Positions 1 through 42,000 of a stretch of 42,000 bases of DNA are shown here, in pieces; positions within the stretch are counted from its first letter, which is position 1, and each line of letters begins with the position of its first letter. A model generated the notes under the pieces. That model made no database searches, was not told the DNA's origin, and saw only the letters and a program-made list of their open reading frames with translations. A program made the position numbers and the translations under genes. Location: assembly GCA_903906635.1 (NCBI GenBank), contig CAIVLE010000116.1, positions 1 through 42,000 of the forward strand, read 5' to 3'. The stretch is from an uncultured Burkholderiales bacterium (lineage in GTDB: Bacteria > Pseudomonadota > Gammaproteobacteria > Burkholderiales > Burkholderiaceae_C).

Positions 1-697
1 GCAGTGTGACGACGGCATTGAGCAGCGCGACACCCTCTACGCATGGCACCACGCCGCCCAGCTCTTACACATGCGCGCCGCGCACGACAGTGCCACCCCT
101 GAGCAGCTCGAGCGTGAGATTTACCAAGAGCGCTACTTGATTCGCCGCCCGCTCTTGCAAGCCTTGCAAACCCAGGCACCGGGGGCGGTGCTGCTCATTG
201 ACGAAGTCGACCGCGCCGACGAGCCCTTTGAAGCGTTTTTGCTGGAGTATTTGGGCGAGTACCAAATCAGCATTCCCGAGTTGGGCACCGTCTGTGCACA
301 GGTGCCGCCCATCACCTTGCTGACCAGCAACCGCACGCGTGAGCTCAATGACGCGGTCAAGCGTCGCTGCCTGTACCACTGGATGGACTACCCAGCGCGT
401 GAGCGCGAGTTGGCGATTTTGCGGGCCCAGGTGCCGCAAGCCAGCGCGCAACTCACCCAGCAGGTGAGCGACTTTGTTGCCCAGCTGCGCAGCCAGGCCC
501 TGGCCTCACACTTTGCGCGCTTGCCCGGCATCGCCGAGAGCGTGGAGTGGGCCAAAGCCTTGGTGGCGTTGCACACCACTGCGCTAGACGCCACGCGGGT
601 GCAAGACACCGCTGGCTTGTTGTTCAAGCAGCGCGAAGACGTGGTGGCTCTCAACGACTTGTTGGCGCAACTGCTCAGCCCCACGGCGCACGGCTGA
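1..697 (+). CDS. MoxR-family AAA+ ATPase, CoxD-like (5' end outside window)
   Basis: The reading frame is open from the left edge (frame starting at base 2), so about 231 C-terminal residues are visible and the start and Walker A lie upstream. The Walker B segment LLIDEVDRAD is at about 191-220, followed by EPFEAFLLEYLGEYQ and a sensor-1-like LLTSNRTREL. This is the pattern of MoxR ATPases that mature molybdenum hydroxylases with a VWA partner, as CoxD does in carbon monoxide dehydrogenase clusters. It ends 17 bases before the VWA gene and CoxG follows, which supports the CoxD reading over other MoxR subfamilies. The enzyme served is not in view, so it could be a nicotinate-, quinoline- or CO-dehydrogenase-like Mo hydroxylase. 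Confidence 0.85.
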   Translation, partial: QCDDGIEQRDTLYAWHHAAQLLHMRAAHDSATPEQLEREIYQERYLIRRPLLQALQTQAPGAVLLIDEVDRADEPFEAFLLEYLGEYQISIPELGTVCAQVPPITLLTSNRTRELNDAVKRRCLYHWMDYPARERELAILRAQVPQASAQLTQQVSDFVAQLRSQALASHFARLPGIAESVEWAKALVALHTTALDATRVQDTAGLLFKQREDVVALNDLLAQLLSPTAHG

Positions 698-714
698 TCA
701 AATCCCCCACCCGC

Positions 715-1872
715 ATGTTGGCGCTCGAGAACCTGGCTGCGTTTGCACGGACTTTGCAGCGCGCGGGTGTGCCCATCGACAGCGCCCGAGTGGCCTTGGC
801 TGCCCAAGCCGCGGTGCAGGTGGGCGTGGCCCGCAAGGACGATGTCCGCTTTGCACTCGAAGCAGTGCTCGTGTCTCGCCCCCAAGACCGTGCGGTGTTT
901 GAAGCGGTGTTTGACGCTTTTTTTCGTGCGCCAAGTGAGGCGTCAGCCCTCTCGCTGGCAGCGGATGTATCGCCCTCAGACGCTGACCCAGCCGAGCTTT
1001 CTGCGGCCCAGCGACGTGCGCAAGAGGCCTTGGCGACCCCCGCGGTGTCGCAGCCCTTGGGCCCTACATCCGATGCGCCAGACGAAGACCCCTTGGCGCT
1101 GCGCGCCAGTGCATATGCACGTTTGCGCCAAGCCGATTTCAAAAGCTTGAGCGCCCAAGACGCTCGCCACATGCAGCGCTTGCTGCGCGACGTACGCCTG
1201 GAGCTGCCGCAGGTGCGGGGCCGGCGAATGGCTGCCAGCGGGCAGGGCACACGGCTTGATTGGGCCCGTGCCATGCAATGGGCGGCACGCCACGACGGTG
1301 AGTTGGTGAGCCTGCCGCAATTGCAACGCCGCAAACAAGCCTTGCCCTTGCTCATCTTGGTGGACGTATCGGGTTCGATGGCGCTGTATGCGCGTTGGTT
1401 GCTGGCGTTCTTACACCAGGCCACTCGCAAGGTGCCGCGTGCGGTGTTTGCCTTTGGCACCCAGTTGAGCGACTTGAACGCAGCGTTTCGCCAGCCCGAC
1501 ACAGACACCATGCTCGAGAGCGTCAATCGTACGGTGCGCGACTATGGTTCGGGCACCCGCCTCGGTGAGGCCGTTCATGCCCTGTTGACACAGCACGCAC
1601 GCCAGCTGGTGGGACGGCGCACGGTGGTGCTTCTCATCAGCGATGGCTTGGATACCGGTGAGCCTGAGGCGTTGGAGGTGAGCATGCGAGAACTCAGGCG
1701 TCGCACGCGACGCGTCTTGTGGTTGAATCCTCTGCTGCGCTTTGCGGGCTACACGCCCTCAGCGCGTGGACCTGAGGTGTTGAGCCGTTGTGTCGATGGC
1801 ATGTTGCCCATTCACAACCTCAGCAGCCTCGAAGACCTGGCGCACGCTGTGGCCCAGGTCGTGCAACACTGA
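715..1872 (+). CDS. VWA-domain protein, CoxE-like
   Basis: 385 residues. The N-terminal 150 or so are helical and Ala/Arg rich; the C-terminal half is a von Willebrand A domain with a complete MIDAS: D217-V-S-G-S221, T281 in GSGTRLGE, and D310 in LLISDGLD. CoxE-type proteins work with a MoxR ATPase to insert or mature the metal site of Mo hydroxylases in the cytoplasm. The frame is open upstream to 547, but that stretch overlaps the ATPase gene in another phase and reads as shadow, so the ATG at 715, 18 bases after the ATPase stop, was chosen. No strong Shine-Dalgarno is visible, so coupling to the upstream gene is likely. Confidence 0.85.
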   Translation: MLALENLAAFARTLQRAGVPIDSARVALAAQAAVQVGVARKDDVRFALEAVLVSRPQDRAVFEAVFDAFFRAPSEASALSLAADVSPSDADPAELSAAQRRAQEALATPAVSQPLGPTSDAPDEDPLALRASAYARLRQADFKSLSAQDARHMQRLLRDVRLELPQVRGRRMAASGQGTRLDWARAMQWAARHDGELVSLPQLQRRKQALPLLILVDVSGSMALYARWLLAFLHQATRKVPRAVFAFGTQLSDLNAAFRQPDTDTMLESVNRTVRDYGSGTRLGEAVHALLTQHARQLVGRRTVVLLISDGLDTGEPEALEVSMRELRRRTRRVLWLNPLLRFAGYTPSARGPEVLSRCVDGMLPIHNLSSLEDLAHAVAQVVQH

Positions 1873-1891
1873 ACCGTGAACGGAGAATGAA

Positions 1892-2482
1892 ATGGACATG
1901 CAAGGAAGCCGCACCCTGGCGGTGACGCAACAACAAGCCTGGGACGCGCTCAACAACCCCGAGGTGCTCAAGCGCTGCATTCCTGGGTGTGACAAGTTTG
2001 AAGCCTCGGGTGAGAACCGCTACACCGTGGGCGTGGCGATCAAGATTGGGCCTGTGTCGGCCAAGTTTTCGGGTTCGGTCCAACTCAACGACATCGTACC
2101 CCCGCACAGCTACGCTTTGCAGTTTGATGCCCAAGGAGGTGTCGCCGGTTTTGGCAAAGGCGATTGCAAGGTGGAACTCAAGCCCTTGGAGGCAGGCTGC
2201 GAACTGCACTACACCGTGCATTCGCGCATCGGGGGCAAGCTCGCGCAAATGGGCCAACGCTTGATTGACGGCGCAGCCAAGTCGCTGACTGAAGACTTTT
2301 TCAGCCGCTTTGAACAGGTGTTGAAAGACGACGCAGCCTCTGACAGCGCCCAAGGCCCGACATCCGATGAGGCCCAAGCCCAGGCTGCACAGGCCTCGCC
2401 TGCAGCCTCCACCTCGTTGCCCGCCTGGGTCTGGGTGGCTGGTGCTTTGCTGCTGGCTGCGGCGGTTTACGTGCTGCGTTGA
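1892..2482 (+). CDS. coxG: CoxG-family SRPBCC protein with C-terminal membrane anchor
   Basis: 196 residues. Residues 1-150 read as a CoxG/SRPBCC fold: QAWDALNNPEVLKRCIPGCDK near the start, IKIGPVSAKFSGSVQL in the middle and LIDGAAKSLTEDFFSRF at the end. A linker rich in Ala and Gln follows, then one membrane segment at about 173-194 (AWVWVAGALLLAAAVYVL). In the CO dehydrogenase system CoxG is linked to membrane recruitment of the enzyme. A ribosome-binding site ggagaat lies just before the ATG. It is the last gene of the Cox-like set, and its last 16 bases overlap the 3' end of the convergent amidohydrolase. Related CoxG proteins also occur beside N-heteroaromatic and caffeine dehydrogenases, so CO oxidation should not be assumed. 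Confidence 0.87.
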   Translation: MDMQGSRTLAVTQQQAWDALNNPEVLKRCIPGCDKFEASGENRYTVGVAIKIGPVSAKFSGSVQLNDIVPPHSYALQFDAQGGVAGFGKGDCKVELKPLEAGCELHYTVHSRIGGKLAQMGQRLIDGAAKSLTEDFFSRFEQVLKDDAASDSAQGPTSDEAQAQAAQASPAASTSLPAWVWVAGALLLAAAVYVLR

Positions 2483-3459
2483 AGCAGCTTGGCGGCGTTG
2501 CCCCCGGCGACAGCGGCCAAACTCTCCCCGTGTAGCCCGGCTTCTTGCAGCCAGCCCAGCGGGTCAGCTTCTCCCACGGGGTAATCGCTGCCCATGACCA
2601 GGCGGTCCACCCCCACGCGGTCAATCAGCACTTGCAGGACCTGGGGGTCGTACACACAGGTGTCGTAGTAAAAGCGTCGTAAAAACGCGCTGGGGCTTTG
2701 CCCGTCCATGTGACGCACGGTATCTGGGCGGTTGGCCGTGTTGCGGTCTAAGCGGCCCATGTAGTGGGCAAAGTACCCCCCGCCGTGGGCCATCACCACC
2801 CGGAGTTGGGGGTGGCGGGTCATCACCCCTTCGTAAATCAGCGAGGCCATGCATTTGGTCTCTTCGATCGATTGGCCCAGCGAGTTCCACAACGCATAGC
2901 GCTGGAACCACGGGTCGCTCACACCTTCCGGGTGAATCCACGCGGTCAGCTGGTGCGCGTCAAGCAAGGCCCAAAACGGGTGGTACAACGGGTCGCCCAT
3001 GTACACGCCTTGGTAGCTCGACGACATGTTCACCACCTGCAAGCCCAACTGGCTGCTGGCGCGCTCTAGCTCTTGCATGGCCAACTGCGGGTCTTGCAAG
3101 GGCAACACCATGCTGCCAATGAAGCGCTCGGGGTATAACCCCACCCAGCGCGCAGCTTGGTCGTTGCAGCGCTGGCACAGCCTCAAGTCGGTGGCTGCAT
3201 CTGCCCATGTCGTGCCCTGCAACACGGTGCTCGCGCTGATCACCGAGCGGTCGATGCCGCGTGCATCCATGTCTTGCAAGATCGCCTGCGGGTCAAACAT
3301 CTTGCCCATCAAGGCCTGTGCCCCAGGACGCGGCGCTTTGGCCGGCGTGGCACCAAAGCCGGTGAACACGGTGCGGTTGGTCGAGGCTTCAAACACCTCG
3401 TGTTCCAGCATGTGCACATGAAAGTCAATGACCAGAGGCGGGCGTGCGGAATGGGGCAT
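2467..3459 (-). CDS. Amidohydrolase-family (ACMSD-like) decarboxylase or hydrolase
   Basis: 330 residues from the ATG at 3459; the frame stays open to 3549 but the extra 30 residues do not look like this family. The metal-site pattern of amidohydrolase-2 proteins is complete: DFHVH (H14, H16), IHPEG in the middle, AHGGGYFAHYMGRL, and GSDYP near the C terminus. This family includes 2-amino-3-carboxymuconate-6-semialdehyde decarboxylase and the resorcylate, vanillate and orsellinate decarboxylases. It is alone on the minus strand, convergent with coxG and divergent from a Bug gene. The second member of the family at 4612 is clearly a different protein, so two distinct substrates or steps are likely. 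Decarboxylation is the best guess; ring or lactone hydrolysis is possible. Confidence 0.82.
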   Translation of the reverse strand: MPHSARPPLVIDFHVHMLEHEVFEASTNRTVFTGFGATPAKAPRPGAQALMGKMFDPQAILQDMDARGIDRSVISASTVLQGTTWADAATDLRLCQRCNDQAARWVGLYPERFIGSMVLPLQDPQLAMQELERASSQLGLQVVNMSSSYQGVYMGDPLYHPFWALLDAHQLTAWIHPEGVSDPWFQRYALWNSLGQSIEETKCMASLIYEGVMTRHPQLRVVMAHGGGYFAHYMGRLDRNTANRPDTVRHMDGQSPSAFLRRFYYDTCVYDPQVLQVLIDRVGVDRLVMGSDYPVGEADPLGWLQEAGLHGESLAAVAGGNAAKLLQRST

Positions 3460-3621
3460 GAGGGGCAAAGTAGTCAAGGGTGAACTCAAACGTTGGAGCA
3501 GGGATTTTGAATCAAGGTGCTGCATGCATGGCGATTTTTTCTGTTGCATGTGACAAATTGTGCTGAGGACTTCGTTGACAATTGCCTCAAAACCAACGGG
3601 TCTGGAGAAAGAGACACCCCC

Positions 3622-4593
3622 ATGCGATCACGCCTTGTTGCTGCCTGTCTGGCGCTCACCTCATGGGCCTTGCTCCATGGGGCAGGCCTGGCCCAGGACT
3701 TTCCCAGCAAACCCATCCGTATTTATGTGGGGCAGGGCGCCGGTGGGGGCATGGACACCCTGGCGCGTTTGGTGGGACAACGTCTGACTGTCAATTTGGG
3801 CCAGCCGGTGTTGGTAGAAAACAAGGTCGGTGCCGGGGGCATCATTGCCAGCGACTTTGTGGCCAAAGCCCCCCCCGATGGCTATAGCTTGCTGATGGGG
3901 CCGATTGGCAACATGGTGTTCACCCCGGTCATGACACCCAAGCTGCGTTACTCACCCACCAAAGACTTCACGCCCGTCTCGCTGGTGGCCACTTTTCCCT
4001 TGGTGCTGGTGGTCAGCGCCAAACAAAATATCCAGACCGTGCCTGAATTGGTGGCCTTCATGAAAGCCCATCCAACCAAGTCCAACTACGGCGGTTCAGG
4101 CCCAGCTTTTCAGTTTGCATGCGAATTGTTTCGTCTTAAAACGGGCACGCCGGGCGAGTTCATTCAGTACAAGAGCATGAGCGAGACCATCACCGGCTTG
4201 ATCTCGGGTGACTTGCTGATGTCCATGGTCGACACCGCGCCCGCTATCCCCGCCATTGGCGCGGGGCAGTTGCGTGCCCTGGCCGTGACCTCGCCCACCC
4301 GTTTGGCCGCGCTGCCCCAAGTGCCCACCATGGCCGAGTTGGGGTTGCCCGACGTGGGCTTTCGCTTTTGGACGGGGCTGTTTGCGCCAGCCGGCACGCC
4401 CGAGGCTGTGGTGAAAAAGCTCGAAACCGAGATCAACCGCATCTTGAAACTTCCTGAGGTGGCCAGCCAAATGGCGACCCTGCAGGTCACGCCCAGCGCC
4501 AGCACCTCAGCCGAACTGGGTAAATTGGTGGTGCAAGACCTGGCCCGATGGGGTGCTGTCGCTGAGGTAGCGAAAATCAAAGCCCCAGAATAA
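3622..4593 (+). CDS. Bug-family (TctC-like) periplasmic solute-binding protein
   Basis: 323 residues. A Sec signal peptide (MRSRLVAACLALTSWALLHG, probable cleavage after GLAQ) precedes the Bug signature FPSKPIRIYVGQGAGGGMDTLARLVG. Members bind carboxylates in the periplasm, usually through two water molecules and backbone contacts, and feed tripartite tricarboxylate (TctABC) importers. No TctA or TctB gene is nearby. The ATG at 3622 was preferred to the upstream in-frame start at 3517 because ggagaaagaga lies just before it and the signal peptide then starts at residue 1. It leads a plus-strand run with the amidohydrolase at 4612, so its ligand is probably an aromatic acid handled by these enzymes. 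Confidence 0.9.
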   Translation: MRSRLVAACLALTSWALLHGAGLAQDFPSKPIRIYVGQGAGGGMDTLARLVGQRLTVNLGQPVLVENKVGAGGIIASDFVAKAPPDGYSLLMGPIGNMVFTPVMTPKLRYSPTKDFTPVSLVATFPLVLVVSAKQNIQTVPELVAFMKAHPTKSNYGGSGPAFQFACELFRLKTGTPGEFIQYKSMSETITGLISGDLLMSMVDTAPAIPAIGAGQLRALAVTSPTRLAALPQVPTMAELGLPDVGFRFWTGLFAPAGTPEAVVKKLETEINRILKLPEVASQMATLQVTPSASTSAELGKLVVQDLARWGAVAEVAKIKAPE

Positions 4594-4611
4594 AAAAACC
4601 GAGAACTTCAC

Positions 4612-5643
4612 ATGCCCCCTGTTTCTGCGTGCCAAGGCACATGCTGCGGTGTTGATGTGCATGCACACGTCATCCCCGCCGAGTTCCCCCGCTATTTGGG
4701 CGACGTGGTGCCCAAGGGCTGGCCATCTATGGCGCTGGGTGAGAGCTGCCACCGCCACGTCATGATCGATGGCAAGAACTACCGCACCGTGTCTGACAAA
4801 TGCTGGACCACCTCCAAGCGCTTGGCCGATTTCAACGAGATGGGGCTGGCCCAACAAGCGATCTCCCCCATGCCCGAGTTGCTGTCTTACTGGCTGGAGC
4901 CTGTGGCCGCGCAGCAGCTGATTCGCTACTTGAATGAACACATCGCCCTCATGGTCGCCGAGTCGTCGGGGCAGTTGCTGGGCTTGGGCGCGGTGCCCTT
5001 GCAGCACATGGACATGGCGCTTAAAGAGTTGCACCACATCAAGCACACGCTGGGTCTGTCGGGGGTGGAGATTGGCAGCAACATCAACGGGGTGGTGGTG
5101 GGGGACCCGCAATTCGATGCGTTTTTTGAGGCCTGTGAGGCGCTGGACTTGGCGGTGTTTGTGCATGCGGTGCGTCCCACCGGCATGGACCGCTTGGTGG
5201 GCCCTGCGCCTTTGCAACAAATATTGGCCTACCCGTCTGATGTGGGCCTGGCGGCTGCCTCCGTGCTCACCAGCCAGCTCATGGTGCGTCGCCCCAAGTT
5301 ACGCATCGCCTTTAGCCACGGCGGGGGCACCTTGCCCATGCTGTTGCCGCGTTTGGAGCAGTCGATGTCGGTGTTTGCGGCTGTGCGCGACGCGGTGGGG
5401 GTCTCGCCCAGCCAGCAGGTCAAATCCTTGTACTTCGATACCTTGGTGTTTGACGCCCCCACGCTGCGACACTTGGTGCATACCTACGGCGCGAGCCAAT
5501 TGATGATCGGCACCGACTATCCCTTTAATTTTCACGACCGCACACCAGTGCAACGCATTCTCGATGCGGGCTTAGACGACGCGGTGGTGCAACAACTGGT
5601 AGCTGGCAACGCCCAGCGTTTTCTGTCTTTGACTTCACACTGA
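4612..5643 (+). CDS. Amidohydrolase-family (ACMSD-like) decarboxylase, second copy
   Basis: 343 residues with the amidohydrolase-2 metal motifs: GVDVHAHVIP (H17, H19), FVHAVRP in the centre, AFSHGGGTLPMLLPRLEQ, and GTDYPFNFHD with the catalytic Asp. It opens with an unusual Cys cluster (ACQGTCC) before the HxH. The gene starts 18 bases after a Bug gene and ends 13 bases before a VOC dioxygenase, so all three are likely co-transcribed. In 3-hydroxyanthranilate-type meta-cleavage pathways an ACMSD decarboxylase acts directly on the product of a dioxygenase, which matches this order. The actual substrate cannot be read from the sequence. Confidence 0.85.
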   Translation: MPPVSACQGTCCGVDVHAHVIPAEFPRYLGDVVPKGWPSMALGESCHRHVMIDGKNYRTVSDKCWTTSKRLADFNEMGLAQQAISPMPELLSYWLEPVAAQQLIRYLNEHIALMVAESSGQLLGLGAVPLQHMDMALKELHHIKHTLGLSGVEIGSNINGVVVGDPQFDAFFEACEALDLAVFVHAVRPTGMDRLVGPAPLQQILAYPSDVGLAAASVLTSQLMVRRPKLRIAFSHGGGTLPMLLPRLEQSMSVFAAVRDAVGVSPSQQVKSLYFDTLVFDAPTLRHLVHTYGASQLMIGTDYPFNFHDRTPVQRILDAGLDDAVVQQLVAGNAQRFLSLTSH

Positions 5644-5656
5644 AAGCATCTTTCTC

Positions 5657-6562
5657 ATGTCCCATGCTTCTTCGCGTATCAGCGCCTTGCGCAGCGCAGC
5701 CCTGAATGTGCCCGATCTGCAATTGGCAGAAGATTTTTTCACCCGCACTTGGCACCTGACGGTGGCAGACCGGGCGCCCGGCGTGGTGTACTTGCGCGGC
5801 ACAGGCCAAGATCACCATCTGCTGGCGCTGCACCAAGGTGGCGAACAGGCGCAGATCAAGCACATCAGCTTGCGTGCCCGCAGCGAGCGTGCGCTGCACG
5901 AAGCCGCCACCTTGGCGATGCAGCATGGGGGCCGCGTGGTCAAACCCGTCGCACCCAGCCAAGAGCCCGCTGGTGGCATCTCACTGACGCTGGCCGACCC
6001 CCACGGACGCATTTTTGAATTGGTCTTTGGTGACGTCTTGCGCACCACGCTGAGCGAAGTAGCCGACCGCCCCATCCGCTTGGCCCATGTGGTGCTCAAC
6101 ACCCATGATGTGCCAGCCAGCCAAGATTTCTTAGCCCAGGTGCTGGACTTTTCTTTGTCAGACCGCACCAAGATCATGGCCTTCATGCGTTGCAACAGCG
6201 ACCACCACAGCATCGCGCTGGGGGACACCGACAACGACGCCTTGAACCACATTGCCTTCTTGATGCCCGATTTGGAGTCGGTCATGCGCGGCGGTGGCCG
6301 CATGCGCGATGCGGGCTATGGCATCGAATGGGGTCCAGGTCGCCATGGACCAGGCAACAATGCCTTCAATTATTTTGTGGGACCTTTTGATTTGGTGATC
6401 GAGTACACCGCCGATGTGCAGCAAATTGACGACAGCTACAAAGTGGGGCAGCCCTCAGATTGGAAATGGCCTGAAGGCCGTGTGGACCATTGGGGCATCT
6501 CCCAGCCCCCCAGCGCCAAGCTCAAACAAGCCCAGCGTGCCGGGTTGTTCGAAAGCGTTTGA
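5657..6562 (+). CDS. Two-domain VOC extradiol-type ring-cleavage dioxygenase
   Basis: 301 residues in two VOC modules (about 10-125 and 138-255), the architecture of type I extradiol dioxygenases such as 2,3-dihydroxybiphenyl and catechol 2,3-dioxygenases. The second module keeps a full metal triad: H144 (LAHVVLNT), H198 (LNHIAF) and E249 (VIEYTAD). The first module lacks the triad, as usual. The C-terminal tail after 255 is Trp/Pro rich. It lies between an amidohydrolase and a flavin hydroxylase, giving a hydroxylate, cleave, decarboxylate set. The next gene starts 2 bases after its stop. Metal (Fe or Mn) and substrate are unknown. Confidence 0.87.
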   Translation: MSHASSRISALRSAALNVPDLQLAEDFFTRTWHLTVADRAPGVVYLRGTGQDHHLLALHQGGEQAQIKHISLRARSERALHEAATLAMQHGGRVVKPVAPSQEPAGGISLTLADPHGRIFELVFGDVLRTTLSEVADRPIRLAHVVLNTHDVPASQDFLAQVLDFSLSDRTKIMAFMRCNSDHHSIALGDTDNDALNHIAFLMPDLESVMRGGGRMRDAGYGIEWGPGRHGPGNNAFNYFVGPFDLVIEYTADVQQIDDSYKVGQPSDWKWPEGRVDHWGISQPPSAKLKQAQRAGLFESV

Positions 6563-6564
6563 AG

Positions 6565-8103
6565 ATGGGTGCCGAGATGTTTGATGTGGCGATTGTGGGT
6601 TTGGGTCCCACGGGTGAGGTAGCGGCTGGGTTGTTGGGCGGTCATGGTCTCAAGGTGTGGGTGGGCGATCGTTTGCCCGATGTGTACGACAAGCCTCGCG
6701 CCATTGCCTTGGACCACGAAATCATGCGGGTCTTTCAAGAGTTGAATTTGGTCGACGCCATCGAGCCCTTCACGGAGCCTTTCACCAACTCTGAGTTCTT
6801 TGGGGTTGACGGCCAATTGATCAAGTGCATGTCCACTGTGGCCGAGCCCTACCCGTTGGCCTACACGCCCTCGCTGGTGTTCAGTCAGCCGCCGGTGGAG
6901 GAGGCCATGCGCGCCCATGTGCGCAGCCTGCCCAATGTCACCGTCTCGCTGGGACAAACCGTCACCGCCGTCACGCAAGACAGCGCAGCGGCCACGCTGA
7001 CGATGGTGAACGAGCAAGGCCTCAGCAGCCAGGTGCAAGCGCGTTACGTGATTGGCTGTGACGGGGCTTCAAGCTTCGTGCGCGGCCAAATGGGCTTGAC
7101 ACTGCAAGACCTGGGTTTTGACGAGCCCTGGCTGGTGGTGGACGTGCTGGTCAACGAACAGGGCTTGAAAAAGCTCCCCAAAACCAGCGTGCAGTACTGC
7201 GAGCCTGAACGCCCCTGCACCCTGGTGATTGGGCCAAAGAACCACCGCCGGTGGGAGATTTCGATCAACCCTGGCGAGGACCCGCAACACCTGGCCACAC
7301 CTGAAGGCACCTGGCCTTTGTTGGCGCGTTGGCTCACGCCCGATGACGCCACGCTGTGGCGCCAAGCGAGTTACCGCTTCCATGCTTTGGTCGCCCAAGA
7401 CTGGCGGCAAGGCCGCGTGTTCTTGGCCGGAGACGCAGCGCACCAACAGCCGCCTTTTTTGGGGCAAGGCATGTGCCAAGGCGTTCGCGATGCCGCCAAC
7501 TTGAGCTGGAAGCTGGCCGCGGTCTTGGCCGGGCGCGCGCAAGACAGCTTGCTCGACACCTACGCACAAGAACGCAAAGCCCATGTGAGCGAGTTGACCC
7601 GACGCATCAAAGGCATTGGCCAATTGGTGGGCGAGCGTGATGTGGCCAAAGCCCGTGAGCGAGATGCCCATTTGTTGGCCGAGTGTGGGGGCGTGGTCCT
7701 GCCCATGCCGCGTCAAAACGTGCAACCCGCACTGTCCGAGGGCTGCTTGGTTCCAGGCTCTGCGGCGGCAGGCACCTTGTTTCCCCAAGCCTGGTGGCAA
7801 CATGGCGCGCACAAGCAGCGCATGGACACGGTTCTGGGCACGGGCTGGCGCGTGTTCTTGGCTGCCGGGGCCGATGCGGGTTGTGAGGGCGCATTGGCCA
7901 GCGTGCCAGCGTCGCTCAAACTCAAGGTCATTCGCTTGGGCACCCCTGAGGCACCCGAGTGCGATGGTGTGCTTGCCCAATGGTTTACCACCCACGGCTG
8001 CCAAGCCGCTTGGGTGCGTCCGGACCATTATGTGTTTGCCACCGCCCACAGCGCTGCAGAACTCAGCCCACAGATGCAGATCTTGCGTACTTTCTTTTCG
8101 TAA
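6565..8103 (+). CDS. FAD-dependent aromatic hydroxylase (FAD_binding_3, MhpA-like)
   Basis: 512 residues. The N-terminal dinucleotide fold is VAIVGLGPTGEVAAGLL (residues 8-24), the DG motif is GCDGASSFVRGQMG, and the FAD-ribityl motif is RVFLAGDAAHQQPPFLGQGM at about 283-302. This is the class A flavoprotein plan of 3-(3-hydroxyphenyl)propionate hydroxylase and related ring hydroxylases, using NAD(P)H and O2. The frame is open from 6490, but the ATG at 6565 lies 2 bases after the preceding stop and puts the Rossmann motif at the usual distance; the ATG at 6577 is an alternative. It probably supplies the diol cleaved by the VOC enzyme just upstream. Confidence 0.87.
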   Translation: MGAEMFDVAIVGLGPTGEVAAGLLGGHGLKVWVGDRLPDVYDKPRAIALDHEIMRVFQELNLVDAIEPFTEPFTNSEFFGVDGQLIKCMSTVAEPYPLAYTPSLVFSQPPVEEAMRAHVRSLPNVTVSLGQTVTAVTQDSAAATLTMVNEQGLSSQVQARYVIGCDGASSFVRGQMGLTLQDLGFDEPWLVVDVLVNEQGLKKLPKTSVQYCEPERPCTLVIGPKNHRRWEISINPGEDPQHLATPEGTWPLLARWLTPDDATLWRQASYRFHALVAQDWRQGRVFLAGDAAHQQPPFLGQGMCQGVRDAANLSWKLAAVLAGRAQDSLLDTYAQERKAHVSELTRRIKGIGQLVGERDVAKARERDAHLLAECGGVVLPMPRQNVQPALSEGCLVPGSAAAGTLFPQAWWQHGAHKQRMDTVLGTGWRVFLAAGADAGCEGALASVPASLKLKVIRLGTPEAPECDGVLAQWFTTHGCQAAWVRPDHYVFATAHSAAELSPQMQILRTFFS

Positions 8104-8120
8104 AAAAACCGGAGACCCCC

Positions 8121-9101
8121 ATGACACGTCGTTACTTTTTGCACACCGCACTGGCCACCGCTGCCGGCTTGAGCACCACCACGCTGTGGGCGCAAAGCGC
8201 GGGATGGCCCGATAAACCCATCAAGGTGGTGTTGTCGCAGCCGCCTGGCTCGGGCCCTGACAACGTGGCACGTTTGTTGGGCGAGCGCATTGCCAAGACC
8301 TTGGGTCAGCCGTGGGTGATCGACAACAAACCCGGTGGTCAAAACATCATCGGTGCACAAGCCGCTGCGCGTTCTCCCGCGGATGGTTACACCTTGTATT
8401 TCGCCACCACCGCGGCCTTGGTGACGAACAAGCATTTGTTCAAAACCATGCCCTATGACCCGCAAAAAGACTTTGTGCCGGTGGCCTTTGTGGCCAAGAG
8501 CCCATTTGCGGTTTTGGTGAAAGCCGAGTCGCCCATCGTGTCTATCCAAGACCTGATCGCACGAGCCAAGGCCACACCTGGCAAGCTGTCTGTGGCCAAC
8601 GAAGGCCCTCGTACTTTTGGCGGCATCATCGCGCGCTTGATCAATTCACGCACCAAGATGGAAGCCAACTTGGTCTCTTACGCCTCGGTGGGGGTGGCGG
8701 TGCAAGACGTGTTGGGAGGGCATGCCGAAGCCTTGGTGGCCGACTTGGCCTCAACCGCCGCATTGGTGCGCCAAGGTCGTTTGCGTTTGTTGGCCGTCAC
8801 GGCCGCCAAACGCGTGGTCGGTTGGGAGCAGGTGCCTGCGTTGTCTGAGTTGTTGCCCAACTTTGAAATGGTGGGCTGGTTTGCTTTGATGGCGCCCACG
8901 GGCACACCTGCTGCGGCGATTCAAAAACTCAACGTCGAAGTCAACAAGTTGCTGCTGGAGCCAGAGTTTGCCCAACGCATGCTCACCATGGGGCCCATTG
9001 CCGACTCTTTGGGCGGGCCCGAAAAGGCCGAAGCCTTCTTGAACCGCGAGCACGAGCGCTGGGCTGAAGTGGCCAAAGAAATTGGCCTCTTGCCGGAGTA
9101 A
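8121..9101 (+). CDS. Bug-family solute-binding protein with Tat-like signal
   Basis: 326 residues. The leader TRRYFLHTALATAAGLSTT carries twin arginines followed by F-L, so export may be by Tat rather than Sec; cleavage is likely near LWAQ. The mature start GWPDKPIKVVLSQPPGSGPDNVARLLGERI is the Bug signature. The ATG at 8121 has ggaga 5 bases upstream; an open extension to 7959 overlaps the hydroxylase and was discarded. It ends the plus-strand run that began at 3622, which therefore has a binding protein at each end. A Tat signal on a Bug protein suggests cytoplasmic folding before export. No TctA/B partner is present. Confidence 0.88.
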   Translation: MTRRYFLHTALATAAGLSTTTLWAQSAGWPDKPIKVVLSQPPGSGPDNVARLLGERIAKTLGQPWVIDNKPGGQNIIGAQAAARSPADGYTLYFATTAALVTNKHLFKTMPYDPQKDFVPVAFVAKSPFAVLVKAESPIVSIQDLIARAKATPGKLSVANEGPRTFGGIIARLINSRTKMEANLVSYASVGVAVQDVLGGHAEALVADLASTAALVRQGRLRLLAVTAAKRVVGWEQVPALSELLPNFEMVGWFALMAPTGTPAAAIQKLNVEVNKLLLEPEFAQRMLTMGPIADSLGGPEKAEAFLNREHERWAEVAKEIGLLPE

Positions 9102-9141
9102 TTTCGAGTCATTGCGATTCACCCCGCACACCCCAGGGGGG

Positions 9142-9654
9142 TTACTTTTTCTTGGCCATGCCCTCGGCCGAGCAGGGGTTTTCGCTGGAGCAGCGGTCGC
9201 CAATCACGCCGACGGCTTGAATTTCAATTTCAATGCCGGGGCGAGCAAAGTTGGTCACCGTGATCAGCGCACTGCCTGGGTAATTGCCGTTTTGGAAAAA
9301 GTCTTTGCGCATTTCCACAAAGCGGTCGCCATAGCGAGACTCTTTGATGAACACCGTCATGGAGACGATGTTGGCCAAGCTGCCACCGGCTTTGCGCATC
9401 ACTTGGTCGATCTGAGAGACCACCTGTTTGGTTTGTGCTTCAAAGTTATTGGAAATGTCTTTGCCATCGTTGTCGCGGGTGGCGGTTTGACCGGCCACCC
9501 AGACCGTTTTGCCGCCTTCGGTGATGACTCCCGGCGAGAAAGCACGGGACAACTGGAACGGCGTTTTCTCCATGTATTCAGCCGCATGGGCCGTGGGTAG
9601 ATACACACTTGCAAGAGTCAGCAAGGCAACAAGCGATGAAGCGAATTTTTTCAT
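9142..9654 (-). CDS. RidA (YjgF/UK114)-family protein with signal peptide
   Basis: 170 residues: a Sec signal peptide (MKKFASSLVALLTLASVYLP, cleavage after AHA) followed by a RidA domain at about 30-150. The family arginine that holds the substrate carboxylate is present in NFARPGIEIEIQAVG. RidA proteins hydrolyse reactive enamines and imines, and a subgroup contains 2-aminomuconate deaminases, but canonical members are cytoplasmic and about 130 residues. Here the domain appears to be exported, and the extra C-terminal tail has two cysteines (DRCSSENPC) that could form a disulfide. It is convergent with a Bug gene on its left; the next minus-strand gene, also a Bug gene, starts far upstream. 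Confidence 0.85.
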   Translation of the reverse strand: MKKFASSLVALLTLASVYLPTAHAAEYMEKTPFQLSRAFSPGVITEGGKTVWVAGQTATRDNDGKDISNNFEAQTKQVVSQIDQVMRKAGGSLANIVSMTVFIKESRYGDRFVEMRKDFFQNGNYPGSALITVTNFARPGIEIEIQAVGVIGDRCSSENPCSAEGMAKKK

Positions 9655-9721
9655 AGGGCTCTTTGTGTCAAAACATGGTCAAGATCAACCACGGCCCCAA
9701 TGTAATTCAGACTGGGGGTGT

Positions 9722-10717
9722 TCACTCGGCCTGAACGCCAGCGAGCCGAATGGCTTTTCGGGTTTGTTCGATGTCGCGCGCTAAGAATTCACGAAACGCC
9801 TCACCCGTGCTGCTGTGTGGCACGGCACCGTGCACGGCAAAACCGTCGCGAATTTCTTTGGTTTGCAAGACCTGTGTCAATTGACGCCGTAGCACGTCCA
9901 GCACTTCTGGGGGCAATCCTTTGGGGCCCATCCAACCAATCCAGCTCGTGAACTCAAAGCCCGCCAAAATCTCGCCCAGCGAGGGCACAGGCCCCAAGGG
10001 GTGTGTGCCCTTGGGCATGCTGTGGCCTAGGATTTTCAAGCGCCCACCTTTGACCAAGGCCATGGCCACTGGGGCGGGTGTGAGGGTCCAGTCGGTTTCG
10101 CCACTCACCACCGACCCCACCGATTGGCTGCCCCCCTTGTAGGGCACATGCAGGGCTTCAAACCCAGCGGCTGCGCTCAAGGCCACACCTGCCAAGTGGC
10201 TCACCGAGCCAGGGCCTGCTGAGGCCATGTTGAATTTGCCGCCTTGGGCTTTGCCGTAAGCCACAAACTCCGATAACTTATTCACAGGCAAGGTGGTGCG
10301 ACACACCAGCACATTGGGCAACAAAGCCACCAATGAGATCAACTCAAAGTCTTTGAGGGGGTCGTAGGTGATGGCTTTTTGCAGCAAAGGGGCCACGGTC
10401 ACTGAGCTGCTGGATGCTGCGATGACGGTGTAGCCATCGCTTGGGGCCCATTTGCCCGCGTCAATGCCCACGGCGCCTGCCGCACCGGCTTTGTTGTCCA
10501 CCACCAAGGTTTGACCCAGCAGGGGCGTGAGCTGTTGGCCCAACAATCGGCTGATGGTGTCGACCGAACTGCCTGGTGCATTGGGCACGATCAATCTCAC
10601 CGGTCGCATGGGATAGCGTAGGCTTTGAGCCCACGCTAAGCGGTTTGCCATCAAACCGGTGCCATAAAGAAAGGCCCCAGAGATCAGTTGCCGGCGCGAC
10701 GCTCGTGAAGTGGACAT
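9722..10717 (-). CDS. Bug-family solute-binding protein with twin-arginine leader
   Basis: 331 residues. The leader SRASRRQLISGAFLYGTGLM has RR followed by a short hydrophobic run, Tat-like, with cleavage near LAWAQ; then RYPMRPVRLIVPNAPGSSVDTISRLLG, the Bug signature. The start at 10717 has aggaa 5 bases upstream, better than the open extension to 10747. It ends 67 bases before ridA on the same strand and begins 43 bases after an alpha/beta hydrolase gene, so hydrolase, Bug and RidA may share a transcript. Confidence 0.88.
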   Translation of the reverse strand: MSTSRASRRQLISGAFLYGTGLMANRLAWAQSLRYPMRPVRLIVPNAPGSSVDTISRLLGQQLTPLLGQTLVVDNKAGAAGAVGIDAGKWAPSDGYTVIAASSSSVTVAPLLQKAITYDPLKDFELISLVALLPNVLVCRTTLPVNKLSEFVAYGKAQGGKFNMASAGPGSVSHLAGVALSAAAGFEALHVPYKGGSQSVGSVVSGETDWTLTPAPVAMALVKGGRLKILGHSMPKGTHPLGPVPSLGEILAGFEFTSWIGWMGPKGLPPEVLDVLRRQLTQVLQTKEIRDGFAVHGAVPHSSTGEAFREFLARDIEQTRKAIRLAGVQAE

Positions 10718-10760
10718 GGGTAGTTCCTGTGTGAGTTGCAATGTCAAGAGCGCCTGAGAC

Positions 10761-11639
10761 TCAGCGCTGCATCAGATCGACCAATGCTTGTGCCATCACG
10801 CCATCAGGCTGAGAAAAGGTTTCTAGCATTTCAAAATGGTTCAAAGCTTCGCCCCAGTAAAACCTCAAATCGGCTTTGTGATCCGACAAGCCTTGCGCGA
10901 ACTCCTTGGCTTGGCGCTTGAACTCGGGCGACTCCAATTCCCCACACGCCAGCGACACAGGCATGGTGAAGTTGTGCAAGCGCCGCATGGGGCTGAGGTC
11001 TTGCAAGGTCTTGGGGGTGAAATCCACATAGTTGCTGCGCGAGGACAGGCTCACGGGTTCGAGCTCGTACATGCCACTGCAGCACACCAGGGCATGCACG
11101 GGCGATTGAGTGAACCCTTTTTGCAGCCAGTTGTAAGACGCCAAGCAGGCCGCCAGGTGCGCCCCTGAAGAATGCCCCACCACATAAATGCGTTGTGGGT
11201 CAGCCCCCATATCAGCCGCTTTGCGCGCTGTAAAGGCCAGGGCGTTTTGGAGTTGCTCGGCCATGGTCAGCAAGCTGCCGTTGACATCGGTGACCGCTGA
11301 AAAGTCAGGCACCACCAAGTGCGCGCCTGCCAAATTCAGCCAGCCTGCGGCCATGGCGTAGTCTTTGGCGTGGCCACGGCGCCAGGCGCCACCGTGCACG
11401 AAAAAAACCAGCGGCGCATTCGCTGATTGGCTGGGGTACCAATCCAGTGCCTCGATCTCGGTTTGTCCATAAGGCAAACGCTGAACCACCGTACCGAGCT
11501 GTTTTGCAGTGGCACGTCCTTTGGCGCTGAGGGTCTCGCAGCGTGCGATCACCAGGTCCATGTTGGGCGCGTGTTGAGTTTGGTCGTAGGCCCAGTCCAG
11601 TTGTGATTGCGTGAGGTCTCGCCAGACGTTTGAGTTCAT
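10761..11639 (-). CDS. Alpha/beta hydrolase, kynurenine formamidase/esterase-like
   Basis: 292 residues. It has the oxyanion motif FFVHGGAWRRGH (H82-G-G-A-W86) and nucleophile elbow GHSSG with Ser157, as in the BD-FAE and arylformamidase branch of the hormone-sensitive-lipase-like hydrolases. The catalytic His is probably in ALNHFEML near residue 265. No signal peptide. Its ATG overlaps the stop of the upstream Bug gene (ATGA), so the two are translationally coupled and probably act on the same compound. With ACMSD-like and RidA genes in the neighbourhood, a formamide or amide substrate is possible, but ordinary ester hydrolysis cannot be excluded. Confidence 0.82.
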   Translation of the reverse strand: MNSNVWRDLTQSQLDWAYDQTQHAPNMDLVIARCETLSAKGRATAKQLGTVVQRLPYGQTEIEALDWYPSQSANAPLVFFVHGGAWRRGHAKDYAMAAGWLNLAGAHLVVPDFSAVTDVNGSLLTMAEQLQNALAFTARKAADMGADPQRIYVVGHSSGAHLAACLASYNWLQKGFTQSPVHALVCCSGMYELEPVSLSSRSNYVDFTPKTLQDLSPMRRLHNFTMPVSLACGELESPEFKRQAKEFAQGLSDHKADLRFYWGEALNHFEMLETFSQPDGVMAQALVDLMQR

Positions 11640-12601
11640 TCGATCACTGTGCCTGAGGCTTTGATGGTGGTTCTGCGCGAGGCGCTCTCGTTGCGAATGT
11701 GGCGGCGAAATTCTTCTGGCCCTGCACCTACAAAATCATACGACTTGCCTTCAATCTCTTTGCTGCGAAAGTCGGCTTCACTGATCACGGACAAGATGTC
11801 ACGGTGCATGCGACTCACCAAGGCGGGCGCAAAGCTGGCCGGAGCAAACACGCCCACCCAGACATTGGCATCCACCTCCGCAAAACCCAGCTCGGTCATG
11901 GTGGGCACATCGGGGTAGGCCGGTGCACGGGTTTTGCCGCCGTAGGCCAAGGCCTTGATGCGCTTGCTGGCAATGTGCGGCCTGGCCGAGACAATGCCCG
12001 ACCAGGTCAAGGGCACCTCCCCACTGACCACTGCCGTGACCGCTTGCGGGATACCACGGTAAGGGATGTGAACGATGAAGACCCCCGCTTTTTGCTTGAG
12101 CATCTCGGTGGCCAATTGCGGTTGACTGCCGGGGCCATAGGACGCATAGGACAAAGATCCGGGTTGGGTCTTGGCCAGGGCCAGCAATTCTTTGAGGTTG
12201 TTGGCGGGCAAGTTGGCGTTGGCCACCAGCATTTGGCTAAAGGAGACCAGTTGCGTCACCGGCGCGAAGTCTTTGTCGGCGTCATAGGGCAGCTTGGTGT
12301 AGAGATGCGGGTTGATGGTGAAGGTGGCGTCGGTGGTGAACAACAAGGTGTGGTGGTCTGTGGCGCGTGCTGCCGCTTCGGTGCCCAACAAGGTGTTGGC
12401 ACCCGGGCGGTTGTCAATGGTGATGGGCTGTTGCCATTTGTCTTGCAAGCGCTGCGCCAAAGCGCGCGCCATCACGTCAACGCCGCCCCCAGCGGGGTAG
12501 GGCACGATCAATTTGACAGGGCGTGTGGGCCACTCTTGCGCCAGCGCAGCGCCTGCTAACAGACACAAGGCAGTCATGCCTAGGGCGATCCAATGTTTCA
12601 T
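11636..12601 (-). CDS. Bug-family solute-binding protein
   Basis: 321 residues. Sec leader MKHWIALGMTALCLLAGAAL with cleavage after AQ, then EWPTRPVKLIVPYPAGGGVDVMARALAQRL, a textbook Bug opening. The frame runs upstream to 12661, but the signal peptide fixes the start at 12601. It shares a 4-base ATGA overlap with the downstream alpha/beta hydrolase, a tight pairing of binding protein and hydrolase. It is divergent from another alpha/beta hydrolase at 12676, with only 74 bases between, so both promoters lie in that gap. Confidence 0.9.
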   Translation of the reverse strand: MKHWIALGMTALCLLAGAALAQEWPTRPVKLIVPYPAGGGVDVMARALAQRLQDKWQQPITIDNRPGANTLLGTEAAARATDHHTLLFTTDATFTINPHLYTKLPYDADKDFAPVTQLVSFSQMLVANANLPANNLKELLALAKTQPGSLSYASYGPGSQPQLATEMLKQKAGVFIVHIPYRGIPQAVTAVVSGEVPLTWSGIVSARPHIASKRIKALAYGGKTRAPAYPDVPTMTELGFAEVDANVWVGVFAPASFAPALVSRMHRDILSVISEADFRSKEIEGKSYDFVGAGPEEFRRHIRNESASRRTTIKASGTVIE

Positions 12602-12675
12602 TGTTTGAGTCCAAAAGACTGGGGTTAGGATGCACCGCTTGGCCTCACCTTTGCCCACCAAATACTGCGTCGATC

Positions 12676-13539
12676 ATGACACACCCTTTGAGCATTCCTC
12701 CTCTGCCGGACTTACGGTTTGCACGTATCCCATTGGCTGCGCAAAAACGCTACTTGGGCGACCGCTTCAGCTACATCGAAGCGGGTCCTGTTGATGCGCC
12801 CTGTGTGTTGTTTTTACATGGCATCGGCAGCAATGCGACCTACTTTCGGTACCAATTTAGCGCACTGAGCCAACACTTTCGTGTTGTAGCTTGGAATGCA
12901 CCAGGCTATTGGATGAGCGACAACCTCGCCACCGAGCACCCCAGCGACGCCGACTACGCGCAAGCCTTGAGCGACTTCACGCAAGCGTTAGGCATCGAGG
13001 ATTTTGTGTTGTCTGGCAACTCTTTCGGCTCGGTGGTCGCACAAGCCTTTGCCATTCGCCAGCCGCATCGCGTGCGTCGTTTGATCTTGACCGGCACGGG
13101 CGTTGGGCAAAAAGAAGTCACTCAAGAGCGGCGCGACAAGTTTCAAGCCCGCGCTCAACGCATCCGCTTGGGCAGTTACCAGTATGGCGACGCAGGCGTG
13201 GACAACTTGGTGGGCCCCCATGCGTCGGCGCAATTGCGTGCCCTGTTGGTGGAAGTCTCTCGGGGCACGCAAGCCGCCGGCTTGTTGCGGGCCGTCTCGT
13301 TCAGATTGAGCGACTTTTACACACCAGACTTGGCCTGCGCTTTGACCATGCCGGTGCTGATGGTGCAAGGCAGCGAGGACCACATGAACCCCCGACAAGA
13401 AAATGCCGACCTGCTCTTGCCCCACTTGCCCGATGGGCGTTTGGTCGAGCTCACTGGCATTGGGCACTTGCCTGAGATGGAGGATCCGAGCGCGTTCAAC
13501 CAGTTGCTGCTGGACTTTGTCGGCTCAGTTCACGAGTGA
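12676..13539 (+). CDS. Alpha/beta hydrolase (meta-cleavage-product hydrolase-like)
   Basis: 287 residues, no signal peptide. It has the oxyanion region LFLHGIGSNATYFRYQ (HGIG 48-51), nucleophile elbow SGNSFGSVVAQ (Ser116 in G-N-S-F-G), an acid in QGSEDHMNP and a catalytic His in GIGHLPEME. This is the single-domain fold of C-C bond hydrolases (BphD/MhpC) and related lactonases and esterases. It stands alone on the plus strand, divergent from the Bug gene at 12601 and convergent with a GST gene. Frames open upstream to 12523 overlap the Bug gene and were discarded. A role after extradiol ring cleavage is plausible from the setting only. Confidence 0.82.
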   Translation: MTHPLSIPPLPDLRFARIPLAAQKRYLGDRFSYIEAGPVDAPCVLFLHGIGSNATYFRYQFSALSQHFRVVAWNAPGYWMSDNLATEHPSDADYAQALSDFTQALGIEDFVLSGNSFGSVVAQAFAIRQPHRVRRLILTGTGVGQKEVTQERRDKFQARAQRIRLGSYQYGDAGVDNLVGPHASAQLRALLVEVSRGTQAAGLLRAVSFRLSDFYTPDLACALTMPVLMVQGSEDHMNPRQENADLLLPHLPDGRLVELTGIGHLPEMEDPSAFNQLLLDFVGSVHE

Positions 13540-13590
13540 GGCCGCCAACCAGGCAACCGCCAGGACCCCATGGTGTCGCGATCCAAAGCC

Positions 13591-14283
13591 TTAGCTTTTG
13601 AGCCGTTCGTTTTGCGGGAACAAGAAACGCCGTGCCTCGTCGTCCAACTCCGCCTTGAAGGTGTTGCGAGTCTTGAGTGCCTCGGCGCGTTGTGCCGCAG
13701 GACGGGCATTGATCTCGTCGAGCAGTCGCTTGACGTGGGGGTAGGTGGTCCAGGCATCGTCTTGGCCCAGCACATAAGGCACCATGCGTGCCCAGCCCCA
13801 AAACGCCATGTCGACGATGGAGTAGTGCTCGCCCACCATGAAGTGGTGGGTGCTCAAGTGCTCGTTGATGACAGCCCAGTGGCGGTGGGCTTCAAAGTCG
13901 TAGCGGTTCAAGGCGTACGCTTTGGGTTCAGGTGCCGCGTGGCGAAAGTGCACCGACTGGCCTGAGAAAGGCCCAATGCCTGAGGCGATGAACATCAACC
14001 AAGACAACATTTGGCCGCGCTCAGCGCTGTCGGCTTGCAGGGGCACAAACTTCTTTTCGCGCTCTGCCAAGAACAACAAGATGGCATTGCTGTCAAACAC
14101 CGTCACATCGCCGTCCACGATGGCGGGTACCTTGCTGTTGGGGTTGACCTGCTTGAAGGCTGGGTCAAACTGCTGGCCCTTGCGGGTGTCCACAGGGATG
14201 GGCTCGTAGGGCAAGCCCAGCTCTTCAAGCAGCAGCGCAATCTTCATCGGGTTGGGCGCGGCGTTGTAATAAAACTTCAACAT
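13591..14283 (-). CDS. Glutathione S-transferase family protein
   Basis: 230 residues. The N-terminal thioredoxin-like domain begins MLKFYYNAAPNPMKIALLLEEL and contains the glutathione-binding NPNSKVPAI and VFDSNAILLFLAE (the SNAI stretch matches the family SxAI). The helical C-terminal domain carries the YSIVDMAFWGWARM signature of the N-capping box and hydrophobic staple. The closest pattern is the Nu/YfcG-like group (long Pro-Ile-Pro-Val-Asp region), active as disulfide-bond oxidoreductases or transferases. An excellent ribosome-binding site aaggag lies before the ATG. It is divergent from the ABC binding-protein gene. Confidence 0.87.
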   Translation of the reverse strand: MLKFYYNAAPNPMKIALLLEELGLPYEPIPVDTRKGQQFDPAFKQVNPNSKVPAIVDGDVTVFDSNAILLFLAEREKKFVPLQADSAERGQMLSWLMFIASGIGPFSGQSVHFRHAAPEPKAYALNRYDFEAHRHWAVINEHLSTHHFMVGEHYSIVDMAFWGWARMVPYVLGQDDAWTTYPHVKRLLDEINARPAAQRAEALKTRNTFKAELDDEARRFLFPQNERLKS

Positions 14284-14391
14284 GGTCTGTCTCCTTGGGG
14301 GATGTGGGTCGGTGGGTGAGGATGTGTCATTCTATGGACAGGCGCCCCCTTCATTTGATGCTGTAATTCAGCCATTAATCACCCTGGAGAC

Positions 14392-15561
14392 ATGATGAAA
14401 AAAAGACAATGGATTGCGCTGATCGCTGCCAGTTTGTTGGGCCTGTGCAGCGCACATGCCCAAGAAGACACCTTCAAAGTAGGGTTGTTGTTGCCCATGA
14501 CCGGGCCTTTTGCCTCCACGGGCAAACAAATGGAAGCCGGAGCTCGTTTGTATCTGCAACAAAACGGCAGCACTGTGGCGGGCAAAAAGATTGAACTCAT
14601 CCTCAAGGACGACACCAGCACGCCCGATGTGACCAAGCGTTTGGCGCAAGAGATGGTGGTCAACCAAAAGGTCAATGTCTTGGCGGGTTTTGGCTTGACG
14701 CCGCTCGCGTTTGCCACGGCACCTGTGGCCACCCAGTCCAAAACACCGATGGTGGTCATGGCTGCGGCCACATCCAGCATCACCCAGGCTTCGCCTTACA
14801 TCGTGCGCTCGAGTTTCACGGTGCCGCAGGTGGTGACCGCTTTGGCCGATTGGGCCTACAAAAATAACATCAAAAAAGTGGTCAGCTTGGTCACCGACTA
14901 CGGCCCAGGCGTGGATTCTGAAAAGTTTTTCAAAGACACCTTCATTGCCAACGGCGGCGTGGTGGTCGAGACCTTGCGCGTGCCCTTGCGCAACCCTGAC
15001 TTTGCCCCGTTCTTGCAAAAAGTACGTGACGCCAAACCTGATGCCTTGTTTGCCTTTGTGCCCGCGGGCGTGGGCACCGCCTTGATGAAGCAATTCACCG
15101 AGCGCGGCCTGGACAAAGCCGGTATCAAGGTGATTGCCGAAGGCAGCGTGACCGATGACGACATCTTGAACGACATGGGCGAGGTCGCGCTCGGCTTGGT
15201 CACCGCACACCACTACTCGGCAGCGCACAACTCGCCTCAAAACAAAAAGTTTGTCGAGGCTTTCGCCAAAGCGAACAACGGTATGCGCCCCAACTTCATG
15301 GCCGTGGGTGCCTACGATGGTATGCGCGTGATTGTGGAAGCCCTCAAAGCCACCCAAGGCAAGGGCGATGGCGACGCTTTGCTGGCCGCCATGAAGGGCC
15401 AAATTTTTGAGAGCCCACGCGGCTCGATGTACATCGACGCGCAAACCCGCGATGTGGTGCACAACATCTACATCCGCAAAGTCGAGCGCAAAAACGGTCA
15501 GCTCTACAACAGCGAGATCGAAACCATCAAAGACGTGAAAGACCCCGGCAAGACACGTTGA
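14392..15561 (+). CDS. ABC-transporter substrate-binding protein, Leu/Ile/Val-type (aromatic acid candidate)
   Basis: 389 residues. Signal peptide KKRQWIALIAASLLGLCSAH with cleavage after AQ, then the type I periplasmic binding fold opening FKVGLLLPMTGPFASTGKQMEAGARLYL. This LivK-like family binds branched amino acids, but many betaproteobacterial members bind aromatic acids. Two adjacent ATGs exist (14392 and 14395); the ggaga at 14386-14390 is better spaced for the second. No permease or ATPase genes follow; an MFS carrier starts 16 bases after the stop instead, which is an odd pairing. With the downstream hydroxylase it suggests uptake of an aromatic substrate. Confidence 0.88.
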   Translation: MMKKRQWIALIAASLLGLCSAHAQEDTFKVGLLLPMTGPFASTGKQMEAGARLYLQQNGSTVAGKKIELILKDDTSTPDVTKRLAQEMVVNQKVNVLAGFGLTPLAFATAPVATQSKTPMVVMAAATSSITQASPYIVRSSFTVPQVVTALADWAYKNNIKKVVSLVTDYGPGVDSEKFFKDTFIANGGVVVETLRVPLRNPDFAPFLQKVRDAKPDALFAFVPAGVGTALMKQFTERGLDKAGIKVIAEGSVTDDDILNDMGEVALGLVTAHHYSAAHNSPQNKKFVEAFAKANNGMRPNFMAVGAYDGMRVIVEALKATQGKGDGDALLAAMKGQIFESPRGSMYIDAQTRDVVHNIYIRKVERKNGQLYNSEIETIKDVKDPGKTR

Positions 15562-15577
15562 GCCCGCAGGTCTCGCC

Positions 15578-16879
15578 ATGCCTCGCACACCGGCTTCTGC
15601 CGATCTGATTGACTCGCGCTACGCCGCTTGGCGCTTGTTCACTACGCTGTTGTTGGTCACCTTGGGCAACAGCAGCATGTATGTGGTGGCGGTGGTGTTG
15701 CCTACGGTGCAAACCGAGTTCGGGGTCAACCGCGCCGACGCCTCCTTGCCCTACACCTTGATGATGGTGTGTCTGGGTTTGGGCGGACTGTGGACGGGCA
15801 AGTTGGCCGACCGCTTCGGCATCACGCCGGTCTTGCAAATGGGCTCGCTGGCGGTATGCGCGGGCTTTGTGTCAGCCGGCCTGTCTGGCAGCATTTGGAC
15901 TTTTGGTTTGGCCCATGGTTTGTTGCTGGGCCTCTTGGGTGGGGCATCCACCTTTGCGCCGCTCATGGCTGACACTTCTTTGTGGTGGAACAAGCGCCGC
16001 GGTATGGCGGTAGCGGTTTGCGCCAGCGGCAACTATGTGGCGGGTACTTTTTGGCCCCCTGTGGCGCAGTGGGGGATCGAAGTCCTGGGCTGGCGCCACA
16101 CCTACATCGGGATGGGTGTTTTTTGTGGTGTGGGCATGGCCTTGTTGTCTTTGCGCATGCGCCAGCGGCCGCCTTTGGTGACCCTGTCCTCGAGCCATCC
16201 CCGTCCAATCAATCCCACCAACCCCAATGCTGCGAGCCTGAACACCAGTCAGCGGGCGTTTGGGCTGAGCCTTGGGCAAGCGCAGTTGTTGCTGTGTGTC
16301 TCTGGCTTTGCTTGCTGCGTGGCCATGTCCATGCCCCAGGTCCACATCGTGGCCTATTGCTCTGACCTGGGCTTTGGTGCCGCACGTGGGGCTGAAATGT
16401 TGTCACTCATGCTCGCCTGTGGCATCGTCAGCCGCTTGGTCTCAGGGTGGATCTGCGACCACATCGGGGGAATTCGCACCCTCTTGTTGGGCTCCGCTTT
16501 GCAAGGCGTGGCCTTGTTGTTGTTTTTGCCATTTGATGGCTTGGTGCCGCTGTACCTGATCTCGGCCATGTTTGGCTTGTTCCAGGGTGGCATCGTGCCG
16601 TCTTACGCCATCATCGTGCGCGAACACTTCCCGCCTGAGCAAGCGGGCGCGCGCGTGGGCGCTGTCATCATGGCGACCTTGGTGGGCATGGCGGGCGGTG
16701 GGTGGATGTCGGGCAAGGTGTTTGACCTCACCGGCTCCTACCAAGCTGCCTTTCTCAACGGCATCGGTTGGAATTTGTTGACTGTCTCGATCGCTTCTTG
16801 GCTGTATTGGCGAGTCAGTCGCACCACCTCGCAGCACGTCGGTGAGAGCTCGCCGAATTCACAAAGACCTCAGGCATGA
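15578..16879 (+). CDS. MFS transporter
   Basis: 433 residues, strongly hydrophobic with about 12 membrane segments. The loop 2-3 motif of the major facilitator superfamily is visible as GKLADRFGITP, followed by the usual small-residue helices (GLLLGLLGGASTF). The central loop at about 205-225 is Pro/Ser/Asn rich. This resembles monocarboxylate or aromatic-acid exchange carriers of the oxalate/formate-antiporter-like group, such as those importing or exporting pathway acids. Its stop overlaps the ATG of the next gene (ATGA at 16876), so it is coupled to a flavin monooxygenase whose substrate or product it probably carries. Confidence 0.87.
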   Translation: MPRTPASADLIDSRYAAWRLFTTLLLVTLGNSSMYVVAVVLPTVQTEFGVNRADASLPYTLMMVCLGLGGLWTGKLADRFGITPVLQMGSLAVCAGFVSAGLSGSIWTFGLAHGLLLGLLGGASTFAPLMADTSLWWNKRRGMAVAVCASGNYVAGTFWPPVAQWGIEVLGWRHTYIGMGVFCGVGMALLSLRMRQRPPLVTLSSSHPRPINPTNPNAASLNTSQRAFGLSLGQAQLLLCVSGFACCVAMSMPQVHIVAYCSDLGFGAARGAEMLSLMLACGIVSRLVSGWICDHIGGIRTLLLGSALQGVALLLFLPFDGLVPLYLISAMFGLFQGGIVPSYAIIVREHFPPEQAGARVGAVIMATLVGMAGGGWMSGKVFDLTGSYQAAFLNGIGWNLLTVSIASWLYWRVSRTTSQHVGESSPNSQRPQA

Positions 16880-18564
16880 CCCCCACCGCATCGACAGACG
16901 TCCTCATCGTGGGGGGCGGCCCCAGCGGCCTGATGTTGGCCATTGAGTTGGGATGCCGCAACGTGCCCTGCATCTTGGTCGAGCCTCAACTGCTGCCTCC
17001 CGAGCGCCCCAAAGCCAACGCCACCTCCGCACGCACCATGGAGCATTACCGTCGCCGTGGTTTTGCTGACCAAGTGCGCAGCGTGGGCATGGCCGCAGAC
17101 TATCCCCAAGACGTGATGTATTGCACCCGATTGGCAGGCAAAGAACTGGCACGATTTCGCATCCCCAGTCGCGCGCAAGCGGCGCAGCAAAGCGCCTTTG
17201 GGGACTATGGCGAAGCCGCTTGGCCTACCCCAGAGTTGCCGCACCGGGGTCAGCAGATGTACATCGAGCCGATCTTGCGCCAACAACTCACGCGCTACCC
17301 CAGCGTGATCACACGCTACGGGTGGCAAGTGGATCAAGTGTGCGACGGCACCCAGCATGCGAGCGTGGTTCTCACCGAAGTGGCCACCCAGCGCACCCAA
17401 GCGCTACAAGCGCGGTTTGTGGTGGGATGCGACGGACCTCGCAGCATCGTGCGCCACACCATGGGCACCAGCTACGAAGGAGCCAGCCAAGAGCAACGTG
17501 ATTATTTTGGCGGGCAGATGCTGTCGATCCACTTTCGCGCGCCCGGTTTGTACCTAGCCTTGGCCAAAGGTCCCCTGGCCCAGCCGGCTTGGCAGAGCTG
17601 GATCATGAACCCACAACTGCGCGGTATCTTGGTGGCCATCAACGGCATCGATGAGTTTGGCATGGGCATTCAACTCAAACCCGGTCAAGGCATTGACGAT
17701 GTCAATGTCGATGCCACCTTGCGAGCGCTCACGGGCTTAGACAGCGTGCCGTTTGACTACGAGGTGTTGCACAAAAGCAGTTGGACTGCGGGCTTTATGT
17801 TGGTGGCCGAGCAGTTCCAAACCGGACGCTTGTTCATTGCAGGAGACGCCGCCCATTTGTTCACCCCCACCGGTGGCATGGGTTACAACACCAGCATCGA
17901 CGATGCTGTGAACTTGGGCTGGAAGCTCGCGGCTGTGGTGCAGGGCTGGGCCCCCGAGTCCCTGTTGCACACCTACTTTGAAGAACGCCACCCCATCGCC
18001 AAGCGCAACACACAGTTTGCGCGCCTCATGGCAGAAAGCATCGGGCGCATGCCTATCGCGGCATCGCTGGAGCAAGACACCGTGCAGGGTGAACAGGCCC
18101 GAGTCGCTTTGGCCGATGCCGTGCGCGCCCATGCCCATGCGGAGTTCAACATTCCAGGCTTACAGCTGGGGCTGCGCTACCAAAGCCGTATCGTGGCGCG
18201 TGAAACTGGCCAGGCCCCGCCCGATGCCCCCAATGTCTATGTCCCCAGTGGGTTTGCGGGATGCCGCGCACCGTTTGTCAAACTCGCAGACGGCAGGTGG
18301 CTGCCCGACTTATTTGGCAGGGACTTCACGGTGTTGGCCTTGGGCGAGCAGTCCGAAGAAGACACCTGGGTGGAGTCAGCCAGGGCACTCAAGGTGCCCC
18401 TGACGGTGGTGCACCAACAAGACGCGGCAGCGCGCGCGCTGTACGGGGCTGATTGGGTGCTGGTTCGTCCCGATCACCATGTGGCTTGGCGTGGCAACAG
18501 CGCACAGCAGGCCTCAGCCGTGCTGGCCCATGCTGCGGGTCTGCAGGCGGGTGAGGTGTTGTAG
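16876..18564 (+). CDS. FAD-dependent phenol/aromatic hydroxylase (PheA/TfdB-like)
   Basis: 562 residues. The Rossmann start is VLIVGGGPSGLMLAIELG, then RPKANATSARTMEHYRRRG (typical of this group), the DG motif GCDGPRSIVRHTMG, and the FAD motif RLFIAGDAAHLFTPTGGMGYNTSIDDAVNLGWKL. The C-terminal 120 residues form the thioredoxin-like domain of phenol-hydroxylase-type enzymes, ending VLVRPDHHVAWRG. The reaction is NAD(P)H- and O2-dependent ring hydroxylation in the cytoplasm. It is the last gene of a three-gene plus-strand unit with an ABC binding protein and an MFS carrier. Its stop is 1 base from the stop of the convergent thioesterase gene. Confidence 0.88.
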   Translation: MTPTASTDVLIVGGGPSGLMLAIELGCRNVPCILVEPQLLPPERPKANATSARTMEHYRRRGFADQVRSVGMAADYPQDVMYCTRLAGKELARFRIPSRAQAAQQSAFGDYGEAAWPTPELPHRGQQMYIEPILRQQLTRYPSVITRYGWQVDQVCDGTQHASVVLTEVATQRTQALQARFVVGCDGPRSIVRHTMGTSYEGASQEQRDYFGGQMLSIHFRAPGLYLALAKGPLAQPAWQSWIMNPQLRGILVAINGIDEFGMGIQLKPGQGIDDVNVDATLRALTGLDSVPFDYEVLHKSSWTAGFMLVAEQFQTGRLFIAGDAAHLFTPTGGMGYNTSIDDAVNLGWKLAAVVQGWAPESLLHTYFEERHPIAKRNTQFARLMAESIGRMPIAASLEQDTVQGEQARVALADAVRAHAHAEFNIPGLQLGLRYQSRIVARETGQAPPDAPNVYVPSGFAGCRAPFVKLADGRWLPDLFGRDFTVLALGEQSEEDTWVESARALKVPLTVVHQQDAAARALYGADWVLVRPDHHVAWRGNSAQQASAVLAHAAGLQAGEVL

Positions 18565-18565
18565 A

Positions 18566-19030
18566 TCAGGCGGTGAAGCGTTGCAGCTGAGTCAGCATGG
18601 GGCCTGGAATGGGCACCCGCTCGCGCACCTCTCGGCTGATGCAAATGGGTGAAAAGCGCCCCGTGAAAATACGCCGTCCATCGACTTGCTTGGCCTCGAC
18701 GTGGATGTCGTAGCTGTGCGCACGGATGTGGGAGACCGTGCAGTGCATGTCAAACTCATCTTCGGGCCACAGCGCACCATGGAACGTCAAGTCCATGCCC
18801 TTGCAAGGCGTGTCTACACCCAGCGTTTTGATCCATTCAAAGTAACGGCCTTCGCCCAACTCAGCAAAAAAATAGCTCGCAGCGATCAGCAAGTACTCGC
18901 TGAACTTACCGGTGTAGACCACGCCTGCAGGGTCGCAGTCGGCCCAGCGCACGCGCTTGCGCACCACCAAGGGGTGGCGCGAGACCACACTTTCGTAGGT
19001 TGACACATGGGGGGCGCTGTCAGCGTGCAT
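18566..19030 (-). CDS. Hotdog acyl-CoA thioesterase, 4-hydroxybenzoyl-CoA thioesterase-like
   Basis: 154 residues. The active-site segment VRWADCDPAGVVYTGKFSEYL matches the GDCDPAGIV signature of 4-hydroxybenzoyl-CoA thioesterase, with D33 at the position of its catalytic Asp17. It probably hydrolyses an aryl-CoA thioester. It is the last gene of the seven-gene minus operon and overlaps the hydroxylase gene by 11 bases, consistent with releasing the hydroxylated acid straight after the hydroxylase step. Confidence 0.87.
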   Translation of the reverse strand: MHADSAPHVSTYESVVSRHPLVVRKRVRWADCDPAGVVYTGKFSEYLLIAASYFFAELGEGRYFEWIKTLGVDTPCKGMDLTFHGALWPEDEFDMHCTVSHIRAHSYDIHVEAKQVDGRRIFTGRFSPICISREVRERVPIPGPMLTQLQRFTA

Positions 19031-20237
19031 GGACAGCCTCTAAGGGTTCAGCGTCTGTCAACGCCCTGTGCGTCAAGCCCTCGCGTTGAAATTGCGCAAA
19101 CAACTCGGGGTATTGCTGCTGCAAGCGTTCTTCGCTCAAGCGACCGGTGCGGGTCATGAACGCGTGAATGAAACCATAGGGGGTATAGCGTCGCATCCAC
19201 TCACCAAAGTGCTCGTACCACAGGTAGGACTTGCGTGAGGCGTTCAAGAGTTTGTCTTTGGCCGGACCGCGTGTCTGGGCAAAGTGCGCTAAGCGCGCCA
19301 AGGCGCTTTGATCGGGCTCGCCTGCAGCCACCGGTGCGGTCAAAGCATCGGCCAGCGCAATCGCGTCTTCCATGGCGATGCGCGTGCCTGAACCAATCGA
19401 GAAGTGGGCTGTGGTGTGTGCGTCGCCTATCAACACATGCTTGCCCACCGACCAGTGCGTGTTTTGCGTCACGGGGAATTGCCGCCAGTTGGAATGGTTG
19501 GAGATCAGGGGCTGCCCATCTAGCTCAGACGCAAACACCTGCTCAAACACCTCTTGGCGTTGCTCGTTGCTCATGGCTTGCATCCCTAAGGTGCGCCAGG
19601 TGGCGTCGTCGCACTCCGCCACGAAGGTGCTGGCCGAGCTGCTGTAGGGGTAGTAATGGGCCACAAACGAGCCGCCACGCCACTCTCGAAACACCAAGGC
19701 CGATTTGGTGAACACGCGCGCAGTGCCGTACCACGCAAAGTGATTGGTCAGAAATGACTTGGTGGTGCCAAACTCATTTTCAAAGGCGGCACGCACCACG
19801 GAGTTCACGCCATCGGCACCGACCACCACGTCGGCATCGGCCAAGCCATGCTCAGTGAGTTCGTCGGGGTGTTCGATGCGCACGCCAAAACGCACCTCCA
19901 CACCCGCCTCTTGGGCGGTGCGTTGCAGCACATGGAGCAAATCGATGCGGGCAATGGCCCCTCCTTTAGCGGGGTGTTGAATGTCAATCGGATGGTGTTG
20001 CACTTCGATGGTTTGAACCCCATTGAAATTCATCTTCTCAATCAAGTGCTCAAACACCTGTGGGTCGGCTGCTTGCAAACGGTTGAGGCCAGAGTCAGCC
20101 AACACCACACCAAACCCAAAGGTTGAGTCGGCGCTGTTTTGTTCAATCACGCTCACAGACCAGTCGGGTTGTCGGCGTTTGAGCAAGATGGCCAGGTACA
20201 GCCCTGAGGGGCCACCGCCCACGATGGCGACTTTCAT
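19020..20237 (-). CDS. FAD monooxygenase, salicylyl-CoA 5-hydroxylase-like
   Basis: 405 residues. It opens MKVAIVGGGPSGLYLAILLK and continues SADSTFGFGVVLADSGLNRL, the DTFGxGVV pattern typical of the salicylyl-CoA 5-hydroxylase and 2-aminobenzoyl-CoA monooxygenase N-domain group. The DG motif is VVGADGVNSVVR; the FAD motif is HVLIGDAHTTAHFSIGSGTR. Enzymes of this group hydroxylate aryl-CoA thioesters using NAD(P)H and O2. A C-terminal helical tail carries YTPYGFIHAFMTRTGRLS. Flanked by a thioesterase (11-base overlap) and, two genes upstream, by an aryl-acid ligase in the same operon, the acyl-CoA reading is well supported by context. Confidence 0.85.
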   Translation of the reverse strand: MKVAIVGGGPSGLYLAILLKRRQPDWSVSVIEQNSADSTFGFGVVLADSGLNRLQAADPQVFEHLIEKMNFNGVQTIEVQHHPIDIQHPAKGGAIARIDLLHVLQRTAQEAGVEVRFGVRIEHPDELTEHGLADADVVVGADGVNSVVRAAFENEFGTTKSFLTNHFAWYGTARVFTKSALVFREWRGGSFVAHYYPYSSSASTFVAECDDATWRTLGMQAMSNEQRQEVFEQVFASELDGQPLISNHSNWRQFPVTQNTHWSVGKHVLIGDAHTTAHFSIGSGTRIAMEDAIALADALTAPVAAGEPDQSALARLAHFAQTRGPAKDKLLNASRKSYLWYEHFGEWMRRYTPYGFIHAFMTRTGRLSEERLQQQYPELFAQFQREGLTHRALTDAEPLEAVHAR

Positions 20238-20488
20238 GCGGCGCTCTCGACAATAGTCAGCACATCGTTGTCAAAGTGGGTGATCTGTCCGACCAAGCCC
20301 CCGGTCAACGCCCCATGCCACACCGCGGGCTTGAAGCCTAGGGTTTTGCGCTTCAAGCTGATTTGCTGCGGCGCGCGGATGCGCCAATATCCTAGCCGTG
20401 GACCATCGACTTGGTACTCGGGTACTTCGCGCGCATGCGCCACCAAGGGCAAAAACTCTTCTACATTGAGGACAAATATCGTGGGCAT
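20234..20488 (-). CDS. Small conserved-looking protein of unknown function in the aryl-CoA operon
   Basis: 84 residues; family not recognised. It begins MPTIFVLNVEEFLPLVAHAR and ends in a FDNDVLTIVE segment, with a basic centre (SLKRKTLGFKP) and one Trp-His pair. There is no signal peptide, membrane segment or Cys. Its ATG overlaps the preceding VOC stop by one base (TGATG) and its own stop overlaps the hydroxylase ATG (ATGA), so it is coupled on both sides, strong evidence that it is translated. A TTG three bases upstream is an alternative start. It could be a small subunit or partner of the VOC dioxygenase or the hydroxylase; this is inference only. Confidence 0.7.
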   Translation of the reverse strand: MPTIFVLNVEEFLPLVAHAREVPEYQVDGPRLGYWRIRAPQQISLKRKTLGFKPAVWHGALTGGLVGQITHFDNDVLTIVESAA

Positions 20489-21108
20489 CAATGGGACTCC
20501 TGGGCCTGCTCAAACGCCTGGGCCAAGGCGACGCCCTTTTTCAGCCAGACTTGGTCGATCTTTTCAAACGGCTGCTGGGCTTGCTCCAGGTCCATTCCAG
20601 CTTGCAGGGTGCGGGCAGCGTCTTGAATGTCAACCGCTTCAAACGGTCGAACTTGCCAAGTGATCTCCAGCGAATAGCCATTGGGGTCGTTGAAGTAAAT
20701 CGACTCAATCACTTCATGACGAATTTGGTACTTGACCTCAATGCCAGCGGCTTCGATCTTGGCGCGGCACTCCAACAAGGCTTCGCGTGTGTCCACGCGC
20801 CATGCTGTGTGCGAGGCGCGGTATCGGTAGTCATCGTGCACCGTCACAAAGTCGGGTGGCGTGGTGCCGATGTAGTAAAAAAACGCGATCGTGCTGTGGT
20901 TGCCGCTGTCAAAAAAGAAGTGCAAAAAGTCAGCATGGTCTTCTGGGCCCCAGCCGCGCGCTGAAATGGCATGCACCAGCGGCAGCCCCAACAAGTCACG
21001 GTAAAAGTGCACGGTTTCAGTCAACTTCCAGGTCGGGCGTGCCGTGTGGTGCACGCCCGCAATGGGAATGGGCTGACGGGTTGGGGTGGCTGAGGGGATG
21101 GTGGTCAT
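20488..21108 (-). CDS. Single-module VOC protein, putative ring-cleavage dioxygenase
   Basis: 206 residues from the ATG at 21108. A TTG at 21129 overlapping the ligase stop is possible, but no ribosome-binding site supports it, whereas agagaa precedes the ATG. A full metal triad is present: H20 or H21 (GVHHTA), H100 (ASHTAW) and E148 (SLEITW), with the catalytic-pocket segment YFNDPNGYSLEI. Such one-module proteins include extradiol dioxygenases, glyoxalases and isomerases. It lies between the aryl-acid ligase and the 84-aa gene in the operon, where gentisate-type pathways normally place a cupin dioxygenase, so ring cleavage is the favoured role. Confidence 0.82.
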   Translation of the reverse strand: MTTIPSATPTRQPIPIAGVHHTARPTWKLTETVHFYRDLLGLPLVHAISARGWGPEDHADFLHFFFDSGNHSTIAFFYYIGTTPPDFVTVHDDYRYRASHTAWRVDTREALLECRAKIEAAGIEVKYQIRHEVIESIYFNDPNGYSLEITWQVRPFEAVDIQDAARTLQAGMDLEQAQQPFEKIDQVWLKKGVALAQAFEQAQESH

Positions 21109-21125
21109 CGGCGTGTTCTCTGGTG

Positions 21126-22811
21126 TCAAGGCGAGTTTTTTTCAATTTGGAGCTTGTTGGCAATCAAGGTTCGCAGGGCGGGCTTGTTGAGTTTGGATGC
21201 GTTGGTGAGGGGGAACTCTTGCAGCACTTCGATGCGTTCCGGCCATTTGAATTTGGCCATACCTGTCTCTTCTAAAAAGCGGCCCAGTTCTGCCGTGGTG
21301 GGCGCCACAGCGCCGTCGCGCAACGTGACGAAGGCGCAGATGCGCTCGCCGTAGACCTTGTCGGGCATGCCCACGATGGCCGTGGCCGAGATGGCCGGGT
21401 GGCGGTTGACTTGCAACTCCACCTCCTCGCAGTTGACCTTTTCGCCCGCGCGGTCCACCACGTCTTTGGTGCGACCGCGGAACTGGTAGTAGCGCTTGCC
21501 GTCAATGTCTCTAAACAACATCAAGTCGCCCGAGCGGTAAAAGCCCTGGCTCGTGAAGGCCTGAGCATCGCGCTCCGGGGCGTCGTAATAGCCGTGGATG
21601 GTGTAGGGCCCAGCAAACGCACATTCGCCTTCGACACCGGGTTGTTCAATTTCCTCTTCGCTGCCAATTTTGAACAACTTGACTTGGTCAAATGGCGACA
21701 CCGGGGCACCCACCATGGTGTCGCGCACCTCTTGCGGATCGCTGTCTTGCGTGAGCATGATCACGCCCTCAGTCATGCCAAAGATGTGATACACGGGTGC
21801 ACCCAACAGGTCGCGCAAGGCCGGGGCGTTGTTGGCGCTGATGACCCCTCGCAGGCTGCCTAAGGGCAACGCGCCCGATTGAACCGCGGGTTTGAGCTTC
21901 TCCACCAAAGGCCCAGCCATCACGGTCCAGGTGGGTTCGCAGCGCTTGAAAATATCGCCCAAGGCCTCAGGCGCCAAACTGGTGGCGATGGCCACGTTGC
22001 CCCCGGTCAATAAAAACGGACCGAAACAGCACCCCATGTTGAGGTTGTGCATCATGGGCATGGGCATGAACAACACGTCGTCGCTGCGGTAGCCGTTCCA
22101 AGCCGCAACCGAGCGCATGTTGTAGATGTATTCGTTGTGAAACCGCGGAATGATTTTGGGCACGCCAGTGGTGCCGCCAGACAGCTGAAACACCGCCACT
22201 TGAAACGGGTCGCGCGGTACTTGAGCAAGCAATGCGCGGGCGCTCTCTTGGGTGATTGATTCGATCAGGTTTTGTAAATGTTGGGCCTGCCCGCGCTGCG
22301 TGCCACGGGCTTGCACGATGCCCGCCAGCGTGGGCACCACGGCTTGCATACGCTGGGCAAATGCCACATCGTCAAACTTGGGGTCATCGCCTTGCACAAA
22401 CATCAGCCGCGCTTTGGCATGGTTTCCCAAGTAGCCAATCTCAAGCTCTCGGTGCGCGGCCAGGGTGCAGATGGGAATCAAGCCTGCTTTGAGGCAGGCG
22501 ATGAAGCCCACCACCAGCTCGTTGCAGTTGCCGATCTGAAAAATCACCCGGTCCAAGGGCGCAAACCCCATCTGGATGAACGCACCGGCCAAGCGGTCGG
22601 TCATCTCTTGCAGCTGGGCGTAACTCACGCTGCCCTCGCTGCCGCTGAGTGCGGTGCGCTTGGCGTGCTGATCAAACGAGGCGCTGAACGCCTGGTCCAT
22701 GGTCTCGTGGGTCAATGCGCCGGCATCGACATAGCGGCGCAAGTCGGCTTGTGGGGCATAGACCACCCCCGGCATGGGGTGGCGAACTTGGTATTGGCGT
22801 GTGGTCAGCAT
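21126..22811 (-). CDS. Aryl-acid adenylate/CoA ligase, DhbE/SdgA family
   Basis: 561 residues of the ANL superfamily. The P-loop is FQLSGGTTGVPKIIPRFHNE, followed by A8-type GFYRSGDL and the catalytic-Lys region NASKLNKPALR. The whole sequence tracks 2,3-dihydroxybenzoate-AMP ligase (for example GPYTIHGYY and RAGEKVNCEEVE). In the pocket, PMMHN places Asn where DhbE uses Asn235 for the 2-hydroxyl. My alignment puts Cys at the DhbE Ser240 position, a change that I recall as typical of salicylate activators. So the substrate is probably a 2-hydroxyaryl acid. With no NRPS or siderophore genes here, a catabolic CoA ligase is preferred over siderophore assembly. Confidence 0.87.
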   Translation of the reverse strand: MLTTRQYQVRHPMPGVVYAPQADLRRYVDAGALTHETMDQAFSASFDQHAKRTALSGSEGSVSYAQLQEMTDRLAGAFIQMGFAPLDRVIFQIGNCNELVVGFIACLKAGLIPICTLAAHRELEIGYLGNHAKARLMFVQGDDPKFDDVAFAQRMQAVVPTLAGIVQARGTQRGQAQHLQNLIESITQESARALLAQVPRDPFQVAVFQLSGGTTGVPKIIPRFHNEYIYNMRSVAAWNGYRSDDVLFMPMPMMHNLNMGCCFGPFLLTGGNVAIATSLAPEALGDIFKRCEPTWTVMAGPLVEKLKPAVQSGALPLGSLRGVISANNAPALRDLLGAPVYHIFGMTEGVIMLTQDSDPQEVRDTMVGAPVSPFDQVKLFKIGSEEEIEQPGVEGECAFAGPYTIHGYYDAPERDAQAFTSQGFYRSGDLMLFRDIDGKRYYQFRGRTKDVVDRAGEKVNCEEVELQVNRHPAISATAIVGMPDKVYGERICAFVTLRDGAVAPTTAELGRFLEETGMAKFKWPERIEVLQEFPLTNASKLNKPALRTLIANKLQIEKNSP

Positions 22812-22847
22812 GGGGTGAGGTGTGTGTTGCAGCAGTGCGTCTTGGGC

Positions 22848-23825
22848 TCACTCAGGCTTCATGCCTAGCGTGCGGATGACGCCACCAAACAATTCCCTTT
22901 CGCTTTTGACAAAGCGCTGGGCATCGGCCACCGAGCCGGGGGTGGCGTAGGTGCCAAAGTCGCGGAACTTGGCCAATACATCGGGTTGCTGCATGGCCAC
23001 ATTGATGTCGTTGTTGAGTCGCTGCAAGATGGCCGCAGGCGTGCCTTTGGGGGCCTGAAAGCTGAACCAACCGCTGATGTTCAAGCCTGGAATGGTTTTA
23101 TTGGCCAGGGGAATGCTCTCCAAGCCTGGCAATTCGGACTCGGCCGCTACCGCCAGCGCACGCAATCTTCCGGACTTGACCAATTGAATCAGTGGGCCTG
23201 TGCCGTCCACATACATGGCGATGTCACCGTTGACGACGGATTGAATGCCTTGTGAAGTGTTGGCAAAGGAGACTTGCTGGAACTGAACATTCGATTTGAT
23301 GCCCGCCACTTCCGCGGCCAAATGCGGGATGGATGTTCGGGTGGGGTTGCCGATGGCAATTTGGTCGGGCTTGGCTTTGGCCATGGCAATGGCATCGGCC
23401 AAGTTTTTGGCGGGGTTGCTCGCGTTGGTGACAAACAGCATCGGTGTTTTGCCTGCGATGGCAAAGGTCTCAAAGTCGCGTTCTATGTCGTAGGTGGCTT
23501 CTTTGTAAGTGACTGGCGTGACCACTACCACAGCGGCTTGGTTCAAGCCAATGGTGTAACCGTCGGCGGGCGCTGCTTTGAGCAAGTTCATGGCCACAAT
23601 GCCGCCCGCGCCGGGCTTGTTGTCGACCACGATGGATTGGCCCAGGCTCGCGGTGAGTTTGTCGCCAATGATGCGGGCCGCCAAGTCAGGCGCGCTGCCC
23701 GCGGGTGCAGGCACGATCAAGCGGATCGATTTTTGGGGCCAAGCGCCGGTTTGTGACCAACTGCAAAGCGCTGCAGCACCCAGGCACGTGGCCAGCAGGG
23801 TGCGAGAGAGGTGTTTCAAAAGCAT
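22848..23825 (-). CDS. Bug-family solute-binding protein of the aryl-CoA operon
   Basis: 325 residues. Signal peptide LLKHLSRTLLATCLGAAALC with cleavage near SWSQ, then WPQKSIRLIVPAPAGSAPDLAARIIGDKL. A ggag ribosome-binding site precedes the ATG at 23825. It is separated by 36 bases from both the upstream hydrolase and the downstream ligase, so it is an internal operon gene. Its ligand is probably the acid activated by the ligase. No TctA/B membrane genes occur in the operon. Confidence 0.9.
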   Translation of the reverse strand: MLLKHLSRTLLATCLGAAALCSWSQTGAWPQKSIRLIVPAPAGSAPDLAARIIGDKLTASLGQSIVVDNKPGAGGIVAMNLLKAAPADGYTIGLNQAAVVVVTPVTYKEATYDIERDFETFAIAGKTPMLFVTNASNPAKNLADAIAMAKAKPDQIAIGNPTRTSIPHLAAEVAGIKSNVQFQQVSFANTSQGIQSVVNGDIAMYVDGTGPLIQLVKSGRLRALAVAAESELPGLESIPLANKTIPGLNISGWFSFQAPKGTPAAILQRLNNDINVAMQQPDVLAKFRDFGTYATPGSVADAQRFVKSERELFGGVIRTLGMKPE

Positions 23826-23861
23826 GGGGTGTCTCCGGAGTCGTTGTTGTGATTTGAAAAT

Positions 23862-25112
23862 TCAGCGCGCTTCGTGCAGCCACTGCTGGACCAAACGTCC
23901 GGCCAAGACTTGTCCGGTCTCTTCCCCCTCGGCCAATGCTTGGCCGTGGTGGTTGCCGCGCACGCGTTCGCGCCTCTTGTGGGAGGTGCCGATGGATGCG
24001 TAGATGGCTGCCATGTCAGATGGAAATGCCGCTTGGTCCCCGGTGTACTCAATCACCAGAGAGGGGACCTCAATCTCAGGGCCACATTTCTCGAAACTCG
24101 CGTTGGAGCTGATGCCCGACCAAGTGGACAACCAAGACTCTGCGGTGACCATGCGGGCAAAACCCACGCTGCCCCAATTGGAGGCAAAGGGGTCACGCCC
24201 CCACAAGCCACCCACCACACGGTCAGAGGGGTCGAGTGACAAGTCCCAGCAGCGCAAGTCAGCATCGGTGCGCCAAATGGCGGTGATGGGCGTGTGGGCG
24301 GCCAGTCGTTGGGTGTGTAGCGACGTGTCGCCGTCTTTGATTTTTTTGCGCGCCTGCGCGCGCGTGGCCAAGATGGCACGTGCATGGGCGTCCAAGCGCT
24401 CGACGCGCGCGTGCTGTGCGGCACGGTAGCGGCTCACAAACTCAGGGCTGTAGCGGGATGAGGCGGGCGGCGTGACAAACCCGTTGTGGGTGTCGAACGG
24501 GTCAAGCGTTGGATCCACCGACAAGGGGTCGTGCTCGTCGCTGACCGAAGGGTCGATGCCGTTCATCAGCAACTTGCCTTGACCGGGGTGGGGCGAGACA
24601 AAAATCAAGTCATCCGGGGCGGGCATATTGGCCCCCGCCAGGTCCACCGGGCGTCCACCTGGTGTGCGTGCTATGCGTTGCTCGGGGGCGCGCAAGGCCT
24701 GCTGGGTGTAAAAGGCATACAAGCCCGCACCGCCGGAGTTGCCCAACAACACAATGCGCTCAAACCCCAGGCTGCGCAAATGCGCCATGCTGGCGGCCAC
24801 GTCCAGCAGGGCCAGCTCATGCTCCAAGCGCAAGTCGTTGCCAATCGAGCGGGGCGCTTGCACATAGGCGGCACAACCCGCGTCCAGCACATCGGGTACC
24901 AAGTAAGGCGTGCCTGTGAACTCGCGTGGGTGCATCAAACACACCACGGTTTTTTCGTGCCCCGTTTGCGCGTACAGCAAACCCAGTGTGCGCTGGTTGT
25001 CCGCAGTGTGCAGACTGTATGGGCGGGTGGTGAAAGGCCGGTCCATGCGTTGAGGGTTCCAGCCTGCGCCTCGCAAGCCAGCGGTGACTTTGCCCTTAGG
25101 GGTCTGACTCAT
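23862..25112 (-). CDS. Large alpha/beta hydrolase, first gene of the TetR-controlled operon
   Basis: 416 residues, no signal peptide. The nucleophile elbow is LLGNSGGAGLYAF with Ser126 in G-N-S-G-G; an acid is likely in EYTGDQAAFPSD near residue 360 and the catalytic His in GNHHGQ near 385. A long insertion between about 150 and 300 (Asp/Ser rich, then basic) makes it larger than typical hydrolases of this fold. It may release the aromatic acid from an ester or amide before uptake or activation. It is divergent from the TetR gene across an 81-base spacer, and is the operon's first gene, so it shares the putative operator. Confidence 0.75.
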   Translation of the reverse strand: MSQTPKGKVTAGLRGAGWNPQRMDRPFTTRPYSLHTADNQRTLGLLYAQTGHEKTVVCLMHPREFTGTPYLVPDVLDAGCAAYVQAPRSIGNDLRLEHELALLDVAASMAHLRSLGFERIVLLGNSGGAGLYAFYTQQALRAPEQRIARTPGGRPVDLAGANMPAPDDLIFVSPHPGQGKLLMNGIDPSVSDEHDPLSVDPTLDPFDTHNGFVTPPASSRYSPEFVSRYRAAQHARVERLDAHARAILATRAQARKKIKDGDTSLHTQRLAAHTPITAIWRTDADLRCWDLSLDPSDRVVGGLWGRDPFASNWGSVGFARMVTAESWLSTWSGISSNASFEKCGPEIEVPSLVIEYTGDQAAFPSDMAAIYASIGTSHKRRERVRGNHHGQALAEGEETGQVLAGRLVQQWLHEAR

Positions 25113-25139
25113 AGCGGCGTCTTACAATTAATTTAGATG

Positions 25140-25161
25140 GTCTCAATTAAACTATTGAGAC
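25140..25161. promoter_or_regulatory. Perfect inverted repeat, candidate TetR operator
   Basis: Arms GTCTCAAT (25140-25147) and ATTGAGAC (25154-25161) are perfect complements around the 6-base spacer taaact. The repeat sits in the 81-base gap between the divergent hydrolase operon and the TetR gene. On the minus strand a weak -35/-10 pair (TTGAGA, 16 bases, TAAGAC) overlaps the left arm, so binding would block the operon promoter. Size and symmetry suit a TetR dimer. Confidence 0.7.
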
Positions 25162-25193
25162 AGTCACAAATAAATCAAGAAAAACCCTGATCG

Positions 25194-25964
25194 ATGTCAA
25201 ATAAAGTCTCCCCGACAGCGACCCTGGCACGCAAGCGCGGCCGCCCGAGCCGCCATGAAGCTTCCGAAAGCGGGGGCGCCACCACCATCACCCGAGAGCA
25301 AATCTTGGCCACCGCCACGGCCATGGCCAAGACCGAGCCCTTGGGGGATATCTCGATGGTGGGCTTGGCGCGCGAGCTGGGGGTGGCCCCTACCTTGATA
25401 CATTACTACATTGGCAGCCGAGACGATCTGATCTCGGGCGTGGCCAATCGGTACTTCAAAGAGCGTTGCTCGCGCTTGCAAGCGCTGACCGGAGATTGGA
25501 AAAAAGATCTCTGGTGCGAAGCCCATCAGTCATTTGCCATGGGGGTGGAGTACGGCGGTGTGTTGCGCTACATGATGTCGCACAACCGCTTTCGCTTGTT
25601 CCAACAAGTCAGCGAAGGTGAGTCCGACTTTGGTGTGCTCTACCTGGATCGCGTCGCCAGTATCTTTAAGCGCGCAGGCTTTAAGCCCCAGCACGCTGCG
25701 ATGGGCTACCACTTGATGTCGCAGTATGTGATGACCTGCGCCTATGCACAGGTCAGCCGTCAGTTGCCCGCCTTTCATGCGCAGTACATCCAAGACCACA
25801 TCCACTCTGCCCCGCAAGGTGAACTCTCGGGGGCACAGTATTTTGCGGATGCTTTCAGCACGCTCGACTCTGAGACTGTTTTTCCAGAGGGCTTGCGGCT
25901 GTTGATCGACAGCTTTGATCTGTGGCTGCCCCCCAGCAAGCGAGGCAAGCCATTGTCTAAATAA
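25194..25964 (+). CDS. TetR/AcrR-family transcriptional regulator
   Basis: 256 residues. A basic N-terminal tail (RKRGRPSRHE) precedes the TetR helix-turn-helix at about 35-85: ISMVGLARELGVAPTLIHYYIGSRDDLI. The rest is a helical ligand-binding domain. Divergent from the aryl-CoA operon, with a perfect inverted repeat in the spacer, it is probably that operon's local repressor, released by the substrate or its CoA ester. It is convergent with the VOC gene at 25978, 13 bases away. Confidence 0.92.
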   Translation: MSNKVSPTATLARKRGRPSRHEASESGGATTITREQILATATAMAKTEPLGDISMVGLARELGVAPTLIHYYIGSRDDLISGVANRYFKERCSRLQALTGDWKKDLWCEAHQSFAMGVEYGGVLRYMMSHNRFRLFQQVSEGESDFGVLYLDRVASIFKRAGFKPQHAAMGYHLMSQYVMTCAYAQVSRQLPAFHAQYIQDHIHSAPQGELSGAQYFADAFSTLDSETVFPEGLRLLIDSFDLWLPPSKRGKPLSK

Positions 25965-25977
25965 TAGACTTAATCGA

Positions 25978-26571
25978 TCAGGGATTACGAAGAGGTGCAA
26001 TCGGCAGGTGCTCGGTACGCACAAGAAAGTTCGACTCAGGCTCGCCCGAGCGCAAGCGTTGCAGCCATTCATCAGGTTCAAACTCCACGCCAATCGGGTT
26101 TTGAGCAAATCCGGGGCCCTTCATAAATGAATTGGCCTCTTCGTTGCTTGGGTAAACGTCAACTTGAAACTCCATGCGGTTTCCGTCAGGATCGCCGTAG
26201 TAAAGCGAGATCGTGACGCCGTGGTGTAAGCGCCAGTAGGGAAGAATGCCCATGTCTTTGAGTTGTGCGTAGTTTTCGATCAGCTCGCGCACCGAGTTGA
26301 AGGTGTAAGCCACGTGGTCCGTGCCAACGCGATCTTTTCGCTCTTTGGGGCCATCGGGTTCAAACACCGATAAATTCAAAAATGCCACCCGGTGGTGTTC
26401 TTCGTCATACGTGACAAAAGCAATGGCAGGGTTGTAGTGCTGGATCTTGGCATCAAACACTTTTTGATACCAAGCGATCATTTCCTCAAAACGGTGGGTG
26501 CGATAAACGATGTGAGCAAACTTGGAAGGACGAATGCGCGCAGGGGTTGTGTATGAAGTCATCGTATTCAT
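25978..26571 (-). CDS. VOC-family protein, putative extradiol dioxygenase
   Basis: 197 residues. A complete triad is visible: H20 (FAHIVYRT), H86 (GTDHVAYTF) and E134 (NRMEFQVDVY), with the GDPDGNRMEF segment common in catechol-dioxygenase-like VOC proteins. The C-terminal 55 residues (EEANSFMKGPGFAQNP onward) are an extension beyond one VOC module. The start at 26571 has a strong ribosome-binding site aaggag. It is the last gene of an operon with a Bug protein, a SnoaL-like protein and a GST. Confidence 0.83.
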   Translation of the reverse strand: MNTMTSYTTPARIRPSKFAHIVYRTHRFEEMIAWYQKVFDAKIQHYNPAIAFVTYDEEHHRVAFLNLSVFEPDGPKERKDRVGTDHVAYTFNSVRELIENYAQLKDMGILPYWRLHHGVTISLYYGDPDGNRMEFQVDVYPSNEEANSFMKGPGFAQNPIGVEFEPDEWLQRLRSGEPESNFLVRTEHLPIAPLRNP

Positions 26572-26621
26572 GCTATCTCCTTAGCTTTGAGTGAACTCAG
26601 AAATAATGATTTTTGCGCTGT

Positions 26622-27266
26622 TTAAGCAGACTTGGCGAATTCTGTCTGAACCTGCGCTTCGTAGGCCAAGAGTTTTTGCACGCTGGGGCGCGCTTGCATG
26701 CGCTGCAGGTGAGCCATGCAGTTCTTGAACCCAGACACATCGGGCTTGAATTGCGAGCCACGGCGAAAGCACCAGTAAAAGTAGGCATCAACGCAGGTGA
26801 AGTGGTCAAAAAACCATTCACGTCCGGCCAGCATCTGGTCAGCAATTTCAAACAGTTCAAACAAAGAGTGCGACCCCAGCTCGCGCACACTGTCGGCGCT
26901 GCCCTCCAAGGCGCAATAGCGCTCGGGGCGTGCTTGCTGCGTGAGCTTGGGGTGAATGCCCGATGAGCACCACGCCATCAAGGAAATGGCTTTCACATAG
27001 GCCATCGGGTCTTGGGGCAACAACTGGGCCTGTGGGAACTGACGCGCAATCCAAATTTGAATGGCTACGTTTTCGGTCAGTGGATCGCCGTCGATGATGA
27101 GGGTGGGTACTTTGGCTTTGGGGTTGATGCGCAGGTACTCGGGGCTGTTGTGTTCGTTTTTGCCAAGGTTGATAGGCAGGGTGTCAAACTCTGCACCCGC
27201 TTCGGTGAGCAAGATGTAAGGCACCAAAGAGCAAGCGACCGGGCAGTAGGCGAGGGTGAGTTTCAT
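26622..27266 (-). CDS. Glutathione S-transferase, beta-like
   Basis: 214 residues from the ATG at 27266 (gaagga ribosome-binding site). The frame is open upstream to 27797, but that part overlaps the SnoaL-like gene and has no protein character. The N-terminal domain MKLTLAYCPVACSLVPYILL matches bacterial beta-class GSTs, with Cys8 or Cys12 near the catalytic position, then NPKAKVPTL and LTENVAIQIWIARQFP. The C-terminal helical domain includes FTCVDAYFYWCFR. In this operon it could conjugate or isomerise a ring-cleavage product, as maleylpyruvate isomerases do, though this sequence is not clearly of that class. Confidence 0.87.
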   Translation of the reverse strand: MKLTLAYCPVACSLVPYILLTEAGAEFDTLPINLGKNEHNSPEYLRINPKAKVPTLIIDGDPLTENVAIQIWIARQFPQAQLLPQDPMAYVKAISLMAWCSSGIHPKLTQQARPERYCALEGSADSVRELGSHSLFELFEIADQMLAGREWFFDHFTCVDAYFYWCFRRGSQFKPDVSGFKNCMAHLQRMQARPSVQKLLAYEAQVQTEFAKSA

Positions 27267-27283
27267 GGGGGTCCTTCGGTTGA

Positions 27284-27901
27284 TCAAGTGTTGAGCCAAG
27301 TGCGACCTTGCGCATACAAGCGTGTCAGCACCTCGCTGTTGGGGGTGGGTAAGCCTTCGGTGATGGTGGCGCCGCCTTGTGACTGCATATAGGCCAGGTG
27401 GCGGTAGCCCTCTGGGTTGCGGGCCAACACAGCCGGATCGAGCGCGAGCTGGGTGGCTGGGTCGAGCACATCCATGCGGTCTTTTTCGTAAATCGGCACA
27501 CGCTGCTGAATGCGCCAGGCATCGCCTTGGCGAACGAACTGGTCGAAAAACCGACCGTAACAGGTGACATCTACTTCCACCCCGTGGACCATGCCGCGCG
27601 CGAGCAAGATCATGCGCGTCTCTGCCAAGGCCTTGTCGCCTTGGATGTCTAGGGTGGCCGCGCCAATGAAGTGCTGCGCCTTGGCGCCCCGCTGGGCGGC
27701 TTCGGTGGAGCGGTCGACAAACTCTTGCGCCGGGCCCACAAACCAGGTGGTGTACATCACCGCATCGGCTGTGTAGAAAGAACGCAGTTGCTCCCAACGT
27801 CCGGCATCGCGGGCGAGCCCCCAGTCTTGAACGACTTGGGTGATGGCCGCGCGGTCAAGCAGGGTTTGCAGTGTCATGGGTGGGGTGGGGTGTGGGGCCA
27901 T
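27284..27901 (-). CDS. SnoaL/NTF2-like protein, ring-hydroxylating-dioxygenase beta-subunit-like fold
   Basis: 205 residues from the ATG at 27901, 2 bases after the Bug stop; an internal ATG at 27877 is an alternative. It begins LQTLLDRAAITQVVQDWGLARDAGRWEQL and continues SFYTADAVMYTTWFVG, the opening of NTF2-like SnoaL_4 proteins. Relatives act as small isomerases or hydrolases or as beta subunits of oxygenases; no alpha subunit is nearby. The C-terminal third (LDPATQLALDPAVLARNPEGYRHLAYMQ) is an extension after the cone fold. The catalytic role is not deducible. Confidence 0.8.
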   Translation of the reverse strand: MAPHPTPPMTLQTLLDRAAITQVVQDWGLARDAGRWEQLRSFYTADAVMYTTWFVGPAQEFVDRSTEAAQRGAKAQHFIGAATLDIQGDKALAETRMILLARGMVHGVEVDVTCYGRFFDQFVRQGDAWRIQQRVPIYEKDRMDVLDPATQLALDPAVLARNPEGYRHLAYMQSQGGATITEGLPTPNSEVLTRLYAQGRTWLNT

Positions 27902-27903
27902 GG

Positions 27904-28881
27904 TCACTCTGCTTTGATGCCTGCTTGGCGCAAAAACTTGGGCCATTTCTCGGTTTCTACTTTGACAAATTGTTCGGTCTCTTTGCCTGGCATGTTGAAC
28001 ACGCGCACCCCAGAGCCTTCGAGGCGTTTGCGCAAGTCCGCCTGCTGCATCACCTTGCCCATGGCGGTGCGCAAAGTCTCGACCACCGACGCTGGGGTTT
28101 GGCTTGGCGCAAAAATGCCAATCCAACTCTCCAGCACCAAGCCGGGCAAGCCTGCTTCGCGACCAAACGGAACCTGCGGCAACAAGGGGTCGCGGCTGGC
28201 GTTGGAGGTCACGATGGCTTTCACGCGATCGCCCTCTAAGAAGGGCCGCACGGTGGCGGTGTTGTCAAAAAACAAGTCCACCCGACCCCCAAACAAATCG
28301 GTGTAAGCCGGTTGGGCGCCTTTGTAGGGAACTTCCAAAATATTCACATGGGCCAGGCTCTTGAGCAAGGCGGCAGCGACGTGCTGGCCTGTTCCCGTGC
28401 CGCCGGTGGCAATCGTCAGTTTGCCGGGGTTGGCGCGTGCAAAGTCCATCACCTCTTGCAGCGTGTTCAAGGGCAAGTCCTTGCGTGCAATCAGCGTGTA
28501 CGAAAACGACCCGGCCAGCGCCACCGGCACAAAGTCTGTGGCGGGGTTGTAGGGCAACTTGTCGTACAGCCCGGGGGTGAAGGCAATGTTCGCCAAGCCG
28601 CCCATCAGCAAGGTGTAGCCGTCGGGTGCAGCCGCCGCTGCCGCTTGGGTGCCCACCACAGTGCCCGAGCCGGTGCGGTTTTCAACCACCATGGCTTGCC
28701 CCAATTCGGCGGAGAGCTTCTCGGCCAACACACGTCCCACAAAGTCGTAGCCCCCGCCTGGGGCGGTGGGCACGATCAGACGCATCGGTTTGATTGGGTA
28801 GTTCTGGGCCAGTGCTTGGCCGCACAAGAGGCCCAGGGTGATCAGCACAGGGGCTGACAGGCGAAGAAAAAAATGCGTCAC
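27904..28881 (-). CDS. Bug-family solute-binding protein (GTG start)
   Basis: 325 residues. Signal peptide THFFLRLSAPVLITLGLLCG with cleavage after ALAQ, then NYPIKPMRLIVPTAPGGGYD, the Bug signature. The only start matching the signal peptide is GTG at 28881, with an agg-type ribosome-binding site. It heads the operon of SnoaL-like, GST and VOC genes; the stop is 2 bases from the next start. A 28-bp palindrome separates it from the upstream carbonic-anhydrase-like gene. Confidence 0.9.
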   Translation of the reverse strand: MTHFFLRLSAPVLITLGLLCGQALAQNYPIKPMRLIVPTAPGGGYDFVGRVLAEKLSAELGQAMVVENRTGSGTVVGTQAAAAAAPDGYTLLMGGLANIAFTPGLYDKLPYNPATDFVPVALAGSFSYTLIARKDLPLNTLQEVMDFARANPGKLTIATGGTGTGQHVAAALLKSLAHVNILEVPYKGAQPAYTDLFGGRVDLFFDNTATVRPFLEGDRVKAIVTSNASRDPLLPQVPFGREAGLPGLVLESWIGIFAPSQTPASVVETLRTAMGKVMQQADLRKRLEGSGVRVFNMPGKETEQFVKVETEKWPKFLRQAGIKAE

Positions 28882-28969
28882 GCGGCTACCTGCTTGTCTC
28901 GGGGGTTGTATCGGGCCGAGTGCAGTTTAGTCAGCGCTTGGCCAATCCCAAAGTCGCCAAAGTCTTCTT

Positions 28970-28997
28970 GGTGATAGCGCGTGCACGCGCTATCACC
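28970..28997. terminator. Perfect 28-bp palindrome between two minus-strand genes
   Basis: The half-site GGTGATAGCGCGTG (28970-28983) is followed directly by its exact complement (28984-28997). As RNA it gives a stem of about 12 bp with a 4-base loop. It starts 12 bases after the stop of the carbonic-anhydrase-like gene and precedes the Bug operon, the place for a terminator. There is no U tract on either strand, so factor-dependent termination, RNA end protection or a protein-binding site are alternatives. Confidence 0.5.
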
Positions 28998-29008
28998 CGC
29001 CCGCGAGG

Positions 29009-29614
29009 TCAACCGATCAGGTCGACCTTGCCCGTCAAGTCCATGATGCCGGTGATCACGCTCAACTTGGGTTGGCGTTTGATCACGGCGGCCCTGAATG
29101 CCATCAAGGCTTCTGCATGGGCATGGGTTTCTTCTTCTTTGGTCGCCACCTTGGCGTCGCCAAAGGCCAGCTTGGCCGCGCCGCAGTCGCGGTGTGTCAA
29201 GGCCACCACGCGGGGGATGTGGTGCAAGGACACGGTGATGTCGAGGTTTTCCCAGAAGGTGTTGTGCCAAGCCGCGAACTTGGGGTGGATGGCGCCAATG
29301 GGGCCGCCCGCAAACACAAACTGGCTGTAGTTGTCGGCCAGTTTGTCACGTGCGATGCCGTGCAACAAGCCCATGTATTGCCAGCTCAGGGTGGTGAAGC
29401 GGGGGTCAATGCAGTTGACCAACATGGCTTCGTAGTTGCCACTGGCCGCTTGCGCGGGGCCTGCGGTGGTGGCCAACAAGCCACCCGCCAAGGCGGCTGT
29501 GCCCAGGCCTAAAAAACCACGACGCGTGTGGCCAGCCGACAGGCTGTTGGGGGCGCAGCACAGGCAGCTGTAGGCTGAGGTGTCAGCGGTGTCGGTGGGG
29601 CAAGATGGGTTCAC
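29009..29614 (-). CDS. Beta-carbonic-anhydrase-like protein with Tat signal (GTG start)
   Basis: 201 residues, GTG start at 29614 with aggag 8 bases upstream. A twin-arginine leader, TRRGFLGLGTAALAGGLLAT (RR at 31-32, cleavage near AQA), follows an unusual 28-residue N-terminal region with a Cys cluster (YSCLCC). The mature part has the beta-carbonic anhydrase zinc pattern C68-x-D-x-R (NCIDPRF) and H141-x-x-C144 (THRDCGAAK). At about 145 mature residues it is shorter than classical enzymes, so carbonic anhydrase activity is likely but not certain. Tat export would place a folded metalloprotein in the periplasm. Confidence 0.8.
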   Translation of the reverse strand: MNPSCPTDTADTSAYSCLCCAPNSLSAGHTRRGFLGLGTAALAGGLLATTAGPAQAASGNYEAMLVNCIDPRFTTLSWQYMGLLHGIARDKLADNYSQFVFAGGPIGAIHPKFAAWHNTFWENLDITVSLHHIPRVVALTHRDCGAAKLAFGDAKVATKEEETHAHAEALMAFRAAVIKRQPKLSVITGIMDLTGKVDLIG

Positions 29615-29713
29615 GGGGCGCTCCTGGTGTGTTCAAAAACGAATGGATTCTCATCCGGTTGATCGACACCAGCCACGCAGGCTTGAGAGAACTTATGGGG
29701 CGCACAAGAATGT

Positions 29714-29732
29714 AAAACCTAGGAATTAGATT
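29714..29732 (+). repeat. 19-bp near-direct repeat, left copy (outside the Bug/aconitase/GntR block)
   Basis: AAAACCTAGGAATTAGATT matches 34517-34535 at 17 of 19 positions, with 12 consecutive identical bases at the end. The two copies sit just outside the Bug gene stop and the GntR stop, enclosing the whole 4.8-kb block. It may be a chance match, a shared regulatory site or a boundary mark. Confidence 0.45.
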
Positions 29733-29745
29733 CTGGCGTGGCTCT

Positions 29746-30735
29746 TCATTCCGCCGTGATCTTGGCGCTGTCCACAATGCGCTGAAACTGCACCGACTCG
29801 GTTTTGATGAAGTCGCGGAACTGTTGCGTGCCCATGGGCGCGGGCTCGCCGCCTTGGTCTTGCAGCTTCTTGGACAAGTCCGGGTCTTTGATGGCTTGTG
29901 TCACGGCGGCGTTGAGTTTTTGCAGCACCTCTTCGGGCGTGCCCGCCGGTGCAAACAGGCCAAACCAGTTGTCGAGTTGGTAGCCGGCCAAGGGCTTGTA
30001 CTCGGCAATGGCGGCAATGTCGGGGGCAAAGCTGGTGCGCTTGGCCGAGGTCACGGCAAGGGCTTTGACCTTGCCGTCTTTGATGAAGCCCTTGGCGGCG
30101 GTGTAGCTCACAAAGGTCATCTCCACATTGCCCGACGCCACGTCAATCAACTGGCCCGCTGCGCCCTTGTACGGAATGTGCACCATGTGGATGCCCGCCA
30201 GTTCTTCGAGCAGTTCACCGTTGAGGTGCTGCGGGTTGCCCACGCCGCTGCTGGAGTAAGACACTTTGCCGGGGTTCTTCTTGGCGTAGGCCACCAGTTC
30301 TTCGATGTTCTTGGCCGGAAACGTCGGGCTCACCACCAACACATTGGGAATTCGCGTGACCAGGGTGATGGGCGCCAAGTCTTTCGACGGCGAATACTGC
30401 ATTTTGTTTTTGTAGACAAAGGCATTGATCGCCGTCTCACCCGCCGAACCCAACAGCAGCGTGTAGCCGTCGGGCGCGGCTTTGACCACCGCCAAGGCAC
30501 CAATCATGCCGCTGCCACCCGCTTTGTTGTCGACGATGACGTTTTGCTTGAGCGACGCGCGCAACTTTTCAGCCAGCAAACGCGCCATGGTGTCCACGCC
30601 GCCGCCCGCCGAGAAGGGCACCACGATCGTGATGGTTTTGTTGGGAAACTCTTGCGCACTCGCCGACATGCACAAGCAAGAACAGGCGACAGCAACCAGA
30701 GCGCTGCACAGCAGCTGACGACGGGCATTGAACAT
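29746..30735 (-). CDS. Bug-family solute-binding protein divergent from aconitase
   Basis: 329 residues from the ATG at 30735 (ggag ribosome-binding site); the frame runs on to 30843 but overlaps the aconitase start. Signal peptide FNARRQLLCSALVAVACSCL with several Cys, cleavage after SASAQ, then EFPNKTITIVVPFSAGGGVDTMARLLAEKL. It is divergent from aconitase and its GntR regulator across 88 bases, so the natural guess is a tricarboxylate such as citrate, aconitate or tricarballylate as ligand. Confidence 0.9.
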   Translation of the reverse strand: MFNARRQLLCSALVAVACSCLCMSASAQEFPNKTITIVVPFSAGGGVDTMARLLAEKLRASLKQNVIVDNKAGGSGMIGALAVVKAAPDGYTLLLGSAGETAINAFVYKNKMQYSPSKDLAPITLVTRIPNVLVVSPTFPAKNIEELVAYAKKNPGKVSYSSSGVGNPQHLNGELLEELAGIHMVHIPYKGAAGQLIDVASGNVEMTFVSYTAAKGFIKDGKVKALAVTSAKRTSFAPDIAAIAEYKPLAGYQLDNWFGLFAPAGTPEEVLQKLNAAVTQAIKDPDLSKKLQDQGGEPAPMGTQQFRDFIKTESVQFQRIVDSAKITAE

Positions 30736-30795
30736 GAACACTCCAAAAGGTGCCGCCCACGCATGAAAACAACGGTTCATGCACTGGGCGACTGA

Positions 30796-30821
30796 TTGCA
30801 TTTTAAACACGTAAAGTGCAA
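30796..30821. promoter_or_regulatory. Imperfect inverted repeat in the Bug/aconitase divergent gap
   Basis: Arms TTGCATTTT (30796-30804) and AAAGTGCAA (30813-30821) match at 8 of 9 positions around an 8-base spacer. The repeat ends just before the aconitase ATG at 30824. An AATAAT -10-like hexamer (30820-30825) abuts it. This suits a dimeric regulator, most simply the coupled GntR protein encoded downstream. Confidence 0.5.
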
Positions 30822-30823
30822 TA

Positions 30824-33613
30824 ATGGTTGACATGGAAAACACCTACGCCCCCCCCGCTGCGCAACCCAGCACGCCGCGATTTGCCCCCGCGCATTTCAG
30901 CGTCAACCAACAGACCTATGCGTATGTGGACTTGCCCACGGTGTGTGGCCAGCGCTTGCAGCAGTTGCCCATCGTGTTGCGCTTGTTGTTAGAGAACGCC
31001 ATCCGTCACATGCAAGGCAGCGAGCGCGGGCAAGCGGTGCAAGCCATCTTTGACTGGCTGCACACCGGCACCAGCGAAGCCGAAATTGCGTTTCAGCCCG
31101 GTCGTGTGTTGATGCACGACACCACCAGCACCCCCGCCTTGGTGGACATTGCGGCCATGCGCAACGCGCTGGACGAGGCGGGCGTCGACCCTGCGGTGCT
31201 CAACCCCGGCTTGCCCGTGGATGTGTCCATCGACCACTCGCTGGCGGTGGAAGTGTTTGCCGTGCGCGACGCCGTGACCGTGAACTTGCAGCACGAGATT
31301 CGCCGCAACGGCGAGCGCTACCGTTTTTTGCGTTGGGCCGCGTCGGTGCTGCAAGGGGTGCGCATTCACCCACCGGGCACGGGCATCATGCACACCATCA
31401 ACCTGGAGCAACTCGCCACGGTGGTGACCACCCAAGACAAGCAGGGCAGCCTTTGGGCAGTGCCCGACATGATGATTGGCACCGACAGCCACACGCCCAT
31501 GGTCAACGGCATTGGCGTGTTGGGTTGGGGCGTCGGGGGCTTGGAAGCCCAGACGGTGATGTTTGGCATGCCCACCATGCTGCGCATTCCCGATGTGGTG
31601 GGCGTCAAGTTGGTGGGCCAGTTGCCAGCGGCCGTGCTGGCCACCGACTTGGCCTTGACCGTGACCCAGCGTTTGCGCCAGCTGGGTGTGACCGGCGAGT
31701 TTGTGGAGTTCTATGGTCCCGGCGTGTCCACCCTGAGCGCGGGCGACCGCGCCGTGGTGGCCAACATGGCGCCTGAATATGGCGCCACCACGGGTTTTTT
31801 TGGCATCGACGCCAATACCTTGGCCTACCTCAAAACCACCGGGCGCACCGACGCTGCCATTGACTTGGTGCGGGCCTATGCCCAACACGCAGGCGTGTGG
31901 TTTGACCCACACGCCGAGCCGCGTTACACCCAAACCCTCACCATCAACCTCGGCGCCATTGGCCTGCATGTGGCAGGCCCACGCCGCCCACAAGACCTGT
32001 GGCTGTATTCGCAAACACCCGAGGCCTTGGCCGACGTGACCTTTACGCCTTCAGATCACTCAGACCACACGGGCCACTCAGTTCAGGCCGCCAGTGCAGC
32101 GAGTGCAGACACCCATGGCCGAGCCAACAAACTGCCACGCCATCCGGTGGCCATTGCTGCCATCAGCAGTTGCACCAACACCACCGACCCTGCGTTGTTG
32201 GTGGCCGCAGGCCTGCTGGCGCGCAACGCGCGCGCCTTGGGGCTGCGTGTGCCAGCGTGGGTCAAAACCTCATTGGCACCGGGCTCGCCTGCTGCGGCGT
32301 CTTACCTTGAGCGTGCGGGTTTGCTGGGCGACCTTGACGCGCTGGGTTTTGGCATCGTGGGCTACGGCTGCACCAGCTGCATTGGCAACACCGGCCCGCT
32401 GACGCAGCCTGTGCGCGACGCACAGCGGTCGGGCCAGAGCCAAGGCGTGGCCATTTTGTCGGGCAACCGCAACTTTCCTGGGCGCGTGCATCCCGACCTT
32501 GAGCTGAGCTTCATCATGTCGCCACCCCTCGTCATTGCTTTTGGCTTGTGTGGCGACGCCCAGAAAAACCTGGCCACCGAGCCGCTGCAAACCGCGCCCA
32601 ACGGCCAAGCCGTGTACCTGAAAGACATTTGGCCCACGCACGCAGACATTGCGTCCCACGTGGCCCTGGGCGCCAACCCCCACGACTACGCGCGCGACTT
32701 TGCACGCGCCAGTGCCAACCCCTTGTGGCACGCCCTGCAAGCACCGCACAGCCCGCTGTTTCCGTGGGACGAGCGCTCCACCATCTTGCGCCGCCCGCCG
32801 TTTGCCGCTGTGACCGAAGGCAGCCAACTGGGCCACTACAGCGCCTACCCCTTGCTGGTGGTGGGCGACGACGTGACCACCGACCACATCTCGCCCGCCA
32901 GTGCCATTCCGCCCGACAGCTTGGTGGCCGACTTCTTGGTGGCACGCGGCGACGACCGCCACGACCTGAACGTGTTTGCCTCACGCCGTGGCAACTGGGA
33001 GGTCATGCTGCGCGCGGCCTTCCACAGCAAAACCTTGGTCAACCTGCTGCAGCCGGGCCTGCCCGTGGCGCACACCCTGCACGTGCCCAGTGGCGAGGTC
33101 ATGCCCATCTGGGACGCCGCCCAGCGCTACCGCGACGCCGGTGATGCGGTGGTGCTGGTCGCGGGCGAGCGCTACGGCATGGGCTCGTCACGCGACTGGG
33201 CGGCCAAGGGCCAGCGCCTGTTGGGCATACGCGCCGTGTTGGCGGTGAGCTTTGAGCGCATCCACCGCTCCAACCTGATTGGCATGGGCATCTTGCCGCT
33301 GTGCATGCCCCAAGGCATGAGCCCTCACACCTTGCAGTTGCAGCCGGGTGACCAACTGGAGGTCCACGCCACCCCCGAGTTGCTGCAACCCCGGGGTGCC
33401 ATGGCGGTGTGCGTGCGCCGCGCCGATGGACGCGAAGAAAACTTTCAGGCCACGGCCGCTGTGGAAACGCAGCTGGAAATCAGCTTGCTGCGCGAAGGCG
33501 GGGTCATTCCATCCATCTTGCACAGCACCATCCAAGCGCATGCGGCAAAAAATGTTGAAGAAACAGCGCCACAAACAGCCGCGCCAAAGATGGCCTCGCC
33601 TCGCATGCCATGA
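30824..33613 (+). CDS. acnA: Aconitate hydratase, AcnA/IRP1 type
   Basis: 929 residues with the full aconitase plan. Cluster ligands are Cys450 (ISSCTNTTDP) and Cys516/Cys519 (GYGCTSCIGNTGPL). Substrate loops include PPGTGIMHTINLEQLA, MIGTDSHTPMVNGIGVLGWG and, in the swivelling domain, ERYGMGSSRDWAAKGQRLLG and FERIHRSNLIGMGILPL. It isomerises citrate and isocitrate through cis-aconitate with a 4Fe-4S cluster. A Ser/His/Asp-rich insert at about 408-430 and a C-terminal Ala-rich tail are peculiar. The ATG at 30833 is an alternative start. Its stop overlaps the GntR start (ATGA). Pairing with a Bug gene and a dedicated regulator suggests an inducible tricarboxylate-utilisation enzyme rather than the housekeeping copy. 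Confidence 0.92.
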   Translation: MVDMENTYAPPAAQPSTPRFAPAHFSVNQQTYAYVDLPTVCGQRLQQLPIVLRLLLENAIRHMQGSERGQAVQAIFDWLHTGTSEAEIAFQPGRVLMHDTTSTPALVDIAAMRNALDEAGVDPAVLNPGLPVDVSIDHSLAVEVFAVRDAVTVNLQHEIRRNGERYRFLRWAASVLQGVRIHPPGTGIMHTINLEQLATVVTTQDKQGSLWAVPDMMIGTDSHTPMVNGIGVLGWGVGGLEAQTVMFGMPTMLRIPDVVGVKLVGQLPAAVLATDLALTVTQRLRQLGVTGEFVEFYGPGVSTLSAGDRAVVANMAPEYGATTGFFGIDANTLAYLKTTGRTDAAIDLVRAYAQHAGVWFDPHAEPRYTQTLTINLGAIGLHVAGPRRPQDLWLYSQTPEALADVTFTPSDHSDHTGHSVQAASAASADTHGRANKLPRHPVAIAAISSCTNTTDPALLVAAGLLARNARALGLRVPAWVKTSLAPGSPAAASYLERAGLLGDLDALGFGIVGYGCTSCIGNTGPLTQPVRDAQRSGQSQGVAILSGNRNFPGRVHPDLELSFIMSPPLVIAFGLCGDAQKNLATEPLQTAPNGQAVYLKDIWPTHADIASHVALGANPHDYARDFARASANPLWHALQAPHSPLFPWDERSTILRRPPFAAVTEGSQLGHYSAYPLLVVGDDVTTDHISPASAIPPDSLVADFLVARGDDRHDLNVFASRRGNWEVMLRAAFHSKTLVNLLQPGLPVAHTLHVPSGEVMPIWDAAQRYRDAGDAVVLVAGERYGMGSSRDWAAKGQRLLGIRAVLAVSFERIHRSNLIGMGILPLCMPQGMSPHTLQLQPGDQLEVHATPELLQPRGAMAVCVRRADGREENFQATAAVETQLEISLLREGGVIPSILHSTIQAHAAKNVEETAPQTAAPKMASPRMP

Positions 33614-34506
33614 GCACAGACACCTCCATCGCCGCCCAAGTGCTGGACTACATCCACGCCCAAGGCTTGGCGCCTGGCCGCCACTTGCCCGCACAAGCCA
33701 TGGCCGACCACTTGAAGGTGTCGCGCTCGCCCGTCAACGACGCACTGGCCTGGCTGCAGCGCAAAGGCGTGTTGCGCCACGAAAAAAACCGAGGCTATTT
33801 TTTGGCCAAAGCCGTGGACGTGCACGACCTCAAGTTGGCCAAAGCCCTGGCCCTGAACCGCACCGACGCCGTCAGCACCGCGTACTTTCGGATGGCCGAA
33901 GACCTGCTGCAAGGCAGCTTGCCCAACGCGTGCTCAGAAGCCTTGCTCAAAACCCGTTACGACTTGACCACGGCCCAACTGCAAGCCGTGTTGAGCCGCA
34001 TGGCGCACGAGGGCTGGGCCCATAAAAAACCGGGCTATGGCTGGGAGTTTTCCAGCATGCTGACCACGCCTGACAGCTTGCTGCAGTCGTACCGCTTGCG
34101 CATTGCGCTAGAGCCTGCGGCCTTGCTAGAGCCCGACTTCTACCTCGACCCCCAGGTGCTTCAAAGCTGCCGCGCCGCCGAGTTGCACTTGCTGGCTGGC
34201 GGCATTGAAACCGACACCCCCGACCAACTGCACAACCGGGGTGTGCGCTTTCATGAGTCGTTGGTGGAGGCCTCGGGCAACCCGTTTTTCATCGACACCA
34301 TCAAGCGCCTCAACCGTGTGCGCCGCTTGCTGTCGTACCGCTCCATGCAAGACCGCCAGCGTTACAAAGAGCACTGCCAACAGCACCTGCGCATCTTGGA
34401 CTTGCTGGAAAAAGGCCGCAACGCAGAGGCCAGTGAGGCACTGCGCAAACACCTCACCAGCACGCTGAAAAATCTGCAAAAAATCCAGGGGATTTTGAGG
34501 GCTTAG
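33610..34506 (+). CDS. GntR-family (FCD) regulator with an extra wHTH-like segment
   Basis: 298 residues. An N-terminal winged helix (about 5-70: LPAQAMADHLKVSRSPVNDALAWLQRKGV, ending RGYFLAK) is followed by a second winged-helix-like region at about 90-150 (LKTRYDLTTAQLQAVLSRMA with KKPGYGWEF as wing), then a helical FCD-like effector domain. Typical FCD regulators have one wHTH and about 230 residues. It is translationally coupled to aconitase (4-base overlap) and probably controls that gene and the divergent Bug gene. Its last 40 codons (34369-34488) have an 89% identical copy at 35873. Confidence 0.88.
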   Translation: MSTDTSIAAQVLDYIHAQGLAPGRHLPAQAMADHLKVSRSPVNDALAWLQRKGVLRHEKNRGYFLAKAVDVHDLKLAKALALNRTDAVSTAYFRMAEDLLQGSLPNACSEALLKTRYDLTTAQLQAVLSRMAHEGWAHKKPGYGWEFSSMLTTPDSLLQSYRLRIALEPAALLEPDFYLDPQVLQSCRAAELHLLAGGIETDTPDQLHNRGVRFHESLVEASGNPFFIDTIKRLNRVRRLLSYRSMQDRQRYKEHCQQHLRILDLLEKGRNAEASEALRKHLTSTLKNLQKIQGILRA

Positions 34507-34516
34507 GAGCCCTTTT

Positions 34517-34535
34517 AAAACACAGGAATTAGATT
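34517..34535 (+). repeat. 19-bp near-direct repeat, right copy
   Basis: AAAACACAGGAATTAGATT is the partner of 29714-29732 and lies between the GntR stop and the 26-bp palindrome. Confidence 0.45.
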
Positions 34536-34561
34536 TATTCTCTATTCGCGAATAGAGAATA
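34536..34561. promoter_or_regulatory. Perfect 26-bp palindrome, operator of the wHTH/nucleotidyltransferase module
   Basis: Left half TATTCTCTATTCG (34536-34548) is followed directly by its exact complement (34549-34561). A -10-like TACAAT (34560-34565) overlaps its right end, placing transcription start near 34572, almost at the ATG at 34575, so the mRNA would be nearly leaderless. Autoregulation by the first gene's product is the simplest reading. Confidence 0.75.
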
Positions 34562-34574
34562 CAATGGGCGCATC

Positions 34575-35120
34575 ATGGTTGCTGCCAAATCAAATCCTCA
34601 AATTTCTTTGCGACCCCAAGACGTGGTCGTCTTGCTGCGTTTGTGTCTGGACAAAGAAAAGCCACCAACTTATGCCGTGTTGGCTGAGGATGTGCGTATG
34701 ACAGCATCTGAAGTCCATGCCAGTGTGAACCGATCCATCTTGGCTCAATTGCTTCGGAAAGACACAGATGGAAAACCTCGTGTTTTATTGGCGCAACTCA
34801 AACTCTTCTTGCAACACGGTGTGCGTTATTGCTTTCCAGTCGTGCGTGGAGAAATGACCCGCGGCATGCCCACGGGCCATGCCGCGCCACCGTTGATTGA
34901 CAAGCTGGTGGGAACTAATGAGCCACCTCCTGTGTGGCCCGATAAAAATGGCAAAGTTCGGGGACTGACGTTTCAACCGCTTTACCCCACTGTTCCACAG
35001 GCCGCAGCAAGCAGTCCCAAGCTCTACGAGTTGCTGGTTTTGGTGGACGCCTTGCGCGGCGGCAATGCGCGTGAGCGCGCCATTGCGGTCAAGGAACTCG
35101 ACGCAAAATTGTCGGCATGA
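34575..35120 (+). CDS. Winged-helix-like protein, putative antitoxin or repressor of the NTase module
   Basis: 181 residues; not matched to a named family with confidence. Residues 10-60 (LRPQDVVVLLRLCLDKEKPP, then YAVLAEDVRMTASEVHASVNRSI) read as a MarR-like winged helix. The middle is Pro/Gly rich (PVWPDKNGKVRGLTFQPLYP) and the C-terminus is a short helix (NARERAIAVKELDAKL). No ribosome-binding site is evident. Base composition is clearly lower in GC than the aconitase region. Its stop overlaps the ATG of the nucleotidyltransferase gene (ATGA), and a 26-bp palindrome covers its promoter, both typical of toxin-antitoxin or self-regulated modules. Confidence 0.7.
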   Translation: MVAAKSNPQISLRPQDVVVLLRLCLDKEKPPTYAVLAEDVRMTASEVHASVNRSILAQLLRKDTDGKPRVLLAQLKLFLQHGVRYCFPVVRGEMTRGMPTGHAAPPLIDKLVGTNEPPPVWPDKNGKVRGLTFQPLYPTVPQAAASSPKLYELLVLVDALRGGNARERAIAVKELDAKLSA

Positions 35121-35836
35121 TCCATCTCAACCCAAACGATCCCAACGTGGCCATGATTGAGCGCGTGGCCCAGAGGCTCGGCTCGGAGTTGTGCAAAGGC
35201 TTGGTCTTTGTTGGCGGAGCTGCCGCAGGTTTGTTGATCACTGACATGGCGCTTCCAAGTATCCGTCGAACCGACGATGTTGATGTTGTGACCACAGCAC
35301 AGGCCTTGGCGGATTACCACCACTTAGAAACCAATTTGAGAGCGCTGGGTTTTGTAGAGGACACACGCCCTGAGGCACCTATTTGTCGCTGGGTGGTAGA
35401 TGGCATTACGGTGGATGTGATGCCCACCAAAGAAGAAATTCTTGGATTTGCCAACCGCTGGTATACCTTGAGTGTGGCTACTGCACAAACTCAAACATTA
35501 CCGAGCGGGATGACCATCAAAGTTATTCGTGCGCCCGAATTTATTGCAACTAAATTAGAGGCGTTTTATGGAAGAGGGAATCATGATTTCCTCTTCAGTC
35601 ATGACATGGGCGACATCATGGGTGTCATCGATGGTCGAGACAGTCTGGTGGCTGAATGTGCGCAAAGTGATCGTCCGCTGAGAGAGTATTTGGCACTTCA
35701 ATTCAAAGCCTTGCTGCGCAACACAGTCTTTCTAGATGCATTGCCTGGCCACTTGCAACCCGATCCAGCGAGCCAAGAGCGGTTACCGCAATTGATGGAG
35801 AAGCTTTATAAGATTTCAGAGTTGCCGGTCGATTGA
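35117..35836 (+). CDS. Nucleotidyltransferase, AbiEii/MenT-like putative toxin
   Basis: 239 residues. The polymerase-beta-type core is visible: G33-G34 (VFVGGAAAGLL), Asp pair in R-T-D53-D-V-D56, third Asp D100 (GITVDVMP), then a helical stretch with ATKLEAFYGRGNHDFLFSHDMGDI (K146, D157, D163, D166), like the KLxA..R..D..D pattern of AbiEii and MenT proteins. Such enzymes act as toxins by nucleotidylating tRNA or proteins. It is coupled to the wHTH gene and has the same lower GC. It could instead be a non-toxic nucleotidyltransferase with a repressor; no phage-defence activity can be inferred directly. Confidence 0.78.
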   Translation: MIHLNPNDPNVAMIERVAQRLGSELCKGLVFVGGAAAGLLITDMALPSIRRTDDVDVVTTAQALADYHHLETNLRALGFVEDTRPEAPICRWVVDGITVDVMPTKEEILGFANRWYTLSVATAQTQTLPSGMTIKVIRAPEFIATKLEAFYGRGNHDFLFSHDMGDIMGVIDGRDSLVAECAQSDRPLREYLALQFKALLRNTVFLDALPGHLQPDPASQERLPQLMEKLYKISELPVD

Positions 35837-35872
35837 TATGCACATTCCCCTGAACGTCTTTCCTGCTGACCC

Positions 35873-35992
35873 GAGCACTGCCAACAGCACCTGCGCATCT
35901 TGGACTTGCTGGAAAAAGGCCGCAATGCCGAGGCCAGTGAAGCCTTGCGCCGGCACCTCACCCGCACGCTGAACAACCTGCAAAAAATTCAA
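35873..35992 (+). pseudogene. Duplicated 3' fragment of the GntR regulator gene
   Basis: 120 bases align without gaps to 34369-34488 inside the intact GntR gene: 107 of 120 identical, with the first 53 bases identical. It encodes 40 codons (EHCQQHLRILDLLEKGRNAE onward), 37 matching the intact protein; most changes are synonymous, so the fragment came from a related working gene. Similarity starts abruptly at 35873 and no start codon precedes it. The frame continues to a TAG at 36047. The repeat period is 1504 bases and spans the wHTH/nucleotidyltransferase module. Confidence 0.85.
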
Positions 35993-36046
35993 CATAGAGG
36001 TTTTGACCCATGTCTCAGCTCGAATCGACATGTGCTTCTGAGCTGC

Positions 36047-36075
36047 TAGACAGATCATAGATGGATGTATATACT
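36047..36075 (+). promoter_or_regulatory. vapBC promoter
   Basis: -35 TAGACA (36047-36052) and -10 TATACT (36070-36075) are separated by exactly 17 bases, each close to the sigma-70 consensus. Transcription would start near 36082, leaving a leader of about 24 bases with an aagga ribosome-binding site before the vapB ATG. Confidence 0.7.
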
Positions 36076-36089
36076 GAATGTAGATACAT
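36065..36089. promoter_or_regulatory. Imperfect inverted repeat overlapping the vapBC -10, putative VapBC operator
   Basis: Arms ATGTATATAC (36065-36074) and GTAGATACAT (36080-36089) match at 9 of 10 positions around the spacer tgaat. The site covers the -10 element and the expected transcription start, as expected for VapB autorepression. Confidence 0.7.
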
Positions 36090-36105
36090 TGTGCAAGGAC
36101 TCGTC

Positions 36106-36336
36106 ATGACCTACGCCCGCATTTTTCAGTCTGGCAATAGCCAGGCCGTGCGTTTGCCCAAAGAGTTTCGGTTTGAGCAAGACCGCGTCGAGATCTTTCG
36201 GCAAGGCAACGACATCGTGCTGCGCCAAGTGCCCGCCAACGCTGCTGCTGTGTTTGACTTGCTGGGTAGCTTGCCCGCTGACTTCATGGCCGACGGCCGC
36301 CAAGACACCCCGCCCCAAGAGCGCGAGGAGCTCTGA
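36106..36336 (+). CDS. vapB: VapB antitoxin, AbrB/SpoVT type
   Basis: 76 residues from the ATG at 36106, which has caaggac just upstream; the longer frame from 36061 would run through the operator. The swapped-hairpin DNA-binding domain is MTYARIFQSGNSQAVRLPKEF with DRVEIFRQGNDIVLRQV, typical of VapB. The C-terminal 25 residues (LGSLPADFMADGRQDTPPQE) would wrap and inhibit VapC. The stop is 2 bases from the vapC ATG. Confidence 0.92.
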   Translation: MTYARIFQSGNSQAVRLPKEFRFEQDRVEIFRQGNDIVLRQVPANAAAVFDLLGSLPADFMADGRQDTPPQEREEL

Positions 36337-36338
36337 CA

Positions 36339-36755
36339 ATGGCCCGTGCGCCCACCCGCTACCTGCTGGACACCAACATCTGCATCTACATCGCCAAAGG
36401 GCAGCCAGCGGCTGTGCGCCACAGGTTTGAGGCACTGTCGATACAGCAATTGGCCATGTCCACCATCACCGTGGGCGAACTGCGCTTTGGTGCCGAAAAA
36501 AGCCAATCCCGCGAACGCGCTTTGGCCACCATTGCGCAATTGGTGCAGATGATTCAACCCTGCGCCTTGCCCACGGCCGCTGCTGAGCACTATGGCCATG
36601 TCCGCGCCACGCTGTCGCAACAGGGCTTGCCCATTGGCAACAACGATCTCTGGATAGCCGCTCACGCATTGGCAGAGGGGTGGACGCTGGTGACCAACAA
36701 CTTGCGCGAATTCAGCCGCGTGCCTGGGCTGCGGGTGGAAAACTGGGTGGCCTGA
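36339..36755 (+). CDS. vapC: VapC PIN-domain ribonuclease toxin
   Basis: 138 residues. PIN acidic residues are in place: D11 (YLLDTNICIYI), E47 (TVGELRFGAEKS) and D103 (GNNDLWIAAHAL), followed by LVTNNLREFSRVPGL. VapC proteins cut tRNA or rRNA when freed from VapB. The gene is complete, with no lesion. Its stop and the stop of the convergent Bug gene lie together in the perfect palindrome TGAGTACTCA (36753-36762). Confidence 0.93.
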   Translation: MARAPTRYLLDTNICIYIAKGQPAAVRHRFEALSIQQLAMSTITVGELRFGAEKSQSRERALATIAQLVQMIQPCALPTAAAEHYGHVRATLSQQGLPIGNNDLWIAAHALAEGWTLVTNNLREFSRVPGLRVENWVA

Positions 36756-36759
36756 GTAC

Positions 36760-37737
36760 TCAATCCACCGTCACTTGCCCATCCTTCACCACTTTGGCCA
36801 TCGTTGTCATTTCCTGTTTGAGCCACTGGCCAAACTGATCGGGGCTCATGGCCAGGGCTTCTGCGCCCAGGGTGGTCAAGCGTTCTTTGATCTCGGGCAT
36901 TGCCACGATGCGTTGCACCTCGGCGTGGAGTTTGTCCACCACGGGTTTGGGCGTGCCAGCGGGGGCCAGCAGGCCTTGCCAACTGCCGGTTAAAAAGCCC
37001 GGCAAGGTTTCAGCCACTGCGGGTGTGTCGGGCACTTGGGCGTTGCGCTTGGCGCTGCTGACGGCCAACAGTTTGAGCTTGCCCGATTTGACATGGGGGT
37101 AGGTGGCCACCATGCCATTGAAGGTCACGTCCACTTGGCCACCCACCAAATCGGTCATGGCCTGTGCGCCGCCTTTGTAGGGCACATAGCTCCATGCCAT
37201 GCCCGTGCGCTGCGCAAACATCACGCCTGCCAAGTGCGTGGCGCTGCCCATGCCAGCGGCTGCTGCAAAGTTGACCTTGCCGTTTTGTGCTTTGGCATAG
37301 GCCACCAACTCGGCCACGTTGTTCACGGGCAACTTGCTAGGCACCACCAGCAGGTGGGGCGAGTAAGCCACCATGGTGATGGGCGCAAAGTCTGTCGGCA
37401 CCTGAAAAGGCAGCTTGTACAGCGAGGGGCTGATGGCCAAGTTGCCCACATCCATCAACGCCAGTGTGTAGCCATCGGGGGCCGACTTGGCCAGGGCATC
37501 GGCGCCCACATTGCCGCTGGAGCCTGCGCGGTTTTCCACCACCACGGCTTGGCCCCAGGCGTCGGTCATCTTTTGGCCGATCAAACGCGCCAACACATCC
37601 GACGTGCCGCCGGCAGGGAAGGGCACGATGATTTTGATGGGCTTGCTCGGATAGCTTGCGGCTGAGGTTTGCGCGTGGGCCAGTGGCAACAAGCTGCATG
37701 CACCGAGGGCCACGGCCCACACCATGTGTTTGAACAT
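36760..37737 (-). CDS. Bug-family solute-binding protein between VapBC and MqsRA
   Basis: 325 residues from the ATG at 37737, with aagga upstream. Signal peptide FKHMVWAVALGACSLLPLAH, cleavage after AQ, then SYPSKPIKIIVPFPAGGTSDVLARLIGQKM. It has the high-GC composition of the catabolic genes, unlike the toxin-antitoxin genes on either side. It is downstream of mqsA on the same strand (38-base gap) and has no catabolic neighbour, so its ligand cannot be guessed. Confidence 0.9.
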   Translation of the reverse strand: MFKHMVWAVALGACSLLPLAHAQTSAASYPSKPIKIIVPFPAGGTSDVLARLIGQKMTDAWGQAVVVENRAGSSGNVGADALAKSAPDGYTLALMDVGNLAISPSLYKLPFQVPTDFAPITMVAYSPHLLVVPSKLPVNNVAELVAYAKAQNGKVNFAAAAGMGSATHLAGVMFAQRTGMAWSYVPYKGGAQAMTDLVGGQVDVTFNGMVATYPHVKSGKLKLLAVSSAKRNAQVPDTPAVAETLPGFLTGSWQGLLAPAGTPKPVVDKLHAEVQRIVAMPEIKERLTTLGAEALAMSPDQFGQWLKQEMTTMAKVVKDGQVTVD

Positions 37738-37775
37738 ACGGGGAATTCCTTGAAGAAGAATGCGAGTTGCCTGCA

Positions 37776-38183
37776 TCAGGCGGAGCGCACTTCGTTGAGC
37801 AGGTCAGGGTGCCTATCGAGTAACTTGAAAAGTTTGACCAGTGCCAGCGGAGGCTTGGTTTTTCCGTTCTCGTAGCGAGAGAACGCGTTCACACCGCCCC
37901 CGAAAATCTCTGCGGCTTCACGCTGACCAAGATCAAGCTTTTTGCGCACGTTGGAAATGAAACCTGGGTCAACGATGGCTGCATTGACCTGTTTGTTGAA
38001 CGCTTGCATCTCACGCATGACGCGCTCTGTTTCTGCCACGTCGGTGATGGACTCATCACAGGCAGGACAAAAATCGCCGGTCACTGCGGGAATCGTGGTC
38101 GTTTCGCCTTTGTAGGTGTAGGGCACATCACGTGTGTCATGGATCAATTTCGCCGCACCACAGACTGGACATTTCATTGTCAT
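37776..38183 (-). CDS. mqsA: MqsA antitoxin and repressor
   Basis: 135 residues. The N-terminal zinc domain has C5-P-V-C8 and C39-P-A-C42, followed by the linker DESITDVAETERVMREMQAF shared with E. coli MqsA. The C-terminal HTH domain has LDLGQREAAEIFGGGVNAFS and RYENGKTKPP, the conserved recognition helix. The ATG overlaps the mqsR stop (ATGA). Toxin before antitoxin is the usual order for this family. Composition is lower in GC than flanking genes. Confidence 0.93.
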   Translation of the reverse strand: MTMKCPVCGAAKLIHDTRDVPYTYKGETTTIPAVTGDFCPACDESITDVAETERVMREMQAFNKQVNAAIVDPGFISNVRKKLDLGQREAAEIFGGGVNAFSRYENGKTKPPLALVKLFKLLDRHPDLLNEVRSA

Positions 38184-38476
38184 AACTCCTTGAAAGAAAC
38201 AACCAACACGTCATCCACGACCGTCAGTTTTAGATAGACGTCTCCTGCCTTTGTGCTTGGGCGGTACACGTCTTGCCATATCGTGTGGTCGGCATGCGTG
38301 GTCATGCTTTTGTAAAAGTCGGTTGGAGTCAGTTCCTTCACAACATCCAACATCTCATGAAACTCAAACCCCAATCCTGTGGCTCCTACCCTTGCCGACT
38401 GCGTTGTGCGAACTTTTCCAACTTCAATGAGTGCTTTCACGATGGATAGTTTGCAGTGCGGGGTTCGCTTTTCCAT
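38180..38476 (-). CDS. mqsR: MqsR mRNA-interferase toxin
   Basis: 98 residues, colinear with E. coli MqsR from MEKRTPH to SFKE. The RelE-fold active-site residues known from E. coli are at the same numbers: K56 (DFYKSMTT), Q68 (TIWQDVY) and Y81 (DVYLKL). The enzyme cuts mRNA, mainly at GCU in E. coli. It is intact and followed by mqsA with a 4-base overlap. A -10-like TAGAAT (38483-38488, minus strand) would start transcription at or next to the ATG. Confidence 0.95.
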   Translation of the reverse strand: MEKRTPHCKLSIVKALIEVGKVRTTQSARVGATGLGFEFHEMLDVVKELTPTDFYKSMTTHADHTIWQDVYRPSTKAGDVYLKLTVVDDVLVVSFKEL

Positions 38477-38486
38477 GCTTCAATTC

Positions 38487-38501
38487 TAACCTAGTTGGTT
38501 T
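38487..38501. promoter_or_regulatory. MqsA operator
   Basis: The sequence TAACC-tagtt-GGTTT lies 10 bases before the mqsR ATG. It matches the E. coli mqsRA palindrome AACCT-N3-AGGTT at nine of ten arm positions with the same spacing, so MqsA autorepression is very likely. It overlaps the -10-like element at its edge. Confidence 0.75.
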
Positions 38502-38669
38502 TTTTTGGAGTGTGTTTCGAGGTGCATTCATGCGAGATTCAAACAAGTACTCGCAAAAGGTTTGGTCTTAGTCATGTTGCACGACCATTCTTTACGCTGG
38601 ATGAAGTTCCGCTCAGATATTCGGTTGGCGCATGGCCGCAATGAAGCGGCTAAAGAGCCGATGCTTACA

Positions 38670-39524
38670 TCAAGGATTACACGCATCACACCGGCTGGGG
38701 TCGGCCCATTTGTCGGCGTTGGCTGTGCGTTGTTCTTCGTGGTTGCAAGTGTCGCAGTGCCACACCTCGGCCATGGGCAGTCGTGTCTTGTGGCCACACG
38801 CGCGGCAAGGCAAGCCTGTGATGTGGCGGGTGGGGCTGTAACCCGGTGCTTGGCATTGGGGGCAGGCAGACAGCAATTTGTGGATCAAGTCGTCTGCCGC
38901 TTTGCGGATGATGGTTTGCCGGGTGGGGTTGCAAAATGCGCGCAGGTCGTTTTCTATCCACACTGCGCCGTTGGCTGAGTCGGCCTTCACCAAGCGGAAG
39001 GCATCTTCAAGGTCTGGCCACGTGCACACCCCTTTGAAGAGGTGCGCACCCCTTGGCTCTGAGCGCACCACCACATGGTGCTTAGGAAACTGCGCTTGCG
39101 CGGCGAACTGGTGCAAAGCCTCCAGCGTGCTCACACTTGCGTGCGCGCTTTGTGCGGGCCCGTGTGCCAGGCCCATCACTTCAAAGCCGTGGCGCTGGTC
39201 GACCCACAGCAGCACCTCGGTGTTCCAGGGCATCAAGCCCGTGAAAGGGTCGGTGTCAAACGCCCCCTCACTGGCCAGCCCCACTTGTGCGCCTGTGAGT
39301 TTCATGGCGATCTGTGCTTTTTGTCGGGCGGCTTCGCGTTGTGAGCCCTGCCGCGCCACATCGCCCGTGAACGTGCCCAAGGTGTCGGTGTCGTAGGCGC
39401 TGGTGTGCAACAACTGGCAGCCCAAGGCGCGCTCCAAGGGGGCGCGCAACAAGTCTTGTTTGCCGTGTTGCGTCAACAGCGCAACTTGAAGGTCTTGGTA
39501 AGAGGGTCGATGAAAAATTGCCAT
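38670..39524 (-). CDS. Zinc-ribbon protein of unknown function (DUF6671-like)
   Basis: 284 residues. The first 200 form a soluble alpha/beta region (LLTQHGKQDLLRAPLERALG, then YDTDTLGTFTGDVARQGSQR) that I tentatively place in DUF6671. The C-terminal 70 carry four CxxC pairs: CPQC, CRAC, CDTC and CDAC, two zinc ribbons. No signal peptide or membrane helix. It starts 7 bases after the sbtA stop on the same strand, so the two are co-transcribed, suggesting a link to bicarbonate transport or its control. The function is not known to me. Confidence 0.75.
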   Translation of the reverse strand: MAIFHRPSYQDLQVALLTQHGKQDLLRAPLERALGCQLLHTSAYDTDTLGTFTGDVARQGSQREAARQKAQIAMKLTGAQVGLASEGAFDTDPFTGLMPWNTEVLLWVDQRHGFEVMGLAHGPAQSAHASVSTLEALHQFAAQAQFPKHHVVVRSEPRGAHLFKGVCTWPDLEDAFRLVKADSANGAVWIENDLRAFCNPTRQTIIRKAADDLIHKLLSACPQCQAPGYSPTRHITGLPCRACGHKTRLPMAEVWHCDTCNHEEQRTANADKWADPSRCDACNP

Positions 39525-39531
39525 GTAGGAT

Positions 39532-40539
39532 TTAAGTCAGAACTGCGTGTGCCAAGTTGACGTAGATGGGGATGCCCACCAGAATGTTCAGTGGAAACGT
39601 CACCCCCAAACTCAGCCCGAAGTACAGCGATGGGTTGGCCTCTGGCAACGCATACCGCAGCACCGCAGGCACGGCAATGTACGAGGCGCTCGCGGCCAGC
39701 ACCATCAGCAAAGCACCGTCACCGGCGGGCAGGCCCAGCCACCACGACAGCCCCAGCGCCGCACTGGCATGCACGATGGGCCCCAACACCGCATAGGCCA
39801 CCAGCACGGGCGACTTGCCCTTGACTTGGGGCAAGTTGCGCGCTGCCATCAAGCCCATGTCGAGCAAGAAGAACGACAACATGCCTTTGAACAAATCGCC
39901 AGAAAACGGTTGCATGGCCTGTTTGCCTGCGTCACCCGTGATCAGCCCCACCACCATGGCACCCAACAGCAGCAACTGCGCGCCATCGGTGAACGACTCG
40001 TGCAAGATCTTGCCGATCGACACCGTGGGCTTGGCCGACGGCCCACCCAGCGCCGCAACCCCACCACCTACTGCCATCAGGGGCGTAGTCGCTTTTTGGC
40101 GCAAGGCGTTGGCAAACACCACCGCCATGATGATGGCGGGCGACTCCATCAGCGCCATGGCTGCGGCCATGTGTCCGCCATAGGCGATCTGTTGGTTTTC
40201 TAAATACTGCACCGCTGTGACAAACGTCACCGCACTCACCGAGCCATACGTGGCCGCCACCGCCGCAGCGTCAAAGCCCGACACAAAGCGCTTGAGCACG
40301 CTGTAGCCCACCCATGGAATGCAGATGGCCAATGCAACGGCGGCACCCAGGCTGGTGCCCACATTGGCCGTGAGCCCGGAGTGCGAGAGCGCAAAGCCCC
40401 CCTTGAGCCCCAGCGCCATCAACAGGTAGAGCGACAAAAAGCGCGAGATGGCGGGTGGTATTTCAAGGTTGGATTTGACGGTGCCTGCCAGCACCCCCAC
40501 CCCAAAAAAGAGGATGGCTGGGTCGAGTAAGTTTTGCAT
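39532..40539 (-). CDS. sbtA: SbtA-type sodium-dependent bicarbonate transporter
   Basis: 335 residues, about ten membrane helices in two repeats. The N-terminal PAILFFGVGVLAGTVKSNLEIP and YLLMALGLKGG are characteristic of the SbtA (DUF897) family, as are YGSVSAVTFVTAVQYLE and ESPAIIMAV. In cyanobacteria SbtA imports bicarbonate with sodium and is gated by the PII-like SbtB; no sbtB is seen here. It is divergent from a CbbR-like LysR gene, a pairing expected for CO2-responsive control. Confidence 0.88.
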   Translation of the reverse strand: MQNLLDPAILFFGVGVLAGTVKSNLEIPPAISRFLSLYLLMALGLKGGFALSHSGLTANVGTSLGAAVALAICIPWVGYSVLKRFVSGFDAAAVAATYGSVSAVTFVTAVQYLENQQIAYGGHMAAAMALMESPAIIMAVVFANALRQKATTPLMAVGGGVAALGGPSAKPTVSIGKILHESFTDGAQLLLLGAMVVGLITGDAGKQAMQPFSGDLFKGMLSFFLLDMGLMAARNLPQVKGKSPVLVAYAVLGPIVHASAALGLSWWLGLPAGDGALLMVLAASASYIAVPAVLRYALPEANPSLYFGLSLGVTFPLNILVGIPIYVNLAHAVLT

Positions 40540-40586
40540 GTGGGCGTTTCCTTTGCGCCCATCTTAGAAATTGGGGTGCATCTTGT

Positions 40587-40598
40587 AAAATCGATTTT
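40587..40598. promoter_or_regulatory. Perfect 12-bp AT-rich palindrome between sbtA and the LysR gene
   Basis: AAAATCGATTTT is self-complementary and lies 48 bases before the sbtA ATG and 28 bases before the LysR ATG. With the second site at 40601 it could be part of a LysR-type recognition/activation pair. Confidence 0.45.
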
Positions 40599-40600
40599 CA

Positions 40601-40614
40601 TATACTTAAGAATA
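40601..40614. promoter_or_regulatory. LysR-box-like dyad in the sbtA/lysR spacer
   Basis: TATACTTAAGAATA is a near-palindrome (12 of 14 positions), with the T-N11-A layout of LysR boxes, 12 bases before the LysR start. Just after it, ATAGAT-aaaa-ATCTAT (40612-40627) forms a small hairpin that covers the LysR start codon. Binding here would give autorepression and sbtA control. Confidence 0.5.
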
Positions 40615-40625
40615 GATAAAAATCT

Positions 40626-41534
40626 ATGAATATCACCTTTCGACAACTGCGCTTGTTCTTGGCTTTGGCAGACACGGGCAGCGTCAGCGCTGCGGCCAAA
40701 GCCATGCATGTGACCCAGCCCACCGCGTCGATGCAATTGAAAGAGGTGAGCCAGTCTGTCGGGCTGCCGCTGTACGAAGTGGTCAGCAAAAAAATCTACC
40801 TCACCGACGTGGGCAAAGAACTCGCCGCCACCGCACGCGCAGTGGCCCAGGCCTGGGAGGGGTTTGAGCAAAACGTGGACGCCATCAAAGGCCTGTCACG
40901 CGGCAAGTTGCGCGTGGCCGTGGTCAGCACGGCCAAGTACTTCATGCCGCGCTTGGTGGGCAGCTTTTGCACCAAGCACCCGGGCATCGACGTGTCCTTG
41001 GAAATATTGAACCGCGACGGCGTGGTGCAACGCCTGCGCGACAACCTGGACGACCTCTACATCATGTCTCGACCACCGGTGGACATGGATCTAGGTGACG
41101 AAGTGTTCATGCCCAACCCCTTGGTGTTGATCGCCCCCAACAACGACCCCTTGGTGAAAAGAAAGTCTGTGCCCCTGCATGAACTGGCGCAGCGCCGTTT
41201 CATCCTTCGCGAAAGGGGCTCGGGCACACGCATGGTGGGCGACCAGTTTTTTAAAACGATGAAGTTCCGCCCTGACGTGCGGCTGGAGCTGGGCAGCAAC
41301 GAAGCCATCAAAGAATCAGTGGCGGGTGGCTTGGGGCTGGGGGTGATATCACGCCACGCGCTGCACGGGCTGAAAAAAGAACACGGTGTGAGCGTGATCG
41401 ATGTGGCGGGTTTTCCGCTGCCATCGGCCTGGCACATCGTGCACCCCACCAGCAAAAAAATGTCACCACTGGCTTTGGCGTTTAAGCAGCATATGTTGAA
41501 AGAGGTGACGCGGCGGAAGTGGGATTTGGGGTGA
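40626..41534 (+). CDS. LysR-family regulator, CbbR-like
   Basis: 302 residues. The HTH is TFRQLRLFLALADTGSVSAA with MHVTQPTASMQLKEVSQSVG, followed by VGLPLYEVVSKKIYLTDVGKELAATA. The effector domain contains STAKYFMPRLVGSF and RERGSGTRMV, both typical of CbbR proteins that govern Calvin-cycle or carbon-concentrating genes. No Rubisco genes are in the window. It probably controls the divergent sbtA operon. No ribosome-binding site is visible at the ATG, and the small hairpin described above overlaps it. Confidence 0.9.
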   Translation: MNITFRQLRLFLALADTGSVSAAAKAMHVTQPTASMQLKEVSQSVGLPLYEVVSKKIYLTDVGKELAATARAVAQAWEGFEQNVDAIKGLSRGKLRVAVVSTAKYFMPRLVGSFCTKHPGIDVSLEILNRDGVVQRLRDNLDDLYIMSRPPVDMDLGDEVFMPNPLVLIAPNNDPLVKRKSVPLHELAQRRFILRERGSGTRMVGDQFFKTMKFRPDVRLELGSNEAIKESVAGGLGLGVISRHALHGLKKEHGVSVIDVAGFPLPSAWHIVHPTSKKMSPLALAFKQHMLKEVTRRKWDLG

Positions 41535-41733
41535 GGTGATTGTGCGGAGTTTTGTATAGAACGACAGATTTCTAAACTGCTAATTGGAGGTTTTGGTGAA
41601 TTTATAGATTTGGGATTTGGGCAGAATGTAGCGATTCAGAGCGTCAATGGACATTTCACCCCAACAGCCATAAGATTTTGATCACCTTGCAAGTGCAAAA
41701 ACTTGCATCGCTGTTCTTGGCTACCTGTCTGGT

Positions 41734-42000
41734 TCAACCCGTCAAAGGAAGACGAACTTCCTGCGGTGCGTTGAGGAAAGCGAATGGATTTAAAAACTGC
41801 CGCCGCCAGAACAATGCCCGGTCGACTTCACTCAAGCTTGCTTCATCGCAAATGGCTTGCCATTCGTGTTCTATGACATTCACCTGATGGTTGATGATGG
41901 CAATCGCTTCACCTCTTGCGAGCAGAAATGATGGGGCGGCGGCAATGCACGTAGAGAGATGGCTGCTTCGATCCCCGCCATGAATGAGCATGGCCTGCGA
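41734..42000 (-). CDS. HipA-like toxin kinase, C-terminal end (5' part beyond window)
   Basis: 88 codons are visible, open to the right edge (the ATG at 41991 is internal in an open frame). The segment CIAAAPSFLLARGEAIAIIN followed by EHEWQAICDEASLSEVDRAL, then FWRRQFLNPFAFLN, matches the C-terminal helical end of HipA kinases (AAxxFxLxxxEAxxI, then W, then LxxxF). HipA phosphorylates glutamyl-tRNA synthetase in E. coli. The catalytic domain and any HipB lie outside. It is convergent with the LysR gene; the 199-base gap (41535-41733) holds only a 7-bp inverted repeat (41688-41707). Confidence 0.75.
   Translation of the reverse strand, partial: SQAMLIHGGDRSSHLSTCIAAAPSFLLARGEAIAIINHQVNVIEHEWQAICDEASLSEVDRALFWRRQFLNPFAFLNAPQEVRLPLTG

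Follow-up and report, generated by a model that had tools for sequence, protein, structure and literature searches.

We propose that the gene block at positions 18566–25964 of the window (the whole stretch of DNA that was analysed, 42,000 nucleotides) is probably a TetR-controlled catabolic operon which converts a salicylate-type (2-hydroxybenzoic) acid into maleate and pyruvate via ring cleavage by a VOC protein. More tentatively, as a reading that we hold to be somewhat less likely than not, the block may represent a widespread, cupin-independent gentisate-to-maleate module composed of an effector-dependent, often fused VOC gentisate 1,2-dioxygenase and a new maleylpyruvate hydrolase.

Organization and conservation of the gene block

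The block is complete, and all eight ORFs were found at the coordinates listed below.

25194..25964, plus strand: divergent TetR-family regulator (TetR_C_1, PF02909, 3.1e-5)
25140..25161, no strand: candidate operator in the divergent intergenic region, an 8-bp inverted repeat without mismatches (GTCTCAAT-N6-ATTGAGAC)
23862..25112, minus strand: alpha/beta hydrolase (HYD), 416 aa (alpha/beta hydrolase fold of the model)
22848..23825, minus strand: Bug/TctC periplasmic solute-binding protein, 325 aa (PF03401, 3.3e-46)
21126..22811, minus strand: aryl acid ligase (LIG), 561 aa, motif HNLNMGC (AMP-binding family; 5wm2, 6.2e-91)
20488..21129, minus strand: VOC (type I extradiol-like) protein, 213 aa from TTG (PF00903, 3.2e-13)
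20234..20491, minus strand: MmoB/DmpM effector-like small protein, 85 aa from TTG (VOC fusions, remote homology)
19020..20237, minus strand: FAD monooxygenase, salicylyl-CoA 5-hydroxylase-like, 405 aa (FAD_binding_3; NF006101, 9.3e-93)
18566..19030, minus strand: hotdog (4HBT) thioesterase (TE), 154 aa (4HBT_2, PF13279, 3.4e-13)

The VOC protein likely starts at the ATG at 21108, and the small protein has 84 aa if started at ATG 20488. With the listed starts, the junctions from HYD to TE are two spacers of 36 bp each, followed by overlaps of 4, 4, 4 and 11 bases, and the seven-gene set is separated from the divergent TetR gene by 81 bp. Because of this spacing, we infer that the seven genes form one transcript. 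The ORFs and their junctions match the description in the earlier note of seven same-strand genes, coupled or closely spaced, with a divergent TetR gene. Little weight can be given to the inverted repeat as a TetR operator: arms of 8 or more occurred in 63 of 5000 shuffles in the test of the intergenic repeat, and among 7 relatives the repeat sequence was kept only in the near relative L002.

Among the 42 loci recovered with the hydroxylase, 29 carried the genes for both the VOC protein and the small protein. Most of these 29 loci also contained LIG (27) and HYD (26), together with linked relatives of the TetR regulator (23) and of TE (21); TE relatives were not found in the other 8, which counts against the explanation that we prefer. 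Three of the 29 were without HYD, and two of these were also without LIG and carried Rieske genes instead. Relatives occur also on plasmids of alphaproteobacteria and actinomycetes, with HYD in 11 of 13 plasmid stretches. This gene-neighbourhood comparison, suggested in the earlier note, revealed that the genes are conserved together; the block recurs in other genomes, and a chance arrangement is therefore ruled out.

Proposed activation, hydroxylation and ring opening

In the proposed pathway, the Bug protein would bind the acid for uptake, the ligase would convert it to its CoA ester, and the FAD monooxygenase would hydroxylate this ester para to the hydroxyl group (5-hydroxylation, with gentisyl-CoA as the product in the case of salicylate). 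Release of the 2,5-dihydroxy acid would fall to the hotdog thioesterase, and the VOC protein, probably iron-dependent and acting together with its MmoB/DmpM-like partner (the 84-aa protein), would open the ring at the C1–C2 bond, in the manner of a VOC homogentisate dioxygenase with homogentisate. The alpha/beta hydrolase would then split the diketo acid into maleate and pyruvate, and in many relatives a linked isomerase would convert maleate to fumarate. The substrate, the metal, the cleavage position, the products and the order of the steps are what we infer from the evidence below.

The best PDB match of the ligase is 5wm2, a salicylate-AMP ligase, which, together with a salicylate-type motif, places the protein among the aryl acid ligases of the DHB/salicylate type; among NCBIfam models it scores best against TIGR02275, for dihydroxybenzoate ligase (349 bits; cut-off 723). 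In five alignments, the Cys of HNLNMGC was shared with 5wm2 and 7tyb and was replaced by Ser in 1md9, 6e8o and 4iz6, and 31 of the 34 cassette ligases aligning at this position carry Cys. By these alignments the motif resembles that of salicylate ligases, and the suggestion that the substrate perhaps differs from that of the known route has found no support so far. The best NCBIfam match of the hydroxylase is NF006101 (salicylyl-CoA 5-hydroxylase), at 311.7 bits (cut-off 1078); the alignment covers only positions 1–386 of 768, i.e. the flavoprotein half, and the nearest PDB chains are VioD. The thioesterase exceeds the cut-offs for PF13279 and PF03061 and belongs to the 4HBT family with an Asp motif (WADCDPAGVVY), in which WADCDPAG presumably has a catalytic role. 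A hotdog-fold gentisyl-CoA thioesterase is already known (PMC516016). Homology and gene context thus lend support to the earlier view that the acid would be activated, hydroxylated as a CoA ester and released by the thioesterase.

The best PDB sequence match of the VOC protein (1.5e-14; 32% identity over residues 3–138) is 9u42 of Acinetobacter, titled homogentisate 1,2-dioxygenase in the PDB. We found no paper on 9u42 in the literature, and its assignment rests on the PDB title and on gene context: of the three neighbourhoods of 9u42-like genes that were inspected, the first has its gene flanked by hppD and fahA, the second has it next to fahA and maiA, and the third (Acidovorax) is without a tyrosine-pathway gene. 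Five residues of the VOC protein (H28, H107, E155, H138 and Y145) are identical in all 50 aligned rows, and H28, H107 and E155 are proposed as the predicted metal ligands. The PF00903 match, the 50 rows and the VOC-type fold matches agree with a VOC domain carrying 2-His-1-carboxylate ligands. The second-shell residues of BphC are H195, H241 and Y250; in the VOC alignment, H138 and Y145 occur in all 50 rows, and the position matching H195 (H78 in the window protein) lacks conservation, also among the HGO-like rows.

Membership of the VOC protein in the 9u42 clade was considered and rejected. In the tree, the 40 VOC proteins with an adjoining or fused small protein form one clade (support 99/92) and the six HGO-like rows lie behind another branch (84/99), so that the two are related only.

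In the fold search, 9u42 ranked first by E-value only (TM-scores 0.25/0.39, rmsd 17.6), followed by the BphC-type chains 1kmy and 1han (0.36–0.37); glyoxalase, FosA and epimerase chains were interspersed among the first 50 matches, with some epimerases scoring 0.65 by target length. This search alone cannot tell dioxygenases from glyoxalases or epimerases. An isomerase or glyoxalase role, the alternative that the earlier note had named, is thus not separated by fold, and it is the sequence and the residues that favour a dioxygenase. The nearest relative 9u42, the common active-site residues and the gene context make it credible that the VOC protein is the ring-opening dioxygenase, as had been suggested.

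The small gene lies directly 3′ of the VOC gene or is fused to it in all 29 loci with both (fused in 18). The window copy matched no Pfam or NCBIfam family at the default threshold. Weak PF02406 (MmoB/DmpM) matches were obtained for 5 of 10 small proteins of a first set, with none for the window copy, and for 2 of 8 of a second set (one of the eight, L055, having been read on the wrong strand); the best (L023; 18.4 bits, E 0.0025) lies under the gathering cut-off of 25 bits. Profile–profile comparison by hhalign gave a collinear match of 42 columns, covering the first half (probability 91.2, score 38.2), beyond chance as judged from 200 column shuffles (≤20.1), the reversed profile (11.8) and 16 unrelated stretches (≤16.3). 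The small protein is, on this profile evidence, remotely related to MmoB/DmpM effector proteins, with which it also shares a length of ~85 aa and, by eye only, a similar C-terminal pattern. It differs from them in scoring under the Pfam cut-off and in its partner, which appears to be the VOC enzyme, fused in many genomes. No diiron monooxygenase is named in the 11 annotated plasmid stretches (two further records carry no annotation), and with its place beside the VOC gene in 29 of 29 loci the small protein does not qualify as a diiron monooxygenase partner; it resembles an effector-type component belonging to the VOC enzyme. This role of the 84-aa protein was absent from the earlier note.

The hydrolase, its likely product and alternative readings

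HYD matched no Pfam or NCBIfam family; the best fold matches of its model (pLDDT 83) are alpha/beta hydrolases, and S126, D359, H388 and H389 are invariant in 17 aligned sequences. In L062, L080 and L081, which yielded no relative of the window hydroxylase, HYD accompanies VOC relatives, and its role appears to lie with ring opening. We propose that it is a putative ring-cleavage-product (maleylpyruvate-type) hydrolase, and maleate is the likely product of ring opening and hydrolysis. Neither the tie of HYD to ring opening nor maleate had featured in the earlier note.

A maleate-isomerase-like gene of the Amdase/Asp-Glu racemase family, annotated as "maleate cis-trans isomerase" in some records, is linked in 13 of the 29 VOC loci. 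The one such protein tested scored under every NCBIfam cut-off (EutA, 68/318 bits; arylmalonate decarboxylase, 61.5/225). At E≤1e-20, 12 of the 16 genomes in which the cassette lacks a linked copy encode a homologue at another site, against a background of 11 in 100 family genomes that differ taxonomically from the cassette genomes (G513, counted among the 11, carries the cassette as well). At the same threshold none was found in the window's genome, L002, L023, L025 or L028, which speaks against the preferred explanation.

It is unlikely, in our view, that the VOC protein opens the gentisyl-CoA thioester itself, with the thioesterase acting later or merely as a release enzyme. Such a reaction would suit the eight loci in which TE was not found and VOC was, the extra partner domain could let a ring opener recognise CoA esters, and the fold matches include methylmalonyl-CoA epimerases; the linkage of TE in 21 loci and the free acid on which 9u42 acts, by its title, argue against it. 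We judge it about as unlikely that a cupin gentisate dioxygenase (GDO) encoded elsewhere cleaves the gentisate of the operon, leaving the VOC protein for isomerisation, by-product handling or another task. The family search of the operon proteins detected no cupin GDO. Since a GDO-like gene is present in the same genome (C46, on another contig; 262.6 bits, under the cut-off), a cupin could also serve in this organism; 18 of the 29 VOC-locus genomes have a GDO over the cut-off, two more reach 256–262 bits, and the glyoxalases and epimerases in the fold search would fit another VOC function. On the other side, the C46 gene adjoins its own 3-hydroxybenzoate 6-monooxygenase and a FAH-family hydrolase, in 9 of the 29 genomes no match to a GDO exceeds 43 bits, and both the residue set and the nearest PDB sequence of the VOC protein are those of a dioxygenase. 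A cupin partner elsewhere, which the earlier note had held against its own reading, is represented here by a candidate gene, but is missing at that score from nine relatives.

Maleate isomerases also act in nicotinate pathways, and the Sphingobium VOC and HYD relatives lie beside P450, CoA-transferase and LeuCD-like genes, suggesting other rings. A substrate such as an N-heteroaromatic or alkyl-substituted hydroxy acid, giving maleamate or citraconate, with HYD as a deformylase, amidase or diketone hydrolase, is nevertheless improbable: no amidase recurs beside the cassette (gene clusters with at least 4 loci, names by eye), and the ligase motif is that of salicylate ligases. Catechols are the usual substrates of VOC extradiol dioxygenases, and this, with the sub-threshold dihydroxybenzoate model as the best for the ligase, would accord with hydroxylation at C3 to 2,3-dihydroxybenzoyl-CoA and ordinary extradiol cleavage. 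The 5-hydroxylase family as best match of the hydroxylase, the maleate-isomerase linkage, which is unfit for catechol-type cleavage, and the Cys in place of Ser in the ligase make this very improbable. We retain as the probable reading the conversion of a salicylate-type acid into maleate and pyruvate by VOC cleavage. From the earlier interpretation the CoA route and the VOC opener find support in homology and gene context, a different substrate finds none so far, and a cupin GDO-like gene is present elsewhere in the genome.

Significance and comparison with known systems

The catabolic routes for gentisate and for salicylate, a defence signal of plants, are textbook knowledge, and their annotation seeks a cupin dioxygenase plus an isomerase. 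If the proposal is true, cupin-free genomes could still use salicylate, and the VOC fold would have been adopted for para-diol acids on two occasions (for homogentisate and for the acid considered here). Effector-type control would reach beyond diiron monooxygenases to an unrelated mononuclear metal dioxygenase, and three protein groups that are unnamed or generically named in the records examined would gain candidate functions.

The sdg salicylate route of Streptomyces sp. WA46 reportedly comprises the SdgA ligase, thioester release and a cupin gentisate dioxygenase. The salicylyl-CoA 5-hydroxylase step is that of SdgC (PMC13215587). Acid activation, hydroxylation as a CoA ester and thioester release would be common to both routes; in the window, the place of the cupin in the set is taken by a VOC protein with its small partner and by a hydrolase dedicated to the pathway, and the hydroxylase aligns with no more than the first half of NF006101.

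The VOC protein shares with 9u42 a single-domain VOC architecture, the five active-site residues, a similar local motif and, in the proposed pathway, a para-diol acid as substrate (for 9u42, by title); it differs in that neither of the two annotated tyrosine-pathway neighbourhoods of 9u42-like genes has a small partner gene next in line.

In the gentisate branch of Pseudomonas alcaligenes, maleylpyruvate is hydrolysed directly by HbzF, which belongs to another protein family than the alpha/beta hydrolase described here. HbzF is named in PMC11705938. Hydrolysis of maleylpyruvate without isomerisation would be common to that branch and to the pathway proposed here, in which the step is assigned to an alpha/beta hydrolase that matches no Pfam family, and in which many cassette loci carry, in addition, an isomerase-like gene.

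The gene block and its conservation

All eight open reading frames of the block at 18566-25964, which the earlier note had read as a TetR-controlled operon of seven genes, were found in the window (contig C116 of a 3.04 Mb assembly in 262 contigs, 92% complete). The seven minus-strand genes, encoding a hydrolase, a Bug protein, a ligase, a VOC protein, an 84-aa protein (the small protein), a hydroxylase and a thioesterase, are closely packed, with gaps of 36 and 36 bp followed by overlaps of 4, 4, 4 and 11 bases (from the listed starts), and the TetR gene is divergent from this set, at a distance of 81 bp. The families matched in the block were TctC/Bug, AMP-binding, Glyoxalase (VOC), FAD_binding_3, 4HBT_2 and TetR_C_1; the hydrolase and the 84-aa protein gave no family match at the default threshold. 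A perfect 8-bp inverted repeat at 25140-25161, equalled in 63 of 5000 shuffles, is kept by only one of seven relatives (locus L002), and a search of 25050-25260 for a sigma-70-like promoter found none.

Several further genes of the window were recorded. A convergent set at 14392-18564 (plus strand) encodes a Peripla_BP_6 periplasmic binding protein, an MFS transporter and an aromatic FAD hydroxylase of 562 aa that resembles PRK06126 (592 bits), and a SnoaL-like domain protein (PF13577, 2.6e-20) is encoded at 27284-28126 (minus strand; start approximate). Eight solute-binding proteins of the Bug/TctC type are present in the 42 kb.

Bug/TctC-like proteins of the window (tblastn; approximate positions)
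3.6-4.6 kb, Bug/TctC-like protein
8.1-9.1 kb, Bug/TctC-like protein
9.7-10.6 kb, Bug/TctC-like protein
11.7-12.5 kb, Bug/TctC-like protein
22.8-23.8 kb, Bug/TctC-like protein
27.9-28.8 kb, Bug/TctC-like protein
29.7-30.7 kb, Bug/TctC-like protein
36.8-37.7 kb, Bug/TctC-like protein

The genes of the block are conserved together. Scanning of genome contigs with the hydroxylase yielded 42 loci, 29 of which contain the VOC and small-protein genes, and these 29 include relatives of the ligase (27), the hydrolase (26), the thioesterase (21) and TetR (23), as well as a maleate-isomerase-like gene (13). Of the remaining 13 loci, L029 lies on a contig that starts with the small protein, another is L030, and 11 (L033-L043) hold distant homologues of the hydroxylase (34-38% identical) that have no cassette and were excluded from the count. 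In L023, L025 and L029 Rieske oxygenase alpha and beta genes follow the hydroxylase (families tested for L023 only). Those of L023 are benzoate 1,2-dioxygenase-like, under the cut-off, and ligase, thioesterase and hydrolase relatives are absent nearby in these three loci, within the limits of the truncated L029 contig.

VOC relatives were also detected in 69 plasmid records, with hosts including Tistrella, Pseudosulfitobacter, Variovorax, Cupriavidus, Rhodococcus, Streptomyces and Tsukamurella; the 13 plasmid stretches examined contained the small protein in 10 cases, the hydrolase in 11 and the isomerase-like gene in seven. Locus L057 carries the cassette in the laboratory strain Cupriavidus metallidurans CH34. 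In whole-genome samples the small protein is rare: it was found in at least 4 of 398 other genomes of the family, at least 1 of 368 others of the class and 1 of 60 others of the genus, the family and class values being lower bounds, as the 13-14 best first-look candidates were scored per genome, and the sole class-level match being marginal (2.2e-4, 23 positions). No description of the cassette was found in the literature searched, most subscription papers lying outside its scope.

To the extent that homology can show it, the pathway of the earlier note, in which an acid is activated, hydroxylated as its CoA ester, released and opened by the VOC enzyme, stands in outline; to this we add, with the same reservation, a partner domain of the VOC protein, a place for the hydrolase and maleate as the end product.

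The VOC protein and its probable small partner

The best PDB sequence match of the VOC protein was 9u42 (1.5e-14; 2e-20 with a profile), an entry titled homogentisate 1,2-dioxygenase (HGO) from Acinetobacter. When a model of the VOC-small-protein fusion of locus L011 (pLDDT 89) was searched for similar folds, the same entry ranked first by E-value, at low TM-scores (0.25/0.39) and an rmsd of 17.6. It was followed by the BphC-type extradiol dioxygenases 1kmy and 1han (0.36-0.37) and then by a mixture of glyoxalases, FosA, epimerases and dioxygenases, which places the protein in the VOC superfamily and permits no further decision. Three neighbourhoods of 9u42-like genes were inspected: in Ideonella the gene sits between hppD and fahA, in Acinetobacter sp. 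NCu2D-2 it comes after fahA and maiA, and in Acidovorax no hppD/fahA/maiA-type neighbour was found. The genome containing the window has two such genes.

9u42-like genes of the genome containing the window (69-72% identical to 9u42)
L089 (contig C192), 2458-2994, minus strand, 9u42-like gene
L090 (contig C155), 6027-6560, plus strand, 9u42-like gene

One of them adjoins a fumarylacetoacetase-like gene, and the other is preceded by a 559-aa ORF with a FAD-enzyme-like start and an 86-aa ORF.

Residues H28, H107, E155, H138 and Y145 of the VOC protein are identical in all 50 aligned rows, and position 70 is His in 49 of them. H78, proposed from the window sequence as the equivalent of BphC H195, is not conserved in this alignment and was rejected. 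In the tree, the 40 VOC proteins linked to a small protein form one group (99/92), separate from six HGO-like and three hydrolase-linked rows without a small protein; long branches in some of the rows leave finer placement unsure. The likeness to 9u42, the HGO-type gene context and the shared residues make it plausible that a 2,5-dihydroxy acid is the substrate of this VOC enzyme of one domain. A glyoxalase or epimerase, enzymes of the kind that also appear in the undecisive fold list, is held to be less likely in view of the nearest PDB sequence and the dioxygenase-like residue set.

Just past the TetR gene, a second VOC-family protein (25978-26571, minus strand, 197 aa) has the same five aligned residues, although its distance is great (21% to 9u42, on a long branch). 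On plasmid pMI1 of Sphingobium sp. MI1205 (L080), VOC and hydrolase relatives may belong to a related module for a different ring; the genes with which they lie carry the annotations isopropylmalate dehydratase subunits, CoA transferase, hydroxymethylglutaryl-CoA lyase and P450.

The VOC and small proteins are encoded by one ORF in 18 of the 29 loci, and the small protein directly follows VOC in the other 11; natural fusions of the two occur, for example, in Cupriavidus. Since it trails VOC even where a hydrolase or regulator gene is next, its partner is most likely the VOC protein rather than the hydroxylase. Family searches with the window copy alone gave no match. With a profile of 21 relatives, toluene-4-monooxygenase effector chains made up seven of 11 PDB matches (best E 0.26), a result that is not significant by itself, as HIV-1 protease constructs match at 0.33. 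Five of 10 small proteins gave weak matches to Pfam MmoB_DmpM, the best at 18.4 bits (E 0.0025) against a cut-off of 25 bits, and so did two of eight in a second set, in which one sequence (L055) had been taken from the wrong strand. When 30 small proteins were compared, profile to profile, with 12 PF02406 proteins (12 of 13 matches, one partial match being omitted), the probability was 91% and the score 38.2 over 42 columns, which correspond to the N-terminal half of the small protein; the highest control scores were 20.1 (200 column shuffles), 11.8 (reversed profile) and 16.3 (16 unrelated stretches). The link to MmoB/DmpM comes from the relatives and the profile-profile comparison, and, as the family scores lie below the PF02406 cut-off, we call the protein effector-like and not a member of the family.

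Substrate, hydrolase and product

The best PDB match of the ligase is a salicylate-AMP ligase. Among five alignments shown out of 12 matches, the Cys of its HNxxxxC motif is shared with the salicylate ligases 5wm2 and 7tyb, and the position is Ser in the dihydroxybenzoate ligases 1md9, 6e8o and 4iz6. Of the 34 cassette ligases that could be aligned at this position, 31 have the Cys (the exceptions are L059, L076 and L079; L016 yields no letters, and L030 and L042, without a cassette, were left out). Salicylyl-CoA 5-hydroxylase is the best curated family for the hydroxylase, matched over the first half of the family only. A gentisyl-CoA thioesterase of the hotdog fold is known (PMC516016).

Modelling gives the hydrolase an alpha/beta hydrolase fold (pLDDT 83), with DcsB, a Chloroflexus hydrolase and a monoglyceride lipase as nearest folds. 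S126 comes after a strand, in the position expected of a nucleophile elbow, and, like D359, H388 and H389, does not vary among 17 hydrolase sequences. Such an enzyme might act upstream, as an esterase, or after ring opening. Its homologues accompany VOC relatives in L062, L080 and L081, where neither the small protein nor relatives of the window hydroxylase were found (in L062 another FAD oxidoreductase lies beside the hydrolase); because the hydrolase stays with VOC in these loci, a step after ring opening fits better, and the upstream esterase is held less likely.

Cleavage of gentisate between C1 and C2, followed by hydrolysis, yields maleate and pyruvate, and maleate as the product of the cassette fits this chemistry. 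The isomerase-like protein belongs to the Amdase/Asp-Glu racemase family, passes no NCBIfam cut-off, and is annotated as maleate cis-trans isomerase in two plasmids and as Asp/Glu racemase in four. Its gene is linked to the cassette in the 13 loci counted above, and 12 of 16 genomes whose cassette has no linked copy contain a homologue elsewhere (E<=1e-20), compared with 11 out of 100 in the family to which the window belongs; one of those 11 (G513) itself carries the small protein. As the two genome sets differ in taxonomy and genes of this kind can also act in other pathways, the difference is no more than suggestive. No homologue at this threshold was found in the genome containing the window or in those of L002, L023, L025 and L028.

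Relation to the cupin gentisate dioxygenase

A cupin resembling gentisate 1,2-dioxygenase (GDO) is encoded on contig C46 of the same genome (262.6 bits against a cut-off of 442), together with a 3-hydroxybenzoate 6-monooxygenase and an FAH-family hydrolase. Among 29 genomes of relatives, of unstated completeness (28 with the VOC cassette, L017 and L018 being counted once, and that of the truncated L029), GDO exceeded the cut-off in 18, scored 256-262 bits in two and gave no match above 43 bits in nine. In view of these nine genomes, the cassette does not in general seem to need a cupin. In this organism the cupin and the cassette could coexist, each perhaps serving a different acid.
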